Assembly: GCA_016206925.1 (NCBI GenBank)
Contig: JACQQS010000018.1
Location: 1 to 62,286, forward strand
Reading direction: 5' to 3'
Origin: Candidatus Omnitrophota bacterium
Lineage (GTDB): Bacteria > Omnitrophota > Omnitrophia > Omnitrophales > JACQQS01
DNA: 62,286 bases
The number at the start of each line of letters is the position of its first letter. The stretch's first letter is position 1. Below, one piece after another: positions 1 to 62,286 of the stretch. The notes under the pieces are model-generated. The model worked only from the letters and a program-made list of their open reading frames with translations, made no database searches and was not told where the DNA came from. Position numbers and translations under genes: made by a program.

Positions 1-2
1 CA

Positions 3-3000
3 AAAACGACAACCGTGGATATCCGCTATGACACCGTAGGCGGTGCCGGTGGTTATCCTGTGGGTCAAACCATTGCCACGCTCCAGCCCGTTGCCAATGG
101 TACTGCGGGTGTAACATGGGGACCGATTCCTGATGCGATTGGCACGAATGTCAAGGTCAAGGTATTTGATGCCGCCTTCACGGATGTGTTTGGCGAATCT
201 CCTGCTTTCAAGATCATGGGCGGACTGACTCTTACAGGACCAACGGGCGGAGTGACGAAAACAGCTACTACGGACACCGACGTGACTTGGAATTTCAACG
301 GCACGATTCCCAACGTCAACGTCTATTATGACGCTAATACTACCGACGGCATTATTTGGATTCTTGTAGGAACGAAGAACCAAACAGGCTGCACCGGATC
401 GTGTTCCTATAGTTGGACGACACTAAATACTCCGGTTTTTCCCTCGACAGTGGGTAATAATTACCGAATTAAAATAACAAATGCGGCCGATGAAACAGAC
501 GTTCTTTCAGAAGGAACCGATTTCAAGATCGGTGCTCAGTTCGACGTCACGTTCCCTGAAAATGGTGCTCCGGTTTATGCCGAGGATGTCAATACGAATA
601 TCACTTGGACAACACCGAAGGGTTCTGGAATCAACAAAATCCATCTCTATTACAGCAATAGCGACTTGAGCACGAGCGCAGTAGATCCTACGACTTTGGG
701 ATGGATCCAAATTACGCCGGCCTTAGGTATTGCCAACAACGGCTCTTATACTTGGAATCCGATCCCAAGGGGGCTTACAGAATTAAGCACCGTGAATCAC
801 CGCGTCTTGATTACTCAGTATGATCCCGCCAACCAAGATCAAGTCTTTAATGTGAGCGGCGGCACGGTGTTCCCGATCTTGGGCAAACTGATTGTTACGA
901 CTCCAAGCACGGGTTCTGAATCTTGGGGTGTTAACACGACTCAGACTATCAAGTTCAAAAAACAAGGCAACCTGCAATCCGCCGAACTTTACTATTCGTA
1001 TGATGGCGCTGCCTTGAACTATGTAAAGATCAAAAGAGCCGATCTCACCACGGTGGTGGATATTTCCGACGCCACCGGTGTTCCCGACGCCCTGGGAAAT
1101 TATTCCTTTCCCTGGTTCCTTGATCCGGCTATCACGAGTCTGACGAGCGGCTTTTCGGGCAGAATCAAGGCCAAAGCGGTTACCCCCTCGACTCAAACCT
1201 CTGTGGAAAGCCTTCCGAGCACGGCCATTGAAGTGAAAGGAACTGTTACGGTTCGTGCGCCCGGCGGTGTGGACGATCCGACTCCTCTTCCGATGGAAGT
1301 GGGGCAGAGTTACTTGATCAAATGGGACAAATTTGGAGCCGTCAATAACATCCAAATTCATTATTCCACTGCAGGATGCGGAGTAGGGAATAATTTTGAT
1401 ACCAACCCCATCATCTTTGACGGGGCTTCCACGCCGTCCAGTTTTAACTGGACCGTTCCAAATAATATTGGAACCAATGTGTGTATCCGTGTCCGGCACA
1501 AAGAGAATACTAATGTCAATGACGTCTCCGACGTTGTCTTTCGCATCAAAGGGAAACTTCAACTCACGGAGCCGGAGGCGGCTGGCCTTAGCTATACGGT
1601 AGGCACGACCCAAACCATCCGCTGGACTACCACCGGCACCTTTACGCCCGTCGAACTTCATTATGACAAGGACGGCAATTTTGCCACGACGGCGGACACT
1701 TTCCCCGTTCTGCCATTCTCTACAGTTACGAACTGCAGCCCGGTTTCCCCGGCCATTACCTGCACCGCTACGGCAAGCTTTACCATCGAAGACAAAATCA
1801 GCGCGGCCACTAAACTCCGTGTTCGGGGTACAGGAGCTGATTCAGATGTGGTGTGGATTTCCACCAATCCCTTTAAGATTGTGGGTGCGCTTGATGTCAC
1901 GGCACCAGAAGCAGGCCAGCTCTGGTATGTAGGGGAGACCAACCGAGTTATCACGTGGGACGCTACGGGAACGGTCACGAATGTCAACATCGGATATAAG
2001 ACTTCAGCCGGAGCCTCTTGTAACTATACAGCCATCGCGGCCAATGACGCCGGTCACGTTGCAGGAGCCAATACCTTTAACTGGACGGCTGGGGTAGCGG
2101 ATGAGAAGACGGAAACGGCCTATATTTGTATTCAGGATACAAACTTCACAGAAATTACCAATGTGAGCGCTGCGCCCTTTTCTATTCGCCCTCTTTTGAC
2201 GGTTACCTCACCGGTGGCGGCTCAGCGCGTCGTGGTAGGCTCCAATAACGCTGGTTTGGTCAAGTGGACTCGTACGGGAACGAAGACGACTACTATTGAC
2301 ATTAAATATGACACGAACGATGGAAAGGGCGCAGACGGTATCGCCGGGAATGCAGATGACTATGCAGGTACGATTGCTACATTGGTGGATGCCTCAACCG
2401 GCGCGACCGGGGTGGCTTGGAACGGCGTTCCGGATTCCATCAGCAATCTGGTGCGGGTAAAAGTGGTTGATAACTCAGCGTCGCTTGTGTTCGCCGTTTC
2501 TCCAGCCACATTTAAGATTGTCGGCTCCCTTACCTTCAGCGAACCTCTGGCCGGGACTTATTTGAATGTGGGACAAACAGGCGTCCTCATTAAATGGACG
2601 AAGTCGGGATCTTTTGCCAATGTCAACATCTGGTATTCCACCGATGGTGGAACGAACTTCACGACCGAGATCACTCCTTCCACTTCCGCCGCTTTGCTTC
2701 AGTATAGCTGGCCGAGCATTCCAGCTACACCATCGAATAACGTCGTGATCCGGATAGCCGATACAGGCGATCCCGAGACCAAAGCTCTCTCTGGTGTTCT
2801 GCACATTCACCGAGTCTACGACATCACGCAGCCGGAGAGCGGTGAAGTTTTGGCGGTTGGAACTTCGTACGATATCAAGTGGAATACGACAGGGGGCACC
2901 GCGGCTAATGTGAAATTGCAGTATGCTACAAATGGAGGCGGCGCGGGGGGGAACTGGGTGGATATCCCCGGGGCAACTAACTTGGTCAACACGAACCCGG

Positions 3001-6000
3001 GAAGTTTTGCTTGGACGGTCCCCGACGCCGTTTCGAGCCAGGTCAAAGTAAGGGTTGTAGATTTGTCGGATACCGACAATTGGAACGAGTCTGGTACACA
3101 AAATAATCCTTTGCTGGGTACTTTCAAGATTCGAGCCGACCTGCGCATGGTGTCACCCAATGGAAATGTGAACCCCAATTTGACGGACAAGCTGCTCGTA
3201 GGTTCGACCTCTCCGATCCAATGGTTCCTGAATGGTACGATGAGTACGGTCAAACTACAGCTCTCCGTGGGTGGAGGAGCTTACGCGGATATTACAGGCG
3301 CGACGGCCCTTAATGCTGCCGGCGGGCAAACGGGTTGCGCGCCTTCTCCTTGTTGGAACTGGACCATTCCGAACAATATCTCTCAACAAGTCCGAGTGAG
3401 AGTGGTGAATGAAGCAGATACGACCGTGCTTGATTCGTCCGATTTCGATTTCGCAATTCGGGGCGGATTTACTTGGAGCTATCCGACCGTGGTCGGTACC
3501 GTTTTCAACTCCGGTGAGACGAAAACTGTTACCTGGACCACGACGGGAAGCATGGCTAATGTCAACCTTGAATACTCTACAAATAACGGGTCTTCATATG
3601 CGGCCATGCTGGATTCAGGGGGGCTTCCCGCCACAAACATTATCAACACAGGGACTTTTAACTGGCCCGTCCCCACAAATGTGGTTTCGAAAGATGTCTT
3701 CGTTCGGATTACAGGCACGAACGATCCGAATTCAAAAACGGATACGGTAAAAATAAAAATCGCTGGTGTTTTAAATCTGAGCGCTCCGGTAGGAGGTGCT
3801 CGATGGGGAGCAAACACCACGCAGCAGATTAAATGGACGACCACCGGACCGATTGCCAATATCAAGATTGAGCATTCGTTAAATGGCGGGACAAGCTGGG
3901 TGACCCCGGCCATTGCCGATACGGTCGCGGCCACAGGACAAGCCGGCTGCACACCGGCCCCTTGTTTTAACTGGTTAGTTCCTACCACAACATCTCCTAA
4001 TGTTGTCATTCGCTTGGGCGATGTGATAACCGACAGTGGAACGACTGCAGTTGTCTCGTCGGTATTCAAAATCGTAGGGAGTTTCTCGTTTACCGCGCCC
4101 ATCGCCACCACGATTTGGCCGGTTACCACGGGTGAGATTGCCAATACCACGCAGAATATTGTCTGGTCCACGATTGGCGGTGTTGCCCAAGTGAATATTC
4201 GTTATTCGGCCACAGGCGTAGCACCCTGGACTTTTGTCGTTGGGCCCCTTGCGGATGGCGGGCTCGGGGGATCTTATGCGTGGACTGTTCCGGACGCAGT
4301 CGGAAACACAGTGAAGGTCTTAATTGAAGATGCCACGGATCCCTATCCAAACACGTACACCGAGTCTGCTGCGTTTACCGTCAGAGGGGACCTGAAGTTT
4401 ACCGCGCCGGTTGGAGGAGAAAAGTGGGGAGTTGCAGGCGGGGTATCATCGGCTTATAAAACCATTAGCTGGCAGAGGAATGGAACGATTGCCCAAGTTT
4501 ATCTTGATTACTCCAAATCGGGAGCTGCGGGTCCCTGGATTGCAATTTTGAACGCAACGAGCGGCCTGGAGCATCCCAATTCGGGAAGCTTCGCGTGGGA
4601 TGTGCCTAACGATATGACGCTTCAAGGCCGGATTCGTATTCGGAACGTGTCCGGACCGGCCGTAGAAAGTATTTCGCCCACTGATTTCAAGATCATGGCA
4701 AGATTTGATGTAATGGCTCCCGATGGGGGAGAAATTCTCCAGGCGGGCCAAAATTATACGATGACTTGGAATAAATGGGGGACGGCGGCAGCGAATGTGA
4801 AAATTGAGCTGGCATTGAATGGAAATGTGGGTTTACCCACTTACGATAAGCTTATTGCACTCAGCACTCCCAACGATGGAAACCACCCCTTCACCGTCGA
4901 TCCGAACTGGATTACGCCTAATGGCAAGATACGGATCTATGACGTGAACGATATCGATAGCGTTGATGCTTCTTTCAGCACTTTTGCGATTCGAGCTGTC
5001 TTTACGTTCGTTGAACCCGTTGCTACCACGCCGGATTTACAAGTCGGGCAGCCTTTCTTAATTGTTTGGGCCAAGCAAGGAAATATTGCCAATGTCAAAC
5101 TGGAATATTCACCAGGCGGTAATAATTTCTTAACCGACATCCGTCCGATTGAGCCTACTACAGACGGAATTGTGCCTAACACGAACGCCGCCGGTTGCAA
5201 TCCAACCGAAGGCTGCCATTCTTGGACGGTTCCGGATGTTGAGGACAATAAAGATGAAAACATCAAACTTCGCATTCGTGATCCCAATGATGCGGGCGCA
5301 GAAGTTATTTCCGTACCCTTTAGAATTATTCCCAAATTTGCGTTGACTTTCCCTAACGGCAATGCTGATGCCAGCCTTACCGACAAGTTGAAAGTGGGAC
5401 ATCGGGTAGGCGATACGGCGACCCCCTATACCATTACATGGACCAGCTCTTCTAGCCAAATAAAGACTCCCTTTGTGGTACTGCGTTATTCCACGGATGG
5501 CGGCGGGACCTGGCCTGCTGGCAAGGTGATCGCCAATACCGACAACGACGGTTCTTACGTGTGGACTACTATTAACGGAGGTGTTCCGGACGACATTTCA
5601 TCTCAGGTTCGGATTCGGGTGGAGGATGCTTCTGACGGGGTCGGAAAAGACGATTCAAACTTCAACGTCAAAATCATCTCCAATTTCAAACTCAACGCGC
5701 CAAATGGTGGCGCGGTGTATGAGGTGAGTGATCCCCTGACCGCCACGTGGGAAAGTATTGGTACAGCCGCTAATGTTGAGATCGCTTATTCCACTGGAGG
5801 AGCCGGCTTCACAAGTCCGGTCGTGATTTTGGCGACGACACTGAATGATGCAACAGAGGCTTGGCCAAGTGGGGTATCTGACGCCATTAGCTCCACCGTC
5901 CGTGTACGTGTGAAGAGCTTGACCGACGATGGGTTCGACATTTCGGATACCGACTTCAGGATTCGCGGTAAACTTGCGGTGACGGCTCCCGGTGCTGGAG

Positions 6001-9000
6001 CCCGCCTAGCTATTGGTCAACCCTACACGATTACCTGGACTGCCACCGGTACGATCCCGAACGTCAACATCAAATACGATATTAATGATGGAAAAGGAAC
6101 TGACGGGATTGCCGGAAATGCGGATGACTATCCCTATACAATTGCTACCAGTGCAGCCGGTTGTACTCCCGTTTCCCCCGCATTGACTTGTTCCAGTTCT
6201 TTTAATTGGTTGAGCGTTCCGGACACTGCCACTGCCTTGGCGCGGATCAAGATTATCGATTCAAGGGCTAGCGAGAGTGATGTGATTGGAATCTCGCTCG
6301 CCTTTAATATCATCGGTAACTTCACTCTTCTTGCACCGAATGGGAACGAAGACTGGCGCGTGAATACAACACAGACCATTCGATTTAACTGGGGCGGCAC
6401 GATGGCTAATGTGGACTTTTATTACACCAAAAATATGGCCGTTGACCCAGCAACCATTCCCACCATCGACTGGATTTCTATTGGTTCCGCGAACTATGGG
6501 TTGGGAGATGGAAGCGGAACACCCTTACCAGAACGTACTTTCTCTTGGTTGATTCCGAACGACATTTCACCCAATGTTCGCGTCAAAGTAGCTTTTGCCG
6601 GTGATTCGAGCGTCTACGATGTTTCAAACAATTTCTTTAAGATCCGCGGGTCGTTTACCCTGACAACGCCCAACGGTAATACCGATGTCAGTCTTACCGA
6701 CCGTTGGGTCACGTTTGATCAAAAAACCATTCAGTGGACTACGACGGGTGGGATTCCAAACATAAAATTACAGTATTCCAGCGACGGATTCCTAAGCGAT
6801 ATCAATACGATCGGCACGCCGACGATCACGAACTGCACGGCTGCTGCAACACCACCTTATCAGTGCACGGGTACTTTTAGTTGGGTCATTCCCGACCGCG
6901 TGTTGAAGAATGGAAGCAACTTTACGGTGGCTACGGATCTGCAGGGCACTTACCCGGGACCCAATATGGTTAAGGTCCGCGTGACAGATGTCAATGACTT
7001 GGGTGTTTACGATGAATCGGACAATTTGTTTAAGATCGATTACTACAAAACGACATGGGATATCCGGGATCTTTTGACCAATGCACCACTCAGCGGTTTA
7101 ACCGTAAAAGTAGTAAAAGACACCGATCCCAATTACATCATTTGGAATCAGGCCGGTGTTACGACGAGTCCCGCAGTTGTTAAATATTTTCCTTTTGGGA
7201 CCTGGGTTGCTACGTGGACCAAGACTGAATACACCGATATGTCTGTTACGGTAAATGCGAGTCAGGACCGCGATTATTCAGCATCTCCGCTCGGTCCCTT
7301 ATTCATGCAGACTTCTACCGTCCATATTTGGGAATCTATCTCCCAAGTTTCCTACAATGCCGATGCGGATACTTTGGGTGTCGTATCCTGGTTGATGAGA
7401 GATGGAAGCAGGGTGCCGGGGCCTATCGAGGCGTTTTACAAAATCATTGATCAGGGTACTGTGATAGCTACGCTGGGAAGTCCCACGGCTGCCAATCCCA
7501 AGAGTGCTATCGTAGGAACGGGTTGGGAAGGTTCTACAGCGACGCCTCCGGCGCCGCATGAGCCGGCTCTGCCAGACTCTTCGGGTTATTTCAAGTTTAC
7601 GCTTGCCGCGACAACCGGGCTGCAAGCCGGAAAAGTTTATGTAGGTGAAGCGCAGATCAAAATTGGTACAGGCGGTGTCTTTAAAACCCCGATCTCTTTT
7701 GAAGTTTCTACTGCCAAGACACTCGAAGAGGTGAAAGATCTGGTGAATTCACAATTGAACAAACCTCTTTCGCAAGTAGAAGCAGCGGTCACCAGTGCTG
7801 TTTCGGCGCTCATTAACGCCCAGACTTCAACTATCCAAGCACAGCTTAACACGCAAACGACGACCATTGATACCAAGATGAGCGAACAAACGACTGCAAT
7901 TAAGGCAACACTGAATTCGTTTGAGACGACTGTTAGCACGTCGGTAGCGTCACTCAAGGCCGGCGCGGACCAAAGTCTGGCCGCTGCGGCAGAATTGGAA
8001 GCCACGGCGCTCAGGCATTCATGGAAAGCGGGTCTTTCACCCAACCCGGCTTTGCTCGGAGATACTATTACTATTCAGGCACAAGGTGTCCCGGGTAAGT
8101 TCCCCATCATTAGCGTTTATAACCATCTAAATAAAGAGGTCGTTGCAAGCGGGGCTTTGGTTGAAGATCCGGCCCAGCCAGGAAACTATAATTTTTCATT
8201 TAAGGTCAACAGCGGGGACTTTACGGCCGGTAAGGCATTTACTTATATTGTTTCGGAGGATGTGACAGGAGGATTGACCGCAGGCTCGGGTTTCGTCGAG
8301 AGTTCCTCACTAACGTCCATCGCCGGTCTTGCTGCTTCGGCGCCGGGAGCTGAATCGGCCGCCAAACAGGCTTTGGATGCCATCCGTGGACTTGAAGCTA
8401 TTATGTCAAAAGGCGGCGACGTCTCCGGCGTCAAAGATACTGTGCGTCAGGTTCAGACCGCCGTGAATGAAATTCCCGCATTAATTGCCAAGGCCATGGA
8501 CAGGCCGGATAGTCCCATGGCCCAGATGAAGGGCACGGTTGAAGATATTCAGAGGAAATTAAAAGAACTAGCCGGGAAAGAAGGTTTCGATTTCAAAGAG
8601 ATTTTCAAGCAAAGCCTGAGCGATTCGCCGGATATTAAAGAGATCCGTCAGGTTTCGGATTCTATCAATGATGGTGTTGCGGTTATGAATGCCGTGGTGA
8701 AAGCCAAGTTAGGGGGAACGGATGAGCCCATTGTGATGTCCTCCTACTCGTCCGGCAGCGTGGTTTTGAGAGTGGTCGCCGTGAACCCTTCGGATAAGAA
8801 GCCTCAAGACATACCTATTAAGATTTATCTGCCGCAGGAAGCCATGCCCCACGACATTTTGAACAAGGGCGACCTGGAATTGGGTTATGATTCCGAGAAG
8901 TCGCAATACTTTGTTTTCAAAGATAAGGTTACCTTGGCGGCCAAGGAAACCAAAGTATTCGAGGTTGAGTTGGAGGATATCTGGTTTGTTGCGGACGATA

Positions 9001-9506
9001 CCTTAAAGTCATTGAGGACGCGCACCGAACATATTATAGAGCGATTGAAGGACACGGATTATTATGAATCAGCCGGCCTGATTGCCCAGACGATTTACGG
9101 AAGGGTGGATCAAATTACGGTGTCACAGGCGGATGAGTCGATCAACAAGGAACTTCATATCGGTATGTACCGTTCCAATATGAAAATTGTTGAGCGGATC
9201 AAGGAAGACATCGGCCGGCTTGAGAAAATTCTCGTTGCGGTCGGCGCTCCGCCCGCGCCGGATATTTTGGCCGAATCTAAGTTGAACCTAAAGACACCCT
9301 CAAAGGCGACCACCTGGTTCATCATTCTTGCCATACTTGTTTTCATCGGACTGCTGGGCGCCGTTTTCTTCTTTACCTGGCAGTCCCAAGTAAAGCTGTT
9401 TTCCGATCTCTCATCGAAATCGAGAAGCGCAGTATTTCCGGAATTAGATGTATTTAAGCATGGAACACCCCAAGAAGAATCGGCTTCTCAAGATGAGTCA
9501 GGCTAA
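3..9506 (+). CDS. Giant Ig-like repeat surface protein with C-terminal membrane anchor (5' end outside window)
   Basis: The frame is open from the first bases of the window, so the true start lies upstream; at least 3167 residues are present. About 21 full repeats of roughly 108 residues run from about nt 215 to 7040. Each starts near an 'FKI.G.f.v..P' boundary and contains 'I.W...G...NV.i.YS' and 'W.vPd.is..v.vRv.D', a beta-sandwich pattern typical of Ig-like adhesin modules. After the repeats come a different beta domain, Thr/Gln-rich helical segments (about 7720-7990), more helices, a second beta domain (about 8720-8990), a helical stretch, one hydrophobic helix (about 9313-9378) and a polar tail of about 40 residues. 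I infer a periplasmic or extracellular filament anchored in the inner membrane with its C-terminus in the cytoplasm. Its last 14 bases overlap the ATPase epsilon gene, implying translational coupling. The ligand and exact function are unknown. Confidence 0.85.
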   Translation, partial: KTTTVDIRYDTVGGAGGYPVGQTIATLQPVANGTAGVTWGPIPDAIGTNVKVKVFDAAFTDVFGESPAFKIMGGLTLTGPTGGVTKTATTDTDVTWNFNGTIPNVNVYYDANTTDGIIWILVGTKNQTGCTGSCSYSWTTLNTPVFPSTVGNNYRIKITNAADETDVLSEGTDFKIGAQFDVTFPENGAPVYAEDVNTNITWTTPKGSGINKIHLYYSNSDLSTSAVDPTTLGWIQITPALGIANNGSYTWNPIPRGLTELSTVNHRVLITQYDPANQDQVFNVSGGTVFPILGKLIVTTPSTGSESWGVNTTQTIKFKKQGNLQSAELYYSYDGAALNYVKIKRADLTTVVDISDATGVPDALGNYSFPWFLDPAITSLTSGFSGRIKAKAVTPSTQTSVESLPSTAIEVKGTVTVRAPGGVDDPTPLPMEVGQSYLIKWDKFGAVNNIQIHYSTAGCGVGNNFDTNPIIFDGASTPSSFNWTVPNNIGTNVCIRVRHKENTNVNDVSDVVFRIKGKLQLTEPEAAGLSYTVGTTQTIRWTTTGTFTPVELHYDKDGNFATTADTFPVLPFSTVTNCSPVSPAITCTATASFTIEDKISAATKLRVRGTGADSDVVWISTNPFKIVGALDVTAPEAGQLWYVGETNRVITWDATGTVTNVNIGYKTSAGASCNYTAIAANDAGHVAGANTFNWTAGVADEKTETAYICIQDTNFTEITNVSAAPFSIRPLLTVTSPVAAQRVVVGSNNAGLVKWTRTGTKTTTIDIKYDTNDGKGADGIAGNADDYAGTIATLVDASTGATGVAWNGVPDSISNLVRVKVVDNSASLVFAVSPATFKIVGSLTFSEPLAGTYLNVGQTGVLIKWTKSGSFANVNIWYSTDGGTNFTTEITPSTSAALLQYSWPSIPATPSNNVVIRIADTGDPETKALSGVLHIHRVYDITQPESGEVLAVGTSYDIKWNTTGGTAANVKLQYATNGGGAGGNWVDIPGATNLVNTNPGSFAWTVPDAVSSQVKVRVVDLSDTDNWNESGTQNNPLLGTFKIRADLRMVSPNGNVNPNLTDKLLVGSTSPIQWFLNGTMSTVKLQLSVGGGAYADITGATALNAAGGQTGCAPSPCWNWTIPNNISQQVRVRVVNEADTTVLDSSDFDFAIRGGFTWSYPTVVGTVFNSGETKTVTWTTTGSMANVNLEYSTNNGSSYAAMLDSGGLPATNIINTGTFNWPVPTNVVSKDVFVRITGTNDPNSKTDTVKIKIAGVLNLSAPVGGARWGANTTQQIKWTTTGPIANIKIEHSLNGGTSWVTPAIADTVAATGQAGCTPAPCFNWLVPTTTSPNVVIRLGDVITDSGTTAVVSSVFKIVGSFSFTAPIATTIWPVTTGEIANTTQNIVWSTIGGVAQVNIRYSATGVAPWTFVVGPLADGGLGGSYAWTVPDAVGNTVKVLIEDATDPYPNTYTESAAFTVRGDLKFTAPVGGEKWGVAGGVSSAYKTISWQRNGTIAQVYLDYSKSGAAGPWIAILNATSGLEHPNSGSFAWDVPNDMTLQGRIRIRNVSGPAVESISPTDFKIMARFDVMAPDGGEILQAGQNYTMTWNKWGTAAANVKIELALNGNVGLPTYDKLIALSTPNDGNHPFTVDPNWITPNGKIRIYDVNDIDSVDASFSTFAIRAVFTFVEPVATTPDLQVGQPFLIVWAKQGNIANVKLEYSPGGNNFLTDIRPIEPTTDGIVPNTNAAGCNPTEGCHSWTVPDVEDNKDENIKLRIRDPNDAGAEVISVPFRIIPKFALTFPNGNADASLTDKLKVGHRVGDTATPYTITWTSSSSQIKTPFVVLRYSTDGGGTWPAGKVIANTDNDGSYVWTTINGGVPDDISSQVRIRVEDASDGVGKDDSNFNVKIISNFKLNAPNGGAVYEVSDPLTATWESIGTAANVEIAYSTGGAGFTSPVVILATTLNDATEAWPSGVSDAISSTVRVRVKSLTDDGFDISDTDFRIRGKLAVTAPGAGARLAIGQPYTITWTATGTIPNVNIKYDINDGKGTDGIAGNADDYPYTIATSAAGCTPVSPALTCSSSFNWLSVPDTATALARIKIIDSRASESDVIGISLAFNIIGNFTLLAPNGNEDWRVNTTQTIRFNWGGTMANVDFYYTKNMAVDPATIPTIDWISIGSANYGLGDGSGTPLPERTFSWLIPNDISPNVRVKVAFAGDSSVYDVSNNFFKIRGSFTLTTPNGNTDVSLTDRWVTFDQKTIQWTTTGGIPNIKLQYSSDGFLSDINTIGTPTITNCTAAATPPYQCTGTFSWVIPDRVLKNGSNFTVATDLQGTYPGPNMVKVRVTDVNDLGVYDESDNLFKIDYYKTTWDIRDLLTNAPLSGLTVKVVKDTDPNYIIWNQAGVTTSPAVVKYFPFGTWVATWTKTEYTDMSVTVNASQDRDYSASPLGPLFMQTSTVHIWESISQVSYNADADTLGVVSWLMRDGSRVPGPIEAFYKIIDQGTVIATLGSPTAANPKSAIVGTGWEGSTATPPAPHEPALPDSSGYFKFTLAATTGLQAGKVYVGEAQIKIGTGGVFKTPISFEVSTAKTLEEVKDLVNSQLNKPLSQVEAAVTSAVSALINAQTSTIQAQLNTQTTTIDTKMSEQTTAIKATLNSFETTVSTSVASLKAGADQSLAAAAELEATALRHSWKAGLSPNPALLGDTITIQAQGVPGKFPIISVYNHLNKEVVASGALVEDPAQPGNYNFSFKVNSGDFTAGKAFTYIVSEDVTGGLTAGSGFVESSSLTSIAGLAASAPGAESAAKQALDAIRGLEAIMSKGGDVSGVKDTVRQVQTAVNEIPALIAKAMDRPDSPMAQMKGTVEDIQRKLKELAGKEGFDFKEIFKQSLSDSPDIKEIRQVSDSINDGVAVMNAVVKAKLGGTDEPIVMSSYSSGSVVLRVVAVNPSDKKPQDIPIKIYLPQEAMPHDILNKGDLELGYDSEKSQYFVFKDKVTLAAKETKVFEVELEDIWFVADDTLKSLRTRTEHIIERLKDTDYYESAGLIAQTIYGRVDQITVSQADESINKELHIGMYRSNMKIVERIKEDIGRLEKILVAVGAPPAPDILAESKLNLKTPSKATTWFIILAILVFIGLLGAVFFFTWQSQVKLFSDLSSKSRSAVFPELDVFKHGTPQEESASQDESG

Positions 9507-9744
9507 TCCTATAGATGTATTGGTTGTAACCCCCCAAGCAATTCTTTACCGCGGACAAGCTAGTAGTGTAACTCTTCCCGGCGAAGTGGGTATATTCGAG
9601 GTTTTAAGCAATCACAAGCCGCTACTGACATTGCTCATCTCCGGCCACGTCATGATCGATAATAAGGGTATACCGATCAGGCGGGGAATCGTAAAAGTAG
9701 TTCAAAATAAAGTGTTTGCCATTGTGGAGGAGAGCAGCAATTAA
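9493..9744 (+). CDS. atpC: F1-like ATPase epsilon subunit, beta-sandwich domain only
   Basis: This 83-residue protein matches the N-terminal beta-sandwich of the F1 epsilon subunit: the 'VVTPQ...YRG.A..VTLPG.VG.FEVL.NH.P' pattern is intact and the chain continues to a 'VKVVQNKVFAIVEE' strand. The usual subunit is about 130-140 residues; here the C-terminal two-helix domain, which in bacterial enzymes inhibits ATP hydrolysis, is absent. ATG 9493 lies inside the last codons of the giant surface gene, so translation is probably coupled. Epsilon as first gene of the operon is unusual; in standard atp operons it comes last. Loss of the inhibitory helices suits an enzyme that works only in the hydrolysis direction, which is an inference. 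Confidence 0.88.
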   Translation: MSQANPIDVLVVTPQAILYRGQASSVTLPGEVGIFEVLSNHKPLLTLLISGHVMIDNKGIPIRRGIVKVVQNKVFAIVEESSN

Positions 9745-9967
9745 TATCTCAGGAAAAGGTTTCGAACTCATTATCATCTTTACGATCGCAATTCTGGGAC
9801 CCTCCGCGATCATCGCTGCGGGAGGTTTTGCCAGTATTACGGCATTGGGGCGAAACCCGTCCGCGGCGCCAAAGATATTTACGGCGATGATCGTTTTACT
9901 TCTTTTTGGAACAGCGATCGGGGTTATTGCGCTATTGGTTTTGTTTCAACTGTACGCACCGGATTAA
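9740..9967 (+). CDS. atpE: F-ATPase subunit c-like hairpin lacking the ion-binding carboxylate
   Basis: Two hydrophobic helices are joined by the polar loop 'RNPSAAPKIFTAM', a clear match to the c-subunit loop (usually RNPEA..KIFT.M). In ordinary c subunits the essential Glu/Asp lies eight residues after that Met; here the stretch reads 'MIVLLLFGTAIG' and the position is Thr. I see no Asp or Glu within either membrane helix. The protein should form a hairpin, perhaps a ring, but should not carry protons or sodium. Start is uncertain: no ATG or GTG fits. ATT 9740 has a good GGAGG-type site at 9726-9732 and gives 75 residues, the usual c length; TTG 9716 or 9722 are alternatives giving an odd basic N-terminus. 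It overlaps the end of epsilon. Confidence 0.8.
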   Translation: MNISGKGFELIIIFTIAILGPSAIIAAGGFASITALGRNPSAAPKIFTAMIVLLLFGTAIGVIALLVLFQLYAPD

Positions 9968-9996
9968 AAGCCCTCCTACTCAACCAGAGGAAAGTC

Positions 9997-10728
9997 ATGA
10001 TCGTATTTGCTTTTTTGTTTATTCAGCTTGCGATCGCCGGAGGCTTGATCGTGCTTCTCAGGCATATCATGAGAAAGCATTATGGTTCTGCCTCAAGCCG
10101 CCTTGAGATATTGACGCAGGACGCGATCAATAAGCTGGACGATGCCAAAAGAAAGGTTGATGAAGCCAATAAATATTTCGCGGAGGTCCAGGTAAAGGGA
10201 AAAGAGGCAGGTGAGCAGGCCAGGCAGCAACTGACGAATGAAGGAATTAAGGAAAAGCAGGACCTGATTGAGCAAGCGCGTAAACAAAGCGAGGAGATTA
10301 TGCAGCGCGCAAAGATGACGGCCGAATCGCTTACGCAGGAGCTTGAATCAAAGGTTCAGAAATTAGCTGTTGAACGGGCGTGTGAAATAATCCAGAAGGT
10401 TTTACCGGGAAAGATGAGCAGCGAAACACATTCCGAATGGGTGGGGGAATTGCTGGAGGGGCCCTTTAATGAGCTCGACCGGATGAATATTTCAGAATCG
10501 GCGAACGGAATTGAGGTTGTCACTGCATTTCCTTTAAAGGCTTCCGAAAAGCAAAAGCTTGAGGAACGACTAAAGGAGAAACTGAAAAAAGCAGTTAAAT
10601 TGACGGAAAAAGTCGATCCCAGTCTCATTCTCGGCGTTCGTCTAAAAATCGGTCAAATTGTCATGGATGGGTCGTTCAAATTTACCCTGGAAGAGGCGGT
10701 GCGTCATGCCGAAGCTCGAAACGGTTGA
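9997..10728 (+). CDS. F1-like ATPase peripheral stalk, b-delta fusion
   Basis: This 243-residue protein begins with one membrane helix (residues 1-25), then a long charged heptad-rich segment (about 35-140) like the b-subunit stalk. The C-terminal third resembles the end of the delta subunit, including 'LILGVRLKIGQIVMDGSFKFTLEEA', the strand-turn-helix that closes delta in standard enzymes. Fused b-delta chains are known in some bacteria (for example mycobacteria), normally next to a separate b. Here it is the only stalk gene, so a homodimer would have to supply the whole peripheral stalk. ATG 9997 follows a GAGG site. The end overlaps the alpha start at 10706 by 23 bases. Confidence 0.82.
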   Translation: MIVFAFLFIQLAIAGGLIVLLRHIMRKHYGSASSRLEILTQDAINKLDDAKRKVDEANKYFAEVQVKGKEAGEQARQQLTNEGIKEKQDLIEQARKQSEEIMQRAKMTAESLTQELESKVQKLAVERACEIIQKVLPGKMSSETHSEWVGELLEGPFNELDRMNISESANGIEVVTAFPLKASEKQKLEERLKEKLKKAVKLTEKVDPSLILGVRLKIGQIVMDGSFKFTLEEAVRHAEARNG

Positions 10729-12211
10729 TTTGCGTCCGAAAAAGCACTTCGATATCCGCGAAATAGGGCGCGTTGAGACCGTCAGAAAATTCATCGTGAT
10801 CGGACGAGATCTTCCCTCATGCATCAACGGTGAAGTTGTTGAATTTGCCAATGGCGAACGCGGGGTTGTGATGGGATTCAAAGATGATAAGGTGCAGATT
10901 CTGGTGATGGGTTCGGCTACTGAAATCCGAAACGGAGATGAAATTTATAATCGCGGAGAAGAATTGCGTGTACCTGTCGGAAAGAATTTCATCGGAAGAA
11001 TCGTAAGCGGGATCGGAAATCCCGTGGATCGCGGAAGCGCCATCGAGCCCGACGATTTTTATCCCGTTTTCCGCGAAGCGCCGGGTGTCATGGACCGCGT
11101 TCCGGTAAAGGAAACGCTTGAAACCGGAACGATCTGCCTGGACGCCGGAATTCCGGTTGCTTTGGGACAAAGGCAGCTTCTGATCGGCGATCGGATGACC
11201 GGGAAAACGACGGTGGCCATCGATGCCATTCTGAATCAGAAAAGTACGGGCGTCATTTGCATTTACTGTTGTATCGGAAAACCGTATGTCAGCCTGATGA
11301 AGCAGCTTCATTTATTAAATGAGCGCGGCGCAATGGCCTATACCATTATTGTAAACGGAACCTCTTCCGCCCCTGTGGCGGAGCAATATTTAGCGCCATA
11401 CACGGCCTGCTCGCTCGGCGAGTTTTTCATGCACAACGGTCAGGATGTATTGGTGGTGTTTGATGATTTCAGCAAGCATGCCTGGGTGTATCGGGAGATA
11501 TCCCTTCTTCTCGAACGCGCTCCCGGCCGCGAGGCGTACCCCGGCGATATTTTCTACATTCATTCTCAGCTTGTTGAACGGGCCGGCTATTTAAAGCCCG
11601 AATTAAAAGGCGGATCCATGACTTTCCTGCCGATCGTCGAAATTCTCCAGGGCGATGTGACGGGCTATATTTCCACGAATCTGATTTCCATGACCGACGG
11701 CCAGATTTATTTTAATTCCAATCTTTTTAATAAGGGACTGCGCCCGGCGGTGGATTTCGGTTTGTCGGTTTCCCGTATCGGCAGCAAGGCCCAGTGGCCG
11801 GCCGTTCGCGAAGTCAGCAAGAGCCTTCGCATCGATTATCTGCAATATCAGGAATTGCTGCAGATGTCACAAATTCGCGCCTCAGCTTTGTCGAAAGAGG
11901 CGGAGACAAAGCTGAAAAGGGGCGCCATGATGACGCAAATTCTTACCCAGGATAAGAACAAGCCGGTGCCTATAGAATATCAGGTGCTGGTGCTGTTTGC
12001 GCTTTCCAAAGGATTGCTCGATTCTCACCCGCCGGCGCAAGTGAGAGAGTTTGTGGATGAATTCAATACGTTTATTCAAACAGCCGATCCGGAAATTCTG
12101 ACGAAGCTTCGAACGGCCAAGGAGCTTTCTCCTGAAATGAAGAAGAAAGTCGAGGAATTGATCAAGAGTTATTTTGAACACAAAGTCTTTAAGAAACCGG
12201 CAGCAAAATAA
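10706..12211 (+). CDS. atpA: F1-like ATPase alpha subunit
   Basis: This is a 501-residue alpha-type chain. The P-loop 'GDRMTGKTT' is complete, the 'GLSVSRIGSKAQ' segment carries the arginine finger that acts on the neighbouring beta site, and 'RAPGREAYPGDIFYIHS' is the usual alpha signature region. The N-terminal helix that normally binds delta is shortened and replaced by 'MPKLETVDLRPKKHFDI'. I chose ATG 10706 because it has a GGAAGAGG-like site upstream and begins close to the first alpha beta-barrel strand; the open frame extends back to 10658, but that would overlap the b-delta gene further. The hexamer partner is the beta gene at 13053. Confidence 0.93.
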   Translation: MPKLETVDLRPKKHFDIREIGRVETVRKFIVIGRDLPSCINGEVVEFANGERGVVMGFKDDKVQILVMGSATEIRNGDEIYNRGEELRVPVGKNFIGRIVSGIGNPVDRGSAIEPDDFYPVFREAPGVMDRVPVKETLETGTICLDAGIPVALGQRQLLIGDRMTGKTTVAIDAILNQKSTGVICIYCCIGKPYVSLMKQLHLLNERGAMAYTIIVNGTSSAPVAEQYLAPYTACSLGEFFMHNGQDVLVVFDDFSKHAWVYREISLLLERAPGREAYPGDIFYIHSQLVERAGYLKPELKGGSMTFLPIVEILQGDVTGYISTNLISMTDGQIYFNSNLFNKGLRPAVDFGLSVSRIGSKAQWPAVREVSKSLRIDYLQYQELLQMSQIRASALSKEAETKLKRGAMMTQILTQDKNKPVPIEYQVLVLFALSKGLLDSHPPAQVREFVDEFNTFIQTADPEILTKLRTAKELSPEMKKKVEELIKSYFEHKVFKKPAAK

Positions 12212-12217
12212 AATTAC

Positions 12218-13072
12218 ATGTTAGAACTGACCAAAGTAAAGAAAAACATCGAATTTAACGATCGCTTCAAATCCATTCTAGAGGTGTTGAAATCGATCGC
12301 CGTTTCACAATTCCATATGCTTGAGAGAAAGTTAAACATATTCGAACCGTTTGATCATCTGCTTCAGGATTTCTTTGATTCCATTGATACGAATCAAATC
12401 AATCATCCTTTGCTTCAAGGCGGCAACTATGCCAAAGCCGTTATTGCCGTGACATCGGACCAAGGATTATTAGGAGGCCTGAATATGCGGGTAGTATCTG
12501 CCGCGCTCAGTCTGCTCCGCCCCAGCCGCGATTATTTGGTCATCATAGGCGAACAGGGAAAAGTGTATGCGCGACAGGGAAAAACCCCTTTCACAACATT
12601 TCCCGGTGTCCATGACTATGAACGCCATAAACAGGCCCTGTCTCTGCGTAATTATCTTTTCGAAAAGATCAATCAAAAGAAATTTATGTCCGTTCAGGTG
12701 GTTTATCCGCACGCGATCTCGCTCGTCAATCAGAAAATCGAGCAGGCGACGTTGCTTCCACTGCCCAGAGATTCGGCGGCAAGCGCCAGTGATATCGACC
12801 TGTCCCAGGCCATTCTCGAATCTTCGCTGGTGCATATGCTTGAATTTTTGGCCTACCTGAGAGTCGGCTCCCGCCTGGAGGATATTTTCGGAATTAGCCG
12901 GGTGGCGGAAATGGCCGCGCGATACATGCGGCTTGAAGAAAGCACTCAGAAAATTCAGGAAATGAACAGGAAATTGAAACTTCAATATTTCAGGCTCCGG
13001 CATGCGGTAATCGATCAAAGCATGCGCGAGCTGTTTTCGGCAAGGATGCTTTATGCAGAAGACGCCTTCTAG
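12218..13072 (+). CDS. atpG: F1-like ATPase gamma subunit, divergent
   Basis: This 284-residue chain is recognisable as gamma by position between alpha and beta, by length and by the central 'SDQGLLGGLN' motif (usually SDRGLCGGLN). The ends are divergent. The 'ITKAMKMVA' signature in the N-terminal helix of normal gamma is replaced by 'ILEVLKSIAVSQFHMLERK', and the C-terminal helix lacks the usual 'ITKEL.EI..GA.A'. These two helices form the coiled-coil shaft inside the alpha-beta ring, so the shaft surface has changed while the globular fold remains. It starts 6 bases after alpha and its end overlaps beta by 20 bases. Confidence 0.88.
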   Translation: MLELTKVKKNIEFNDRFKSILEVLKSIAVSQFHMLERKLNIFEPFDHLLQDFFDSIDTNQINHPLLQGGNYAKAVIAVTSDQGLLGGLNMRVVSAALSLLRPSRDYLVIIGEQGKVYARQGKTPFTTFPGVHDYERHKQALSLRNYLFEKINQKKFMSVQVVYPHAISLVNQKIEQATLLPLPRDSAASASDIDLSQAILESSLVHMLEFLAYLRVGSRLEDIFGISRVAEMAARYMRLEESTQKIQEMNRKLKLQYFRLRHAVIDQSMRELFSARMLYAEDAF

Positions 13073-14459
13073 AAATGGCTGCCAAGGGAAAGTTGTCTCC
13101 GTTCAGGGGCCCGTTGTTGATGTGAAATTTGTTGCGGCGGACGAAGTGCCGGGCGTATACAGCATGATGACCGTTGAAACCATTGACCGCCGTCCGGTTT
13201 ATTTGGAAGTGGCCGAACACGCTCCGGGGAATGTGGCGCGGTGCATTGCCATAAACTCCACGCAAAATATTCAGCGTAACGCGGCGGCGAACTATTCCGG
13301 AAAAAGTATTGAAGTTGGCGTGGGCGATTCTATGTATGCCCGCATCGTGAACGTTTTGGGACAGCCCATAGATCAAAAAGGGCCCATAGCCAGCAAACAA
13401 AGCAGACCGATCCGTTCCGCTGGTACGGATGCCAAAATTCAGGACAGCACACAAACCGGTAAGCGGTATGAAGTGCTTGAAACGGGGATCAAAATCATCG
13501 ATCTCCTTTTCCCCCTGGTCAAGGGAAGCAAGACCGGTGTGCTCGGCGGGGCAGGACTGGGGAAAAGTATTATTACGCTTGAAATTATCCATAACATTGT
13601 TACGAAACATCAAGGCACCTGTGTTTTTGTAGGTATTGGAGAGCGTATCCGTGAGGGAAACGAGCTTTTCTTCGAGCTGTCAAAACATGGAATTCTAGAC
13701 AAGACCATGATTGTTTTCGGTCAAATGGACGAACCGCCGGGAGCACGTTACGGGGTTGCCATGACCGGAGCGGCGCTTGCGGAATCGCTTCAACGTGAGA
13801 ATAAGGATGTGCTTTTATTCGTTGATAACATATTCCGTTTCATTCAGGCAGGGGCCGAGATTTCGACATTGCTTGGGCGCGTACCGTCGGAAACCGGTTA
13901 TCAGCCGACCTTAATTTCCGAAGCAAGCGAGTTTCACGAGCGAATTCGAAGCGGCTACGGAGCGGGCGGTTCCGTAACTTCCGTTGAAGCTGTCTACGTG
14001 CCGGCTGACGATCTCACCGATCCGGCCGTTGTCGCTATTTTCACATTTCTTGACTCGATCATGGTGCTTTCCCGCGAGCGCGTGGCCATGGGCCTTTATC
14101 CGGCCATCGATCCTCTGATGTCTTCAAGTGCCAATTTGGATCCGGATATTGTGGGGCACAGACATTACCGCATTTCGCAGGAAATCCTGAAAATCTTTCA
14201 TAAATATGAAGAGTTACGGAAATTGGTGATGGTGATCGGCATCGATGAATTATCGCCGTCTGACCGCTTGCTCTATGACCGCGCGCGCAAGCTTCAAAAC
14301 TTTATGACCCAGCCCTTTTCCGTAGCAGAGGCATATACGGGGAAAAAAGGCTATTATGTTACATTAGAAGAAACCTTGAAGGGCTGCGAAAGCATATTTG
14401 ACGGCAAGTGCGACAAAACGCCCGAGGAAGCGCTCTACATGACAGGGCCTTTAAGTTAA
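13053..14459 (+). CDS. atpD: F1-like ATPase catalytic beta subunit
   Basis: This 468-residue beta chain has the full catalytic set: P-loop 'GGAGLGKSI' (Ser replaces the common Thr and is acceptable), catalytic Glu in 'VGIGERIREGNE', 'DNIFRFIQAGAEISTLLGR', and 'YVPADDLTDPA'. The C-terminal lever normally reading DELSEED reads 'DELSPSD', so two acidic residues that face gamma are lost. The enzyme should hydrolyse ATP. ATG 13053 overlaps the gamma end. This is the last gene of the operon; no subunit a (atpB), atpI or N-ATPase accessory gene is present between the giant gene and gspE. Confidence 0.94.
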   Translation: MQKTPSRNGCQGKVVSVQGPVVDVKFVAADEVPGVYSMMTVETIDRRPVYLEVAEHAPGNVARCIAINSTQNIQRNAAANYSGKSIEVGVGDSMYARIVNVLGQPIDQKGPIASKQSRPIRSAGTDAKIQDSTQTGKRYEVLETGIKIIDLLFPLVKGSKTGVLGGAGLGKSIITLEIIHNIVTKHQGTCVFVGIGERIREGNELFFELSKHGILDKTMIVFGQMDEPPGARYGVAMTGAALAESLQRENKDVLLFVDNIFRFIQAGAEISTLLGRVPSETGYQPTLISEASEFHERIRSGYGAGGSVTSVEAVYVPADDLTDPAVVAIFTFLDSIMVLSRERVAMGLYPAIDPLMSSSANLDPDIVGHRHYRISQEILKIFHKYEELRKLVMVIGIDELSPSDRLLYDRARKLQNFMTQPFSVAEAYTGKKGYYVTLEETLKGCESIFDGKCDKTPEEALYMTGPLS

Positions 14460-14487
14460 ATGTCATTTTGAGTGGAAGGATCCGAAC

Positions 14488-16680
14488 ATGGCTTCAAACA
14501 TTGATACACTGCTTCAAAAGGCACTCGTTGAAAAAGGATATATTGCCTCGAATACAATCGATCCTGTTGTCATGAAAGCCGCGCAGGCGAGCGGAGGGCT
14601 GGCCTCTTTTCTTGTCCAGCGGGGAATCGTAAAGGAAGAGGATATTCTTAATGTACTTTCCGACCGCCTGAATCTGGAAAAAATAGATCTCCCGCGCACG
14701 CAGATTCAAAAAGCCGCCATAGACAAAGTCCCTTTAAAAGTAGCCGAATATTACAAGTTTGTTCCGGTTAAACTGGAAAATAGGAAGCTTACCGTGGCCG
14801 TTTCCTATCCTTACGATACGAGGACATTGGATACGATTCGAACGCACTTAGGCTGCCAAATCGAGATGGTTCTGGCGCGTGAACAGGATGTTTCGGATGT
14901 TGCGAAAAAATGGTATGGGTTGGGGGCTGGCACGATTGAAAGGATTCTTGAGGCCGGTCCGCAAGGTGAGACGGCAGAGACACAATCGGCCGAGGCTGCT
15001 GAAAAAGTGGAAGATATCGAAAAGCTCGCCGAAGATGCTTCCGTTATTAATCTGGTCAATCAAATTCTCCTGGATGCGTTTCAGAAAAGAGCTACCGACA
15101 TTCATGTAGAACCTTACCGCGGCAAAGTTAAGGTCCGGTACCGTATCGACGGCGTTCTTTACAACACCAACGTTCCTCCCGAAATTAAAAAATTTATCAT
15201 GCCGATCGTGTCCCGCATTAAAATCATGTCGAATCTCAATATCATCGAGAAACGATTGCCGCAGGACGGGCGCGCCATTGTTAAAGTAACGGGCGAGACG
15301 CTTGACCTGAGAATTTCTTCCATCCCTACGCCTTCGGGAGAAAGTATTGTCATCCGCCTTCTGCCGATGCAGCGTCTTTTTAGTTTGGAAAAACTCGGGC
15401 TGGATAAATCCGACCTGGACATTTTCAGCAAGCTCATCAGCAAACCCCACGGCATCGTTTACATCACCGGACCCACCGGCAGCGGAAAATCAACGACGCT
15501 TTATGCATGTTTGAGTTCCATCAATAATGACGAGCGCAAGATTATTACCATTGAAGATCCTGTCGAATATGAGATGGAGGGAGTGACGCAAATTCAGGTT
15601 TTGCCGTCGATAGGGCTTGATTTTGCAAAAGGGCTTAAAAGCATTTTGCGCCACGATCCCGACGTCATTATGGTCGGCGAGGTGCGCGATCTTGAGACGG
15701 CTGAAATTGCCGCGCGTGTAGCCTTAACCGGCCATCTGGTATTTTCGACGTTGCATACCAATGATGCAGCAAGCGGAATTACCCGTCTTGTTGATATCGG
15801 CGTTGAACCGTACCTCGTTGCCTCCAGTGTGGAAGCTTTTTTGGCCCAACGCTTGGTTCGCCTAATTTGCTCCCATTGCAAAGAAGAGGACAAGTCGCAG
15901 CCGGATGCGGTCAAGGAACAGATTGCCCGCGAGCTCGGCCTGCCATCCAAGAAAGACGTAACCATTTACAAAGGAAAAGGTTGTGACAAATGCAATTCTT
16001 CTGGGTTTTGGGGCAGGATTGCCATATTTGAAATTTTACCTGTCGATGAGACGATTCGCCAAATGATCATGCGCCGTGTTCCAGCAGGCGAAGTAAAGAA
16101 AACCGCCGTGTCTAAAGGTATGCGAACCATTAGAAAAAGCGGATGGATAAAGGTTTTGGCCGGGCAGACCACGCCGGAGGAAATCATAGAGGTGTCTCCG
16201 GATGAGGATAAGTCTGCCGGAGAACATTTCCTGCCGAAGGCGGAAGAAGATTTCGGATTTGAGTCTGAATCTGAAGCCGAGGAAGAATCCAGGGAAGGGA
16301 AAAAGAAAAAACCTGGCGCCGAACGCCGCGCATTCAAAAGAATCGATGCAAAGCTGAACATTTGGCACAGCCGCCATTACAAATCTCATTCCGAACTCAG
16401 GAAGGCCGATGACGGCCCGGAGCAGTTTAGCGTCACCAAGAATGTAAGCGCGGGCGGGCTTGTGTTTATTTCCGCCGATTCCATGACTATCGGTTCGATT
16501 GTGGAAATAAAAATAGAGCTGCCCGGCGAAAAGGCGCCGATAGAATGTATTGCCCGCGTGGTACGCGTGGATCAGAAGGATGAAGAGAGCGCATACGACG
16601 TGGCCGTTTGCTTTCTGGATCTTTCCAGCGCCGATCGAGGGAAACTGGATCAATACGTTAATGAGGAAGGCAAAGCATGA
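14488..16680 (+). CDS. gspE: Type II secretion ATPase GspE with C-terminal PilZ domain
   Basis: This cytoplasmic hexameric ATPase powers pseudopilus assembly. Residues 1-150 form an MshEN-like N-terminal domain. The ATPase core has Walker A 'GPTGSGKST' near residue 328, 'DPDVIMVGEVRD' and 'TGHLVFSTLHTNDA'. A zinc motif of two Cys pairs is present ('CSHC' near 462, 'CDKC' near 499). After an acidic linker, residues about 611-730 form a PilZ domain with 'RRAFKR' and 'VSAGG', the two signatures that bind cyclic di-GMP. A GspE carrying its own PilZ domain would let cyclic di-GMP control secretion directly. Its stop overlaps the next gene by 4 bases. Confidence 0.92.
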   Translation: MASNIDTLLQKALVEKGYIASNTIDPVVMKAAQASGGLASFLVQRGIVKEEDILNVLSDRLNLEKIDLPRTQIQKAAIDKVPLKVAEYYKFVPVKLENRKLTVAVSYPYDTRTLDTIRTHLGCQIEMVLAREQDVSDVAKKWYGLGAGTIERILEAGPQGETAETQSAEAAEKVEDIEKLAEDASVINLVNQILLDAFQKRATDIHVEPYRGKVKVRYRIDGVLYNTNVPPEIKKFIMPIVSRIKIMSNLNIIEKRLPQDGRAIVKVTGETLDLRISSIPTPSGESIVIRLLPMQRLFSLEKLGLDKSDLDIFSKLISKPHGIVYITGPTGSGKSTTLYACLSSINNDERKIITIEDPVEYEMEGVTQIQVLPSIGLDFAKGLKSILRHDPDVIMVGEVRDLETAEIAARVALTGHLVFSTLHTNDAASGITRLVDIGVEPYLVASSVEAFLAQRLVRLICSHCKEEDKSQPDAVKEQIARELGLPSKKDVTIYKGKGCDKCNSSGFWGRIAIFEILPVDETIRQMIMRRVPAGEVKKTAVSKGMRTIRKSGWIKVLAGQTTPEEIIEVSPDEDKSAGEHFLPKAEEDFGFESESEAEEESREGKKKKPGAERRAFKRIDAKLNIWHSRHYKSHSELRKADDGPEQFSVTKNVSAGGLVFISADSMTIGSIVEIKIELPGEKAPIECIARVVRVDQKDEESAYDVAVCFLDLSSADRGKLDQYVNEEGKA

Positions 16681-19349
16681 TCTCGTTAGCGGAGTCTAAG
16701 TTTACAGAAGAGAAGCCGGTTATTAACCGGAAAACGTTAAAATCAGACCGGAAGACGCCGGTTTTGATTTCCTACAGCATATTGATCATTTTGTTATCCG
16801 TGTCATTCTTTGCTTCTAAACTCATGAAGAATTTTGTTGACCAACAGGTCAGGGAACAGCTGGAGGACCGTCTCGAGCAAATCAAGCTTGTGATCAATAA
16901 CCGGATGGAGCGCTCTCTTATGTATCTGAGCAGTGCCCAGGCGCTTTTTGCCGCCTCCAAACTGGTGGAGCGGGATGAATGGCACGCCTTTGTCGAAAAA
17001 ACCGGACTCTTTGATCGATATCCCGGTCTGGTAGCCAGCGCTTACATCGAACGCGTTGCGGCCGAACAGAAAAATACTTTTATTGAAAATGTGAGAGCAG
17101 ACAAAAGTCTTGTAAGCGAAGGTTTTCCGGATTTTAATATATTTCCGGACAGCGATAAAAGCGAATATTTTGTAATCAAATTCATTGAGCCGCCTTCAGA
17201 AAGAACGCAGGTAATGGGATTCGACGTTTCGTCCGAACCCGAAAGGAATCAGGCTCTCGAGAATGCCAGAGATTTGGGGCTGCCGGTTGCGACTTCAGTA
17301 ATAAGACTTATCCAAGATATCGGTCATCAGCCCTCGATCGCGATTTATGCTCCGGTATACAGGAACAGCGCTCCCGTATCGTCGGTCGATGAGCGCCGGC
17401 AATCTTTGATTGGATTCGTGGGTATTGCAATTCGCATTCAAGGACTCTTGGGAGACAGGCTGAGTAACGACGAAGCGTTTAGAGGAATCAAGTGCCGAAT
17501 ATATGATGGCGAGCCCTTGACACAATATCTATCTGACGACTATTTGTTATTCGATGATTACATAGGTGATGATGTTTTTCGCCCATCATTTAAAAGTATT
17601 TTCAAGAGCTCCGTCATGTACGAAGTTGGACACCGAGTTTGGACCATAGAGGGGGATGCCGGCCCAGAATTTTACGTGCTTATGGCGGATGAATATGCCC
17701 CGTACTACGTTTTACTCATGGGCATGGTTTTCAGCTTTCTTGTGTTCGTTGTCGTATATTTGCTATCAACGGCCCGTTCGCGTGCGGAAGAAACCGCAGC
17801 ATCTATGCTTCGGCAGTTGGAAAGAAGCATGAGTGTTTTTAGGGCCATGAGCGATAACGCGCCTCTTGGCATTTTTCTTGCAGATATGAATGGTAATGCT
17901 CAGTATGCGAATCGGGTTTTTAATCAGATCACGGGCCTTAAACCGGATGAATCAAAGGGTTTTGGCTGGTTGAATGTTGTGCACCCGTCAGAAAAGGATC
18001 AAGTACGGCACAGATGGCTTGAGGCGGTAAAGAAGAAAGGCTCGCTTCATGAGGTCGTTCATTTTTCAAGACCCGACACCACTTCTGTCTGGGCCTGTCT
18101 GCACACAGCGCCGGTTTTGGAAGGCGGAATCGCTATTGGTTTCATGGGCATTCTTGAGGATGTTTCAGAGCACATGTTGATGGAAATTGCACTGAGAGGA
18201 AGCGAGCGGTATAACCGAAATCTTTTTGACCAGTCGCCCATCGGCTTGGTTCTTTGCAACACGGATGGAGCCATTGTAGATGTGAATGCGGCATTTGCCA
18301 AAATAGTCGGGCGATCAGAGAAGGAATGTTTGAATCGCACATTCTGGGATTTTGTTCCAAAGGAACGGCTTGAATTCGAGAAACGCATGGTGCATAACAT
18401 AGAATCGGTTCGCGGGGGAGGCGTGTACGAAACCGGATTTCTGCACGCCTCCGGCCGTCTTATAGCAGTCCGGGTTTGGCGGTCCGTAGTACAAAAAGGC
18501 GATACACCTTTCATCATGTCGAGCGTTGAAGACATAAGCGATCGCAAAGAAATGGAGGAAGGTTTGAAAAGAGCCCAGGAAGATCTTGTCGAAGCCGAAA
18601 AAACTTCCATGGTGGCCAAACTTGCGGCTGGAGCCGCTCATGAAGTAAAGAATCCTCTTTCCGTTATTATTCAGGGGATTGATTTTTTGTCGAATCAGCT
18701 CGATGGAAAAGACGCCGAAGTTTCTCAGACGCTCTTCGACATGCAGACAGCCGTCAAAAGGGCGGACAGTATCATCCGAGGCCTATTGGATGTGGCGGTT
18801 TTTACGGAGGTCAATCAAAAACCCGAGAATCTGAATGCTATCATAAATGGTTCCCTCCAGTTAATTAAAAATATTTTGGATCGGAAACATATTTCTGTAC
18901 TGAAGTCTTTGGCTTCGAATATTCCTCCGATAAAACTTGATCGCAACAAAATTGTGCATGTTCTTTTAAACATTTTCACAAATGCGACCGATGCAATGGA
19001 AGAAGGCGGCACACTCACCGTAAGAACAAGCGTTATATCTTTAAGTGGCCTTAAGGATAACGGCGATACATTTGTGTATGAAGGGATAAATCAGGGAGTC
19101 TGTCTGGAAGCGGACGATACCGGTCACGGCATACCGGCCGATGTATTGGATCACGTTTTTGAACCATTTTTTACCACGAAAAGAGGCAAGGGGGGAACGG
19201 GATTGGGTTTGTCCTTGGTTCGGAATATCGTTCAGATGCATAACGGCATCATCAGTTTGGAGAATTTAAAAGATCGGAAGGGAGTTCGCGCAAAAATCGT
19301 ATTTCCAATTTTGAAGAACACGGATGTTGCGGAGGGTAATGGAATATGA
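16677..19349 (+). CDS. Membrane histidine kinase with CHASE-type sensor and two PAS domains
   Basis: This 890-residue kinase has a first membrane helix at about 29-48, a periplasmic region of about 290 residues that resembles CHASE sensors ('RYPGLVASAYIERV', 'ERTQVMGFDVSSEPER'), and a second membrane helix near 345-363. Two PAS domains follow ('MSDNAPLGIFLADMNG' and 'FDQSPIGLVLCNTDG'). The phosphoacceptor box 'GAAHEVKNPLS' lies near residue 654, then an ATP-binding domain with 'NIFTNATDAM', 'DTGHGIP', 'FEPFFTTK' and 'GGTGLGLS'. It is coupled by 4-base overlaps to gspE upstream and to a receiver protein downstream, so it is likely part of the same transcript. The ligand is unknown. Confidence 0.9.
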   Translation: MISLAESKFTEEKPVINRKTLKSDRKTPVLISYSILIILLSVSFFASKLMKNFVDQQVREQLEDRLEQIKLVINNRMERSLMYLSSAQALFAASKLVERDEWHAFVEKTGLFDRYPGLVASAYIERVAAEQKNTFIENVRADKSLVSEGFPDFNIFPDSDKSEYFVIKFIEPPSERTQVMGFDVSSEPERNQALENARDLGLPVATSVIRLIQDIGHQPSIAIYAPVYRNSAPVSSVDERRQSLIGFVGIAIRIQGLLGDRLSNDEAFRGIKCRIYDGEPLTQYLSDDYLLFDDYIGDDVFRPSFKSIFKSSVMYEVGHRVWTIEGDAGPEFYVLMADEYAPYYVLLMGMVFSFLVFVVVYLLSTARSRAEETAASMLRQLERSMSVFRAMSDNAPLGIFLADMNGNAQYANRVFNQITGLKPDESKGFGWLNVVHPSEKDQVRHRWLEAVKKKGSLHEVVHFSRPDTTSVWACLHTAPVLEGGIAIGFMGILEDVSEHMLMEIALRGSERYNRNLFDQSPIGLVLCNTDGAIVDVNAAFAKIVGRSEKECLNRTFWDFVPKERLEFEKRMVHNIESVRGGGVYETGFLHASGRLIAVRVWRSVVQKGDTPFIMSSVEDISDRKEMEEGLKRAQEDLVEAEKTSMVAKLAAGAAHEVKNPLSVIIQGIDFLSNQLDGKDAEVSQTLFDMQTAVKRADSIIRGLLDVAVFTEVNQKPENLNAIINGSLQLIKNILDRKHISVLKSLASNIPPIKLDRNKIVHVLLNIFTNATDAMEEGGTLTVRTSVISLSGLKDNGDTFVYEGINQGVCLEADDTGHGIPADVLDHVFEPFFTTKRGKGGTGLGLSLVRNIVQMHNGIISLENLKDRKGVRAKIVFPILKNTDVAEGNGI

Positions 19350-19723
19350 GCAAGAAAAGAATAATGTTGGTAGACGATGAAGCCAGTATAACACGGCTTA
19401 TGAAACTTAATCTGGAGGCGACCGAAAAATATGAAGTCAGGGTCGAAAACAAAGGCTCGCTCGCGCTTAATGCGGCAAAAGAGTTCCGGCCCGACCTCGT
19501 ATTTATGGATATCATCATGCCAGATATGGAAGGATCCGAAGTGGCGCGGCAAATGCGGGCAGACCCTGTATTAAAGGATACTCCCATTATATTTCTAACC
19601 GCGACCATTACGACGGAAGAAATCGGTTCGGCGGGCGGAGATGTGGGCGGAGAGGCATTTTTGGCCAAACCGGTAACAGTCCGGCAATTGGTGGAATGTA
19701 TAAAGAAACGCATCGGAGACTGA
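19346..19723 (+). CDS. Single-domain response regulator (receiver)
   Basis: This is a 125-residue receiver with no output domain. The acidic pocket 'VDDE', phosphoacceptor Asp55 in 'LVFMDIIMPD', the Thr in 'IIFLTATI' and Lys108 in 'FLAKPV' are all in place. A Gly-rich insertion lies before the last motif. Overlap with the upstream kinase by 4 bases makes them a likely pair. With no DNA-binding domain, the protein must act by protein contact or phosphorelay, conceivably on the secretion apparatus encoded around it. Confidence 0.92.
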   Translation: MSKKRIMLVDDEASITRLMKLNLEATEKYEVRVENKGSLALNAAKEFRPDLVFMDIIMPDMEGSEVARQMRADPVLKDTPIIFLTATITTEEIGSAGGDVGGEAFLAKPVTVRQLVECIKKRIGD

Positions 19724-19744
19724 CGCTAAAGAAAAGACGATTTT

Positions 19745-20344
19745 ATGTTTTCAAGATTTTTTTTGATCAGCTGTTCGATATGGTTAATTACTGTTGGCAC
19801 AGGTTTCGGAGTCCTGTATGAGTATGCGAACCGTCCATCCGTAGTCTTAACCCCAGTTCCTATTTGGCCTGCGTCAAGTAAAATTCATTTTGACGAGAGT
19901 AAAGCCAATCTCGTTATGATGGTTCACCCGCATTGCGCGTGCTCGCGGGCCAGTCTAGGTGAACTCGAGCGTTTATTGGCGCAAAGCGCGGGCAAAGCGA
20001 AAGCGCATGTCGTGTTTCTAAAACCGGGTCAATTTCCAGATTCCTGGGTCAATACGGACACATGGCGCAGGGCGAAGAGCCTTCCGGACGTAGAGGTTGT
20101 TGATGATGTGGATGGAGCGGAAGCAAAGCTTTTCAGTGCCACAACGTCGGGGCAAACGTTTTTATACGATAGTAAAGGTAGGCTGATTTTTAGCGGGGGG
20201 ATAACGGGAGCGCGAGGTCATGAAGGCGACAATAAGGGAAGAAGCACCATTGTGGATTGGCTGAATCATGGTACGCTTGCTGTCAAGGAGACGTTTGTTT
20301 TTGGTTGCTCTTTATTTGCAACAGGGCAAGAGGAAAACAACTAG
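19745..20344 (+). CDS. Membrane-anchored thioredoxin-fold protein with CxC motif
   Basis: This 199-residue protein has one N-terminal hydrophobic segment (about 5-25) and then a thioredoxin-like fold: 'NLVMMVHPHCACSRASLGELERL' gives a strand, a Cys-Ala-Cys motif in place of the usual CxxC, and a helix. Further strands follow, and 'FLYDSKGRLIFSGGIT' resembles the end of AhpC/TlpA-type domains. It probably faces the periplasm. I recall similar proteins being labelled RedB-like next to sensor kinases, which fits the kinase gene 9 bases downstream, but I cannot verify that here. It may sense redox or metal state for the kinase; this is inference. Confidence 0.7.
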   Translation: MFSRFFLISCSIWLITVGTGFGVLYEYANRPSVVLTPVPIWPASSKIHFDESKANLVMMVHPHCACSRASLGELERLLAQSAGKAKAHVVFLKPGQFPDSWVNTDTWRRAKSLPDVEVVDDVDGAEAKLFSATTSGQTFLYDSKGRLIFSGGITGARGHEGDNKGRSTIVDWLNHGTLAVKETFVFGCSLFATGQEENN

Positions 20345-20352
20345 GGAAAAAT

Positions 20353-21876
20353 GTGATTACCGACTCGCACAAGATCGAATCAATTACATCAGAGCAAGCT
20401 CGATCGCAAGTTATTTTCCAAGATCACCAACTAAAAAATTACAAGCTGACGGATCAATTATTTGCCTATTTGATGATTTTGCAGTGGGTGACAGGGGTCG
20501 TTTCGGCTTTAATTATTTCTCCAAGAACATGGTACGGAACTATCGATAAAGTTCATATTCATTTTTGGACCGCACTTCTACTTGGCGGTCTGATCAGTGC
20601 TTATCCTCTGTATTTGGCATTATTTCATTCGGGTAAACCTTTTACGCGGCATATCATTGCCGTAGGACAGATGTTTTGGTCTGCGCTTCTTATACACCTT
20701 ACCGGCGGAAGAATAGAAACGCATTTCCATGTTTTTGGATCGCTGGCGTTTCTTGCATTTTACCGAGATTGGAAAGTGTTGATCCCGGCAACTATTGTAG
20801 TAGCGGGAGATCATATATGGAGGGGAATCTACTGGCCGCAATCCGTTTACGGTGTTATTACGGCAAGTCCCTGGAGATGGCTGGAACACGCATGGTGGGT
20901 AATATTTGAAGACATTTTTCTTTATATTTCGTGCCAAAGGAGTGTTCGGGAAATGCGAAGCATTGCCGAAAACGTTGCGCGCTTGGAAAGCGTCAATCAA
21001 GTCATTGAAAGTACGGTACAAGAAAGAACCAAGGAACTAAAAGAAGCAAATGAATTGTTGAAAGCGGAAATAAGAGAACGGACACTGGCAGAAAATGAGT
21101 TAAGAAACACACAGGAACTGCTTATCGAAACAGAAAAAACAGCAACCGTCGCGCGACTTGCGGCGGGCGCCGCACACGAAGTCAAAAATCCCTTAACCGT
21201 CATCAGTCAGGGCGTTGATTATTTTGCTTTACGCCCGGCGACTAAAACAGATGTCACCGCTTCAAATGTTTTGGGTGAGATGAGCAATGCCGTGAAGCGG
21301 GCTGATTTTATTATACGCGGCCTTTTAAATGTGGCCACATTTGAGGAGTTCCGTTTAGCGCCGGCAAATATAAACAGTGCGATTGAGCAAGCACTTGCGT
21401 TGACAAAAAACGGAAGGGATAAGAAGCAGATAACAGTGGTTAAACAACTCTTGGCGGATACCCCGTCTCTTTTGCTCGATGAACATCTCTTTACACAAGC
21501 GCTGATAAATTTGCTTTTGAACGCAAATGAGGCTATGGACCTGAATGGGGTGCTTGAAATAAGAACAAGTATAAGAAACGATTATAACCCAGACGGAAAG
21601 AAGAGTGAGCAATACAATTCTAAAAAGGCGGACTTCATCCTGGAGATCGTGGACACGGGGCAGGGGGTTGCAAGTGAGATTCTGGACAAGGTTTTCGAGC
21701 CTTTCTTTACGACGAAGCGAGCTACCGGAGGAACGGGTTTGGGACTACCTATCGTAAAGAAGATTATCCAGCAGCACGGGGGCAGTATTGAGATCACGAA
21801 TCGGAAAGACAGGACGGGTATTCTGGTAAGAATTGTTTTGTTGATGAACGATGACTGTCTTAAGAATGCGGCTTAA
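20353..21876 (+). CDS. Histidine kinase with His-rich multi-pass membrane sensor
   Basis: GTG 20353 is the likely start: an AGGG site lies 6 bases upstream and just after the previous stop, whereas the open frame to 20257 overlaps the preceding gene. The 507-residue product has about five or six membrane helices with several conserved-looking His residues ('VHIHFWT', 'GGRIETHFHVFGSLAFLAFYRD', 'GDHIWRGIYWP'), a layout seen in kinase and chemoreceptor sensors that may bind metal or haem. A coiled coil follows, then phosphoacceptor box 'GAAHEVKNPLT' near residue 274 and an ATPase domain with 'NLLLNANEAM', 'DTGQGV', 'FEPFFTTKRATGGTGLGL'. It has no partner receiver of its own nearby except the one at 19346. 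Confidence 0.87.
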   Translation: MITDSHKIESITSEQARSQVIFQDHQLKNYKLTDQLFAYLMILQWVTGVVSALIISPRTWYGTIDKVHIHFWTALLLGGLISAYPLYLALFHSGKPFTRHIIAVGQMFWSALLIHLTGGRIETHFHVFGSLAFLAFYRDWKVLIPATIVVAGDHIWRGIYWPQSVYGVITASPWRWLEHAWWVIFEDIFLYISCQRSVREMRSIAENVARLESVNQVIESTVQERTKELKEANELLKAEIRERTLAENELRNTQELLIETEKTATVARLAAGAAHEVKNPLTVISQGVDYFALRPATKTDVTASNVLGEMSNAVKRADFIIRGLLNVATFEEFRLAPANINSAIEQALALTKNGRDKKQITVVKQLLADTPSLLLDEHLFTQALINLLLNANEAMDLNGVLEIRTSIRNDYNPDGKKSEQYNSKKADFILEIVDTGQGVASEILDKVFEPFFTTKRATGGTGLGLPIVKKIIQQHGGSIEITNRKDRTGILVRIVLLMNDDCLKNAA

Positions 21877-21890
21877 GTCACAGGTTATCT

Positions 21891-23129
21891 ATGAGTACAT
21901 TTAAGTACCGGGCGAAGGCAAATTCGGGTAACACGATAGAGGGCGTTGTAGAGGCGTTGAACACGGATGAAGCGCTCGACAAGATCAGCCAGCTCGGATA
22001 CATTCCTGTTCGTATTGAAGAATCGCAGGAAAAAGCAAAACCGAAAACATCGAGTAGTATTCAGACAACAAATGCAGCAGGTGTTTCAACGGGCAGAATA
22101 AATACAAGAGATATCACTGCTTTTGGCCGCCAATTGGCAAGTTTAATCAGAGCAGGGGTGCCGATTTTGAGAGCCGTCACCTTGATTGGGGAACAATCGC
22201 AAAGTATTCATTTTAAAGGACTTATGAGTAACATCCACGAAGATCTTAAAAATGGAGCGCCTCTGTCCACAGCGCTCTCGAAATTTCCGAGACTTTTTCC
22301 GCCGCTTTATATTGCGCTCATATCCGCCGGCGAGGCGAGTGGAAACTTAGATCAAGTTCTTACGAAAATTACGAATCACCGCCAGAAGCAGGAAGAGATC
22401 ATGTCGCGGATACGCTCCGCCATGGTGTATCCGGCCCTCATGGGGCTTACGGGTTTAGGTACCATCATTTTTATGCTGACTTTTGTAATGCCGCGCCTTA
22501 TGGGAATTTTTTCGAGACTCGGGGGAGACTTGCCCCTGCCAACCAGAATTCTGATTCAGATAAGCAGCGGTCTTCGGCAAGGTTGGCTTTGGCTGGTTTT
22601 GGCCATTGTCGTGATACTTGCTGCGGCAGCGCTTAAAGGCAAAAGTAAAGGAAAAAGCAAATTTATGAGCGCGGTGGAACTACGGATTCCGCTTGTGGGC
22701 TCATTAAGCATGAAGGCCGAAATTGCGCGTTTTGGGAGAACGCTTGAACTTCTCTTAAAAAGCAGCATAACCGTCGTGCAGGCGCTGGAGGTGGTTATTC
22801 CCGTTCTTTCCAATCAGATTCTGAAATTTGAATTCATGCGCGCCGTAAAAGAGGTTAAAGAAGGGGGAACCTTGGGCGGTTGCCTAAAAAAATCCAAACG
22901 ATTTCCCCCATTTATGACAAATCTTTTGGTGGTCGGAGAAGAAGCCGGAAAATTGGATGAGGCCCTTGGAGAGATTGCGGATTTTTACGAAAGGGAAACC
23001 GACGAGGCGCTCCGGATCATGACCGCACTTTTGGAGCCGCTTATGATTCTGGTGATGGGATTGGTCGTCGGTTTTATCGTGATTGCTATGTTACTTCCGA
23101 TGTTTGAACTCAATATGATGATTAAGTAG
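21891..23129 (+). CDS. gspF: Type II secretion inner-membrane platform protein GspF
   Basis: This 412-residue protein has the standard GspF/PilC plan: an N-terminal 'FKYRAKANSGNTIEG.V.A' domain, two homologous T2SSF domains ('FGRQLASLIRAGVPILRA' and 'FGRTLELLLKSSITVVQALE') and three membrane helices, the last ending '.LEPLMILVMGLVVGFIVIAMLLPMF'. It forms the platform that couples GspE to pseudopilus growth. It follows the kinase by 14 bases and is followed by the metalloprotease gene after 4 bases. Confidence 0.95.
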   Translation: MSTFKYRAKANSGNTIEGVVEALNTDEALDKISQLGYIPVRIEESQEKAKPKTSSSIQTTNAAGVSTGRINTRDITAFGRQLASLIRAGVPILRAVTLIGEQSQSIHFKGLMSNIHEDLKNGAPLSTALSKFPRLFPPLYIALISAGEASGNLDQVLTKITNHRQKQEEIMSRIRSAMVYPALMGLTGLGTIIFMLTFVMPRLMGIFSRLGGDLPLPTRILIQISSGLRQGWLWLVLAIVVILAAAALKGKSKGKSKFMSAVELRIPLVGSLSMKAEIARFGRTLELLLKSSITVVQALEVVIPVLSNQILKFEFMRAVKEVKEGGTLGGCLKKSKRFPPFMTNLLVVGEEAGKLDEALGEIADFYERETDEALRIMTALLEPLMILVMGLVVGFIVIAMLLPMFELNMMIK

Positions 23130-23133
23130 GTCT

Positions 23134-24003
23134 ATGGGCAGCGAACGGACTGTTGTCATTGCGAGGAGCGCCGTGAGGCGCGACGAAGCAATCTCCAACT
23201 CTGAGATTGCTTCGCCCGCCAAAAAGCGTGGCGGGCTCGCAATGACGGTTTTGTTAGTCGCTCTAATCGCATCTACGTGCCCTGCGACCGGCGAGTGGGT
23301 TGAACAGAAAGGCAGCCACTTCATTGTATACTTCAAAACCGATGAGAAATTTGCAAAAAATGTTTTAAGACATGCGGAACGCTACTATAGCAACATTGGA
23401 AATGACCTGGGTTACACGCGGTTTTCCGATTTTTGGCAATGGGATCATCGCGTAAAAATTTATATTCACACTACGCAGGAAGAATTCTTAAAGGCGACGG
23501 GCCGCAACAACTGGTCGCACGGTTATGCGAATTACGAAACAAAGGAGATCCACAGCTACATCTGGAATGAAGGTTTCGTGGAATCGCTTTTACCGCACGA
23601 AATCACACATCTGGTTTTTCGCGATTACGTAGGTTTCAAAGGCGAGATACCGCTGTGGCTTGACGAAGGCATAGCGCAGTGGGAAGAGCCCGAAAAAAGA
23701 AAAATTGTGCGGGAGGTTATGCGATCCTATCTTAACGACGGTTATGTGTATCCCATCGCGCATCTGAGCACGCTTGATGTTCGAAACGTCAAATTGTCCA
23801 TTGCCGCGCAACTATTTTATGTCCAGGCCATGTCCATCATTGATTTTCTGATCAAAAGCTATGGTTCAAACGGGTTCGTCACTTTTTGCCGTGAGCTGCG
23901 CGACGGAAAAAGCCTGGATGATGCCCTGCGATTTTCGTATCCGTTGAAGATAAAAAGTCTGAGCGAATTGGAGGAACAATGGAAAAGCTACATTTTAGGT
24001 TGA
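23134..24003 (+). CDS. Secreted zinc metalloprotease of the peptidase MA-like type
   Basis: The 'LPHEITHLVF' motif gives an HExxH zinc site, and 'WLDEGIAQWEE' about 25 residues later supplies the third ligand and Glu typical of gluzincin MA-like peptidases. Either ATG 23134 or in-frame ATG 23242 may start it. The second gives 'MTVLLVALIASTCPATG', a good signal peptide, while the first adds 36 residues translated from a palindromic repeat. The gene sits between gspF and gspG, where no core secretion gene belongs, so it may be a cargo or a processing enzyme for secreted proteins. Its 3' end contains the GGAGG site and start of gspG. Confidence 0.82.
   Translation: MGSERTVVIARSAVRRDEAISNSEIASPAKKRGGLAMTVLLVALIASTCPATGEWVEQKGSHFIVYFKTDEKFAKNVLRHAERYYSNIGNDLGYTRFSDFWQWDHRVKIYIHTTQEEFLKATGRNNWSHGYANYETKEIHSYIWNEGFVESLLPHEITHLVFRDYVGFKGEIPLWLDEGIAQWEEPEKRKIVREVMRSYLNDGYVYPIAHLSTLDVRNVKLSIAAQLFYVQAMSIIDFLIKSYGSNGFVTFCRELRDGKSLDDALRFSYPLKIKSLSELEEQWKSYILG
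23155..23246. repeat. Cloverleaf-like palindromic repeat (GTCATTGCGAG family)
   Basis: Outer arms GTCATTGCGAG (23155-23165) and CTCGCAATGAC (23236-23246) are perfect complements. Inside are a side hairpin GCGCC-GTGA-GGCGC (23168-23181), a central 11-bp stem GAAGCAATCTC/GAGATTGCTTC (23185-23195 and 23203-23213), and a second side hairpin CCCGCC/GGCGGG (23215-23235). The same motif is widespread as a dispersed small mobile repeat in uncultured bacterial genomes. The right arm supplies ATG 23242 of the metalloprotease signal peptide. Confidence 0.85.
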
Positions 24004-24440
24004 CTTTGTCATTCCCGCGCCGCTTGATCAACCGGTGCGGGAATGACCGAGGGTTCACACTGATTGAACTCATGCTTGTGGTGATTATCATCGGCGCCTT
24101 GGTAGCCATGGTTTTGCCGCGCATGGCCGGGAGATCGGAGCAAGCACGTGTTCAGGCCGCTCAAGCGGATATCAGTTCCAACATAGCCACCGCACTCAAA
24201 CTTTATGAGCTGGACAACGGATCTTTCCCAAGCGGTGAAGACGGATTGAACGCTCTTCTCAATCAACCGGGAAGCGCCAGAAATTGGAGCGGGCCGTATT
24301 TGGAGAAAAAGCCGCTGGATCCCTGGGGCAGAGAGTATCAATACAAGAAGCCCGGCACGCATAGACCTCACGACTACGACCTTTATTCTTTGGGCAAGGA
24401 CGGGCAGGTTAGCGCGGATGATGTCAAGAATTGGGAATAA
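23979..24440 (+). CDS. gspG: Major pseudopilin GspG
   Basis: This 153-residue prepilin is cleaved after Gly25 in 'NDRG|FTLIELMLVV', with the conserved Glu at +5. The mature part has the GspG hallmarks 'LDNGSFPSGEDGLNALL', 'GPYLEKKPLDPWGREYQY' and 'DLYSLGKDGQ', the last including the calcium-site region. ATG 23979 has GGAGG 5 bases upstream, so the leader is 25 residues, longer than the usual 6-10. Part of it is encoded by a 40-bp palindrome at 24008-24047. The start overlaps the metalloprotease end by 25 bases. Confidence 0.95.
   Translation: MEKLHFRLTLSFPRRLINRCGNDRGFTLIELMLVVIIIGALVAMVLPRMAGRSEQARVQAAQADISSNIATALKLYELDNGSFPSGEDGLNALLNQPGSARNWSGPYLEKKPLDPWGREYQYKKPGTHRPHDYDLYSLGKDGQVSADDVKNWE
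24008..24047. repeat. 40-bp palindrome (GTCATTCCCGC family) inside the gspG leader
   Basis: GTCATTCCCGC and GCGGGAATGAC are perfect 11-bp arms around an 18-base centre that is itself partly symmetric around TTGATCAA. The element lies wholly inside the gspG frame and encodes most of the prepilin leader just before the Arg-Gly cleavage site. GTCATTCCCGC hairpins are common dispersed repeats in many bacteria. Confidence 0.8.
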
Positions 24441-24819
24441 ACACGTTTCCTTTGGATTTTCCCTGATAGAAATTATGGTGGCGGTCTCCGTCCTTTCGGT
24501 AGGGACGGTACTCGTTCTAGAGTCCAACATGATGTCTCTAGATGTGTTTGGCCGGTATCTGAATCGCCTCGAAATCCTCAGATGGGCCAACGAAAAAATC
24601 TCGGAGACCAAGGCAAGCCTCATCGAATCCGAATCGCCGTCAGTGGATATTTCAAGCGGGAGCATAAAGACCGATCGCAGGGATTACGGTTGGCAGCTTG
24701 AAATAAAGGATAGCGACATTCCGGATCTTTATTCCATTCATTTGGACGTTTCCTGGGATGAGGCAAGCCGGACGGCCCATCTCTATCGGGACGCCTACCT
24801 TTTAAAGATAAAAAGATAA
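24418..24819 (+). CDS. gspI: Minor pseudopilin GspI
   Basis: This 133-residue protein has the prepilin site 'VSFG|FSLIEIMVAVSVLSVGTV' with Glu at +5, then a region matching GspI in length and 'LRWANEKISE' spacing. GspI is part of the pseudopilus tip complex with GspJ and GspK. ATG 24418 or 24421 lies within the gspG end, so the genes are coupled. A separate gspH is not visible between G and I. Confidence 0.85.
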   Translation: MMSRIGNKHVSFGFSLIEIMVAVSVLSVGTVLVLESNMMSLDVFGRYLNRLEILRWANEKISETKASLIESESPSVDISSGSIKTDRRDYGWQLEIKDSDIPDLYSIHLDVSWDEASRTAHLYRDAYLLKIKR

Positions 24820-24828
24820 ATTCCCTCC

Positions 24829-25419
24829 ATGAAGTCGAGAAGAGGCTTTACGCTAATTGAAATTCTCATGGCGGCTTCCTTGGCGGCTGTCGTCGGAATG
24901 GCTATTTATTCGAGCCTGGCGAGCGGTATTAACATGATGAGGAAGGTCGTGGAAACGAGCCGCGATGAAGATGCAGCCATTTTCCTGGAAAAGTTCGAAC
25001 GCGATCTCGAGAATTCGTTTCATTACCAGGAAATACCGTTTCAGGGGGAGTCTGAAAGTCTTTCCTTCGCCGGCATCATTCAAACGGATCCGGGGCTGGG
25101 TGGTGAGCAGGGGATTGGGCGGATAACCTACTACCACGATAGCTCCGAAAAAACCATCGTGCGGCGTCAGGATAACGTCCATCAATTATTTGAAGACAGA
25201 GAAGGAAATTTGGCATCGGCTCTGGACAACATCTCGTCCCTTCAATTTGAATATTTTGGTTACGAGCAAACGGAAAGCCAATACAAGTGGAACCGTGAAT
25301 GGGATCCGGTAGCGCGGAAAGGCACGGTTCCCATCGCTGTGCGCGCCGAATTTCAGGTACATGGGGAAGGAGGTCCGAGAATTGTATCCAAAAGGATTCT
25401 TATACCGGTGGCGGACTGA
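24829..25419 (+). CDS. gspJ: Minor pseudopilin GspJ
   Basis: This 196-residue protein has the prepilin site 'MKSRRG|FTLIEILMAASLAAVV' followed by the longer beta-rich body of GspJ, including 'FEYFGY.......W' and the C-terminal 'IPIAVRAEF' type strand ('TVPIAVRAEFQV'). It belongs to the pseudopilus tip. It starts 9 bases after gspI and overlaps gspK by 38 bases when the TTG start of gspK is used. Confidence 0.9.
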   Translation: MKSRRGFTLIEILMAASLAAVVGMAIYSSLASGINMMRKVVETSRDEDAAIFLEKFERDLENSFHYQEIPFQGESESLSFAGIIQTDPGLGGEQGIGRITYYHDSSEKTIVRRQDNVHQLFEDREGNLASALDNISSLQFEYFGYEQTESQYKWNREWDPVARKGTVPIAVRAEFQVHGEGGPRIVSKRILIPVAD

Positions 25420-26488
25420 GCAGTCCAGCATTTTGATTGTGTCCTTGTGGGCCGTTTCCTTGCTGAGCGCATTCGCCGTTTCTGCGGGTTATCAGGTCCG
25501 GCAAAAGATCACGCTCGCCGATCGTCTCGACCGCAGAGGCTGGCTTTCCGGCCTGGCTGAAATGGGCATTCATCAGGCCATACAAAAACTTAAAGCAGAC
25601 AAGGTAGAAAATGGGTTCGATGTATTTTACGATCTCGGGATCAATGAAATTATCGTTTTCAAAGGTATCGGCGTGGGCGAAGGATCGTTCACCGTTTCTT
25701 ATGAATTCTTGGATACCGAAAGCGGGACAAAATCGCTGAGGTATGGTTTATGTGATGAGGAAAGTAAACTGAACATTAATTTTGCCGAACCGGTTATTCT
25801 GGCTAGTTTCTTCGAGTTGTTTGAGGTGGACGAGGATCAGGCCGAAGAAATAGCCTATGCCATCGTGGATTGGCGGGATACCGATGGATTTCTGTCGCAC
25901 CCGACTGAGGGTGCGGAGGATGATTATTACGAGGACAGGAAGTATGCCTATGGCGCGAAAGATTTTGCGTTTCAGGTGCTTCAAGAACTTCTTCTCGTGC
26001 GCGGAATGACGCCCGAGATCTATGCCCGCGTTCAGGGCCGGCTGACCGTTTATGGATCCGGCGCCGTAAACATTAACACAGCGTCCAGGGAAGTGCTTCT
26101 CAGTCTCGGTTTGGATGAATCTTTGGTGAAAAAGATTCTTGATTTTCGAAAAGGGGAAGATCGGAAAGAAGGCACGGCCGACGATCCATATGCCGCTCAG
26201 ACGGACGGTATTACGGCCACGCTTTCCTCCGCCATAGGCTTGGACGGCGGAGAGGTTGCCTCATTAAGTAATCTGGTTGCGCAGGGCCGTTTGGGGGTGG
26301 CTTCAACCTACTTCAAGATTCGTAGCCGGGGCGAACTTAAGGAGAGGGGCCAAGCGATCGATATTGAAGCTATAGTAGACCGGAACGGAAAGGTGGTCAG
26401 TTGGTATTCGAGTATCCCCAGGAAATTAACCGCAGCGGAATTAAACGATTTGTTCACGGAATTAGTTACCGATAGCTCTGAGGAGTAA
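25382..26488 (+). CDS. gspK: Minor pseudopilin GspK
   Basis: TTG 25382 is chosen because a strong AAGGAGGT site lies at 25367-25374; the open frame also allows ATG 25361. The 368-residue product has the GspK hydrophobic N-terminus 'SSILIVSLWAVSLLS' and the diagnostic 'DWRDTDG......GAEDDYYEDR..YG.KD' segment with 'INTAS.EVL.SL', as expected for the large tip pseudopilin. The residue before the predicted cleavage site is Ser where almost all prepilins have Gly. The usual Glu at +5 is absent, as is normal for GspK. Confidence 0.9.
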   Translation: MYPKGFLYRWRTEQSSILIVSLWAVSLLSAFAVSAGYQVRQKITLADRLDRRGWLSGLAEMGIHQAIQKLKADKVENGFDVFYDLGINEIIVFKGIGVGEGSFTVSYEFLDTESGTKSLRYGLCDEESKLNINFAEPVILASFFELFEVDEDQAEEIAYAIVDWRDTDGFLSHPTEGAEDDYYEDRKYAYGAKDFAFQVLQELLLVRGMTPEIYARVQGRLTVYGSGAVNINTASREVLLSLGLDESLVKKILDFRKGEDRKEGTADDPYAAQTDGITATLSSAIGLDGGEVASLSNLVAQGRLGVASTYFKIRSRGELKERGQAIDIEAIVDRNGKVVSWYSSIPRKLTAAELNDLFTELVTDSSEE

Positions 26489-26490
26489 TA

Positions 26491-28053
26491 TTGAAGTTAC
26501 CCTCACTTTCTTTTAGAGCCATCAAGCCGCCTCCCTTAAATTTGCCAAAGGTTGGAGGGAAGCTGAAATTTCCTCCGCTTTTTCGCAAAAGGCCGAAAGC
26601 CGCGGCTGCAGGCGCTGCTTCTGGCGCCGTTGACGCCGTTATGGTGAATATAGAAGAACATGAGGTGAAAATGGCGCTGGCCAGTTCTTCGTTCACGGGA
26701 GGGCGTGAAATATCCAAGGTTATTACGATTCCATCGCAAGCCGAAGCCGGTGAGGATTTGACGCCCAAATTCGTTTCCGCTTTATCCGAACTGGGGGCCG
26801 TCAATCCCGAGATGGTCGGTGTTATTTCTTCGCACTGGGTCGTTACCAGAAATATTGAAATACCTTCGAAAGATCCGCATGAAATCCGGGAAATCATTAA
26901 TCTCCAGGCGGTTCGGCATACGCCTTATGCCCGCAACGAAATCGTTGTTGAATACCTGAATCTGGGCGTTTACAAAAGTGTGTATTCAAAAGTTCTTCTC
27001 ATTATCGTGCCTCGAGCTACCGTTGCCCGATATTATGAATTGGCGGCGAGGCTGAATCTGAAGATTGGGAAAGTTGTTTTTGGCCCGGAGGCTGTGGCGC
27101 GGAATCTTTTTAAACTTCCCCAGTTTCTTACTCTTAAGACGCCTATTTGCTTGGTTCGATTTGATACGGCGGACAGCGAGTTTATGATTATCCACAAAGG
27201 AACCCTGCTATTTGTAAGAAGCATCCCCATCGGCGCCCAGCATTTTTCCGTGGCCAAGGAAGGTTATCTGCTCCGCTTTGTGGAAGAGCTCAAGCAGTCA
27301 CTGGAAACCTACCAAAGTGAGAGTATCGAACAGAACCCCGCAGCCATCTATGCACTGGGCGCTACCAAGGGACTGGAAGATCTGGATCAACTTGTCGAAG
27401 ACAATTTGAAAATGTCCGTGAAGCGTCTCCTGGACATGGAAGGGATTCCTGTCCGGAAAGATGTTGCCAACGTATATTCGGAGCAGAATGTATCCTACGG
27501 GCACTTAATGGCCTCCGGGATTCTGGCGGAGGAAATGGCGGTTGATTTGACGCCGGAGGAAGGCAAACTTAAAAAATCGGTTGAGGAATGGTCCAAAGAG
27601 TTTATGAAGACGGGTATTCTGGGAATGGCGTTGTTTGCCATGTTGTGCGCTTATTTCCTAAGTTACGTGCTGTTTCAGAAGGTCCGCGTCGATGAATTGA
27701 AAAAACGCTATGAACCCATTCGAAACGAAGCGTCGATTTTGGAAGAGGCATACGCGCGTGTTCGTGCGGTCAAGTATCATCAGGAAAGCGTGGGCCGCTC
27801 AATCGAAACCGTCGCCGTCCTGTCCGATGCCATGCCGGGCGATACGTATGTGACGAATGTGCGTCTGGATGACGACGGGAAATTTACGGTGCGCGGCATG
27901 TCTTCGTATAAGGCTTCCATATTTACATTGGTTGATAATCTGGAGAGCTCTGAGCTTTTCCGGAACGTGCAGACCAAATATATTACGGGTAAAGTTGAAG
28001 AAGACAAGGAAATCGCAGATTTCGAACTTGTCGCTTTTACTGAACAGGGCTAG
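26491..28053 (+). CDS. gspL: GspL-type assembly protein (PilM-PilN-like fusion)
   Basis: TTG 26491 follows a GAGGAG site and the gspK stop. The first about 45 residues are basic and Pro-rich. An actin-like PilM/GspL fold follows ('VMVNIEEHEVKMAL' to about residue 350), then one membrane helix (about 370-392) and a periplasmic PilN-like domain with a coiled coil and an end domain ('DTYVTNVRLDDDGKFTVRGMS'). GspL bridges GspE to the inner-membrane complex. The single chain combines what type IV pilus systems split into PilM and PilN. Confidence 0.88.
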   Translation: MKLPSLSFRAIKPPPLNLPKVGGKLKFPPLFRKRPKAAAAGAASGAVDAVMVNIEEHEVKMALASSSFTGGREISKVITIPSQAEAGEDLTPKFVSALSELGAVNPEMVGVISSHWVVTRNIEIPSKDPHEIREIINLQAVRHTPYARNEIVVEYLNLGVYKSVYSKVLLIIVPRATVARYYELAARLNLKIGKVVFGPEAVARNLFKLPQFLTLKTPICLVRFDTADSEFMIIHKGTLLFVRSIPIGAQHFSVAKEGYLLRFVEELKQSLETYQSESIEQNPAAIYALGATKGLEDLDQLVEDNLKMSVKRLLDMEGIPVRKDVANVYSEQNVSYGHLMASGILAEEMAVDLTPEEGKLKKSVEEWSKEFMKTGILGMALFAMLCAYFLSYVLFQKVRVDELKKRYEPIRNEASILEEAYARVRAVKYHQESVGRSIETVAVLSDAMPGDTYVTNVRLDDDGKFTVRGMSSYKASIFTLVDNLESSELFRNVQTKYITGKVEEDKEIADFELVAFTEQG

Positions 28054-28064
28054 ATAGGAATAAT

Positions 28065-28628
28065 ATGAAATTGGGAATGATCGAAAAGGCAGTCGGCTTT
28101 TACACGCGGGCATCCAAAAGAGAGAAAACCATCCTGTTCGCGGCCATGGCCGCGGTGGCTTTCTGGATTTCGGATCAATATGTGATGGGGCCGATCTTGA
28201 AGTCTTTTAAAGGAATGGACCAGGAAGTCAAGGATCTCAAAGTTAGCATCCGGAGAAGTGTGCATTTACTGTCGCAGAAGGAAAAAATGATGAAGGAGAT
28301 CGAGCAAATCTCGGAATTTTCCCACCCCTCCAGGTCTCCTGAGGAAGAAACGCTGGCTCTGCTCAAACATATCGAAGAGCTGGCCAATAAAGCTTCCGTA
28401 AATCTCCTTTACGTAAAGCCGGCGGGATCAAACCCAAGCGAAACGGTTCAAAAGTACTACATGACTTTAGAGAGCGAAGGCCAGATGCAGCGGTTGGTTC
28501 AATTTTTTTACGAAATAGAAAGTTCCAAGCTTCTGCTTCGCGTTGAAAAATATACCCTTCAACCGGCCGAAACCGGTTCCACCGTGATCAAGTGCAGTGC
28601 CACCATTTCGAAGGCGATTATTCCTTAG
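28065..28628 (+). CDS. gspM: GspM/PilO-like inner-membrane assembly protein
   Basis: This 187-residue protein has a short cytoplasmic head, one membrane helix (about 24-42), a coiled-coil region (about 48-85) and a small ferredoxin-like end domain with 'YYMTLESEGQMQRLVQFFYEIESS', which matches GspM/PilO. It partners GspL. It starts 11 bases after gspL. Its last 11 bases overlap the stop end of a gene on the opposite strand. Confidence 0.87.
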   Translation: MKLGMIEKAVGFYTRASKREKTILFAAMAAVAFWISDQYVMGPILKSFKGMDQEVKDLKVSIRRSVHLLSQKEKMMKEIEQISEFSHPSRSPEEETLALLKHIEELANKASVNLLYVKPAGSNPSETVQKYYMTLESEGQMQRLVQFFYEIESSKLLLRVEKYTLQPAETGSTVIKCSATISKAIIP

Positions 28629-29262
28629 TTTCTGCCGCAGTCTCGCCCGCATGGTTCGATTTAATCCACTGCTCTAAAGCACTTGCAACGTCAGCCTTAT
28701 CCATGCCGCGCAGCTCCTGGACCTGATTTAAAGCGATTTCCGTTTCACCGCCATGCTCGGCTGCTCCGGCGAGCGCGATGCGGGCTCCCTCGAAGTGGGG
28801 ATTCAGTTCGACGGCGCGTTCATAGGCCCGGAGGGCTTTGTCGTGCTTATTCTGCTGGGTGTAGGCAAGGCCTTTTTGGTATTCGGCCACGTAGCTGTTG
28901 GGATTAAAGGACAGCGCCTTGTCAAATGCGTTGACGGCTTTTTTAGATTCGCCTTGTACGGAATAGATGAGACCGAGATGGTAATAGGTGGCATAAGAAG
29001 GGTTCAAATCGGCTGACTTCTTTACAAGTTCGAGGGCTTTTTTAAAATTGCCCACATTGGCGTAGGTCAAGCCCGTTAATAGATAGATCGTGGAATCTTT
29101 CGGCGTCAAAGACAGCGCTTTTTCATATTCCACGATGGCTTCGCTGTATTTCTCTTCCTTTACCAGGTCGTTGCCGCTTTGGATAAAACCGGCTGAATCT
29201 TCGGCTGATAATGATGTGCATAAGAGCAGCAGAACGAGCGTGCTTATGGAAATTCTTTTCAT
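28618..29262 (-). CDS. Periplasmic TPR protein
   Basis: ATG 29262 (minus strand) gives 'MKRISISTLVLLLLCTSLSAEDSA', a clear signal peptide, with an AGGA site upstream; the open frame extends further but without signal features. The 214-residue product holds about four to five tetratricopeptide repeats ('AIVEYEKALSLTPKDS', 'YHLGLIYSVQGESKKAVNAFDKAL', 'YQKGLAYTQQNKHDKALRAYERAV'). It is probably a periplasmic scaffold. It converges on gspM with an 11-base overlap and diverges from the small gene at 29327. Confidence 0.85.
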   Translation of the reverse strand: MKRISISTLVLLLLCTSLSAEDSAGFIQSGNDLVKEEKYSEAIVEYEKALSLTPKDSTIYLLTGLTYANVGNFKKALELVKKSADLNPSYATYYHLGLIYSVQGESKKAVNAFDKALSFNPNSYVAEYQKGLAYTQQNKHDKALRAYERAVELNPHFEGARIALAGAAEHGGETEIALNQVQELRGMDKADVASALEQWIKSNHAGETAAETKE

Positions 29263-29326
29263 TGTAATTCCTTTTCTCTGGTTTAAAATGTTGGTTCTTA
29301 ACGTTCCTTTGGAGAAGTGAGTCTTC

Positions 29327-29686
29327 ATGAGGGCGATCTGTTTTTCCATCCTTGTTTTTTTCTTTCTTTCGACCCGCGCTTTAACAGCCGAAGACGACGA
29401 TATTCTCGGCACCGATCTTAAGGTCATACCGTTTAAAAAGGTGACGAAAAAAGGTCTTACCTTTCGCGTTCCGGATGATATGCCGTTTGTTGAGAAAGAC
29501 GGCATATTGAAGCCCATCGAGTTTGAAGAATATTTCTACAGCAAAATTAAAAAGCTTGAAACGCAAATAGATGATTTAATGGCCCGCATCCGGCAGGCGC
29601 AATCTGCCGTGGAAAAACTCGAAAAAAATGTTGAGGCCGGCCGTTCCAAGCAATCCGAAGATGCGCAAAAGCCGCTTCCGGGTTAA
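29327..29686 (+). CDS. Small exported coiled-coil protein, function unknown
   Basis: This is 119 residues. Residues 1-21 form a signal peptide ending 'TRALTA'. The mature part has an acidic start, 'VTKKGLTFRVPDDMPFVEKDGILKPIEFEEYFY' and then a heptad-rich helix 'KIKKLETQIDDLMARIRQAQSAVEKLEKNV'. I do not recognise the family. It diverges from the TPR gene across 64 bases that must hold both promoters. An ATGAG start with GGAGAAG upstream supports translation. Confidence 0.7.
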   Translation: MRAICFSILVFFFLSTRALTAEDDDILGTDLKVIPFKKVTKKGLTFRVPDDMPFVEKDGILKPIEFEEYFYSKIKKLETQIDDLMARIRQAQSAVEKLEKNVEAGRSKQSEDAQKPLPG

Positions 29687-29696
29687 TGCGCTTAGC

Positions 29697-31193
29697 TTAG
29701 TGCTTTGCGACGCTTCCGTTTCGCTGCGGTATTTCTATGATGAAACGGCTGCCTTTTCCCAATTCACTTTCCACCCAAATCCTGCCGCCGTGCAGCTCGA
29801 CAATTTCCTTGGAGATGGATAGGCCGAGTCCCGTGCTGCTCACGCCCTGCAGTTGTGCCGTGTTCAGCGAAACAAACTTTTCAAAGATCCGCTGAAAATC
29901 CTTTTTTTGAATGCCGGGTCCGGTGTCCTGGACGCTGACTTGTACGAAAGATTTGTCCGGAGCATCCTGGGCCTTTCTGAGGCATGTGGCAATGGTTATT
30001 TTTCCTCCCGCCGGTGTGAACTTGAGCGCATTGCCCGTCAGGTTTGTCAGCACCTGCGTGATCCGGTCCTGATCGGCATCCAGCTCCAGTTTTTCAACCT
30101 CGAAATTTGATTCGATCGTGACTTTCTTGCTCTTGGCCCAAGCGTTAAATGTGTCAATGATCTGCTTGACCAGTTCATCAATCATGAATGTCTTGGGTTC
30201 CAGCTGGAGTTTTCTGGCCTCCATTTTTGAGAGATCCAGGAGATCATTAATCAAGCGGGACAACCGCTGTATGTTTGTGGATGCGATGGTGACCAGTTTT
30301 TCCTGCGGCTTATTTAAGTCGCCCGTAACACGGTCTAGTAAAAGGCTGAGCGATTCCTGAACGCTGTTGAGCGGTGTGCGGAGTTCGTGCGTCACGCTGG
30401 CGACAAAAGCAGTTTTAAGCTCATCAAATTCTTTTTGTTTCGTGACATCCGACAACACGGACACAAAACCAACCGTTTTCCCGTCTTCGCTCTCGATAAT
30501 GGCATTGCTGGCCTTTAAGACTTTTCTTGTTTGATCGCTTTGACTCTGAACTACGATTTCACGCTCTTCCTTGCCTTTGGCATCCTGTGCGAGAGATACC
30601 AGGTGTTCTTCCTTTAGATCGCTTAAGATGGATTTACCGACTTTCTGCTCTTTCCTTGCCCCCAGCAGCTTTTCCGCGGCGGGATTCATCAGGAGAACCT
30701 CGCCTTTGTTATTGACCATGATTACGCCTTCGGCCATTGAGCGGACAATTTCCTCGGTCTGTTTTTTTTCGGTGCCGACGCGCTTAAATTCATTTGAAAC
30801 ATTTTCTAGCTTTTGGCTGACATTTTTATACTGCTCTTCGACAAAATGAACGGCCTTGTCTTTTTCAGCCACGACTTTTTCATATTGTGCCGCGACTTCC
30901 CGGTTTTTCGCTTCAACACGCTGTTGCGCTTCGTGGTCGAGAAGAGCCGTCAGTTTTTGGGCAACTTCATTTCGTTGGTCGGGCGGGATGGGTAGCTTGG
31001 AAATTTGCTTGGCCAGAGATTCTGAGAATTTTTCGTCGATGATCCGCTCGGCGCCGGTGTTAATTTTCTGGTCGAGTTCGGCTCTTTTAGTGGCCAGCCT
31101 TGCCAGTAAAATGGCAAACACTGCCGCAATGGCCATGATGGCGAGGAAAGAATTGACGATCTGCTGCGAAATGACAAACAACAAGTTGTACAC
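29697..31193 (-). CDS. Histidine kinase with coiled-coil stalk and PAS domain
   Basis: This 498-residue protein has one N-terminal membrane helix (about 12-32), then about 110 residues of charged coiled coil, a PAS domain ('MAEGVIMVNNKGEVLLMNPAAEKLLG'), phosphoacceptor box 'SVTHELRTPLNS', and an ATP-binding domain with 'NLTGNALKFTP', 'DTGPGI', 'IFEKF' and 'STGLGLSISKEI'. Only one membrane segment and no periplasmic domain suggest it senses a cytoplasmic signal or a membrane partner. No receiver gene adjoins it; the nearest lone receiver is at 36787. It sits on the strand opposite to the secretion genes. Confidence 0.92.
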   Translation of the reverse strand: MYNLLFVISQQIVNSFLAIMAIAAVFAILLARLATKRAELDQKINTGAERIIDEKFSESLAKQISKLPIPPDQRNEVAQKLTALLDHEAQQRVEAKNREVAAQYEKVVAEKDKAVHFVEEQYKNVSQKLENVSNEFKRVGTEKKQTEEIVRSMAEGVIMVNNKGEVLLMNPAAEKLLGARKEQKVGKSILSDLKEEHLVSLAQDAKGKEEREIVVQSQSDQTRKVLKASNAIIESEDGKTVGFVSVLSDVTKQKEFDELKTAFVASVTHELRTPLNSVQESLSLLLDRVTGDLNKPQEKLVTIASTNIQRLSRLINDLLDLSKMEARKLQLEPKTFMIDELVKQIIDTFNAWAKSKKVTIESNFEVEKLELDADQDRITQVLTNLTGNALKFTPAGGKITIATCLRKAQDAPDKSFVQVSVQDTGPGIQKKDFQRIFEKFVSLNTAQLQGVSSTGLGLSISKEIVELHGGRIWVESELGKGSRFIIEIPQRNGSVAKH

Positions 31194-31459
31194 ATCCTTC
31201 TTAGAAATGGTTGATTACGGTAAGCAACTTATCGGCTTAATGAGCCCGAATTTAAGAAGTATTTTAAAGGAGACGGTCATGCATGTCATGTTCTTTGTCG
31301 AACGCTTGCCGCGTGTTCCTCTAGCTTCCAGAACCCTCAGAATGACAACCAGTTGCAAGCATTAGGCTTAAAAATGTTGAAGTACGGCTTCTTAAGGTAC
31401 TTACTCTAAGTGCCGTAATTACTGAATACTGATTTAGGCCTGATGAGCGCGAAGGAGCT
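31194..31459. other. Intergenic regulatory region between divergent genes
   Basis: This 266-base gap must contain promoters for the kinase (minus) and the MerR-like regulator operon (plus). I see a degenerate palindromic repeat at about 31279-31349, with CCCTCAGAATGAC as its right arm, and a spaced TACGGC/GCCGTA inverted repeat near 31384-31421 that could be a regulator site. No convincing -35/-10 pair stands out. Confidence 0.4.
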
Positions 31460-31723
31460 ATGCAAAACGGTAACGGACAGAATGGATGCGTTAGCGCAAA
31501 GGAAATAGACGCGAAACTGCAAATTCCGTATTCGAAACTAAATTATTACACGACGATCGGATTGTTTTCCGTTGCTCATAGAAACGGCAACAAGCGATTC
31601 TATGATATCACCGATACGGAGAAGCGTTTTCGTTCCATCACAGAGATGATGAACGAAGGTTATCCGTTAAGTTTGATCAGAAAAAAGTTATCTCAAGACG
31701 AGGACCGCCATGAGCTACTATAA
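31460..31723 (+). CDS. MerR-type DNA-binding protein, HTH domain only
   Basis: This 87-residue protein is a winged-helix MerR-like domain: 'SAKEIDAKLQIPYSKLNYYTTIGLFSVAHRNGNKRFYDITDTEKRFRSI'. It has the helix-turn-helix, a Tyr-rich wing and the beginning of the dimer helix but no effector domain. It overlaps the ExeA-like ATPase by 14 bases and so heads the second half of the secretion cluster. It may regulate that operon or bind DNA for another purpose. Confidence 0.85.
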   Translation: MQNGNGQNGCVSAKEIDAKLQIPYSKLNYYTTIGLFSVAHRNGNKRFYDITDTEKRFRSITEMMNEGYPLSLIRKKLSQDEDRHELL

Positions 31724-32591
31724 AATCCTGGGTTTTAAGAAAGAGCCTTTTTCGACAAGCCCTGATCCCGATTTCTTTTATTTGTCCAAAGAACACGAAG
31801 CAGCCTTGACCAATGTATTGATCGATCTGCGCTTGAAGAGAGGCATGAGCGTCATACTGGGTGACGTAGGAACAGGCAAGACCACACTTTCCCGAAAGTT
31901 GATTCAGGAACTTAAAGATCGCGACGACTGTTTGTTCCACATGGTGCTGGATCCTTACTATGAAAATCCCGTTGAATTCCTTTCATCCATTGCCAGAAAT
32001 TTCGGGGTAGTCCCGTTGTATCAAGATCGGATCGCGTCGCTCGTGGACATGCGGGATGCTTTGGAAAGATTTTTCTTCAAAAAAACGGTTGAGGAAAACA
32101 AAACCATTATTCTTATTGTCGATGAAGCGCAGAAATTAACCGGTGAATGTCTCGAAGTACTGAGAGTGTTATTAAATTATGAAACCAATGAGTTTAAACT
32201 GCTGCAATTGGTTTTGCTGGGTCAGCTGGAACTGCAGACAAAGATCAAAGAAATCCCGAATTTCTTTGATCGTATAAGTTACAAAGGAAAGCTGGAGCCG
32301 CTTGACTTTGAAGAAATGAAAGCGATGGTTTTTTTCAGAATGCAGCAAGCCGGTTATCACATCGAAATGCACTTGTTTTTGGAGGAAGCGCTGGGGGCCA
32401 TTTATCGGCACACCAACGGCTATCCCAGACGCGTAAACATGCTTTGCCATCGGGCGTTAAAGGAACTATTGCTTCGAAACAAATTTGTCGTAGATGCGGA
32501 ACTGATCGAAAGATTGGTTGAAGAGGATGTAAAAGGCGGATGGCAGAGAACGAACCACCACTTACTCCAGAAAAGCAGTTACTCAAGCTAA
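31710..32591 (+). CDS. gspA: ExeA/GspA-like AAA+ ATPase
   Basis: This 293-residue protein has the typical ExeA start 'YYKILGFKKEPFSTSPDPDFFYLSKEHEAAL', Walker A 'GDVGTGKTT' near residue 52 and Walker B 'IILIVDEAQKL' near 130, followed by 'INMLCHRAL'-type sensor 2 ('RRVNMLCHRALKELLL'). In Aeromonas, ExeA with ExeB helps place the secretin in the cell wall. Here the peptidoglycan-binding and membrane parts of ExeA are missing, so it is the cytoplasmic ATPase alone, beside a GspC/GspB-like protein. Confidence 0.88.
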   Translation: MSYYKILGFKKEPFSTSPDPDFFYLSKEHEAALTNVLIDLRLKRGMSVILGDVGTGKTTLSRKLIQELKDRDDCLFHMVLDPYYENPVEFLSSIARNFGVVPLYQDRIASLVDMRDALERFFFKKTVEENKTIILIVDEAQKLTGECLEVLRVLLNYETNEFKLLQLVLLGQLELQTKIKEIPNFFDRISYKGKLEPLDFEEMKAMVFFRMQQAGYHIEMHLFLEEALGAIYRHTNGYPRRVNMLCHRALKELLLRNKFVVDAELIERLVEEDVKGGWQRTNHHLLQKSSYSS

Positions 32592-33229
32592 TTGAGAACC
32601 CGAAGCAAGATGCGCTGCGGGCCGAGAGTAAGAAACGGGAGGGCAGGAATTGGTTCTCTGCCGCGGCGCTTAAGGGAAGATTTTCCTTTTGGAAATCCTT
32701 GTCCTCGGCGCGACAGTTTTCGTTAAAGCGGTTTACACGAAGTTCCGTCGGCATCCGCCAGGTTAACACACTTTTGAAGATACTCATCGCGCTTGGCGGT
32801 TTATATTTTGGTTATGCCGTGATTCATATGGGGCTTGAATTAAACAGGGCGTCCAATCTCATATTTGAGCCCGGGGAAGGTACACAGGAGGCAAAAGGAA
32901 CGCCGGAACGGCTGAATACGCTTTCTTATTACCTGGAAAAAGTTTCGGCCAGAAACATTTTTGAGAAGCCGGTGTTGAGAGAACGTAAACCGGAGGAGAA
33001 AACTGAGGTCGAGCCGAGCAAGACAGAGAATGAGGATTTCTCCAAGAGTTTTTCGCTTGTGGGCATTGCATGGTCTCAAAATCCCGAGGCCATGATCGAG
33101 GATACGGCAAAGAAGAAAACCCATTTTGTCCGCCGGGGACAAACGATCGATGAGAAAATAAGAATTGTCACTATCTTTAAGGACAAAGTTATCTTGAGCA
33201 TCGACGGCAAGGAATTTGAACTTAAATGA
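32540..33229 (+). CDS. gspC: GspC-like inner-membrane clamp protein
   Basis: This 229-residue protein has a basic cytoplasmic N-terminus of about 75 residues, one membrane helix (about 81-98), a charged linker and a C-terminal homology-region domain ('FSLVGIAWSQNPEAMIEDTAKKKTHFVRRGQTIDEKIRIVTI'), which matches the GspC HR/PilP fold that contacts secretin N0. The helix-linker-HR order and its place just before gspD support GspC. It overlaps ExeA by 52 bases and gspD by 4. Confidence 0.82.
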   Translation: MAENEPPLTPEKQLLKLIENPKQDALRAESKKREGRNWFSAAALKGRFSFWKSLSSARQFSLKRFTRSSVGIRQVNTLLKILIALGGLYFGYAVIHMGLELNRASNLIFEPGEGTQEAKGTPERLNTLSYYLEKVSARNIFEKPVLRERKPEEKTEVEPSKTENEDFSKSFSLVGIAWSQNPEAMIEDTAKKKTHFVRRGQTIDEKIRIVTIFKDKVILSIDGKEFELK

Positions 33230-35022
33230 AGTTAAAAGTTTCTCGCATTCTCGTTATTTTTGTTCTAATGACTTGGCTGGTTCCCGGTCTTTACGCGCAA
33301 GAGGACGAGACTGCGAATGATACGAAAAGCGATGTCGACTCCTCTCTAGAAAGCATTACGGATCTTTTGGAATCCGCCGGAGAAGGGGGATTCACACCGT
33401 ACGAAGGTGGGAGCGGGCAGTCTTCAGAGGAAGCCGCCGAACCTTCCAAAGGTCTTGAGGAACGTATTTCTCTGGATTTGAGGAATATCGAGGTAACGGA
33501 AGCGTTGAGGTTCATTGCTATGAAAGGCGGGCTGAATCTGGCGATAAGCAAGTCGGTCAGCGGTCGTCTCTTATTGCTGTTGAACGACGTTCCTATCAGG
33601 GACATTTTGGATATTGTTCTCATTACGAATGAGCTTGCGTACGATAAGCAGGGCGAAATTTACAATATCATGACCGAAACCGAATACAAGACCCGTTACG
33701 GCCGCAAGTTTTCCGACCCGCGGAAGGTGGAATTATTCACATTAAAATTTGCCGTTCCCGAACGTATTTTCGCGGCGCTGGATGCCCTTAAGAGTGAAAT
33801 TGGGCGTGTGCTGGTCGACCAGGAATCCGGCATGGTTCTGGTGATGGACACCGAAGATAACCTTGCCCGGATGAGGCGCGCGGTTGAAACACAGGAAACC
33901 CAGCGGGGCATCCGGGTTTTTCCGCTTCAATACGCCAAGGCCAGAGATATCGAAGAACGGCTGAAGTCGCAATTAGATTCAAAGTCTGCCGGCACCGTCA
34001 TTGCCGATGAAACGAGCAACCAGGTTGTTGTTCAGACATTTCCGGAACGCATGGAAGCCATTGCGAAATTAATCAAGGCCTTAGACCAAAAGACAAAAGA
34101 AGTTCTCATCGTGGCCAAAATCATAAAAGTCACCATATCCGACAATCTGGATGCCGAATTTAAATGGGAAGGATTTTTTCAGACAAATCAGCTCGGCGAC
34201 TCAAGTAATGATGCCAGCACCTTTTTAAGCAGTCATGTGTTCAAAGTTCTGGATAGAACGGGCGCAAGCGCATTTGATGATTTTGTGAGTATAGCTCCGA
34301 CAACCCGACCTACCACCAACGTGTCCAAGAACACGTTTACGGAAAATTTGATTTTGGGACAGCTGGGTGAAGACAAGTTTGAAGTGCTTCTCAATTTCCT
34401 GCGTACACTTGGAGAAACTAAAGTGCTCTCCAGTCCGCGCATTACCGTCACCAATAATCAGGAGGCGAAGATTCACGTAGGAGAGCGGCAGGCCTATGTG
34501 ACGACTACTACAACAACCGGAACTTCCAGTAACACCGTCGCCGAACAAGTGACATTCATTGATATCGGCATTCAGCTTTCCGTTACGCCCACCATTAATG
34601 ACGATGGTTTTGTGACCATGAGCATAAAGCCGGAAATATCCAGCGTAACAAGTACGCTCACTACGCAAAGCGGAAATAAAATTCCGATCGTTGATACCTC
34701 GGAGGCGCAGACCACCGTCATGGTTAAGGACAGGACCTCTGTCGTGATTGCCGGTTTGCGGCGTGATGATCTTGTGGTTTCGGATAAGCGGGTTCCGTAC
34801 TTGGGCGATATTCCATATCTAGGTAATATGTTCCGATCGCAGACCAAGGACAAACAGCGTGCCGAGCTGCTTGTTCTCCTAACGCCATATATTGTCGATG
34901 GCGAGTCGTTTGTTACAGGAGAACCTTTGCCGGCATCGGAGTCTATGAAAGGCTATCGTGAATATCCGGCACTCGCAAAAGAATCAGCGGAGCATCCCGG
35001 TGTAGCAGGTGCGGTAGCATAA
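33226..35022 (+). CDS. gspD: Type II secretion outer-membrane secretin GspD
   Basis: This 598-residue protein has a signal peptide ending 'VPGLYA' near residue 24, an acidic stretch, an N0/STN domain ('ISLDLRNIEVTEALRFIA' to about 150), N1/N2 repeats ('VFPLQYAKARDIEERLKSQL'), and the secretin core with 'SSPRITVTNNQEAKIHVGE', 'GIQLSVTPTINDDGFVTM' and 'VPYLGDIPYLGNMFR'. It forms the outer-membrane gate, which shows that the cell has an outer membrane. It has fewer N domains than long proteobacterial GspD proteins. Confidence 0.95.
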   Translation: MKLKVSRILVIFVLMTWLVPGLYAQEDETANDTKSDVDSSLESITDLLESAGEGGFTPYEGGSGQSSEEAAEPSKGLEERISLDLRNIEVTEALRFIAMKGGLNLAISKSVSGRLLLLLNDVPIRDILDIVLITNELAYDKQGEIYNIMTETEYKTRYGRKFSDPRKVELFTLKFAVPERIFAALDALKSEIGRVLVDQESGMVLVMDTEDNLARMRRAVETQETQRGIRVFPLQYAKARDIEERLKSQLDSKSAGTVIADETSNQVVVQTFPERMEAIAKLIKALDQKTKEVLIVAKIIKVTISDNLDAEFKWEGFFQTNQLGDSSNDASTFLSSHVFKVLDRTGASAFDDFVSIAPTTRPTTNVSKNTFTENLILGQLGEDKFEVLLNFLRTLGETKVLSSPRITVTNNQEAKIHVGERQAYVTTTTTTGTSSNTVAEQVTFIDIGIQLSVTPTINDDGFVTMSIKPEISSVTSTLTTQSGNKIPIVDTSEAQTTVMVKDRTSVVIAGLRRDDLVVSDKRVPYLGDIPYLGNMFRSQTKDKQRAELLVLLTPYIVDGESFVTGEPLPASESMKGYREYPALAKESAEHPGVAGAVA

Positions 35023-35041
35023 TTTGCAATGTTTGCAATGG

Positions 35042-36034
35042 ATGAAATTCGATATGAATAAACTCGTTCAATTTTTAATGGGCAGGATGAGATACATCTT
35101 CATTCTCGCATTTTTAACCGCGGCCGGCATGTTCGGCGTGATGAAATATCGCGAATCCCGGGTTTCTGTTGAGCGCGCGGAAAAAACGCTGTCTATTCTG
35201 AAAGACCAGGTGGGATCATCCGGCGATCAAGTTGACGTACTCCTAAAAAAGTATGAAGATCTCGAGCAAAGTTACAAGCAATTGGAAGAGGATCGCAACA
35301 ATGTGTTAACGCAGGCCAAGGAGTTGATGAAGGACAAGAGCCGGTTAACCGAGCTGGAAATCCAATATCTGGAGTTGGTTAAAAAGGATCACGAAATTCT
35401 GCTGGAGAACATGGATTTGACGGAAAACCTAACTCGGCTCACGAGCGACCACGAAACACTGAAACAGGCGCTCGGAGCCATAGAAGCCGAGAATACGGTT
35501 TTGCAAAATGAACTGGACAGAATCAGCCAAGAGTACGAGGGCCACGATCAAAAAATGCGGTCCAGTCAGGAGCAAATCAAATCTCTTGAAAATCAGCTTG
35601 AAGAATTGAAGAATTACAAAGAGAAATATGAGAAATTGAAGGAAGAGCACTCGCAACTGGTTGAGGAAAGCAAAAAGCTTGCTAAAGATCTCAAGAAAGC
35701 GCCGTCCAAATTCAGCAAACTGGCCAAAGAAAATAAAACACTCGTCAAAGAAACAGCGGCGACGCATTACAATCTTGGGGTATTTTACGCGGAACAGAAG
35801 GAATACCGGAAAGCTATGAAAGAGTTCCTCCGCGCTTCTGAAATTGATCCGGAGGATTCCAAGGCACATTACAACATCGGCTATATCTACGCAAAAGAAT
35901 TTGAGGACCATGATAAAGCGATCGAACATTTCAGGAAGTATCTCGGACTTGCTCCCGGTGACGAGAGCGCCGATTGGGTAAAAAACTATTTATCGGTCAG
36001 AGAAAGCTTTGACGGAAAGGTGTTGAAATCATAG
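35042..36034 (+). CDS. Membrane-anchored coiled-coil protein with C-terminal TPRs
   Basis: The start may be ATG 35042 or 35054; the second has GGATGAA upstream. The product has one membrane helix near the N-terminus ('YIFILAFLTAAGMFGVM'), then about 190 residues of nearly continuous heptads, and about two TPR units at the C-terminus ('THYNLGVFYAEQKEYRKAMKEFLRASEIDP', spaced repeats). It follows gspD by about 20 bases. It is likely a periplasmic spacer or scaffold for the secretin; no known Gsp name fits. Confidence 0.8.
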   Translation: MKFDMNKLVQFLMGRMRYIFILAFLTAAGMFGVMKYRESRVSVERAEKTLSILKDQVGSSGDQVDVLLKKYEDLEQSYKQLEEDRNNVLTQAKELMKDKSRLTELEIQYLELVKKDHEILLENMDLTENLTRLTSDHETLKQALGAIEAENTVLQNELDRISQEYEGHDQKMRSSQEQIKSLENQLEELKNYKEKYEKLKEEHSQLVEESKKLAKDLKKAPSKFSKLAKENKTLVKETAATHYNLGVFYAEQKEYRKAMKEFLRASEIDPEDSKAHYNIGYIYAKEFEDHDKAIEHFRKYLGLAPGDESADWVKNYLSVRESFDGKVLKS

Positions 36035-36128
36035 CCCTACCGTGGCAATATCTCATGTCTTAACTTCCCATAAGTTTTAAATCGAATTACCTAAATCTTT
36101 ATAGAACGTTGTTTAAGGAGGACAGAAA

Positions 36129-36731
36129 ATGTTTCGCATGGCACTTCAGCTTATTCTCGTTATTTCACTTTTCTTCAATACGTCCCTTGCGACCGCGAAA
36201 GAGCAGAGTAAAGAGCAAAGTGAAGAAGAAAAGAGGGAACAGCTAAGAAAGATGATCGAAGAGAAGAAAACAGATTTAAACGGCACTTCGTGGGACATTG
36301 AGATTAAATCAAACTCAGGCAAAGGTGTATTGGAAGGCGCCGATGTGCTTGTTTTTCAGGACGGCAAATTCGCGTCCAAGAAAGCCTCTAAGAAAGGTTA
36401 TTCAGCCACAAATTACACGATAACTCCTTCAGAGACGGCGCCGAGTGTCTGGGAAACCATGCAGACCAGCGCGGACGACGGGGTTTCGTTTTGGCGGGGA
36501 GAATGGCTCAAAGATTCAATGACCGGCGTGATCAACCGTCAAACAGATGAAGGTACCGAAGATTATTATTTCAAAAGTTCTGCGAAGGCAAAAATTTCTC
36601 CGACGAGCGAGGGAGAAACCGAAAAATCGCAGGATGTTTCGGAATCCGATGCATCCAAATCGAAGACACTGGTATCGGCTTCTAAATCGGACAAAGAAAC
36701 ATCAGCCGCCACAGGAAGTAAGCTGTTTTAA
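36129..36731 (+). CDS. Secreted protein of unknown function
   Basis: A strong TAAGGAGGA site precedes ATG 36129. The 200-residue product has a signal peptide ending 'TSLATA' (about residue 23), a very charged segment rich in Glu/Lys, a compact middle ('LNGTSWDIEIKSNSGKGVLEG....FQDGKF.SKKASKKGYSATNYTI') like small lipocalin-type beta-barrels, and a Ser/Lys-rich low-complexity tail. I do not recognise a specific family. The 94-base gap upstream suggests its own promoter. It could be a substrate of the secretion system encoded just before it. Confidence 0.7.
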   Translation: MFRMALQLILVISLFFNTSLATAKEQSKEQSEEEKREQLRKMIEEKKTDLNGTSWDIEIKSNSGKGVLEGADVLVFQDGKFASKKASKKGYSATNYTITPSETAPSVWETMQTSADDGVSFWRGEWLKDSMTGVINRQTDEGTEDYYFKSSAKAKISPTSEGETEKSQDVSESDASKSKTLVSASKSDKETSAATGSKLF

Positions 36732-36786
36732 TTTATTCTTCGACGGACTTTTGTCGTTTAAACCTCTTTCCACAGAGCCCACCCCT

Positions 36787-37164
36787 ATGGTAAAACGCGC
36801 GAAGAGAACAATATTGGCTATTGATGACGATAGCGAACTTCTCGCCGCGTTGAAGGATTTACTCGAAGCTTATGATTACTCGGTGATCACTGCAACGAGT
36901 GGTGCCGAGGGTCTCCTCAAGATCAAATCGTGTATTCCGAATTTAATTTTGCTCGATATTGCCATGCCCATCATGGATGGATTGGATGTTCTTGCCGAGC
37001 TCAAAGCAAATCCGGATACGCTGAGCATTCCTGTTGTCATGCTCACGGCGATAGCGGATACGCAAACGCTCTGGAAAGCCCAGGAAATGGGCGCCACGAA
37101 TTACATTGTCAAGCCTTTCAAAGAAGCCGATCTTTTAAAGTGGGTCAGAACGTACGAATCTTAA
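36787..37164 (+). CDS. Single-domain response regulator
   Basis: ATG 36787 is chosen because the receiver fold begins directly after it ('KRTILAIDDDSELLAALKD'); the open frame runs back to 36547 only as a shadow of the preceding gene. The 125-residue product has Asp57 in 'LILLDIAMPIMDG', Thr in 'VVMLTAI' and Lys109 in 'YIVKPF'. There is no output domain. It may be the partner of the orphan kinase at 29697 or of one in the gsp cluster. Confidence 0.9.
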   Translation: MVKRAKRTILAIDDDSELLAALKDLLEAYDYSVITATSGAEGLLKIKSCIPNLILLDIAMPIMDGLDVLAELKANPDTLSIPVVMLTAIADTQTLWKAQEMGATNYIVKPFKEADLLKWVRTYES

Positions 37165-37182
37165 CGCAGAGGAAACTTAGAC

Positions 37183-37731
37183 ATGGTTAAGCCCGATCAC
37201 TGGATTATTGAAATGGCTGAAAAACGCGGTATAATCGACCCTTTTTCACCAGAACAGGTTAAAAGCGGCGTTTCCTTCGGAACTTCATCCTACGGCTACG
37301 ACTTCCGTCTTGCCGATGAATTTCGAGTGTTTAACCCCAGCAGGGGAACGGTTATCGATCCGAAATTGTTCCCTGCGGAATCTTTCGAAACGATACGCGC
37401 AAAAGAATGTCTGATTCCGGCGAATTCGTTTATTTTGGCGCGCAGTCTGGAATATTTCAGAATCCCGCGCGATGTGCTCGCGATCTGCCAGGGGAAATCC
37501 ACTTATGCGCGATGCGGCATCATTGTTAATGTCACCCCCTTCGAACCCGAGTGGGAAGGTTTTGTGACCATGGCTTTGTCCAACACGGCGCCGGTTCCCG
37601 TCCGCGTGTATGCGGGCGAAGGCATTGCGCAGGTCATTTTCATCGGGGCGAGCGAAATATGCCGGATTTCATACAAGGACAAAGCAGGCAAATATCAGCG
37701 GCAGACTGAGTTAACTTTACCCAAGTGCTAG
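37183..37731 (+). CDS. dcd: dCTP deaminase
   Basis: This 182-residue enzyme converts dCTP to dUTP for thymidylate synthesis. '[15 protein letters not shown]', '[50 protein letters not shown]' in segments and the catalytic Glu in 'PFEPEWEG' match the Dcd family closely, and the length is typical. It lies 18 bases after the receiver gene and starts a row of housekeeping enzymes. Confidence 0.94.
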
Positions 37732-37741
37732 CTTTTTCCTC

Positions 37742-38653
37742 ATGCGCTCTATTTCCGTTTCCGTTCCGGCTACCGTAACTAATCTGGGATCGGGTTTCGA
37801 TTCATTGGGTTTGGCGCTTTCTATCCGCAATCGGTTTTCCGTGTCGCTCGGGGGAAGAGGTCTGAGTATTCGCATTGCGGGAGAAGGGGAAAACGAGCTG
37901 CCCAGAAATAAATCCAATCTTGTTTATCGTGCAATGAATGCGGTATTCAGGCGGGCCGGGCGATCAACTCCACGCGGGCTTGATTTGCGGCTTGAAAATA
38001 ACATTCCCATCGGAAAAGGACTGGGAAGCAGCGCCTCATGTGTCGTTGGCGGCCTGGCATTGGCAAATGAGCTCGTAAAGGCAAAGATTTCAGAGCGCGA
38101 TTTAATTCGAATGGCCGTAGAATTTGAGGGCCATCTGGATAATATCCTCCCGGCTTTTGTCGGCGGATTTACCGTTGCGGTGCTTGATGGAAAAGAGATT
38201 TATTATGCCCGTCATGTTTTAAACCGTTCCATCCATGCGGTTCTTATGGTGCCTGACGGAAAGGTGCTGACGGCCAAAGCGCGACAGGTTCTGCCCAAAA
38301 AAGTCTCATTTCAGGATGCGGTCTACAACTTGAGCCGTGCGGCCTTGAGTGTTTCGGCGCTGACGCAGGAGAATTTACCTTTGCTTTCGGTCAGCATGCA
38401 GGACCGGCTTCACGAAAAATACCGGCGCTCCCTTTTCCCTAAGATTTCCGATTTTGTCCGCATTGCTGGAAATGCGGGCGGCTTCGGTTGTTCGGTAAGC
38501 GGATCCGGACCTGCGGTCATTACATTTGCCAACGGAAGCGGGTCGGCAGAAAGAATAGCGGCTAAGATCAGGTTTGATCTTCGTAAGCGGCGGTTAAAGG
38601 CAGGGGTGGTCGTCGCGTCAATCACAAGTGAAGGAAAGAGAATCGGGAGATGA
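37742..38653 (+). CDS. thrB: Homoserine kinase
   Basis: This 303-residue GHMP kinase has the N-terminal 'VSVPATVTNLGSGFDSLGLAL' substrate-binding segment diagnostic of ThrB, the ATP loop 'PIGKGLGSSAS' near residue 92 and the C-terminal 'GGFGCSVSGSGPAVITF' motif. It phosphorylates homoserine on the way to threonine. It starts 10 bases after dcd. Confidence 0.94.
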   Translation: MRSISVSVPATVTNLGSGFDSLGLALSIRNRFSVSLGGRGLSIRIAGEGENELPRNKSNLVYRAMNAVFRRAGRSTPRGLDLRLENNIPIGKGLGSSASCVVGGLALANELVKAKISERDLIRMAVEFEGHLDNILPAFVGGFTVAVLDGKEIYYARHVLNRSIHAVLMVPDGKVLTAKARQVLPKKVSFQDAVYNLSRAALSVSALTQENLPLLSVSMQDRLHEKYRRSLFPKISDFVRIAGNAGGFGCSVSGSGPAVITFANGSGSAERIAAKIRFDLRKRRLKAGVVVASITSEGKRIGR

Positions 38654-38657
38654 CTCA

Positions 38658-40157
38658 ATGAAGATTTCAGCAACGTTACGGACGGATCGGTTAAGACCGG
38701 GCGCGGTGCTTTCCGGTGTTTTTTCCGGCGAGGAAAAAAACGGCGCAAATGCGTTTCAAGACAAAGCCGTAAAGAATTTTGTTCTCGGCCTGGCCAAAGC
38801 GCGTCGCTTTAGCGGAAAAGAGAACGGGCTTTTTTTCACCGGCGTGCCCGGTGAAGCTAAAAATGGAATTTTAATTTCCGGTCTGGGTGAAAAGAAAAAG
38901 TTTAGTGCGGACAAGCTGCGCAAGCTGGGCTCGGCCTTGTATTCAAAGCTGAATGATTTGAAATTTGAAAATGCCAGCGTTGAACTTGATACTTTGACAG
39001 GAAACAAGGTATCTTCTCCGGAAGCCGCGGCTGCGCTGGTTGAGGGAATTCGCTTGCGGGAATATCGATTTGATCATTACAAGAGCAAAGACGATAAAAA
39101 CGGAAAACAAGATACCTTAAAGGAAATAATCCTGGCCATATCCGATCGTAAGGTATTGGAAGCGGTTTCAAAAGAGTTGGGAATGGCCGAGGTTGTTGTT
39201 GAATCGGCCAATTTTACGCGCCGCCTGGGAGATGAGCCGGCCAATGTCATGACAGCCAGGCGTCTGGCCGATGATGCGCGCAAGATGGCCCGGGAAACAG
39301 GTCTTCGGTGCCGGATTTTGGATGAAAAGCAGATTCGCGCGCTTAAGATGGGCGGTCTTTTGTCCGTAGCGCAAGGTTCGAAAGAACCGCCTCGCTTTAT
39401 TATTCTCGAACACCGCGGCGCAGCCGGGCAGCCTGTCGTTCTCGTCGGTAAGGGCATCTGTTTTGACAGCGGCGGAATTTCTCTCAAGCCGGCGGGCGGC
39501 ATGGATCTCATGCGTTACGACATGTGCGGCGGGGCTGCAGTGATCGGCATTCTGCGCGCGGCAGCAAAGCTAAAGTTAAAGCAACATGTCGTCGGGCTCG
39601 TTCCGGCATGCGAAAATCTTCCGAGCGAAACTCCGCAGAGGCCCGGCGATATTCAGAGGACACTCTCCGGTAAGACCGTCGAAGTTTTAAATACCGATGC
39701 GGAGGGGCGGCTGATTCTCTGCGATGCCTTGACCTATGCACACCGATATAAACCAAGAGTCATCATTGATCTCGCTACTTTAACGGGTGCCTGTGTGGCA
39801 ACATTTGGCGATGTCTGCATGGGCATGATGGGTAATGACGCCGGTCTGCTCAAAATGATTCAAAAAGCCGGTTACGAGACCGGGGAAAAATGCTGGGAAC
39901 TCCCGCTTTGGGAAGAATATGGGGAGATGGTAAAAAGCCCGGTCGCCGATTTGAAGAATATCGGCGGGAAATACGCGGGAACGATTACGGCCGGAAAATT
40001 TTTAGAAGCTTTTGTGGATGATTTTCCGTGGTGCCACCTGGATATTGCCGGAGTTGCCTGGCGCGAAAGCCCCGCCTACTATGCAAAGTCGGGCGCTACG
40101 GGCGCGGGCGTACGTTTGATTGTCCGCTACCTAAGAAACCTCGCCAAACACTCTTAG
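38658..40157 (+). CDS. pepA: Leucyl aminopeptidase, M17 family
   Basis: This 499-residue enzyme has the N-terminal macro-like domain and the C-terminal peptidase domain with 'GKGICFDSGGISLKPAGGMD' and 'NTDAEGRLILCDALTYA', which carry the two-metal ligands and catalytic residues of M17. ATG 38658 starts at the beginning of the fold and 4 bases after thrB. It removes N-terminal residues from peptides in the cytoplasm. Confidence 0.95.
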   Translation: MKISATLRTDRLRPGAVLSGVFSGEEKNGANAFQDKAVKNFVLGLAKARRFSGKENGLFFTGVPGEAKNGILISGLGEKKKFSADKLRKLGSALYSKLNDLKFENASVELDTLTGNKVSSPEAAAALVEGIRLREYRFDHYKSKDDKNGKQDTLKEIILAISDRKVLEAVSKELGMAEVVVESANFTRRLGDEPANVMTARRLADDARKMARETGLRCRILDEKQIRALKMGGLLSVAQGSKEPPRFIILEHRGAAGQPVVLVGKGICFDSGGISLKPAGGMDLMRYDMCGGAAVIGILRAAAKLKLKQHVVGLVPACENLPSETPQRPGDIQRTLSGKTVEVLNTDAEGRLILCDALTYAHRYKPRVIIDLATLTGACVATFGDVCMGMMGNDAGLLKMIQKAGYETGEKCWELPLWEEYGEMVKSPVADLKNIGGKYAGTITAGKFLEAFVDDFPWCHLDIAGVAWRESPAYYAKSGATGAGVRLIVRYLRNLAKHS

Positions 40158-40173
40158 CCTAGAGGATCATACG

Positions 40174-40983
40174 GTGGTTTTGTCGCAAGTGAGCGAGCAT
40201 TTTTTTCTTCAAATGGCCGCGGGTATAAGTTTCTCCCTTCTCTTAATCCGTTCGGATGAGCTCGGGAAGGGTTTTTTCATTCTGAATACAATGCTGGCTG
40301 TCGTTGCTTTGGCCCTGGCCCTGGCGTTTGAATTTTACAAACCGACGCCCGAGGCTTTGACAGTGCGGTGGTCGAGCGGACTGGGTTTGGTTTTTCTACT
40401 TTTGACTGCTGTGATGCAGGTGCGTCAGGACCGGCAATGGATCTGGGCTTTATTGGCCGGTTCTTTGGTTTGTGCGGTTGCCCTTTGCGCAGAGGCTGGA
40501 TCACTTTCCCCCCCTGTTTTAGCAAATGCTTCTGTGGAAGATCTCCTGCGGACTCTGACGGCGGTTCTCGGGGGGCTTCTGTTTGGCTCAAGTATCGTCA
40601 ATATGAATTTGGGCCACTGGTATTTGATTGCCAAAGGCTTAACGTTTGATATTTTGGAAAGTGCGTCGCGAATTTTTTTGATAATTGTCACAATGAGGAT
40701 TTTGCTCTTAGGGCTTACGCTAACCATGTTTTCCATTTTACCCGGAACCGGCAGCGCCGCTTTGCAGACACTTTGGTCTCTGGAAGGCCATTTCATATTT
40801 TTCCTGATGCGGATTTTATGGGGATTGGTCGGACCGCTGGTCCTTGGCGCACTGGTTTTTCGCTGTGTGGAAATTCGTTCAAACACTTCGGCAACCGGGT
40901 TGATGTATGTAATCGTCATTTTCCTTCTTATTGGCGAGCTTTTGGCAGGGTATGTCACCGTACTCACCGCCGTGCCGGTCTGA
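40174..40983 (+). CDS. Seven-helix integral membrane protein, function unknown
   Basis: GTG 40174 starts a 269-residue chain with about seven hydrophobic helices and short loops. 'NMNLGHWYLIAKGLTFDILESASRIF' contains a His in or next to a helix, a feature I associate with quinone- or haem-related membrane proteins, but no family is certain. It follows pepA by 16 bases and overlaps the next small membrane protein by one base, so the two probably act together. Confidence 0.75.
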   Translation: MVLSQVSEHFFLQMAAGISFSLLLIRSDELGKGFFILNTMLAVVALALALAFEFYKPTPEALTVRWSSGLGLVFLLLTAVMQVRQDRQWIWALLAGSLVCAVALCAEAGSLSPPVLANASVEDLLRTLTAVLGGLLFGSSIVNMNLGHWYLIAKGLTFDILESASRIFLIIVTMRILLLGLTLTMFSILPGTGSAALQTLWSLEGHFIFFLMRILWGLVGPLVLGALVFRCVEIRSNTSATGLMYVIVIFLLIGELLAGYVTVLTAVPV

Positions 40984-41318
40984 TGACGGAGATTTCGGAC
41001 AAACAACCTCTCGAACGCTGTCCCCATTGCGGTTACTCTTACCTTTATTCACGGAAAGATTTTAATAAGCCCGTTGGCTGTGCTATCGTTCTGCTCGGTG
41101 CGTTGCTTAGCCCGGTCACGATGGGAATCAGCCTTGCCGTATGCGCGTTGATCGATGCGGTGCTTTACATGCGGTTGAAAAATATTACGATTTGTTACAT
41201 CTGCGCGAAAGAATTCCGCGATGCGCCTCAAAATCCGCGTCATAAGGAATTTGACCTAGGTTTGGACGAAGGGTACGAACGCATCCGCGAGGAATGGCGA
41301 GAGAAAAGTGATAAGTGA
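40983..41318 (+). CDS. Small zinc-ribbon membrane protein
   Basis: ATG 40983 overlaps the preceding stop. The 111-residue product has 'CPHCGYSYLYSRKDF', a hydrophobic stretch (about 33-58) and then 'ICYICAKEFRDAP', so two CxxC pairs bracket a membrane hairpin and could form one zinc ribbon. The C-terminus is acidic. Coupled to the seven-helix protein, it may be its partner; the function is unknown. Confidence 0.75.
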   Translation: MTEISDKQPLERCPHCGYSYLYSRKDFNKPVGCAIVLLGALLSPVTMGISLAVCALIDAVLYMRLKNITICYICAKEFRDAPQNPRHKEFDLGLDEGYERIREEWREKSDK

Positions 41319-41530
41319 TAAGTCGTAAGTGATAAGTCGTAAGTGGTAAGTGGTAAGTCAAAGGGCAAAACGAAAAAGGAAAAAGAACAACAAAGAAGCG
41401 AAAGAAAGCACAAAAAATTTTGATATGGAAATGAAAATGCGGTTGTCATCTTTTTTGTTTTGCCTTTTTCACTTTTACTTTTTCGTTTTTACTTACCACT
41501 TATTCCTTACGACTTACCACTTACGACTTT
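41306..41530. repeat. Long imperfect inverted repeat built of TAAGTNG units
   Basis: The left side has repeated 7-8 base units (TAAGTGA, TAAGTCG, TAAGTGG), then AAAACGAAAAAGGAAAAAG. The right side is the reverse: TTTTGCCTTTTTCACTTT, CTTTTTCGTTTTTACTTACC, CTTACGACTTACCACTTACG. Folding would give one long stem over about 225 bases with a central loop of about 60. It begins in the last codons of the zinc-ribbon gene and ends just before the AGGAG site of the next gene. Confidence 0.75.
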
Positions 41531-41542
41531 TTAGGAGCTTTT

Positions 41543-42604
41543 ATGGTTCGATGGAAGAAAGGTGTTCGGCTTAAACCGGGTGTTTTTAAGCTGCCTGTAA
41601 GAAAAATCGCCTCGGGTTGGTATTCGGATAAGTATTTCTTAAGGACCCGCGATGTTCTCAAGAAAGACCGGCGCAGGGCTGATGTGATCATGCAGGTATT
41701 TGCACGCGAACTGGCCGTAGTCTGTGGACTGGACGAAGCTGCCGCCGTAATTAAGCTGTGCGCCGACCGTTCAAAGAATTTGAAAATAAGGGCGCTTTTC
41801 GACGGCGAGCGGGTGAAGCCCTGGGAAACCGTTATGACGATTGAAGGAAATTACGCTAATTTCGCGCATCTTGAAACTGTCTATCTCGGAATTATTTCGC
41901 GGCGATCTAGCGTCGCCACGGCCGTCGATGAAGTGGTGCGTGCCGCCCATCCGAAGCAAGTCCTCTTCTTCCCGGCGAGATTTGATCACTATTCCGTACA
42001 GACCGGCGATGGTTATGCCGCGTTCATTAGCGGCGCGCTCGGCGTTTCGACCGATGCCAATGCGGCTTGGTGGGGTGCGAAGGGAATCGGAACGGTTCCG
42101 CATGGACTTATTGCCGCGTATAACGGCGACACGGTAAGAGCGTGTTTGGCATTTGTAAAACATGTTCCGAAAAGCGTAAATTGCGTAGCGCTCGTAGACT
42201 TCGAAAACGATTGCGTGAAAACTTCTCTCGATGTTGCCCGCGTACTGGAGAAGCGTTTATGGGCCGTGCGGCTCGACACGTCGGGGGATTTGCGGGACAA
42301 ATCGGTAAAAGGGAGAGGCCCGGATTCTTTCGGCGTTTGCCCAGAACTTGTCCGCAATGTGCGCCGGGCGCTTGACCGGAACGGATTCCGCTGGGTGAAA
42401 ATTGTTGTAAGCGGCGGATTCAACAAGGAACGCATTTTGAATTTTCGCCGCCGCAATGTTCCATTCGATATGGTCGGTGTCGGTTCCGCTTTCCTCAGGA
42501 AGCATATTGATTTTACCGCTGATGTGGTTGTAGTGAACCGCAAGCCCTGCGCCAAAGTGGGGCGCCGTTACCGCCCCAACCCACGTTTAAAGTTCGTCGC
42601 TTAG
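41543..42604 (+). CDS. pncB: Nicotinate phosphoribosyltransferase
   Basis: This 353-residue enzyme has the 'YSDKYFLRT' start, 'FAHLETVYLGIISRRSSVATAV', 'DANAAWWGAKGIGTVPHGLIAAY' and 'VSGGFNKERI', in the order of the NAPRTase barrel. It makes nicotinate mononucleotide for NAD salvage. It is shorter than enterobacterial PncB and fits the compact clade common in Thermotoga-like and candidate phyla. An AGGAG site lies 7 bases before ATG 41543. NadC (quinolinate) activity is less likely but cannot be excluded from sequence alone. Confidence 0.84.
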   Translation: MVRWKKGVRLKPGVFKLPVRKIASGWYSDKYFLRTRDVLKKDRRRADVIMQVFARELAVVCGLDEAAAVIKLCADRSKNLKIRALFDGERVKPWETVMTIEGNYANFAHLETVYLGIISRRSSVATAVDEVVRAAHPKQVLFFPARFDHYSVQTGDGYAAFISGALGVSTDANAAWWGAKGIGTVPHGLIAAYNGDTVRACLAFVKHVPKSVNCVALVDFENDCVKTSLDVARVLEKRLWAVRLDTSGDLRDKSVKGRGPDSFGVCPELVRNVRRALDRNGFRWVKIVVSGGFNKERILNFRRRNVPFDMVGVGSAFLRKHIDFTADVVVVNRKPCAKVGRRYRPNPRLKFVA

Positions 42605-42736
42605 TTTCAAAAAATATTATCATAAGTCATTTATTTTAAATAATTTCCAAGCGTCTCATAATTTGTAATCCCTCACATCCTGTGCTAAGCTTAATATACA
42701 TTTAATCGATAATTGAAATAAACTACGTTTTATTTA

Positions 42737-42774
42737 CACTCAAGCGCGTGCGCTCGAGTGATTTTTTATTTTTT
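42737..42774 (+). terminator. Rho-independent terminator
   Basis: CACTC-A-AGCG-CGTG-CGCT-C-GAGTG is a stem with one mismatch, followed by a T-rich run (ATTTTTTATTTTTT). It lies 132 bases after pncB and 53 bases before the giant gene start, so it either ends the upstream operon or attenuates the giant gene. The 130 bases before it are very A/T-rich and show nothing else certain. Confidence 0.7.
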
Positions 42775-42826
42775 CCGATCATTTTATGATTTAAAAAGGT
42801 TCGCGAAGACAAGGGGAAATAATCAG

Positions 42827-45800
42827 GTGCGAGCAGTTGTTTTAAAGATTTGTTCGTTGCTTACGCTTAACACTTTCTTGGTAACTTCGGCCGCTTGGCC
42901 GGGGCCCACTCCGATCCTTTCTCTAGCATCCTCAAGCATCGAATTCGAGCATTTAAATCTCGCCAAATTCTCCATACCTCATGATTTGGGAACCATTGAA
43001 GAACTTTTTAAGGGCAGTGCGGAAAAACCTTCCGTCATTTTCATTCAGGATGCTCACGCTGTTTTCGACGCGCAAAAAAGCACCGCCGGACTCATCGGCC
43101 ATTTTCAGAAAAACTACGGCCTTAACCTTGTCGCGCTCGAAGGCGGCCGCGGCAGGCTCGATCCGCTGCTTTTCAGGACATTTCCCGACTATGAAATAAA
43201 AAGGACTGTTTTCGAAAAATATCTGCGGAAGGGGGAAATTTCAGGTGCTGAATTTGCAGCCATTTTAAACGAACAAAAGAGTGAATTCTGGGGCGTGGAA
43301 GACATGGAATTGTATGAACGTAACAAAGCGGCCTATCTAAGATCGGAGCAGGCACGGCAGGGCATTGAACATGAGTTAAACCGTTTGAGACGGGCGCTGG
43401 ATGAATTGAAGCGCGAATGGTACACGGAAGATCTCAAATCGCTCGATAATTTGATATTCGATTTCAAAAATGATCACGGCAAGCTAGCCGCGCTTTTGGC
43501 TTTTCTCGGAAAATATCAACCGCCGGACGCATTTCCTTCAATCAAGAAATTGCTTGAGGTAACGGAGAAAGATTTTCAGGTAAAGAAGGAGCAATTATTG
43601 GCGGAACTAGCCGCGGAAGATCTTTTTGCGGAGGTCGAAACCTATATTCAAAACGTGCGCGATGAGCTTCTCCCTTCTGAGAACGTTCGTGAATTAGCCC
43701 TCCTTTACGACCGACTGGATCTTCTGACGGAGTTTGTTTCCCACCAAATGACGCGCCACGCTTTCGCAATGTATCGCAAGGATCGAATGTTCTACCAGCC
43801 GTCCATTTTTCAGGCGTATCTGGAGAAGAACGGGAAATTTCTCGATCTCGAGTGGGATTTGGAGGCGCATGAGGAGTTTTACGCCATCGCGCTCCGCCGC
43901 GATGAAGCTTTAATCCGCAATTTTAAGAAACTTCTGGGCGAAACAGGAGAAGGGCTGGCCGTTTTCATCGCGGGCGGATTTCACTCCGAAGGCATTCTCC
44001 GCCGGCTTAAAGAAGAAGGTATTTCCTACGCGTTGATCATGCCAAGGATCGATTCCGTTGATGAAGAATCACCATATCAGGCGGTTTTACGCGGGGAAGT
44101 TTCGTACGGACGGTTTCTCAACCGGCAGCGCGACACGCTTGCGCCTCCGGTTGCGATCATCGATGGGGCGCGCGAGTTTCGCGCCTTTAGACAAGCCGCC
44201 GGACTGAATCTTGCGCGGATGATTGATGCTGAACACGCGGGGGAAATTTTTACAAGCTGGCATGACGATACCATCCGGGCGCTTGCGGAAGAAGGAAGGA
44301 TTTCTAAATCGCCTCGATACACAGGCTTTGTGAAAGCTTTATTTAATTCGAGTCGTGGAAAGCGCGGTGGTGAAGGACGCATTCCGGATAATTCCGAAAT
44401 TGAAGAAGAAGTCGAGAAGGTTCTGGAAAAACATACGCGGGAGCCATTCACACGTTTCAAAGAAGAATTGATTTCTAAAGTCACAGGATATGGATTCGGA
44501 TCCGAATGGGCTGCTACCGAAGCAGTTGATCATCCAATGCCAAAGAATAGGATCCAGGAAATTGACGCAGCCTCACGCGAAGGCCGACTGCTTCAATTTA
44601 AGAATATGCACCGCCTTGATCTTTTGGCGGAAATCCGTACATCCATCGAAATGCTGCGAAAGCAGGACGAGAAGCGACCGTTAAGAATTCTTGATCTAGG
44701 CACTGGTGCGCAGATGTATCTGCTTAGAATCGTAAAAGAGGAATTTGGTGATGCGGTTGAAGGTATCGGTGTGGATTCAGAAGATTCGGTTGGAGCGCCG
44801 GGTTATCGTCAAGGTGATGCAAATGAAATTCTAAATGGCATGCAGCGGTCTAAAGAAAAATTTGATGTCATTCTTTCACACCGTGCATTTGCGTTTTTTT
44901 CGGATCCGCTCGGCGCATTGGATCGCGTAAAAGCAATTCTTGAGCCTGGAGGCTGGGCTTCGATACATGTTATGAAGCCTGAGAATATCCTCAGTGGGGG
45001 GGCGGATGCTTTAACGGATTGGGTCCAGGACCCTGGCTTTGAAGTTAGAAAAGTTACGGGACTCTATTTTTTTGAGAAGGAATACGATCCGGATTTTCGT
45101 TCCGAGGAAGACGTCCGACTTGATGAACCGTACGACGTATTTGAGTCCATAGGAGCATCCGGCGCTAGGGGACCCGAACCTGTCACGGCAATTTTTATTC
45201 GAAAGCAATCCGAAATCGGCGTAGAGCAAATCGCGCCGCCCGTCGGATTTGGTGCGGAGCTTACTACGGAAGTTAGTTCACCAAGAGCTGCGGATGTAAT
45301 GGCCGGGCTGAAACGGCATCTTGAAAGCATTCGCCTTAATTGGAGCGCAGAGCGTTACAAGCGCTACGGAGGGGTTACGATACGAATTGAAGAAAAAAAG
45401 CTCGGCAAGCGGCCCAGTGGGAAAAAGGGATTCGCCATCTATCCTAGCGAAGAATTCTTGGCAGGTTTACCCCCAGACGTAGGAAAGGAGTTGTCGGCGC
45501 TAAAGACCCAACATGTGCGGGACAGCTTTTATCCGCCTATTGGAAGCCTCGGGCAGGTCTTTCTCTACACAACTTTGATAGCGGGCCAGCCGGCGGTAAT
45601 GATTATTGAAACTCAGCCAAGCGACGGATTTAGAAATGTGAATCGGCGCATTCGCGCAGATCTCCGGAATTGGAGTGCCGAGACCGTCCGTGCTATCGGG
45701 CAATGGGGAGAGGAAAATAAAGTGCTTGTATTCGCTGTGAGCGACAAGATGATGGGTTCGTATTACCCCGACATGCAAAAAGGAGACGATCTTAAAGATT

Positions 45801-48800
45801 ACTACCGCTGGCCATATTTCGTTGCAAATGCAGGGCTCTGGAACTGGAAGGAGGAAAACTGGCTGCTCAATACGGGGAAGCATCGCATCATGCAGGATGC
45901 ACTATGGTTCGCTTGGACGGGGAATGATTATTCCGATCTTAAGAGTCGCGCGGGTGATAAGGAGTATTGGTTGGATCGCCTGTTCGGCGACGAAAGCCGT
46001 GCCTCAAGCGAACTTTCGAATCTATTAGATCTTGGTTCTGACCGTGATCTATATGAAGACGCCTTTCATGCCTTGGCATGGTTGCTTACCAGGGAAGATT
46101 TAGACGAGTTTATTGACAAGAGTATTGAACTGCGCGAATTGAGTTCCGGTTTTGCGTCATTCCTATCTGCTTTGGTTAAAGACCTGGACGCGTCCGGCGG
46201 CTTTCAGAAAATTGCCGATCGGTTGGACGATTTCAGAAAAGGAAGCACCGGCCCACTTAATGATCAGGACAAGCAAAAAATCCGGAATATTGTGCGGTTG
46301 CTCGACTCTTTTTACGCTAACGAAGTAAGCGACCAGGTATTTTTGGGGTTCATAGAGAAGTTTAAAGCTTTCCGGCAAGGTCTTGACAAGGAATCAGAGG
46401 ATTGGTTCGCAGATATTACCGAAATGCTTCGGACGCGCCTTCGAAGTCTGGCGCTTGATAGAGAGGAAGCGTTCGTCGAATCTGGTTTTGGCGCGGCGGA
46501 AGGTGCCGAATGGATATTTGGTGAGGTCAACAAAAGAGATCAAAGAACGCTCGATGAAGTGAATCGATTCCTGAGTTTTGATTTGGTAAGGGGCAGCGAT
46601 CTTCCGCCGAACACTTTTATGGATACGGTCCGCAATTCCGAGGGGAAACTGGTCGGCGCCCATCGGTATGAATGGGCTAAAGATCCGAAAGATTCAGAAC
46701 GCGCTTTGGCGAAAGGCCAAATTATATCGACTCACATGGGCATAATCACAGCAAATGATGAGCGTTCGACCGTTGGCAACGAAATGGCCAAGATGTTCCT
46801 GAATAGGCTTGTTAAGGCGGGATTCAAACGCGTTCGCATTTTAAATGTAAGCGACAAAGGCTTAAAGCTGTGGAGGCGTCACGGCACACAGGAAATGCAC
46901 CGAACGCAAACCACTAACGGAAAAGTTATGTACGTCCTCGATCTCGATCTGGAAAAGTGGCAAGAGAGGGCGTCCGAATTCGCCGCAGCCGGATTCGGCG
47001 CGGCTGCGAATCGACCGTTGATTCCGGAAGATTTTGGCCGTGAGCCCTACGAGAAGTTTCAAATTGGCGGAAGAATGGATTATCCGCTTACGGAAGCGGT
47101 TACGATTCAAGCGCGTAAAATCCAAATGCAGGATGTTCCGCTCGATGCGCTCAAACGATTCTCGCTCGGCGAATCGCTTACATTTCAAATTGTTCCGATG
47201 GGCGCAAAAGAAGAGGGAGACAGAAAGCCGGCGCGAAAACAAAAAGGGGTTGCCGCACCATCTGCCGGTTATCTTCTTCAAATTTGGTTTGACGGAAAAT
47301 GGTTCGATTTGGATGACGTCCCGCTTGAGGATGGCGTCCCCATTGTCATTAAACGCAGTAATTTGCCGGAATCATTGGACCCTATTTTGCAAAAGGATCT
47401 TGAAGCAAACGCATTATTCAAGCCGCTTGCCCGCGGCCGCAAGCCTGCGCGGGCAGAAAATCGGATTGCCATTTTCTGGAACGAAGGCCCCTTGGTAAAG
47501 ACGGTCTATCTTCCGAGTATTTTCTATTCGGGCAGTATGTCCCGGGGAGTAGAAAGGACCGTTAGAGAGCCCGCATACGATTTGAACACGGGCGAGTTCA
47601 TAAAGGGGTATCTGCAAACCGGACATGTCGAAGTTAAAATTTTTGGCGGCTTTGTTAATTTTTCGGATCTGGGGTCGAAAAATGGAACACAGATTGAGGT
47701 TAGCGGGGAATGGCTGACGCAAGCCCGTTATCAGATGGGCGAGCCGCTGACGGATCAGGCAGAAAGAGGTAATGTCCCGAGCAGCCGCATGGATATTCTT
47801 GACGAAACGGAAGGCATTGACGTATTTGATATACATCCGAATCATATGGCCATATTTTCTTACTGGAAGCCTTTCTATGCGGCGGCCATCTTGCGCGGCG
47901 AGGAAATTGCCAAAGTTTTTGTCAAAGTAGAGAATGGTCTTCTCTACGTCCGCGCCGCCGAAGAAAGCGAGTGGGTGCCCATTTACAGTAATCAATATAT
48001 CGCCACGCAAGCCGTTCGTGTGGCGGGGCAGGAATCCCTCTCGGAGATTGTCGCAAGCCAGGTGACGGGAAGTTATCAAATTCATTTTGATCCCGCCTCA
48101 AAACAAATCAGCGTGTTCAATCACGCTGCGGGCCTGCTTCGCGTTGTCTTTGAGCCCGAGCCTGGCGATTCCCTGGCCGGATTCGGCGCGGCTGCTCAGT
48201 TGTCAGGTCCCGAAACGGCAGGAGAAGCGCTGGCTTATCTGGAAGAGAAAATCGGCAGTTTCGAGTATCAAAAGATGGGTCTGCATGATCTTCCAGAATC
48301 GGATAAAAATATTGCCCTGATAGACGATTTAGATGAAAAGATATTCATTTTGGAAGAAATTAGTGAGGAAATCCGTGCGCTTGCAGCAAAAAATATTTAT
48401 CGAATAGCTTACGAGGTTCTCGAAGTTGCCGCGCGGGAGGAGGAAGGAGTTTCTAAGACCGGACGACTGTATCAATTCTACGAGCAGCTTGAGCGGATTG
48501 CTGTGAGTCCCAACAATCAAATTATCGGCCCACATCCGGGAGTTGGTGTGGAAGGCATGGACGTCGATTCTGATGCGGGTGAGGCAGGATTCGGATACCG
48601 GACAATTTTGGCTGATTTGGCGAAGAAAATCTCGGATGTGATAAGAGCCGAAGGCACGTTTGCTGAACAGGGATTCGATAAAGAGCGATTGGCAGAACGG
48701 CTCGGAATGGGCATGCCGGAACTGCGTTTTCAGGCAAATGAATTAGAAAATCTCTGGGTGGAGCTCTTTATTCTCAAAAGCCGCATCAAATTTCTGTCCG

Positions 48801-49696
48801 GGCCGAATGTACGGCGGAAACCGGATGTCCTGCCCGCCTTCGACCTTACTCAATTCATGCAATCGATGCCGGATTCAGCGGTTCGCTCGAAGGCTGTTCA
48901 AGAAATTATTGAAAAAATACTCAACGTATTCCGGCCCGTTCATCAACAAAGCAACTCCGCCGTAATTGTTTACACCTGGGATTCGTTTCCTAAAGACACG
49001 GAGAGCATCCTTCGCATAGCTGAGCGGGTGGGGGGACAAAAAGGTCAAGCCGCCGGCCGGGACCGCGTGGTGCTTTTCCACACGCCGGGTGATGATCTTT
49101 CTCCGATTACCGAATTGCTTCATAAGACAAGCGGTGTACCGCTCGCGCCCGGGCAGACGGCCGGGCTTCTTGAAATCATTAAGAGCAAACGCATGTATTA
49201 CAACAAGCTCCGTCCCGCAGAAGTAAACAAGGCGCGGAATTTTGATCAAGGTCTTTCCGTATTGTTGAACGAAATGACAGCGGTCGAAGGCAGAACAGCC
49301 GGCCGGTTTAATACGCGCTTCGTACTTTTGCTGAGCGATCCGTCCGTTTACCGGAAATTTGACGGGCTGGAGGCCCTTGTTCAGGAAATTGCCTGGTCCC
49401 TTGCTTATCTCGACGGTGTCAGGCGGCAGGCCAAAAATCAGGGAGATTTTCAAGTAGGGGCACGGCATGCCGGGCCGACCGCCCGGTACCGCAGCACCAA
49501 GCGCCCGACCGGCGCTCGATCAAGCGGTGCCGTGCCCCTACTTGAAAAGGAAATTCTTGACCGCATTGCCGCTTACGGATTCGTTGCCGGGCCCGACGGC
49601 AGGGGCGGCGAGATTATCACATTCAATCTCTCTGTATTCCTGAGACGCGTCCAGCAAGCCTATAACGCGCTTATCCAGGCCAGTGTTGCTGCGTAA
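42827..49696 (+). CDS. Giant exported multidomain protein (ChaN-like, methyltransferase-like, GNAT-like, FHA-like)
   Basis: GTG 42827 has AAGGGG upstream and gives a signal peptide ('VLKICSLLTLNTFLVTSAAW'); the open frame to 42758 crosses the terminator. In the 2289-residue chain I see: residues about 65-420, a ChaN/TraB-like domain ('SVIFIQDAHAVFDAQKST', 'LVALEGGRG', 'FIAGGFHSEGILRRL'); about 588-720, a class I methyltransferase-like domain ('LRILDLGTGAQMYLLRIV'); about 1245-1385, a GNAT-like domain ('GNEMAKMFLNRLVKAGFKRV'); about 1578-1660, an FHA-like domain ('FSDLGSKNGTQIEV'); then helical regions and a C-terminal domain. GFGA/GFGAA linkers separate several domains. Enzyme-like folds in an exported chain are odd; activity is unproven. 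A palindromic element lies in frame at residues about 2208-2241. Confidence 0.8.
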   Translation: MRAVVLKICSLLTLNTFLVTSAAWPGPTPILSLASSSIEFEHLNLAKFSIPHDLGTIEELFKGSAEKPSVIFIQDAHAVFDAQKSTAGLIGHFQKNYGLNLVALEGGRGRLDPLLFRTFPDYEIKRTVFEKYLRKGEISGAEFAAILNEQKSEFWGVEDMELYERNKAAYLRSEQARQGIEHELNRLRRALDELKREWYTEDLKSLDNLIFDFKNDHGKLAALLAFLGKYQPPDAFPSIKKLLEVTEKDFQVKKEQLLAELAAEDLFAEVETYIQNVRDELLPSENVRELALLYDRLDLLTEFVSHQMTRHAFAMYRKDRMFYQPSIFQAYLEKNGKFLDLEWDLEAHEEFYAIALRRDEALIRNFKKLLGETGEGLAVFIAGGFHSEGILRRLKEEGISYALIMPRIDSVDEESPYQAVLRGEVSYGRFLNRQRDTLAPPVAIIDGAREFRAFRQAAGLNLARMIDAEHAGEIFTSWHDDTIRALAEEGRISKSPRYTGFVKALFNSSRGKRGGEGRIPDNSEIEEEVEKVLEKHTREPFTRFKEELISKVTGYGFGSEWAATEAVDHPMPKNRIQEIDAASREGRLLQFKNMHRLDLLAEIRTSIEMLRKQDEKRPLRILDLGTGAQMYLLRIVKEEFGDAVEGIGVDSEDSVGAPGYRQGDANEILNGMQRSKEKFDVILSHRAFAFFSDPLGALDRVKAILEPGGWASIHVMKPENILSGGADALTDWVQDPGFEVRKVTGLYFFEKEYDPDFRSEEDVRLDEPYDVFESIGASGARGPEPVTAIFIRKQSEIGVEQIAPPVGFGAELTTEVSSPRAADVMAGLKRHLESIRLNWSAERYKRYGGVTIRIEEKKLGKRPSGKKGFAIYPSEEFLAGLPPDVGKELSALKTQHVRDSFYPPIGSLGQVFLYTTLIAGQPAVMIIETQPSDGFRNVNRRIRADLRNWSAETVRAIGQWGEENKVLVFAVSDKMMGSYYPDMQKGDDLKDYYRWPYFVANAGLWNWKEENWLLNTGKHRIMQDALWFAWTGNDYSDLKSRAGDKEYWLDRLFGDESRASSELSNLLDLGSDRDLYEDAFHALAWLLTREDLDEFIDKSIELRELSSGFASFLSALVKDLDASGGFQKIADRLDDFRKGSTGPLNDQDKQKIRNIVRLLDSFYANEVSDQVFLGFIEKFKAFRQGLDKESEDWFADITEMLRTRLRSLALDREEAFVESGFGAAEGAEWIFGEVNKRDQRTLDEVNRFLSFDLVRGSDLPPNTFMDTVRNSEGKLVGAHRYEWAKDPKDSERALAKGQIISTHMGIITANDERSTVGNEMAKMFLNRLVKAGFKRVRILNVSDKGLKLWRRHGTQEMHRTQTTNGKVMYVLDLDLEKWQERASEFAAAGFGAAANRPLIPEDFGREPYEKFQIGGRMDYPLTEAVTIQARKIQMQDVPLDALKRFSLGESLTFQIVPMGAKEEGDRKPARKQKGVAAPSAGYLLQIWFDGKWFDLDDVPLEDGVPIVIKRSNLPESLDPILQKDLEANALFKPLARGRKPARAENRIAIFWNEGPLVKTVYLPSIFYSGSMSRGVERTVREPAYDLNTGEFIKGYLQTGHVEVKIFGGFVNFSDLGSKNGTQIEVSGEWLTQARYQMGEPLTDQAERGNVPSSRMDILDETEGIDVFDIHPNHMAIFSYWKPFYAAAILRGEEIAKVFVKVENGLLYVRAAEESEWVPIYSNQYIATQAVRVAGQESLSEIVASQVTGSYQIHFDPASKQISVFNHAAGLLRVVFEPEPGDSLAGFGAAAQLSGPETAGEALAYLEEKIGSFEYQKMGLHDLPESDKNIALIDDLDEKIFILEEISEEIRALAAKNIYRIAYEVLEVAAREEEGVSKTGRLYQFYEQLERIAVSPNNQIIGPHPGVGVEGMDVDSDAGEAGFGYRTILADLAKKISDVIRAEGTFAEQGFDKERLAERLGMGMPELRFQANELENLWVELFILKSRIKFLSGPNVRRKPDVLPAFDLTQFMQSMPDSAVRSKAVQEIIEKILNVFRPVHQQSNSAVIVYTWDSFPKDTESILRIAERVGGQKGQAAGRDRVVLFHTPGDDLSPITELLHKTSGVPLAPGQTAGLLEIIKSKRMYYNKLRPAEVNKARNFDQGLSVLLNEMTAVEGRTAGRFNTRFVLLLSDPSVYRKFDGLEALVQEIAWSLAYLDGVRRQAKNQGDFQVGARHAGPTARYRSTKRPTGARSSGAVPLLEKEILDRIAAYGFVAGPDGRGGEIITFNLSVFLRRVQQAYNALIQASVAA
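49447..49548. repeat. 102-bp palindromic element (GTAGGGGCACGGC family) in frame within the giant gene
   Basis: Perfect 21-bp arms occupy 49447-49467 and 49528-49548; their core is GTAGGGGCACGGC. Two side hairpins lie inside: CCGGGC-CGACC-GCCCGG (49470-49486) and AGCGCC-CGACC-GGCGCT (49500-49516). The length of 34 codons keeps the reading frame. This resembles REP/BIME-type mobile palindromes. The encoded residues are Arg/Gly/Thr-rich and unlike the surrounding protein. Confidence 0.85.
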
Positions 49697-49708
49697 ACAA
49701 TTAAAATT

Positions 49709-49831
49709 TTAGATGCTCTCCGGATCTAATTCCCATTTTAATGGGTTGTCAAGAATGTACTGCCTAACCTCATTTAGCTCTTTTTCGTTTCGAATGACAC
49801 GTTCGTAATAATTTCTCTGCTGCCAAGCAAT
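49709..49831 (-). pseudogene. Remnant of a REP-associated tyrosine transposase (C-terminal 40 residues)
   Basis: The minus strand reads '..WQQRNYYERVIRNEKEL' and then 'NEVRQYILDNPLKWEL' before a stop at 49709. This is the C-terminal signature of Y1-type REP-associated transposases (usually LWQR.YYEHVIRNE, followed by I..YI..NPLKW). The rest of the gene, including the catalytic HUH and Tyr motifs, is gone. The fragment directly abuts the stop codon of the oxidoreductase gene on the same strand. Confidence 0.82.
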
Positions 49832-50887
49832 TCAAGTGGTGATCAAAATGATTTTTCCGAAATGTCGGCGGGATTCCATGCGCTCCTGGGCTTGCGCAGC
49901 CTGCTTTAGCGGAAAGGTCTTGTCAACGACCGGCTTGAGGTTGCCGGCTTCAACCAGTTTGACGATCTCAAGCAGAGCCGGCCGCCCGCCCATGTAACTG
50001 CCCGTGATGGAAATTTGGCGCGTAAATAAATAACGAAGATTGAATTTCACGTCTCCGCCCGTTGTTGCGCCGCAGGTGACGAGCCGTCCTCTCTTGGCCA
50101 ATGACGCCAAGCTTTGCTCCCAGGTATTATTCCCGATATGATCGATGACCAGATCAACGCCGCGGCCCTTTGAAATTTTCTTTACTTCATCAGCCGTGCG
50201 CGTGGTTTGGTAATTAACGATAAAATTAGCACCAAGTTTCTTTGCTCTTTCTGCTTTCCCGTCGTCTCCGACGGTTGTGATCACCGTAGCACCGAAATAT
50301 TTGGCAATCTGAATCGCAGCGCTACCCACTCCGGAGCTTGCGCCTTGGATCAGAACGGTTTCGCCTTTCGCCAGCCGTCCGTGTTTAACGAGCATGTGCC
50401 AGGCCGTCAGGAACACGAGCGGAATGGAGGCCCATTCCTCGAATTTTAGTTTATCCGAGACCGGAATAACGTTTCTCGACGGGACGCTGACATATTCGGC
50501 GTAACCGCCGGGGCGGAGAAATCCGATAATTTTATACTGATCACAAGCGCTGTCCCATCCCGCAGCGCAAGCATCGCAATTTCCGCAGCTCATGCCGGGC
50601 AGAAGCAAAACGCGCTGACCGGCTCTGAACCCAGAAACGTCCGGGCCGTGACCGGCAATTTCTCCAGAAATATCGCAGCCCAGAATGTGCGGCATCTTAA
50701 TTTCGACGCCGGGCATACCCATGCGCGTCCAGATATCAAGATGATTCAAGGCGCAAGCGCGGACCCTGACCAGGACTTCGCCTGCATTTGGTTTTGGCGT
50801 GGGGACCTGTCCGTATTCCAGCTTTTCAAGTCCGCCGTGCCCGTTTAGCAGAACGGCATTCATTTGCGAAGGAGCACTCTCGGGCAT
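49832..50887 (-). CDS. Zinc-type alcohol dehydrogenase/quinone oxidoreductase family protein
   Basis: This 351-residue MDR-family enzyme has an N-terminal GroES-like domain, four Cys of a structural zinc site in 'CGNCDACAAGWDSAC', and a Rossmann fold with 'IQGASSGVGSAAIQIAKYFGA'. The positions of the catalytic zinc ligands read 'CALNHLD' and 'LGCDISGE' rather than CxxH and GHE, so it probably lacks catalytic zinc and acts as an NAD(P)H-dependent quinone or enone reductase. ATG 50887 has an AGAGGAT site. The gene is followed by the transposase remnant. Confidence 0.88.
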   Translation of the reverse strand: MPESAPSQMNAVLLNGHGGLEKLEYGQVPTPKPNAGEVLVRVRACALNHLDIWTRMGMPGVEIKMPHILGCDISGEIAGHGPDVSGFRAGQRVLLLPGMSCGNCDACAAGWDSACDQYKIIGFLRPGGYAEYVSVPSRNVIPVSDKLKFEEWASIPLVFLTAWHMLVKHGRLAKGETVLIQGASSGVGSAAIQIAKYFGATVITTVGDDGKAERAKKLGANFIVNYQTTRTADEVKKISKGRGVDLVIDHIGNNTWEQSLASLAKRGRLVTCGATTGGDVKFNLRYLFTRQISITGSYMGGRPALLEIVKLVEAGNLKPVVDKTFPLKQAAQAQERMESRRHFGKIILITT

Positions 50888-50918
50888 TTTAGATCCTCTT
50901 TTTACCTGCTTTTAGCTT

Positions 50919-51557
50919 CTACCTCATTCGGTAGCTTATCGCAACGCCGTCACGAAGCGGAATCAGAGTTGTGAAGAAATCCTTGTCCGCGTAAAGCAGT
51001 TCGGTCAGTTGTTTGATTCCTTTTGTTTCGGCAGATGGGTCGCCCTGAACAACGCGGCCCGACCATAACATATTATCGACAATCAGCACGCCCTCCTTTT
51101 TAAGGTGTTTTTTGACCCGCGGATAGATTTCGGGATATTGGTCCTTGTCGATATCGCAGAAGATAATATCGTACAGCCCTCCCGTTTTATCGAGGCTGGC
51201 CAGGGCATCGCCTTGATGAAAGCGGACTTTTTGGGCGAGTTTTCCGAGAGAAAGAAATTTTTTGGCCTGCTCGATATTTTCCTTACTCATGTCGGTATGG
51301 TGAACAACACCGTTATCGGGCAGTGCTTTGGCAAACCAATATGTCGAATAACCGAATCCCGAGCCCAGCTCAAATACGGACTCGGCCCCGGCAAGTTTCG
51401 CGATTTGATAAATGAGTCCGCCGACCAGCGGGCCGATGATCGGAAAACCAAGCCGGTCTCCCAGTTCTTCCATATTTCTTAGAACGGGATCTTCAAAATC
51501 ACCGATCCGGTCGAGGTCGAACAAATAATCCTGTATTGAATCCTGCACGATATTCAT
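50919..51557 (-). CDS. O-methyltransferase of the caffeoyl-CoA/catechol type
   Basis: ATG 51557 has GAGGAGGA upstream; the frame extends to 51641 but would overrun the promoter. The 212-residue product has SAM motif I 'VFELGSGFGYSTYWFA', the acidic 'HTDMS', 'DIIFCDIDKDQYPEIYPR' with metal-binding Asp residues, and 'GGVLIVDNMLWSGRV'-like segment ('EGVLIVDNMLWSGRV'), all typical of the Mg-dependent O-methyltransferase 3 family. The substrate cannot be read from sequence. It diverges from the ferredoxin gene. Confidence 0.88.
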   Translation of the reverse strand: MNIVQDSIQDYLFDLDRIGDFEDPVLRNMEELGDRLGFPIIGPLVGGLIYQIAKLAGAESVFELGSGFGYSTYWFAKALPDNGVVHHTDMSKENIEQAKKFLSLGKLAQKVRFHQGDALASLDKTGGLYDIIFCDIDKDQYPEIYPRVKKHLKKEGVLIVDNMLWSGRVVQGDPSAETKGIKQLTELLYADKDFFTTLIPLRDGVAISYRMR

Positions 51558-51591
51558 GAACGAATCCTCCTCTTTACGTTGCGCGGAAGAT

Positions 51592-51597
51592 ATTATA
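51592..51597 (-). promoter_or_regulatory. -10 box for the O-methyltransferase gene
   Basis: On the minus strand the sequence reads TATAAT, a perfect -10 hexamer, about 35 bases before ATG 51557. A weak -35 (TCTTGG) lies 16 bases upstream of it. The region also separates the gene from the ferredoxin gene on the plus strand. Confidence 0.5.
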
Positions 51598-51634
51598 CCA
51601 TGATACGATTTTACCAAGAGGAGGCCGTTCACCG

Positions 51635-51976
51635 ATGCCAAAAATTAATTTTCTGCGCGAGAAAAAAGTTATCGAAGTTAAAGAAGGAGAAAATTTAAGG
51701 GAAGCGGCATTAAACGCCGGCATCGAAATCTACAGAGGAATACATAATCTTCTAAATTGCCGCGGAAAAGGTCTGTGTGCTACTTGCCGCGTATTGATCA
51801 AGAACGATACGATAAAGAACGCTTCGCCCAAAGGAATTTTCGAAAAGCTGAGGCTGGCTTTTTCCTGGGTAGCCATTGGGGAAGAAGATATGCGGTTAAG
51901 TTGCAAAGTCAGGGTTAAGGGCGATGTGGACGTTTACACACAGCCGGAGTTGAATTTATACGGCCGGAAGATCTAG
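51635..51976 (+). CDS. 2Fe-2S ferredoxin
   Basis: This 113-residue protein has a plant/adrenodoxin-type beta-grasp fold with cluster ligands Cys42, Cys48, Cys51 ('NCRGKGLCATCRV') and Cys90 ('RLSCKV'). It carries single electrons in the cytoplasm. It has a GAGGAGG site before ATG 51635 and is followed after 4 bases by the VOC gene and then the FAD dehydrogenase, so it may serve one of these or an unlinked oxygenase. Confidence 0.9.
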   Translation: MPKINFLREKKVIEVKEGENLREAALNAGIEIYRGIHNLLNCRGKGLCATCRVLIKNDTIKNASPKGIFEKLRLAFSWVAIGEEDMRLSCKVRVKGDVDVYTQPELNLYGRKI

Positions 51977-51980
51977 AAAT

Positions 51981-52601
51981 ATGCCCATCGATCAGAAAAT
52001 CCAGTCGTACGTTGAAGATTTTGTGCGCCAGAATAAGGCTGCGGCAGCCGTCGAGAAGCATTTGTCCGTTGCGGGTGTCGGCCTGAGACCCGTTGCCGAT
52101 CACATTACATTTCGAACGCTTGATGTGGAAAAGCGCGCGAAGGAGTTTACGGCCGAAGGCTTTTCATGGGATAAGGCGCTTGGAAATAACGGGATCATCG
52201 AATACAACGATTGGTGGGCCAAAGTGTACAGGCGCGCGGGTTTTCCGGCCATATTTATTGATCAGGCGTACGATGGAAAGCGCGGCGAGTCCAGTTTGAT
52301 TCCGGGCTGGGTGAAGCAATTCGGCGATCAAACGCTTCATCATGTCGCCATTGCCGTTGAGGACATCGAAAAATCCATCGCTGCGTTAAAGAAACTCGGC
52401 ATAGAATGTGCCGGTGAGATCGTCGGCGCGCGCGGGAGCGATCTCCGGCAAATCTTTACAAAGGCCGAGGTGAAAAACGGCCAGGCCTTTTCCGTGGTTG
52501 AGCTTACCGAACGTCACAACGGCTACGCAGGATTTCTTCCACCCCAGGCCGACGGACTTATGAAATCTTCCGTCGAGAAAGCCTACAAGAGCAGTAAGTG
52601 A
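51981..52601 (+). CDS. VOC-fold protein resembling the DUF1338 2-oxoadipate dioxygenase (HglS) family
   Basis: This 206-residue protein has two vicinal-oxygen-chelate halves. 'VADHITFRTL' gives His41 and Arg45 in the HxxxR spacing of HglS, 'LHHVAIAVEDIEKSIAALK' gives His120/His121, and 'SVVELTERHNGY' gives Glu174, together a plausible 2-His-1-Glu iron site. HglS of Pseudomonas is more than twice as long, so this is at best a compact relative. Its stop overlaps a FAD-linked 2-hydroxyacid dehydrogenase, which fits a step that produces D-2-hydroxyglutarate. A glyoxalase-type enzyme is the alternative. Confidence 0.65.
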   Translation: MPIDQKIQSYVEDFVRQNKAAAAVEKHLSVAGVGLRPVADHITFRTLDVEKRAKEFTAEGFSWDKALGNNGIIEYNDWWAKVYRRAGFPAIFIDQAYDGKRGESSLIPGWVKQFGDQTLHHVAIAVEDIEKSIAALKKLGIECAGEIVGARGSDLRQIFTKAEVKNGQAFSVVELTERHNGYAGFLPPQADGLMKSSVEKAYKSSK

Positions 52602-54088
52602 CCTTCCTCGAAAAAAACGATCCTGAAACTTTCCAGAATTACCTCAAAGACGCTTCCAATTATTCTGGCAAAGCGGAAAAAGTTTTCCTACCACAAACGC
52701 AAGATGACGTCATGGCCATCGTGAAGATGGCCTCTAAAGAACGCAAGCCTCTTACGGTCTCCGGCAATCGAACGGGGCTTGCCGGCGGCGCCATTCCGCA
52801 AAAGGGCTGGATCATTTCGCCGGAACGCATGAATCAAATGGGTAGCGTGAAAGTTCTCGGGAAAGATAAAGCCGAGATCACCGTCGGAAGCGGTGTTCTA
52901 TTGAGTGAATTGTTCAGGGAAACGGAGAAATCCGGCTGGCTTTATCCGCCCGATCCTACGGAGCGAAATGCCGCTGTGGGCGGAACGATTTCAACCAATG
53001 CGTCCGGCGCGCGTTATTACAAATACGGGGCTACGCGGCATTATGTGAAAAGTTTGAACATGATTTTGGCGGCGGGGGATGCCCTTGAGCTAAAGCGGGG
53101 AAATTGCCGCGCGCGGGAGGATGGGTCATTTTCCATCCCTTTAAAAAGCGGTTCTGCGCTCAAGGGCAAACTGCCGGGCTACGTGATGCCGAATGTGAAA
53201 AATGCCGCCGGATATTTTGTGGAGCGGGAGATGGATTTGATTGATCTTTTGATCGGCTCGGAGGGAACGCTCGGTATCGTTACGCAGGCAACGCTGCGCC
53301 TCATCCGCCCGCCCGAGAAAGTTTTTGCCGGTATCGCGTTCTTTAAGGATGAAGAGGCGGCTTGGTCCATCGTGGTCCGGCAGACACTGGAGGCTGAGGA
53401 TCAACGGCTGCTGTTTGACGTGCGCGCGCTTGAATATTTCGATGAGGCTTCTTTAAATTTCTTAAAGCCGGAATATTCCAACATTCCGCGATCTGCCAAA
53501 GCCGCGATTTGGTACGAAATCGAGACCGACAGAAAACGGGAAGAGAAGGCGCTTGAAGTGTGGGGCGGGCAGCTTGAGATTTCTTCAGCGCTCGAGGAAT
53601 CTTGGTTCGGGGAAACGGCCAAAGAACAGATGGTGTTTCGGGAATTCCGTCACGCCCTTCCGGTTGCGGTGAACGAAAAGGTAACGAAAAACGGATTTCG
53701 AAAAGTGGCCACGGACTTCGCCGTTCCGCTCCAGGCGCTTCCGAACATAATGAAAACCTACGCCGATTTATCCGTAAGACACAAAATTCCCTACGCGGTC
53801 TTCGGGCATATTGGGAACGGGCATCTGCACTGGAACTTGCTTCCGGAAAACCAATCGGATTTTGAGATTTCTTGGGAGCTGGTGAAAGAAGCCGCGCGCG
53901 AGGCGATCGAGTTCGGCGGGACGATTTCCGCGGAGCACGGCATCGGCAAAATGAAAATTCCGTTTCTGCGGATGCTTTACGGCGATCAGGGGCTTTCCGA
54001 AATGGCCGAAGTCAAGAAAGTGTTTGACCCGGCCGGCATTTTGGGCCGCGGAAATATTTTTCCGGAAGAACTGCTCCCGATGCTGTGA
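52598..54088 (+). CDS. FAD-linked D-2-hydroxyacid dehydrogenase (GlcD/D2HGDH type)
   Basis: This 496-residue flavoprotein has a PCMH FAD-binding domain ('PLTVSGNRTGLAGGAIP', 'GTISTNASGARYYKYGATR') and a C-terminal domain with 'FGHIGNGHLHWNL' and 'TISAEHGIGKMK', the metal- and substrate-binding motifs of D-lactate, glycolate and D-2-hydroxyglutarate dehydrogenases. The substrate is uncertain; the coupled DUF1338-like gene makes D-2-hydroxyglutarate attractive. Electrons could go to ETF and then to the ETF:quinone oxidoreductase encoded at 58753. Confidence 0.88.
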   Translation: MTFLEKNDPETFQNYLKDASNYSGKAEKVFLPQTQDDVMAIVKMASKERKPLTVSGNRTGLAGGAIPQKGWIISPERMNQMGSVKVLGKDKAEITVGSGVLLSELFRETEKSGWLYPPDPTERNAAVGGTISTNASGARYYKYGATRHYVKSLNMILAAGDALELKRGNCRAREDGSFSIPLKSGSALKGKLPGYVMPNVKNAAGYFVEREMDLIDLLIGSEGTLGIVTQATLRLIRPPEKVFAGIAFFKDEEAAWSIVVRQTLEAEDQRLLFDVRALEYFDEASLNFLKPEYSNIPRSAKAAIWYEIETDRKREEKALEVWGGQLEISSALEESWFGETAKEQMVFREFRHALPVAVNEKVTKNGFRKVATDFAVPLQALPNIMKTYADLSVRHKIPYAVFGHIGNGHLHWNLLPENQSDFEISWELVKEAAREAIEFGGTISAEHGIGKMKIPFLRMLYGDQGLSEMAEVKKVFDPAGILGRGNIFPEELLPML

Positions 54089-54104
54089 GATGACGTAGAG
54101 TAGA

Positions 54105-55157
54105 TTACGTTACCACAGCTTTTGATCCATCGATTGTGAATTGCTTATCTGGATCTAGGTGCTCCGTTTTTAAATAGCCGAGCGCGAGCACCGCGCCTTT
54201 TTCCGGATCCAACTCCGCGCTTGTGATATGCCCGACTTGCGCGTTTCCGAAAATAATTTCGGAATTGGGTTTCGGTGCAATAGCCGTATCGATGGTGAGC
54301 CGGGTAAGTTTTCGTTTAAGCTGCCCGCGGCTTTTGATGCGCGCGACAATTTCTTGCCCCGTGTAACAGCCTTTGTTGTAGCTGACGGCTTTCTCGAGTC
54401 CCGTCTCCGGCAAAAGATAACTCTCGTCCATGTCCATTCCGTACCAGGGAATTCCTTTTTCGATACGCAGAAGATTCAATGTTTTCATGCCTGCCCATTC
54501 GATCCGGCCGCCTTCGGCATCCAATTTTTCAAGAAAAGCGGCCAAGTGCTCCTTGGCCAGAAAAGTGCTGAAACCGCTTTCGCCATACACGGACCAGCTT
54601 CTCGAAAAGATCGTTAACAGAATCCCGCCCAGTTCAATTTCAAAATGGGTTTCATTTTTCGGGGGTGACACAATTCCAATTTGTTCGAGCACTTTACGAG
54701 CTCCGGCCCCTTCGATTCCGAGGCTCGCCCATTCGCCGCTCCGGTCGGTGATTTTTACGTCTTCGACAAAAACGAATTTGTCGATGTAATTTTTTAACTT
54801 CTCCTCCAGGTCGGCCTGCGTTTCCAGCCAGAGGCTTTTTTCTTTTCTCAGAACATACGCCGCCGCAAGGACCTTAGCCTGTGCGTTTAGAAATCCTGTT
54901 TGCACACTTTGCCCAACGCGCAGATTTTTAATGTCGTTAGAGGAAATTCGATCGATTAGAGAGACGGCGTCGGCCCCGGCGACTTCAATAATGCTTCGGA
55001 ACGATTGATCGAACCACGCGGATTCACGGCGTGCCGCAGTTACTTCCGAAGGGAAATCTTTAAACGTGTGCGGCAAATTTACGCCGAACCACTCTTTAAA
55101 TTCCGCGCCGCGTTTTTCGGCGAGTTCCTGGATATTGGATGAACGAGGCATGGCCAC
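54105..55157 (-). CDS. ygfZ: Folate-binding protein YgfZ (GcvT-like)
   Basis: This 350-residue protein has the GcvT fold and the YgfZ signature 'KGCYTGQEIVARI', in which Cys is the conserved residue that separates YgfZ from glycine cleavage T-protein. It uses tetrahydrofolate to support assembly or repair of Fe-S enzymes. GTG 55157 or ATG 55151 may start it; no clear ribosome site favours one. It converges with the FAD dehydrogenase and diverges from queG, itself an Fe-S enzyme. Confidence 0.92.
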   Translation of the reverse strand: MAMPRSSNIQELAEKRGAEFKEWFGVNLPHTFKDFPSEVTAARRESAWFDQSFRSIIEVAGADAVSLIDRISSNDIKNLRVGQSVQTGFLNAQAKVLAAAYVLRKEKSLWLETQADLEEKLKNYIDKFVFVEDVKITDRSGEWASLGIEGAGARKVLEQIGIVSPPKNETHFEIELGGILLTIFSRSWSVYGESGFSTFLAKEHLAAFLEKLDAEGGRIEWAGMKTLNLLRIEKGIPWYGMDMDESYLLPETGLEKAVSYNKGCYTGQEIVARIKSRGQLKRKLTRLTIDTAIAPKPNSEIIFGNAQVGHITSAELDPEKGAVLALGYLKTEHLDPDKQFTIDGSKAVVT

Positions 55158-55170
55158 ATTTTACGAGTAG

Positions 55171-55199
55171 TTGAGGTCGAGGTCTAGACAATGTAGAAT
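55171..55199 (+). promoter_or_regulatory. Sigma-70-type promoter for queG
   Basis: TTGAGG (55171-55176), a 17-base spacer and TAGAAT (55194-55199) form a good -35/-10 pair about 45 bases before the queG start, in the short gap after the divergent ygfZ. Confidence 0.6.
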
Positions 55200-55244
55200 A
55201 CGCCCTTACTTACCCGTAATCGCAGTGTTGGCTGGGCCCGCGCA

Positions 55245-56333
55245 ATGAACCGAAAAGAAATTTCCCGTCAGATAAAAGATTTGGCCCTTTCCTCCGGTTT
55301 TGATGCGGTGGGGATATGTTCGGCCGATCCGCTCGAAGAGGAGCGCTCGAGGTTATTGGATTGGCTGAATCGGGGTTTTGCAGGTTCCATGTCGTATCTG
55401 AAACGCGATACGGAGAAGCGTCTGGATCCCCGGCAAATATTGCCGTCCGCCAAAAGTGTAATTGTGCTGGCGCTCAATTATTTTTCTGATTTGGACAAGC
55501 AGGAAGAGAAAGAGCGCTTCGGCCGGGTGGCCAAGTACGCCCGCGGGCGGGATTACCATAAAATACTCGAGCGAAGACTTCAAACCTTCGCAGAAAAGCT
55601 CCGAAGCAGGATTTCAATTCCTTTTCAAACAAAATATTACGTGGACACCGGACCGGTCATGGAAAGGCCATTGGCCAAGCGCGCCGGCATCGGTTTTACC
55701 GGCAAGCATACGCTGACCATAACGCGGCAATTCGGCTCATGGATTTTTCTTTCCGAGATCATTACGGATCTGGATTTGGAACCGGACAAACCAAACCGGC
55801 GGGATTGCGGAAGCTGTACGAAATGCGTGGAGGCTTGTCCCACGGGGGCAATATTCAATGATTACAGGCTTGACGCCACGAAATGCATTTCTTATCTGAC
55901 TATTGAGAATCGCGGACCCATCGATCCCGGATTGCGTGAGAAGATCGGAGGCTGGATTTTCGGCTGCGATATTTGTCAGGACATCTGTCCGCTTAATCAT
56001 CACGCCAAACCCGCAAACGAGGGCGATTTTATTCAAGCGAACGGAACTTTGAACGAAGCCGGCCCGTGGCTTGATCTGAATGATTTACTGAGTATTCGCA
56101 GTGATGATGAGTTTTACGCGAGATTCGCGGGCACTCCGCTCACACGGCCAAAGCGCGAGGGACTTTTGAGAAACGCCGCGATTGCGGCTGGAAACTCGGG
56201 TTCGAAAGAGTGGATACCGGCTTTGGAATCGGCCAGAGCAAATGATGTTTCGGAAATGGTAAGAGAGAGCGCCGCTTGGGCGCTCGAGAAACTTGCGGAC
56301 ACGGCTGGAAAGCACGGACATGTACTCGGATAA
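55245..56333 (+). CDS. queG: Epoxyqueuosine reductase
   Basis: This 362-residue enzyme makes queuosine in tRNA by reducing epoxyqueuosine with cobalamin and two 4Fe-4S clusters. The cluster motifs 'CGSCTKCVEACP' and 'CDICQDICP' are complete, 'SVIVLALNYF' and 'YVDTGPVMERPLAKRAGIGFTGKHT' match QueG, and the C-terminus has a HEAT-like repeat segment. ATG 55245 follows its own promoter. The end overlaps polX by 14 bases when ATG 56320 is used. Confidence 0.94.
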   Translation: MNRKEISRQIKDLALSSGFDAVGICSADPLEEERSRLLDWLNRGFAGSMSYLKRDTEKRLDPRQILPSAKSVIVLALNYFSDLDKQEEKERFGRVAKYARGRDYHKILERRLQTFAEKLRSRISIPFQTKYYVDTGPVMERPLAKRAGIGFTGKHTLTITRQFGSWIFLSEIITDLDLEPDKPNRRDCGSCTKCVEACPTGAIFNDYRLDATKCISYLTIENRGPIDPGLREKIGGWIFGCDICQDICPLNHHAKPANEGDFIQANGTLNEAGPWLDLNDLLSIRSDDEFYARFAGTPLTRPKREGLLRNAAIAAGNSGSKEWIPALESARANDVSEMVRESAAWALEKLADTAGKHGHVLG

Positions 56334-58044
56334 AAAGGAAATTATCGCTCTGCTTGAAGAAATTGCGCTTCTCCTCGAATTGGAAGACGCCAACCCTTTC
56401 CGCATTCGTGCCTACCACAATGCCGCGCGGGCGCTGGAAGGCAACATGGATGATTTGGAGCAGCTCATCAAAAGTGAATCGTTGACCGACATTCCCGGCA
56501 TCGGCAAAGGCATTGCCGGCCTTATTATGGAATATGCTGAAAAAGGCACCGTTAAAGATCATCGTGATTTGCTGAAAAAAACGCCGCCGGGACTTTTGGA
56601 GATGGTGAAAATTCCCGGCCTCGGCCCCAAACGCGTAAAGATGATCTACAGGCGTTTAGATGTAAAGTCCGTAGGCGAACTGGAATATGCGTGCAAAGAA
56701 AACCGGCTTGTGGATTTGGAAGGCTTCGGTGAGAAACTCCAGCAGAAAATTCTCGGGGGGATCGCGTTTATTAAAAAACATTCCGAATACCACTTGATTT
56801 CCGTTGCGCTGGATGATGCCCGGCTTATTTATGAAGAAATGTGCAAGTGGCCCGAGGTGAAAAGGGCCAGCCTGGCTGGAAGTTTGCGCCGCCACAAGGA
56901 AGTCATCAGGGATGTGGATATCGTTGTCGGAAGCGACAAGCCTCTCGCGGTCATGAACCGATTCACGAGAATTAAGCTGGCGGCAGAAGTTGTCCAGCAT
57001 GGCGAGACCAAATCCCAGATCCGCCTGCCTTCAGGCATCCGTGTCGATCTGCGTGTTGTGTCGGACAAGGAATTTCCTTACGCGCTCCACCACTTTACAG
57101 GCAGCAAGGAACATAATACAGCCATGCGCACGCGCGCTAAAAAGATGGGAATGAAGATGAACGAATACGGCCTGTTCAAGGGAACGAGATTGATTCCCTG
57201 CCGGGATGAGGAAGAAATCTTTAAAAAACTCGGGCTCGTTTATATTCCTCCGGAAATGCGCGAGGATATGGGTGAGATTCAAGCGGCGGAAAAAGGCGCC
57301 GTTCCGGAATTGGTTAAACTGGAGGATATCCGGGGCGTTTTTCACACGCATTCAGTTTATAGTGACGGCGCAAACACCGTGGAACAGATGGCGCGCGAGG
57401 CGCAGAAAATCGGGTACGAATACATCGGTCTTTCGGACCACAGCCAGTCTGCCCGCTACGCCGGCGGCATGCTCCCGGCCGACGTGAAAAAGCAACATTT
57501 GGAAATTGATGCGCTGAATAAGAAAACCAAGAACTTCAAAATCTTTAAAGGCGTCGAATCGGATATTCTTCCGGACGGCTCTCTTGACTACCCCGTCAAA
57601 GTGCTTGAAAGTTTTGACTTCATCATCGGCTCGGTTCACAGCAACTTCAATTTGACTAAAGAAGCCATGACCAGAAGGATCGTGCGCGCGATTCAGAACA
57701 AGCGCACGACGATGATCGGGCATCTGACCGGGCGATTGCTGCTGGCCCGGGATGGCTATCTTCTGGACGTTCCCGAAGTTATCCGGGCTGCGGCGGGCGA
57801 GGGTGTTGTGATTGAATTAAATGCGAATCCCCACCGGCTTGATCTCGACTGGCGGTATGGGCAGGAGGCGCGGAAGGCCGGCCTCAAGGTTTCCATAAAT
57901 CCCGATGCGCACAGGCTTGACGGTTTGCTTGACGTGCGGTTCGGCGTGGGTATCGCAAGGAAAGCCTGGTTTCAGAGGGAAGATGTGGTTAACGCAAAAT
58001 CGCTTAAGGAAATGGAGAAGTTTCTGGCCATTTGCCGGGAATAA
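56320..58044 (+). CDS. polX: DNA polymerase/3'-5' exonuclease PolX
   Basis: ATG 56320 gives the usual PolX start 'MYSDKKEIIALLEEIALLLEL'; the frame opens earlier inside queG. The 574-residue product has helix-hairpin-helix DNA-binding motifs ('IPGIGKGIAGLI', 'IPGLGPKRVKMIY'), a pol beta palm ('SLRRHKEVIRDVDIVVGSD') and a C-terminal PHP exonuclease ('FHTHSVYSDGANTVEQM', 'IGLSDHSQSARYAGGM', 'NPDAHRLDGL'). It fills gaps in base excision repair and sits next to endonuclease III of the same pathway. Confidence 0.94.
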   Translation: MYSDKKEIIALLEEIALLLELEDANPFRIRAYHNAARALEGNMDDLEQLIKSESLTDIPGIGKGIAGLIMEYAEKGTVKDHRDLLKKTPPGLLEMVKIPGLGPKRVKMIYRRLDVKSVGELEYACKENRLVDLEGFGEKLQQKILGGIAFIKKHSEYHLISVALDDARLIYEEMCKWPEVKRASLAGSLRRHKEVIRDVDIVVGSDKPLAVMNRFTRIKLAAEVVQHGETKSQIRLPSGIRVDLRVVSDKEFPYALHHFTGSKEHNTAMRTRAKKMGMKMNEYGLFKGTRLIPCRDEEEIFKKLGLVYIPPEMREDMGEIQAAEKGAVPELVKLEDIRGVFHTHSVYSDGANTVEQMAREAQKIGYEYIGLSDHSQSARYAGGMLPADVKKQHLEIDALNKKTKNFKIFKGVESDILPDGSLDYPVKVLESFDFIIGSVHSNFNLTKEAMTRRIVRAIQNKRTTMIGHLTGRLLLARDGYLLDVPEVIRAAAGEGVVIELNANPHRLDLDWRYGQEARKAGLKVSINPDAHRLDGLLDVRFGVGIARKAWFQREDVVNAKSLKEMEKFLAICRE

Positions 58045-58048
58045 TACA

Positions 58049-58696
58049 ATGGCGCGTGAACCCAAAGAAGCATTAAAGAAAAGGACGCTGAAAATCATCC
58101 GGCTGCTGAAGAAAGCCTATCCGGACGCAAAATGCGCGCTGGCTCACCGCAGTCCGCTCGAATTGCTTGTCGCAACGATTCTTTCCGCGCAGTGCACCGA
58201 CAAGCGCGTCAATCTGGTTACGAAAGACCTGTTCAGGAAATATCGCAGTGCCGATGATTACGCGAATGCATCTCGAGCGGAGTTTGAGCAGGATATCCGT
58301 TCGACGGGGTTTTACCGCAACAAAGCCAAAAACATCATTGCTTGCTGCAAGGCGATCGTCAGCGAACACGGCGGAAAAATCCCGGAAACATTGGAGGAAT
58401 TGGTGAAGCTAAGCGGCATCGGAAGAAAAACGGCCAATGTGGTCTTGGGCAATGCGTTTAACACCCCCGGACTTGTTGTCGATACACATGTCAGGAGGAT
58501 TTCGCGAAAGCTAAAGCTTACCGGCAAGGCCGATCCCGTGAAAATCGAATTCGATTTAATGCCGATCGTACCCAAAGAAGAATGGACGCAATTTTCGCAT
58601 TTACTGATTCATCACGGGCGTGCTTGCTGCGTAGCCAGGCGGCCGAAATGTTCCGAGTGCCCGGTTGAAGAGTTGTGTCCCTCAAGTGCTGCATAA
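58049..58696 (+). CDS. nth: Endonuclease III
   Basis: This 215-residue glycosylase/AP lyase has the helix-hairpin-helix 'LSGIGRKTANVVL' with the catalytic Lys, 'VVDTHVRRIS' with the catalytic Asp, and a 4Fe-4S loop C-x6-C-x2-C-x5-C near the C-terminus. It removes oxidised pyrimidines. ATG 58049 lies 4 bases after polX. Confidence 0.95.
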   Translation: MAREPKEALKKRTLKIIRLLKKAYPDAKCALAHRSPLELLVATILSAQCTDKRVNLVTKDLFRKYRSADDYANASRAEFEQDIRSTGFYRNKAKNIIACCKAIVSEHGGKIPETLEELVKLSGIGRKTANVVLGNAFNTPGLVVDTHVRRISRKLKLTGKADPVKIEFDLMPIVPKEEWTQFSHLLIHHGRACCVARRPKCSECPVEELCPSSAA

Positions 58697-58704
58697 GCGC
58701 GAAG

Positions 58705-58732
58705 CGACAGACGAGGGACGAGAGACGAGAGG
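58705..58732. repeat. Short tandem GACGAG heptamer repeat
   Basis: Between nth and the next gene, GACGAG recurs three times at 7-base spacing (GACGAGGGACGAGAGACGAG). It has no gene and no clear signal apart from the repeat; the ribosome site AGGAG of the next gene follows. Confidence 0.6.
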
Positions 58733-58752
58733 CGCAGGAGTTTTGAACAAAT

Positions 58753-60402
58753 ATGGTGAATGAAGAGACGCTTGAAGCCGATGTGCTTTACGTGGGCGCG
58801 GGCCCCGCGACGCTGGCATCTGCCATTCGGCTTTCAAAGTTGGCGAAATCGGCCGGCCGTACGCTGAACATCGCCCTGATCGAAAAAGCAAAATCGGCCG
58901 GCGTACACCAGCTTTCCGGGGCCGTTATGGATCCCAGCTCGTTCCGGGATGTTTTAAGTGATTTGGGGGTTGAAGATCCCAACCTGGGCACGCGTGTCGG
59001 GGACGATCATTTTTATTTTCTGAGCTCCACACAGGCATTCAAACTGCCGTTTACTCCACCCTCGCTTCGGAATCACGGAAATTACATCATTTCTTTAAGC
59101 GAACTTACAGCCTGGCTCGCCCAAAAAGCCGAACAGCAAGGCATTGATATTTTTTTTGGATTTCCCGGGCAGGAAATTCTTTTTGAAGGCGATCGTGTTG
59201 CCGGGGTGAAAACCGGCAACAAGGGTATCGGCAGGGACGGGAACCGGAAATCCAATTATGAGCCGGGCGTAAAAATCAGGGCGAAGGTAACCGTTTTTGG
59301 CGAAGGGGTGAGGGGTTCTCTTACAAAAGTATTGGTTTCACGCCTGGGTTTGGATGAAGGCCGGCGAGCGCAGGTTTATGCGACGGGGTTAAAGGAAATT
59401 TGGAAAGTTCTGCCGGAAAAGCATACGCTTGGCTGCGTTATGCACACGATGGGTTTTCCGCTGGGCAGTTCGACATTTGGCGGCGGATTTATTTACCACG
59501 CGAAAAATGGACTTGTTTATTTGGGATTGGTGGTCGGCCTTGATTATGAAGATCCCACATTGGATTTGCACGGAACGTTTTCCAGATTTAAACAGCACCC
59601 CATCGTTCGCCATCTGCTTGAAGGCGGCGAGATGATTCGCTACGGCGCCAAAGCCATTCCGGAAGGCGGCTACTATTCCATGCCCAGGTACTGGGGGGAT
59701 GGTTTTGTCATCGTTGGTGACGGCGCTTCATTCCTAAATTCCTGCCGGCTGAAAGGAATTCATTTGGCCATGAAGTCGGGACAGCTTGCGGCCGAGGCCA
59801 TTTTTAATGCGATTGAGAAAAATGATTGCTCCCAAACCATGCTCTCGAGGTACCGTGATTTAGTCGAGGGCGGTTCGGTCAAACATGAGCTCTGGGGCGT
59901 TAGAAATTTCCATCAGGGATTTCAATCAGGGCTCTGGGGCGGGCTTATTCAGTTCAGCTTGCAGATCTTATCGGGCGGACGGGGGCTCTTTGAGAATCCC
60001 AAGATTGTCGAAGATCACCTGCATCTGGGTAAAGTTCAGGACGATATAAAAGGACGCTGGCAGCATGAAAAAATTGTTTTCGATGATAAAATAACGTTTA
60101 CGAAAACAACGGATGTTTTCCGGTCGGGCACGATTCACCACGAAGACCAGCCCGTTCATTTGCACGTCAGCGATACGGAGATTTGCAGGACAAAATGCGC
60201 GCAGGAATTCGGAAATCCATGCGAACGCTTCTGTCCCGCCAATGTTTACGAAATGGTCGAAAAAGAGCCCGGCCGCAGGGAATTGCAGATTAATGCGAGC
60301 AACTGTGTTCATTGTAAAACATGTGACATCAAAGATCCGTACGGCATCATTACCTGGGTCACGCCGGAAGGTGGGGGCGGCCCGGATTATACCGGCATGT
60401 AA
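58753..60402 (+). CDS. Electron transfer flavoprotein:quinone oxidoreductase
   Basis: This 549-residue inner-membrane-associated flavoprotein passes electrons from ETF to quinone. It has the FAD motif 'DVLYVGAGPATLASAIRLS', 'GAVMDP', the substrate domain 'GGGFIYHAKNGLVYLGLVVGLDY', and a C-terminal ferredoxin domain with four cluster Cys ('NCVHCKTCDIKDPYGIITWV' and the Cys of 'CERFCPANVYE'). It shares length and order with ETF-QO of proteobacteria. No etfA/etfB genes are in the window. Confidence 0.93.
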   Translation: MVNEETLEADVLYVGAGPATLASAIRLSKLAKSAGRTLNIALIEKAKSAGVHQLSGAVMDPSSFRDVLSDLGVEDPNLGTRVGDDHFYFLSSTQAFKLPFTPPSLRNHGNYIISLSELTAWLAQKAEQQGIDIFFGFPGQEILFEGDRVAGVKTGNKGIGRDGNRKSNYEPGVKIRAKVTVFGEGVRGSLTKVLVSRLGLDEGRRAQVYATGLKEIWKVLPEKHTLGCVMHTMGFPLGSSTFGGGFIYHAKNGLVYLGLVVGLDYEDPTLDLHGTFSRFKQHPIVRHLLEGGEMIRYGAKAIPEGGYYSMPRYWGDGFVIVGDGASFLNSCRLKGIHLAMKSGQLAAEAIFNAIEKNDCSQTMLSRYRDLVEGGSVKHELWGVRNFHQGFQSGLWGGLIQFSLQILSGGRGLFENPKIVEDHLHLGKVQDDIKGRWQHEKIVFDDKITFTKTTDVFRSGTIHHEDQPVHLHVSDTEICRTKCAQEFGNPCERFCPANVYEMVEKEPGRRELQINASNCVHCKTCDIKDPYGIITWVTPEGGGGPDYTGM

Positions 60403-60431
60403 ATGGGGAATTTTATTTTTGGAAAAGGGAT

Positions 60432-61499
60432 ATGATCAGTGAAAGCAGGAAAAAAGTAAGTATGGCCACCATATTCATTTATTACGTCATGGGTTTTTCC
60501 GCATTTTTGGCGGTGACGTACCTTTGCATTCAGCTCGGATGGCTGTTCGAATCGGAAGGCAGAGTTAATTGGGGCGGGCTGGCCGGGCTCTCGGTATTTT
60601 TGGTTTCCGTTTTTGTGTTTATTTCATTTGTTTGCTCGCTCCAGCTTAGCGGGTGGACGCCGCCTCACAGGCAGGCCGGAAAGGGCGCGGATGCCGAAAA
60701 ACGCTTTCAGAAGATCAAGGACTTGAACGTTGCTGAATCCGTAAAGAAGGCGAAACAGCTATTGACAGACAGCGGAGAACGGATTGAAGAAGCCGCGGAG
60801 TCGGTGTGGGAAGATGAGGTCCATATTGGATTTTTTCTCGCACCGTCACAGGGCGCTACCGCGGTTCATATGCTGATCCAGGATATCTCCGAAGAAGGCT
60901 TTCTGAATCGATTGAATCCTTTGAATCTGGTCAATTTTCAAAAGCAAAAAACGGAAGGGGCTGAGAAAGCAGACACTCGGGAGATCGCGCAATTACCGGA
61001 AGAGGAAAAAAAGAGGCTGGCGGATCAGGAGGCGTTTCGTATCCGTATTGAGGCGATTGAAAAAGAATTCAATCAGCATCTTAAAATTCCAAGTACCGTT
61101 TTGCCAGACCAGTTACGGCGAACGGAGGAGGTTTATCTGGCTGTTTCAACGGGGGAAGTGAAGTATCCGTATCTGAGGTTTGAATTTGCGTTTCCACGAA
61201 ACAAAGCACTCACTTTCCTGGAGAAATTTTCAGCGAAAGGTGCCGATCAGAAACTTTCGGTGAGAATTCCGGTTGTTATTGAGTTATTTGGCGAGAATTT
61301 CGACCTGGGCGTTTGCACGCTTAATTTTCCCGACGCGCACGTGGAGCCGACGCTTGAGAAAGCCAAGCAGATGGAGGTTGCGCACCAGCTTAAGATCCGC
61401 ATCATGCCGAACCATAGGCCGGGTCAAATCATAGCCGTCTACGAGAAATTCAAGCCTTCTGAAAAATCCGGCGGGAAGCCGACTCAGCCGGCGGCATAA
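60432..61499 (+). CDS. Membrane protein with two N-terminal helices, function unknown
   Basis: This 355-residue protein has two membrane helices (about 12-36 and 48-72), a helical linker rich in Lys/Glu, and a soluble C-terminal part with 'YLRFEFAFPRNKALTFLEKF' and 'IPVVIELFGENFDLGVCTLNFPDAHVEPT'. The latter suggests a beta domain. I recognise no family. It starts 29 bases after the ETF-QO stop and ends 83 bases before tRNA-Arg. Confidence 0.7.
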   Translation: MISESRKKVSMATIFIYYVMGFSAFLAVTYLCIQLGWLFESEGRVNWGGLAGLSVFLVSVFVFISFVCSLQLSGWTPPHRQAGKGADAEKRFQKIKDLNVAESVKKAKQLLTDSGERIEEAAESVWEDEVHIGFFLAPSQGATAVHMLIQDISEEGFLNRLNPLNLVNFQKQKTEGAEKADTREIAQLPEEEKKRLADQEAFRIRIEAIEKEFNQHLKIPSTVLPDQLRRTEEVYLAVSTGEVKYPYLRFEFAFPRNKALTFLEKFSAKGADQKLSVRIPVVIELFGENFDLGVCTLNFPDAHVEPTLEKAKQMEVAHQLKIRIMPNHRPGQIIAVYEKFKPSEKSGGKPTQPAA

Positions 61500-61582
61500 A
61501 TGCGACCGTATCCTGCGCCCGCGCCGCTTCTGGTTAATCGGCACATCCTGTGCCTCGCACTTAAGCGGGACGGCACATCCGT

Positions 61583-61656
61583 GCGCCCGTAGCTCAGTTG
61601 GATAGAGCAACGGATTTCTAATCCGTAGGTCGCGTGTTCGAATCACGCCGGGCGCA
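61583..61656 (+). tRNA. tRNA-Arg (anticodon TCT)
   Basis: A complete cloverleaf is visible: acceptor GCGCCCG pairs with CGGGCGC, D arm AGCTCAGTTGG, anticodon loop TTTCTAA with TCT reading AGA, and T loop GTTCGAATC. CCA is not encoded. Confidence 0.95.
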
Positions 61657-61722
61657 GGATGCGCAGCATTGCGTTCGAGAAAGTACGGACGTACGAAGCA
61701 GCTAAAATCGGAACGAGCGCTA

Positions 61723-61791
61723 GCCCCTTTGGTGGTCAAAAGCGAACATAGCGTTCGCTTCTTAACCAAAGGGGCGATACGTCCATGTATC
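61723..61791. other. Nested stem-loops between the two tRNA genes
   Basis: GCCCCTTTGGT (61723-61733) pairs perfectly with ACCAAAGGGGC (61765-61775). Inside it AAGCGAAC (61740-61747) pairs with GTTCGCTT (61753-61760). A small GATAC/GTATC hairpin follows. No T-run follows the large stem, so it is not a classic terminator. It may be a processing signal or a small mobile repeat. Confidence 0.55.
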
Positions 61792-61823
61792 GGAATTCTT
61801 TCTTGGCAGTCCGAAATCCTATA

Positions 61824-61829
61824 TAATCC
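61824..61829 (+). promoter_or_regulatory. -10 box for tRNA-His
   Basis: TATAAT lies 24 bases before the tRNA-His 5' end, with a weak -35 (TTCTTG) 16 bases upstream. Confidence 0.5.
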
Positions 61830-61852
61830 GCACTCGCATTCATTACTTACGG

Positions 61853-61928
61853 TGAGGTTAGCTCAACCTGGCAGAGCCCCAGATTGTGGATCTGGTTGTT
61901 GCGGGTTCAAATCCCGTACCTCACCCCA
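61853..61928 (+). tRNA. tRNA-His (anticodon GTG)
   Basis: GTGAGGT pairs with ACCTCAC, with the extra 5' G (61853) opposite C73 (61925), a hallmark of tRNA-His. The anticodon loop is TTGTGGA with GTG. The T loop GTTCAAATC is normal. CCA is encoded (61926-61928), unlike the tRNA-Arg upstream. Confidence 0.95.
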
Positions 61929-62077
61929 TTTGTTACCCTCCGGGGAAGCAGCTCAAGAAGTCCCCTTTTCTTCCCGGGCCTTCTCCCGAATCCTTTGACC
62001 AATGCAGGTTCGCGGCGGCGAAGCGGTAGTGCTGCACGCATTCTCAGATGAGTGTTCCGCCGGCAGCCCGTATTTTC

Positions 62078-62286
62078 TCATTGAAACCTCTTGTCGGATA
62101 GAATCGTGTTAAACCGCTCAATGACCTTCTCAAGATCAAATTTTTCTCCGGCGCGAATGACCGACATGAGATGCAAATCAACCTGGTTTCGCAAAAGCGA
62201 AAGCTGATCAGCATTCAACCCGAAATCTTTCCGGTAATCTCCGGAATAGCCATCGCCGGAGAGTTTGCTCTTGAAAAGCTTAATGA
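62078..62286 (-). CDS. 3' end of an unidentified gene
   Basis: The minus strand is open from the window edge to TGA at 62078, giving the last 68 residues of a protein. It contains 'GLNADQLSLLRNQVDLHLMSVIRAGEKF' in pieces and ends 'NTILSDKRFQ', a mostly helical, charged segment. Codon use is like the neighbours. Too little is present to name it. The 149 bases between it and tRNA-His hold no convincing gene. Confidence 0.6.
   Translation of the reverse strand, partial: IKLFKSKLSGDGYSGDYRKDFGLNADQLSLLRNQVDLHLMSVIRAGEKFDLEKVIERFNTILSDKRFQ

Follow-up and report, generated by a model that had tools for sequence, protein, structure and literature searches.

An F1-type ATPase gene cluster without subunit a, linked to a giant surface protein and a T2SS-like operon in Omnitrophota: a possible mechanical motor

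What might an F1-type ATPase do when its genes include no subunit a and lie directly behind the gene for a giant surface protein? This question is raised by a contig of a Candidatus Omnitrophota bacterium (JACQQS010000018.1, 62,286 nucleotides; this whole stretch is called the window below). Rotary ATPases are generally regarded as machines that work with ions and, to our knowledge, the exceptions are all found in Mycoplasma. We consider it somewhat probable that the F1-type ATPase of this cluster, together with its c ring and b-delta stalk and without subunit a, is an ATP-driven motor acting on a giant fibre anchored in the inner membrane, and that it pumps no ions.

Gene order and subunits in the window

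The first base of the contig falls inside the giant ORF (3..9506); hence, the 5' end is missing and the encoded protein is at least 3167 aa long. This gene and all those given below with coordinates are on the plus strand. The Ig-like repeats described for the giant in the first-pass annotation were borne out: Kre9_KNH was just over the Pfam cut-off in three stretches, and the repeats extend to about position 7050, beyond which coiled-coil stretches were observed. The protein ends in an anchor domain (8703..9503) consisting of a beta-sandwich, a helical coiled coil, one transmembrane (TM) helix, and a short cytoplasmic tail. The TM helix (9315..9380, extent judged by eye, with invariant W205 and I208) is covered by an AlphaFold helix comprising residues 201-240 of the modelled window piece.

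The giant gene overlaps the gene of the epsilon-like subunit (9493..9744) by 14 bases, and the uninterrupted gene order epsilon, c, b-delta, alpha, gamma, and beta was found as annotated at first. The c-like subunit (9716..9967; its TTG start codon is uncertain, and the conserved core starts at about 9755) is followed by a b-delta fusion (9997..10728), the alpha-like (10706..12211), gamma-like (12218..13072), and beta-like (13053..14459) subunits, and an assembly ATPase of the GspE/PilB type that carries MshEN and PilZ domains (14488..16680), with gaps of 29 bases or less throughout. Epsilon, delta, alpha, gamma, and beta passed the Pfam cut-offs, and alpha and beta also passed the canonical NCBIfam cut-offs (atpA, 524 bits vs 484; atpD, 547 vs 463); the c-like protein remained below its Pfam cut-off (18 bits vs 24). 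In the b-delta fusion, an N-terminal TM and a coiled coil form the b part, which matched NCBIfam b models below cut-off, and the C-terminal half is OSCP/delta. The key catalytic residues of alpha and beta, which were said to be kept, are indeed present in the window (Walker A Lys of both, the alpha Arg finger, the beta catalytic Glu, and the Walker B Asp), and a count on the alignment showed them to be invariant across the cluster type (85 of 85 rows for alpha, 83 of 83 for beta). Epsilon has only the beta-sandwich domain, as expected from the described lack of inhibitory helices; however, this feature is not diagnostic and its shortness carries no weight, because the epsilon ORFs of the relatives' respiratory loci are likewise short (85-94 aa in nine loci).

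Behind the GspE gene, two-component genes and a T2SS-like set, the latter not described in the first-pass annotation, are tightly packed up to 28628. They comprise a histidine kinase (16677-19349), a response regulator (19346-19723), an ORF without assignment (19745-20344), and a second kinase (20257-21876), all inside the operon, followed by a block (21891..28628) containing GspF (21891), Peptidase_MA (23134), GspG (23979), GspI (24418), GspJ (24829), GspK (25361), a GspL-like protein (26491), and GspM (28065). Two minus-strand genes separate the end of GspM from a further group (31710..35022) of an AAA ATPase (31710), a GspC-like protein (32540), and a GspD/PilQ-type secretin (33226). A candidate for each of GspC, D, E, F, G, I, J, K, L, and M was found in the window. 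GspG alone was above a curated NCBIfam cut-off and the other core parts were below, nearest to T2SS or type-IV-pilus models; hence, we named the operon T2SS-like. The secretin, for example, scored 256 with PilQ and 242 with GspD, and the GspL candidate matched PilM/PilN models.

Subunit a and the ion-binding site of the c ring

Subunit a had been annotated as missing, and this was confirmed: PF00119 (subunit a) was not found in the window's own assembly (2.0 Mb, 86% complete), and atpB was found in none of 86 annotated cluster loci (25 from relatives, 60 hand-picked from the c search, and the window). The possibility of a separate ATP synthase in the same genome had also been raised. Indeed, a V/A-type ATP synthase lies on contig 70 of the assembly, apart from the F1 cluster, with subunits A, B, and D over the subfamily cut-offs and I and C as best matches below theirs; an atpB completing the operon was not found in this genome.

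Subsequently, the phylum was surveyed. Because 11 respiratory loci served to build our local atpB model, it finds those by construction, and PF00119 was the independent check; PF00119 was present in 19 of 24 cluster-bearing genomes, always on a contig other than that of the cluster. In the wider set of 384 phylum genomes, which were drawn evenly, atpB was found in 196, independently of the presence of the cluster (Fisher p 0.26), and it was noticed on the same contig as the cluster in G075 (about 87 kb apart) and G088 (about 540 kb apart). Ninety-one of the 167 cluster-bearing genomes have an atpB elsewhere, and in 76 none was found anywhere. Nearly all genomes are draft assemblies, which makes the absence soft in any single genome; 45 of these 76 are at least 90% complete, including G089 (one contig) and G293 (91%).

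The c-like protein had been described as lacking the membrane carboxylate. This is correct for the window, where Thr occupies the position, and for 18 of the 90 c proteins read across 82 loci (nine Q, three A, and two each of T, G, and V), but it is not general, as the other 72 keep Glu. Both G residues belong to additional copies, their loci having two c genes each; among the loci that have one c gene, the carboxylate is replaced in 16. Four c proteins of the window's clade carry T, A, T, and A where others carry Glu, the fifth member (L049) being masked here. Among the best 120 c homologues listed, Glu was found at 122 of 122 sites, and it was kept in 14 of 14 respiratory c proteins of relatives, as read from the sequences. 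On an alpha+beta tree obtained by a quick search with 82 cluster rows and 3 outgroups, the non-acidic state occurred at 16 of 81 scored tips, all in one subclade, and required at least eight state changes at this position, five of them forced by starred branches; some of the changes could be reversals. In 13 loci read in clean frames, the codons at the changed position were CAG, ACA, GCG, GCT, GTA, and GCC. Furthermore, dN was 0.10-0.14 among the four window-clade c genes and dS was 1.4-4.1 or saturated; because dN is low relative to dS, the c gene of this clade is still under selection. The RNP loop was invariant in 18 aligned c proteins despite the varying ion site.

These results bear on two alternatives. 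If the cluster encoded an ordinary ion-translocating F1Fo that borrows subunit a from the respiratory operon or takes it from an unrecognised gene, the atpB found somewhere in 91 of the cluster-bearing genomes and the Glu kept in most c proteins would fit. However, this explanation is strongly weakened by the 76 genomes without atpB, by the independence of atpB and cluster, by the replaced carboxylate in the 16 single-c-gene loci, and by the window's own genome, in which a V/A-type synthase but no atpB was found; we regard this explanation as very unlikely. The loss of the respiratory-type ion path would also be compatible with a membrane-bound, non-rotating scaffold, an ATP sensor, or a decaying relic. 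The invariant catalytic residues of alpha and beta, the RNP loop retained while the ion site varies, and the low dN of c in the window's clade argue against this, and we consider it most unlikely. For an ATP-driven motor, the kept Glu is itself an unfavourable point, because no such residue should be required in a ring that ions never reach; this Glu may be structural, or a channel protein may still be unrecognised.

Conservation of the linkage and architecture of the anchor

The alpha search matched 53 of 58 relatives at 1e-60, respiratory or not. Ten matched loci were named: seven from Omnitrophota/Omnitrophica (45-73% identity), one from Levyibacteriota (43%), and two distant ones from Thermoanaerobacterium. 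Among the 86 annotated loci, we found alpha in 85, beta in 83, gamma in 86, b-delta in 84, c in 82, and epsilon in 78, as well as the GspE-type ATPase in 83, GspF in 75, and the anchor in 71. In the three loci without GspE (L063, L068, and L134), the sequence ends first; the contig of L161 stops after gamma, and the GspE-type match counted for it is an upstream paralogue of 362 aa. It is thus the T2SS/T4P-type assembly ATPase, rather than the giant, that accompanies the F1 genes most constantly.

Fifteen loci had no anchor. Eight of them are truncated, with no more than about 1.4 kb of sequence ahead of the first gene found, and L158 and L167 have another gene next in 1.6-1.8 kb of upstream sequence. 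In the remaining five (L127, L161, L169, L170, and L171), no anchor was found despite ample upstream sequence, and all but L161, which ends after gamma, have GspE and GspF behind F1; in the two of these five checked by Pfam, the upstream neighbour was a response-regulator/GGDEF protein. The giant is thus not obligatory, since these five loci have the F1 set and no anchor.

At the level of the 384 genomes, the c family was found in 167, the anchor in 154, and both in 149 (Fisher p 3e-78), leaving 18 of the 167 with c and without the anchor. The query alignments drew on sequences from this phylum itself, and the c family was cut at an E value of 1e-15 or better, which drops 12 of 179 genomes with weak, respiratory-looking matches. 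The linkage to giant genes, for which conservation in relatives had been named as a check, is conserved across the phylum.

The constancy of the assembly ATPase raises another explanation, namely that F1 powers or regulates the T2SS/type-IV-filament machine (secretion, turning of the pseudopilus, or rotation of the filament) and that the giant is a cargo or passenger. The 83 loci with GspE and 75 with GspF, the three GspE-less loci in which the sequence ends first, the five roomy loci with F1 and no anchor, and the two response-regulator/GGDEF neighbours are all in line with it. On the other hand, the anchor co-occurs in 149 of the 167 cluster genomes and, where present, lies directly before the F1 genes. 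In the window and the four relatives closest to it, the giant either overlaps epsilon or stops 2 bases short of it; the spacing is 17 bases in L053 and about 214 in L052. Moreover, GspE-type ATPases normally suffice for T2SS and type-IV-filament machines. This explanation is rather doubtful in our estimation.

We also analysed how the giant is joined to the anchor. In many relatives the anchor is a separate protein, whereas in the window it is fused to the end of the giant; the ORF that carries it in the 71 loci was at least 1000 aa in 25, a closed shorter ORF in 41, and an ORF cut by the locus edge in five. The window anchor piece was modelled by AlphaFold (mean pLDDT 82) as a seven-stranded sandwich, a helical coiled coil, and a TM helix, and an unfused anchor was modelled with two six-stranded sandwiches (mean pLDDT 78). 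The fused protein has one strand more, modelled with moderate confidence, and this strand is the segment with which unfused giants end: the first modelled strand of the sandwich (8730..8750) aligns with their C-terminal tail in relatives. A tail motif ended 24 of 31 unfused giants and was absent from seven, vs 8 of 793 other ORFs, the pattern being drawn from the same data as these counts. In 20 held-out loci, 19 of which had an upstream ORF, the motif was found in 15 of the 19 vs 0 of 49 other ORFs. Taken together, the models and the motif suggest that the C-terminal strand of the giant docks into the beta-sandwich of the unfused anchor. No Pfam family reached the cut-off in one anchor member with scores shown, and the best match among 13 members was a weak DUF11 in two; among 71 homologues of the anchor, the four with an organism in the name were all from Omnitrophota. 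Two giants were read at both ends; their frames measure 4116 and 4775 aa from stop to stop, and both appear by eye to carry a signal peptide. Another exceeded 10,000 aa with its frame still open. The separate anchor, and the strand motif that lies at the end of most unfused giants and at the fusion point in the window, are new here.

For a motor acting on the anchored giant, we picture the following. ATP hydrolysis would turn gamma, epsilon, and the c ring against alpha3-beta3-b-delta and, with no half-channels, the torque could not be exchanged for ions. Torque or a shape change might then pass through the TM helix and periplasmic coiled coil of the anchor to the giant, which by prediction completes the anchor sandwich with its C-terminal strand, covalently in the window and by docking where the two are separate. 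The T2SS-like secretin may let the fibre, or partners of the fibre, cross the outer membrane, and the c-di-GMP-type MshEN and PilZ domains of GspE may gate the machine. As a tentative extension, an F1 with an ion-dead c ring could drive the giant fibre across the diderm envelope, with the strand-docked anchor beside the ring, as an ATP-powered, ion-independent rotary motor. A phylum-wide F1 that lacks subunit a, retains ring and stalk, and has repeatedly lost its ion site would show that a whole rotor-stator set is reusable for mechanical work.

Comparison with known systems

The first-pass annotation proposed a Gram-negative machine of F1 and giant protein, possibly undescribed. This proposal is partly supported. 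The linkage and the missing atpB agree with such a machine; the loss of the carboxylate is not general (Glu kept in 72 of 90), GspE is more constant than the giant, and the ATPase clusters turned out to be described already. In Seymour 2023 (PMC10066038), "symbiotic" F-type ATPase clusters are reported beside type-4a pili in every Omnitrophota class, attachment and motility are proposed for them, and the function of the giant genes of the phylum is called poorly understood. The phylum, a second non-respiratory alpha/beta, and gene neighbours of the type-IV-filament type are the same in both studies, and the loci are very likely the same as the clusters here. In the sections of that study covered here, the assignment to type 2/3 rests on alpha and beta trees and pilus annotation, the neighbours are named type-4a pili, whereas the operon in the window scores as T2SS-like, and there is no mention of the absence of subunit a, the c carboxylate, the b-delta fusion, the anchor, or the adjacency of giant and ATPase. 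Our literature search, covering few subscription papers and preprints, likewise found no report of the lack of subunit a, of the altered c residue, or of the anchor. A motor of the proposed kind would give the Omnitrophota giant genes a testable role and would account for the second F-ATPase reported in PMC10066038.

In the alpha+beta tree, the cluster rows group together as a single clade (SH-aLRT 99), separately from the respiratory, N-ATPase, and canonical rows, and the respiratory Omnitrophota operons make up another clade. With the respiratory F-type ATP synthase the cluster shares alpha and beta over the canonical atpA and atpD cut-offs; it differs in having no subunit a, a c below cut-off, and no separate delta. 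With the N-ATPase it shares the order epsilon, c, b, alpha, and gamma once Z, I, and a are left out, and the N-ATPase b model was the best NCBIfam match of the b-delta fusion, below cut-off. The N-ATPase operons examined carry subunit a, AtpZ, and AtpI, whereas the Omnitrophota cluster does not; in the window, an AtpQ/AtpR (AtpZ/AtpI) gene is excluded between epsilon and c because these two overlap. A union of cluster and N-ATPase was not rejected (AU p 0.125). Membership by the alt_F1F0 models was rejected on the scores (alpha, 481 vs 750 bits; beta, 490 vs 752; gamma, 25 vs 282; b, 52 vs 225).

The Mycoplasma type 2 (G1-ATPase, gliding) and type 3 (F1-like X0, MIB-MIP) ATPases, for which transfer of force across the membrane is proposed (PMC12994834), have in common with the cluster an F1-like head, no normal Fo, and a tie to large surface proteins. 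Membership in their families (MMOB1660/1670 or MSC_0618/0619) was rejected by the curated models, the scores being 396, 415, 380, and 295 bits against cut-offs of 600, 850, 570, and 520; as to common descent, the single type 3 row, on a very long branch, tentatively joined the cluster clade at SH-aLRT 92, a node that was not starred. According to the same source, type 3 has no b-subunit homologues, and types 2 and 3 have 12-TM and 2-TM proteins. The Omnitrophota cluster, in contrast, has c, b-delta, and a single-TM anchor in a secretin-bearing bacterium, and its link to the Mycoplasma systems is one of functional analogy.

An insertion and additional reading frames

In the T2SS-like operon behind the F1 genes of the window, genes for a CHASE/PAS histidine kinase, a response regulator and a second kinase are inserted between GspE and GspF (16677-21876), and a Peptidase_MA-like protein is encoded between GspF and GspG (23134-24003). 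The 2312-aa ORF at 42758-49696 contains a methyltransferase domain (approximately residues 634-739), outside which Pfam matched nothing at E 0.01. An additional ATP-synt_ab match (94 bits) was observed in the same genome at G000:C65:19176-19787.

Signalling genes

In two relatives' loci without the anchor domain, a response-regulator/GGDEF gene lies 5' of the F1 genes (L127:9671-10621 and L171:9807-10748). Together with MshEN and PilZ in the GspE of the window, these genes hint at control by c-di-GMP.

Subunit c and gene order

Paired c genes were observed side by side in eight loci (L130, L142, L149, L150, L153, L157, L163, and L179), and one copy was often divergent; mixed c rings are possible. 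The N-ATPase operons L187, L188, and L189 are arranged as beta-epsilon-Z-I-a-c-b-alpha-gamma; when Z, I, and a are removed and beta is shifted to the last position, this becomes the order of the window.
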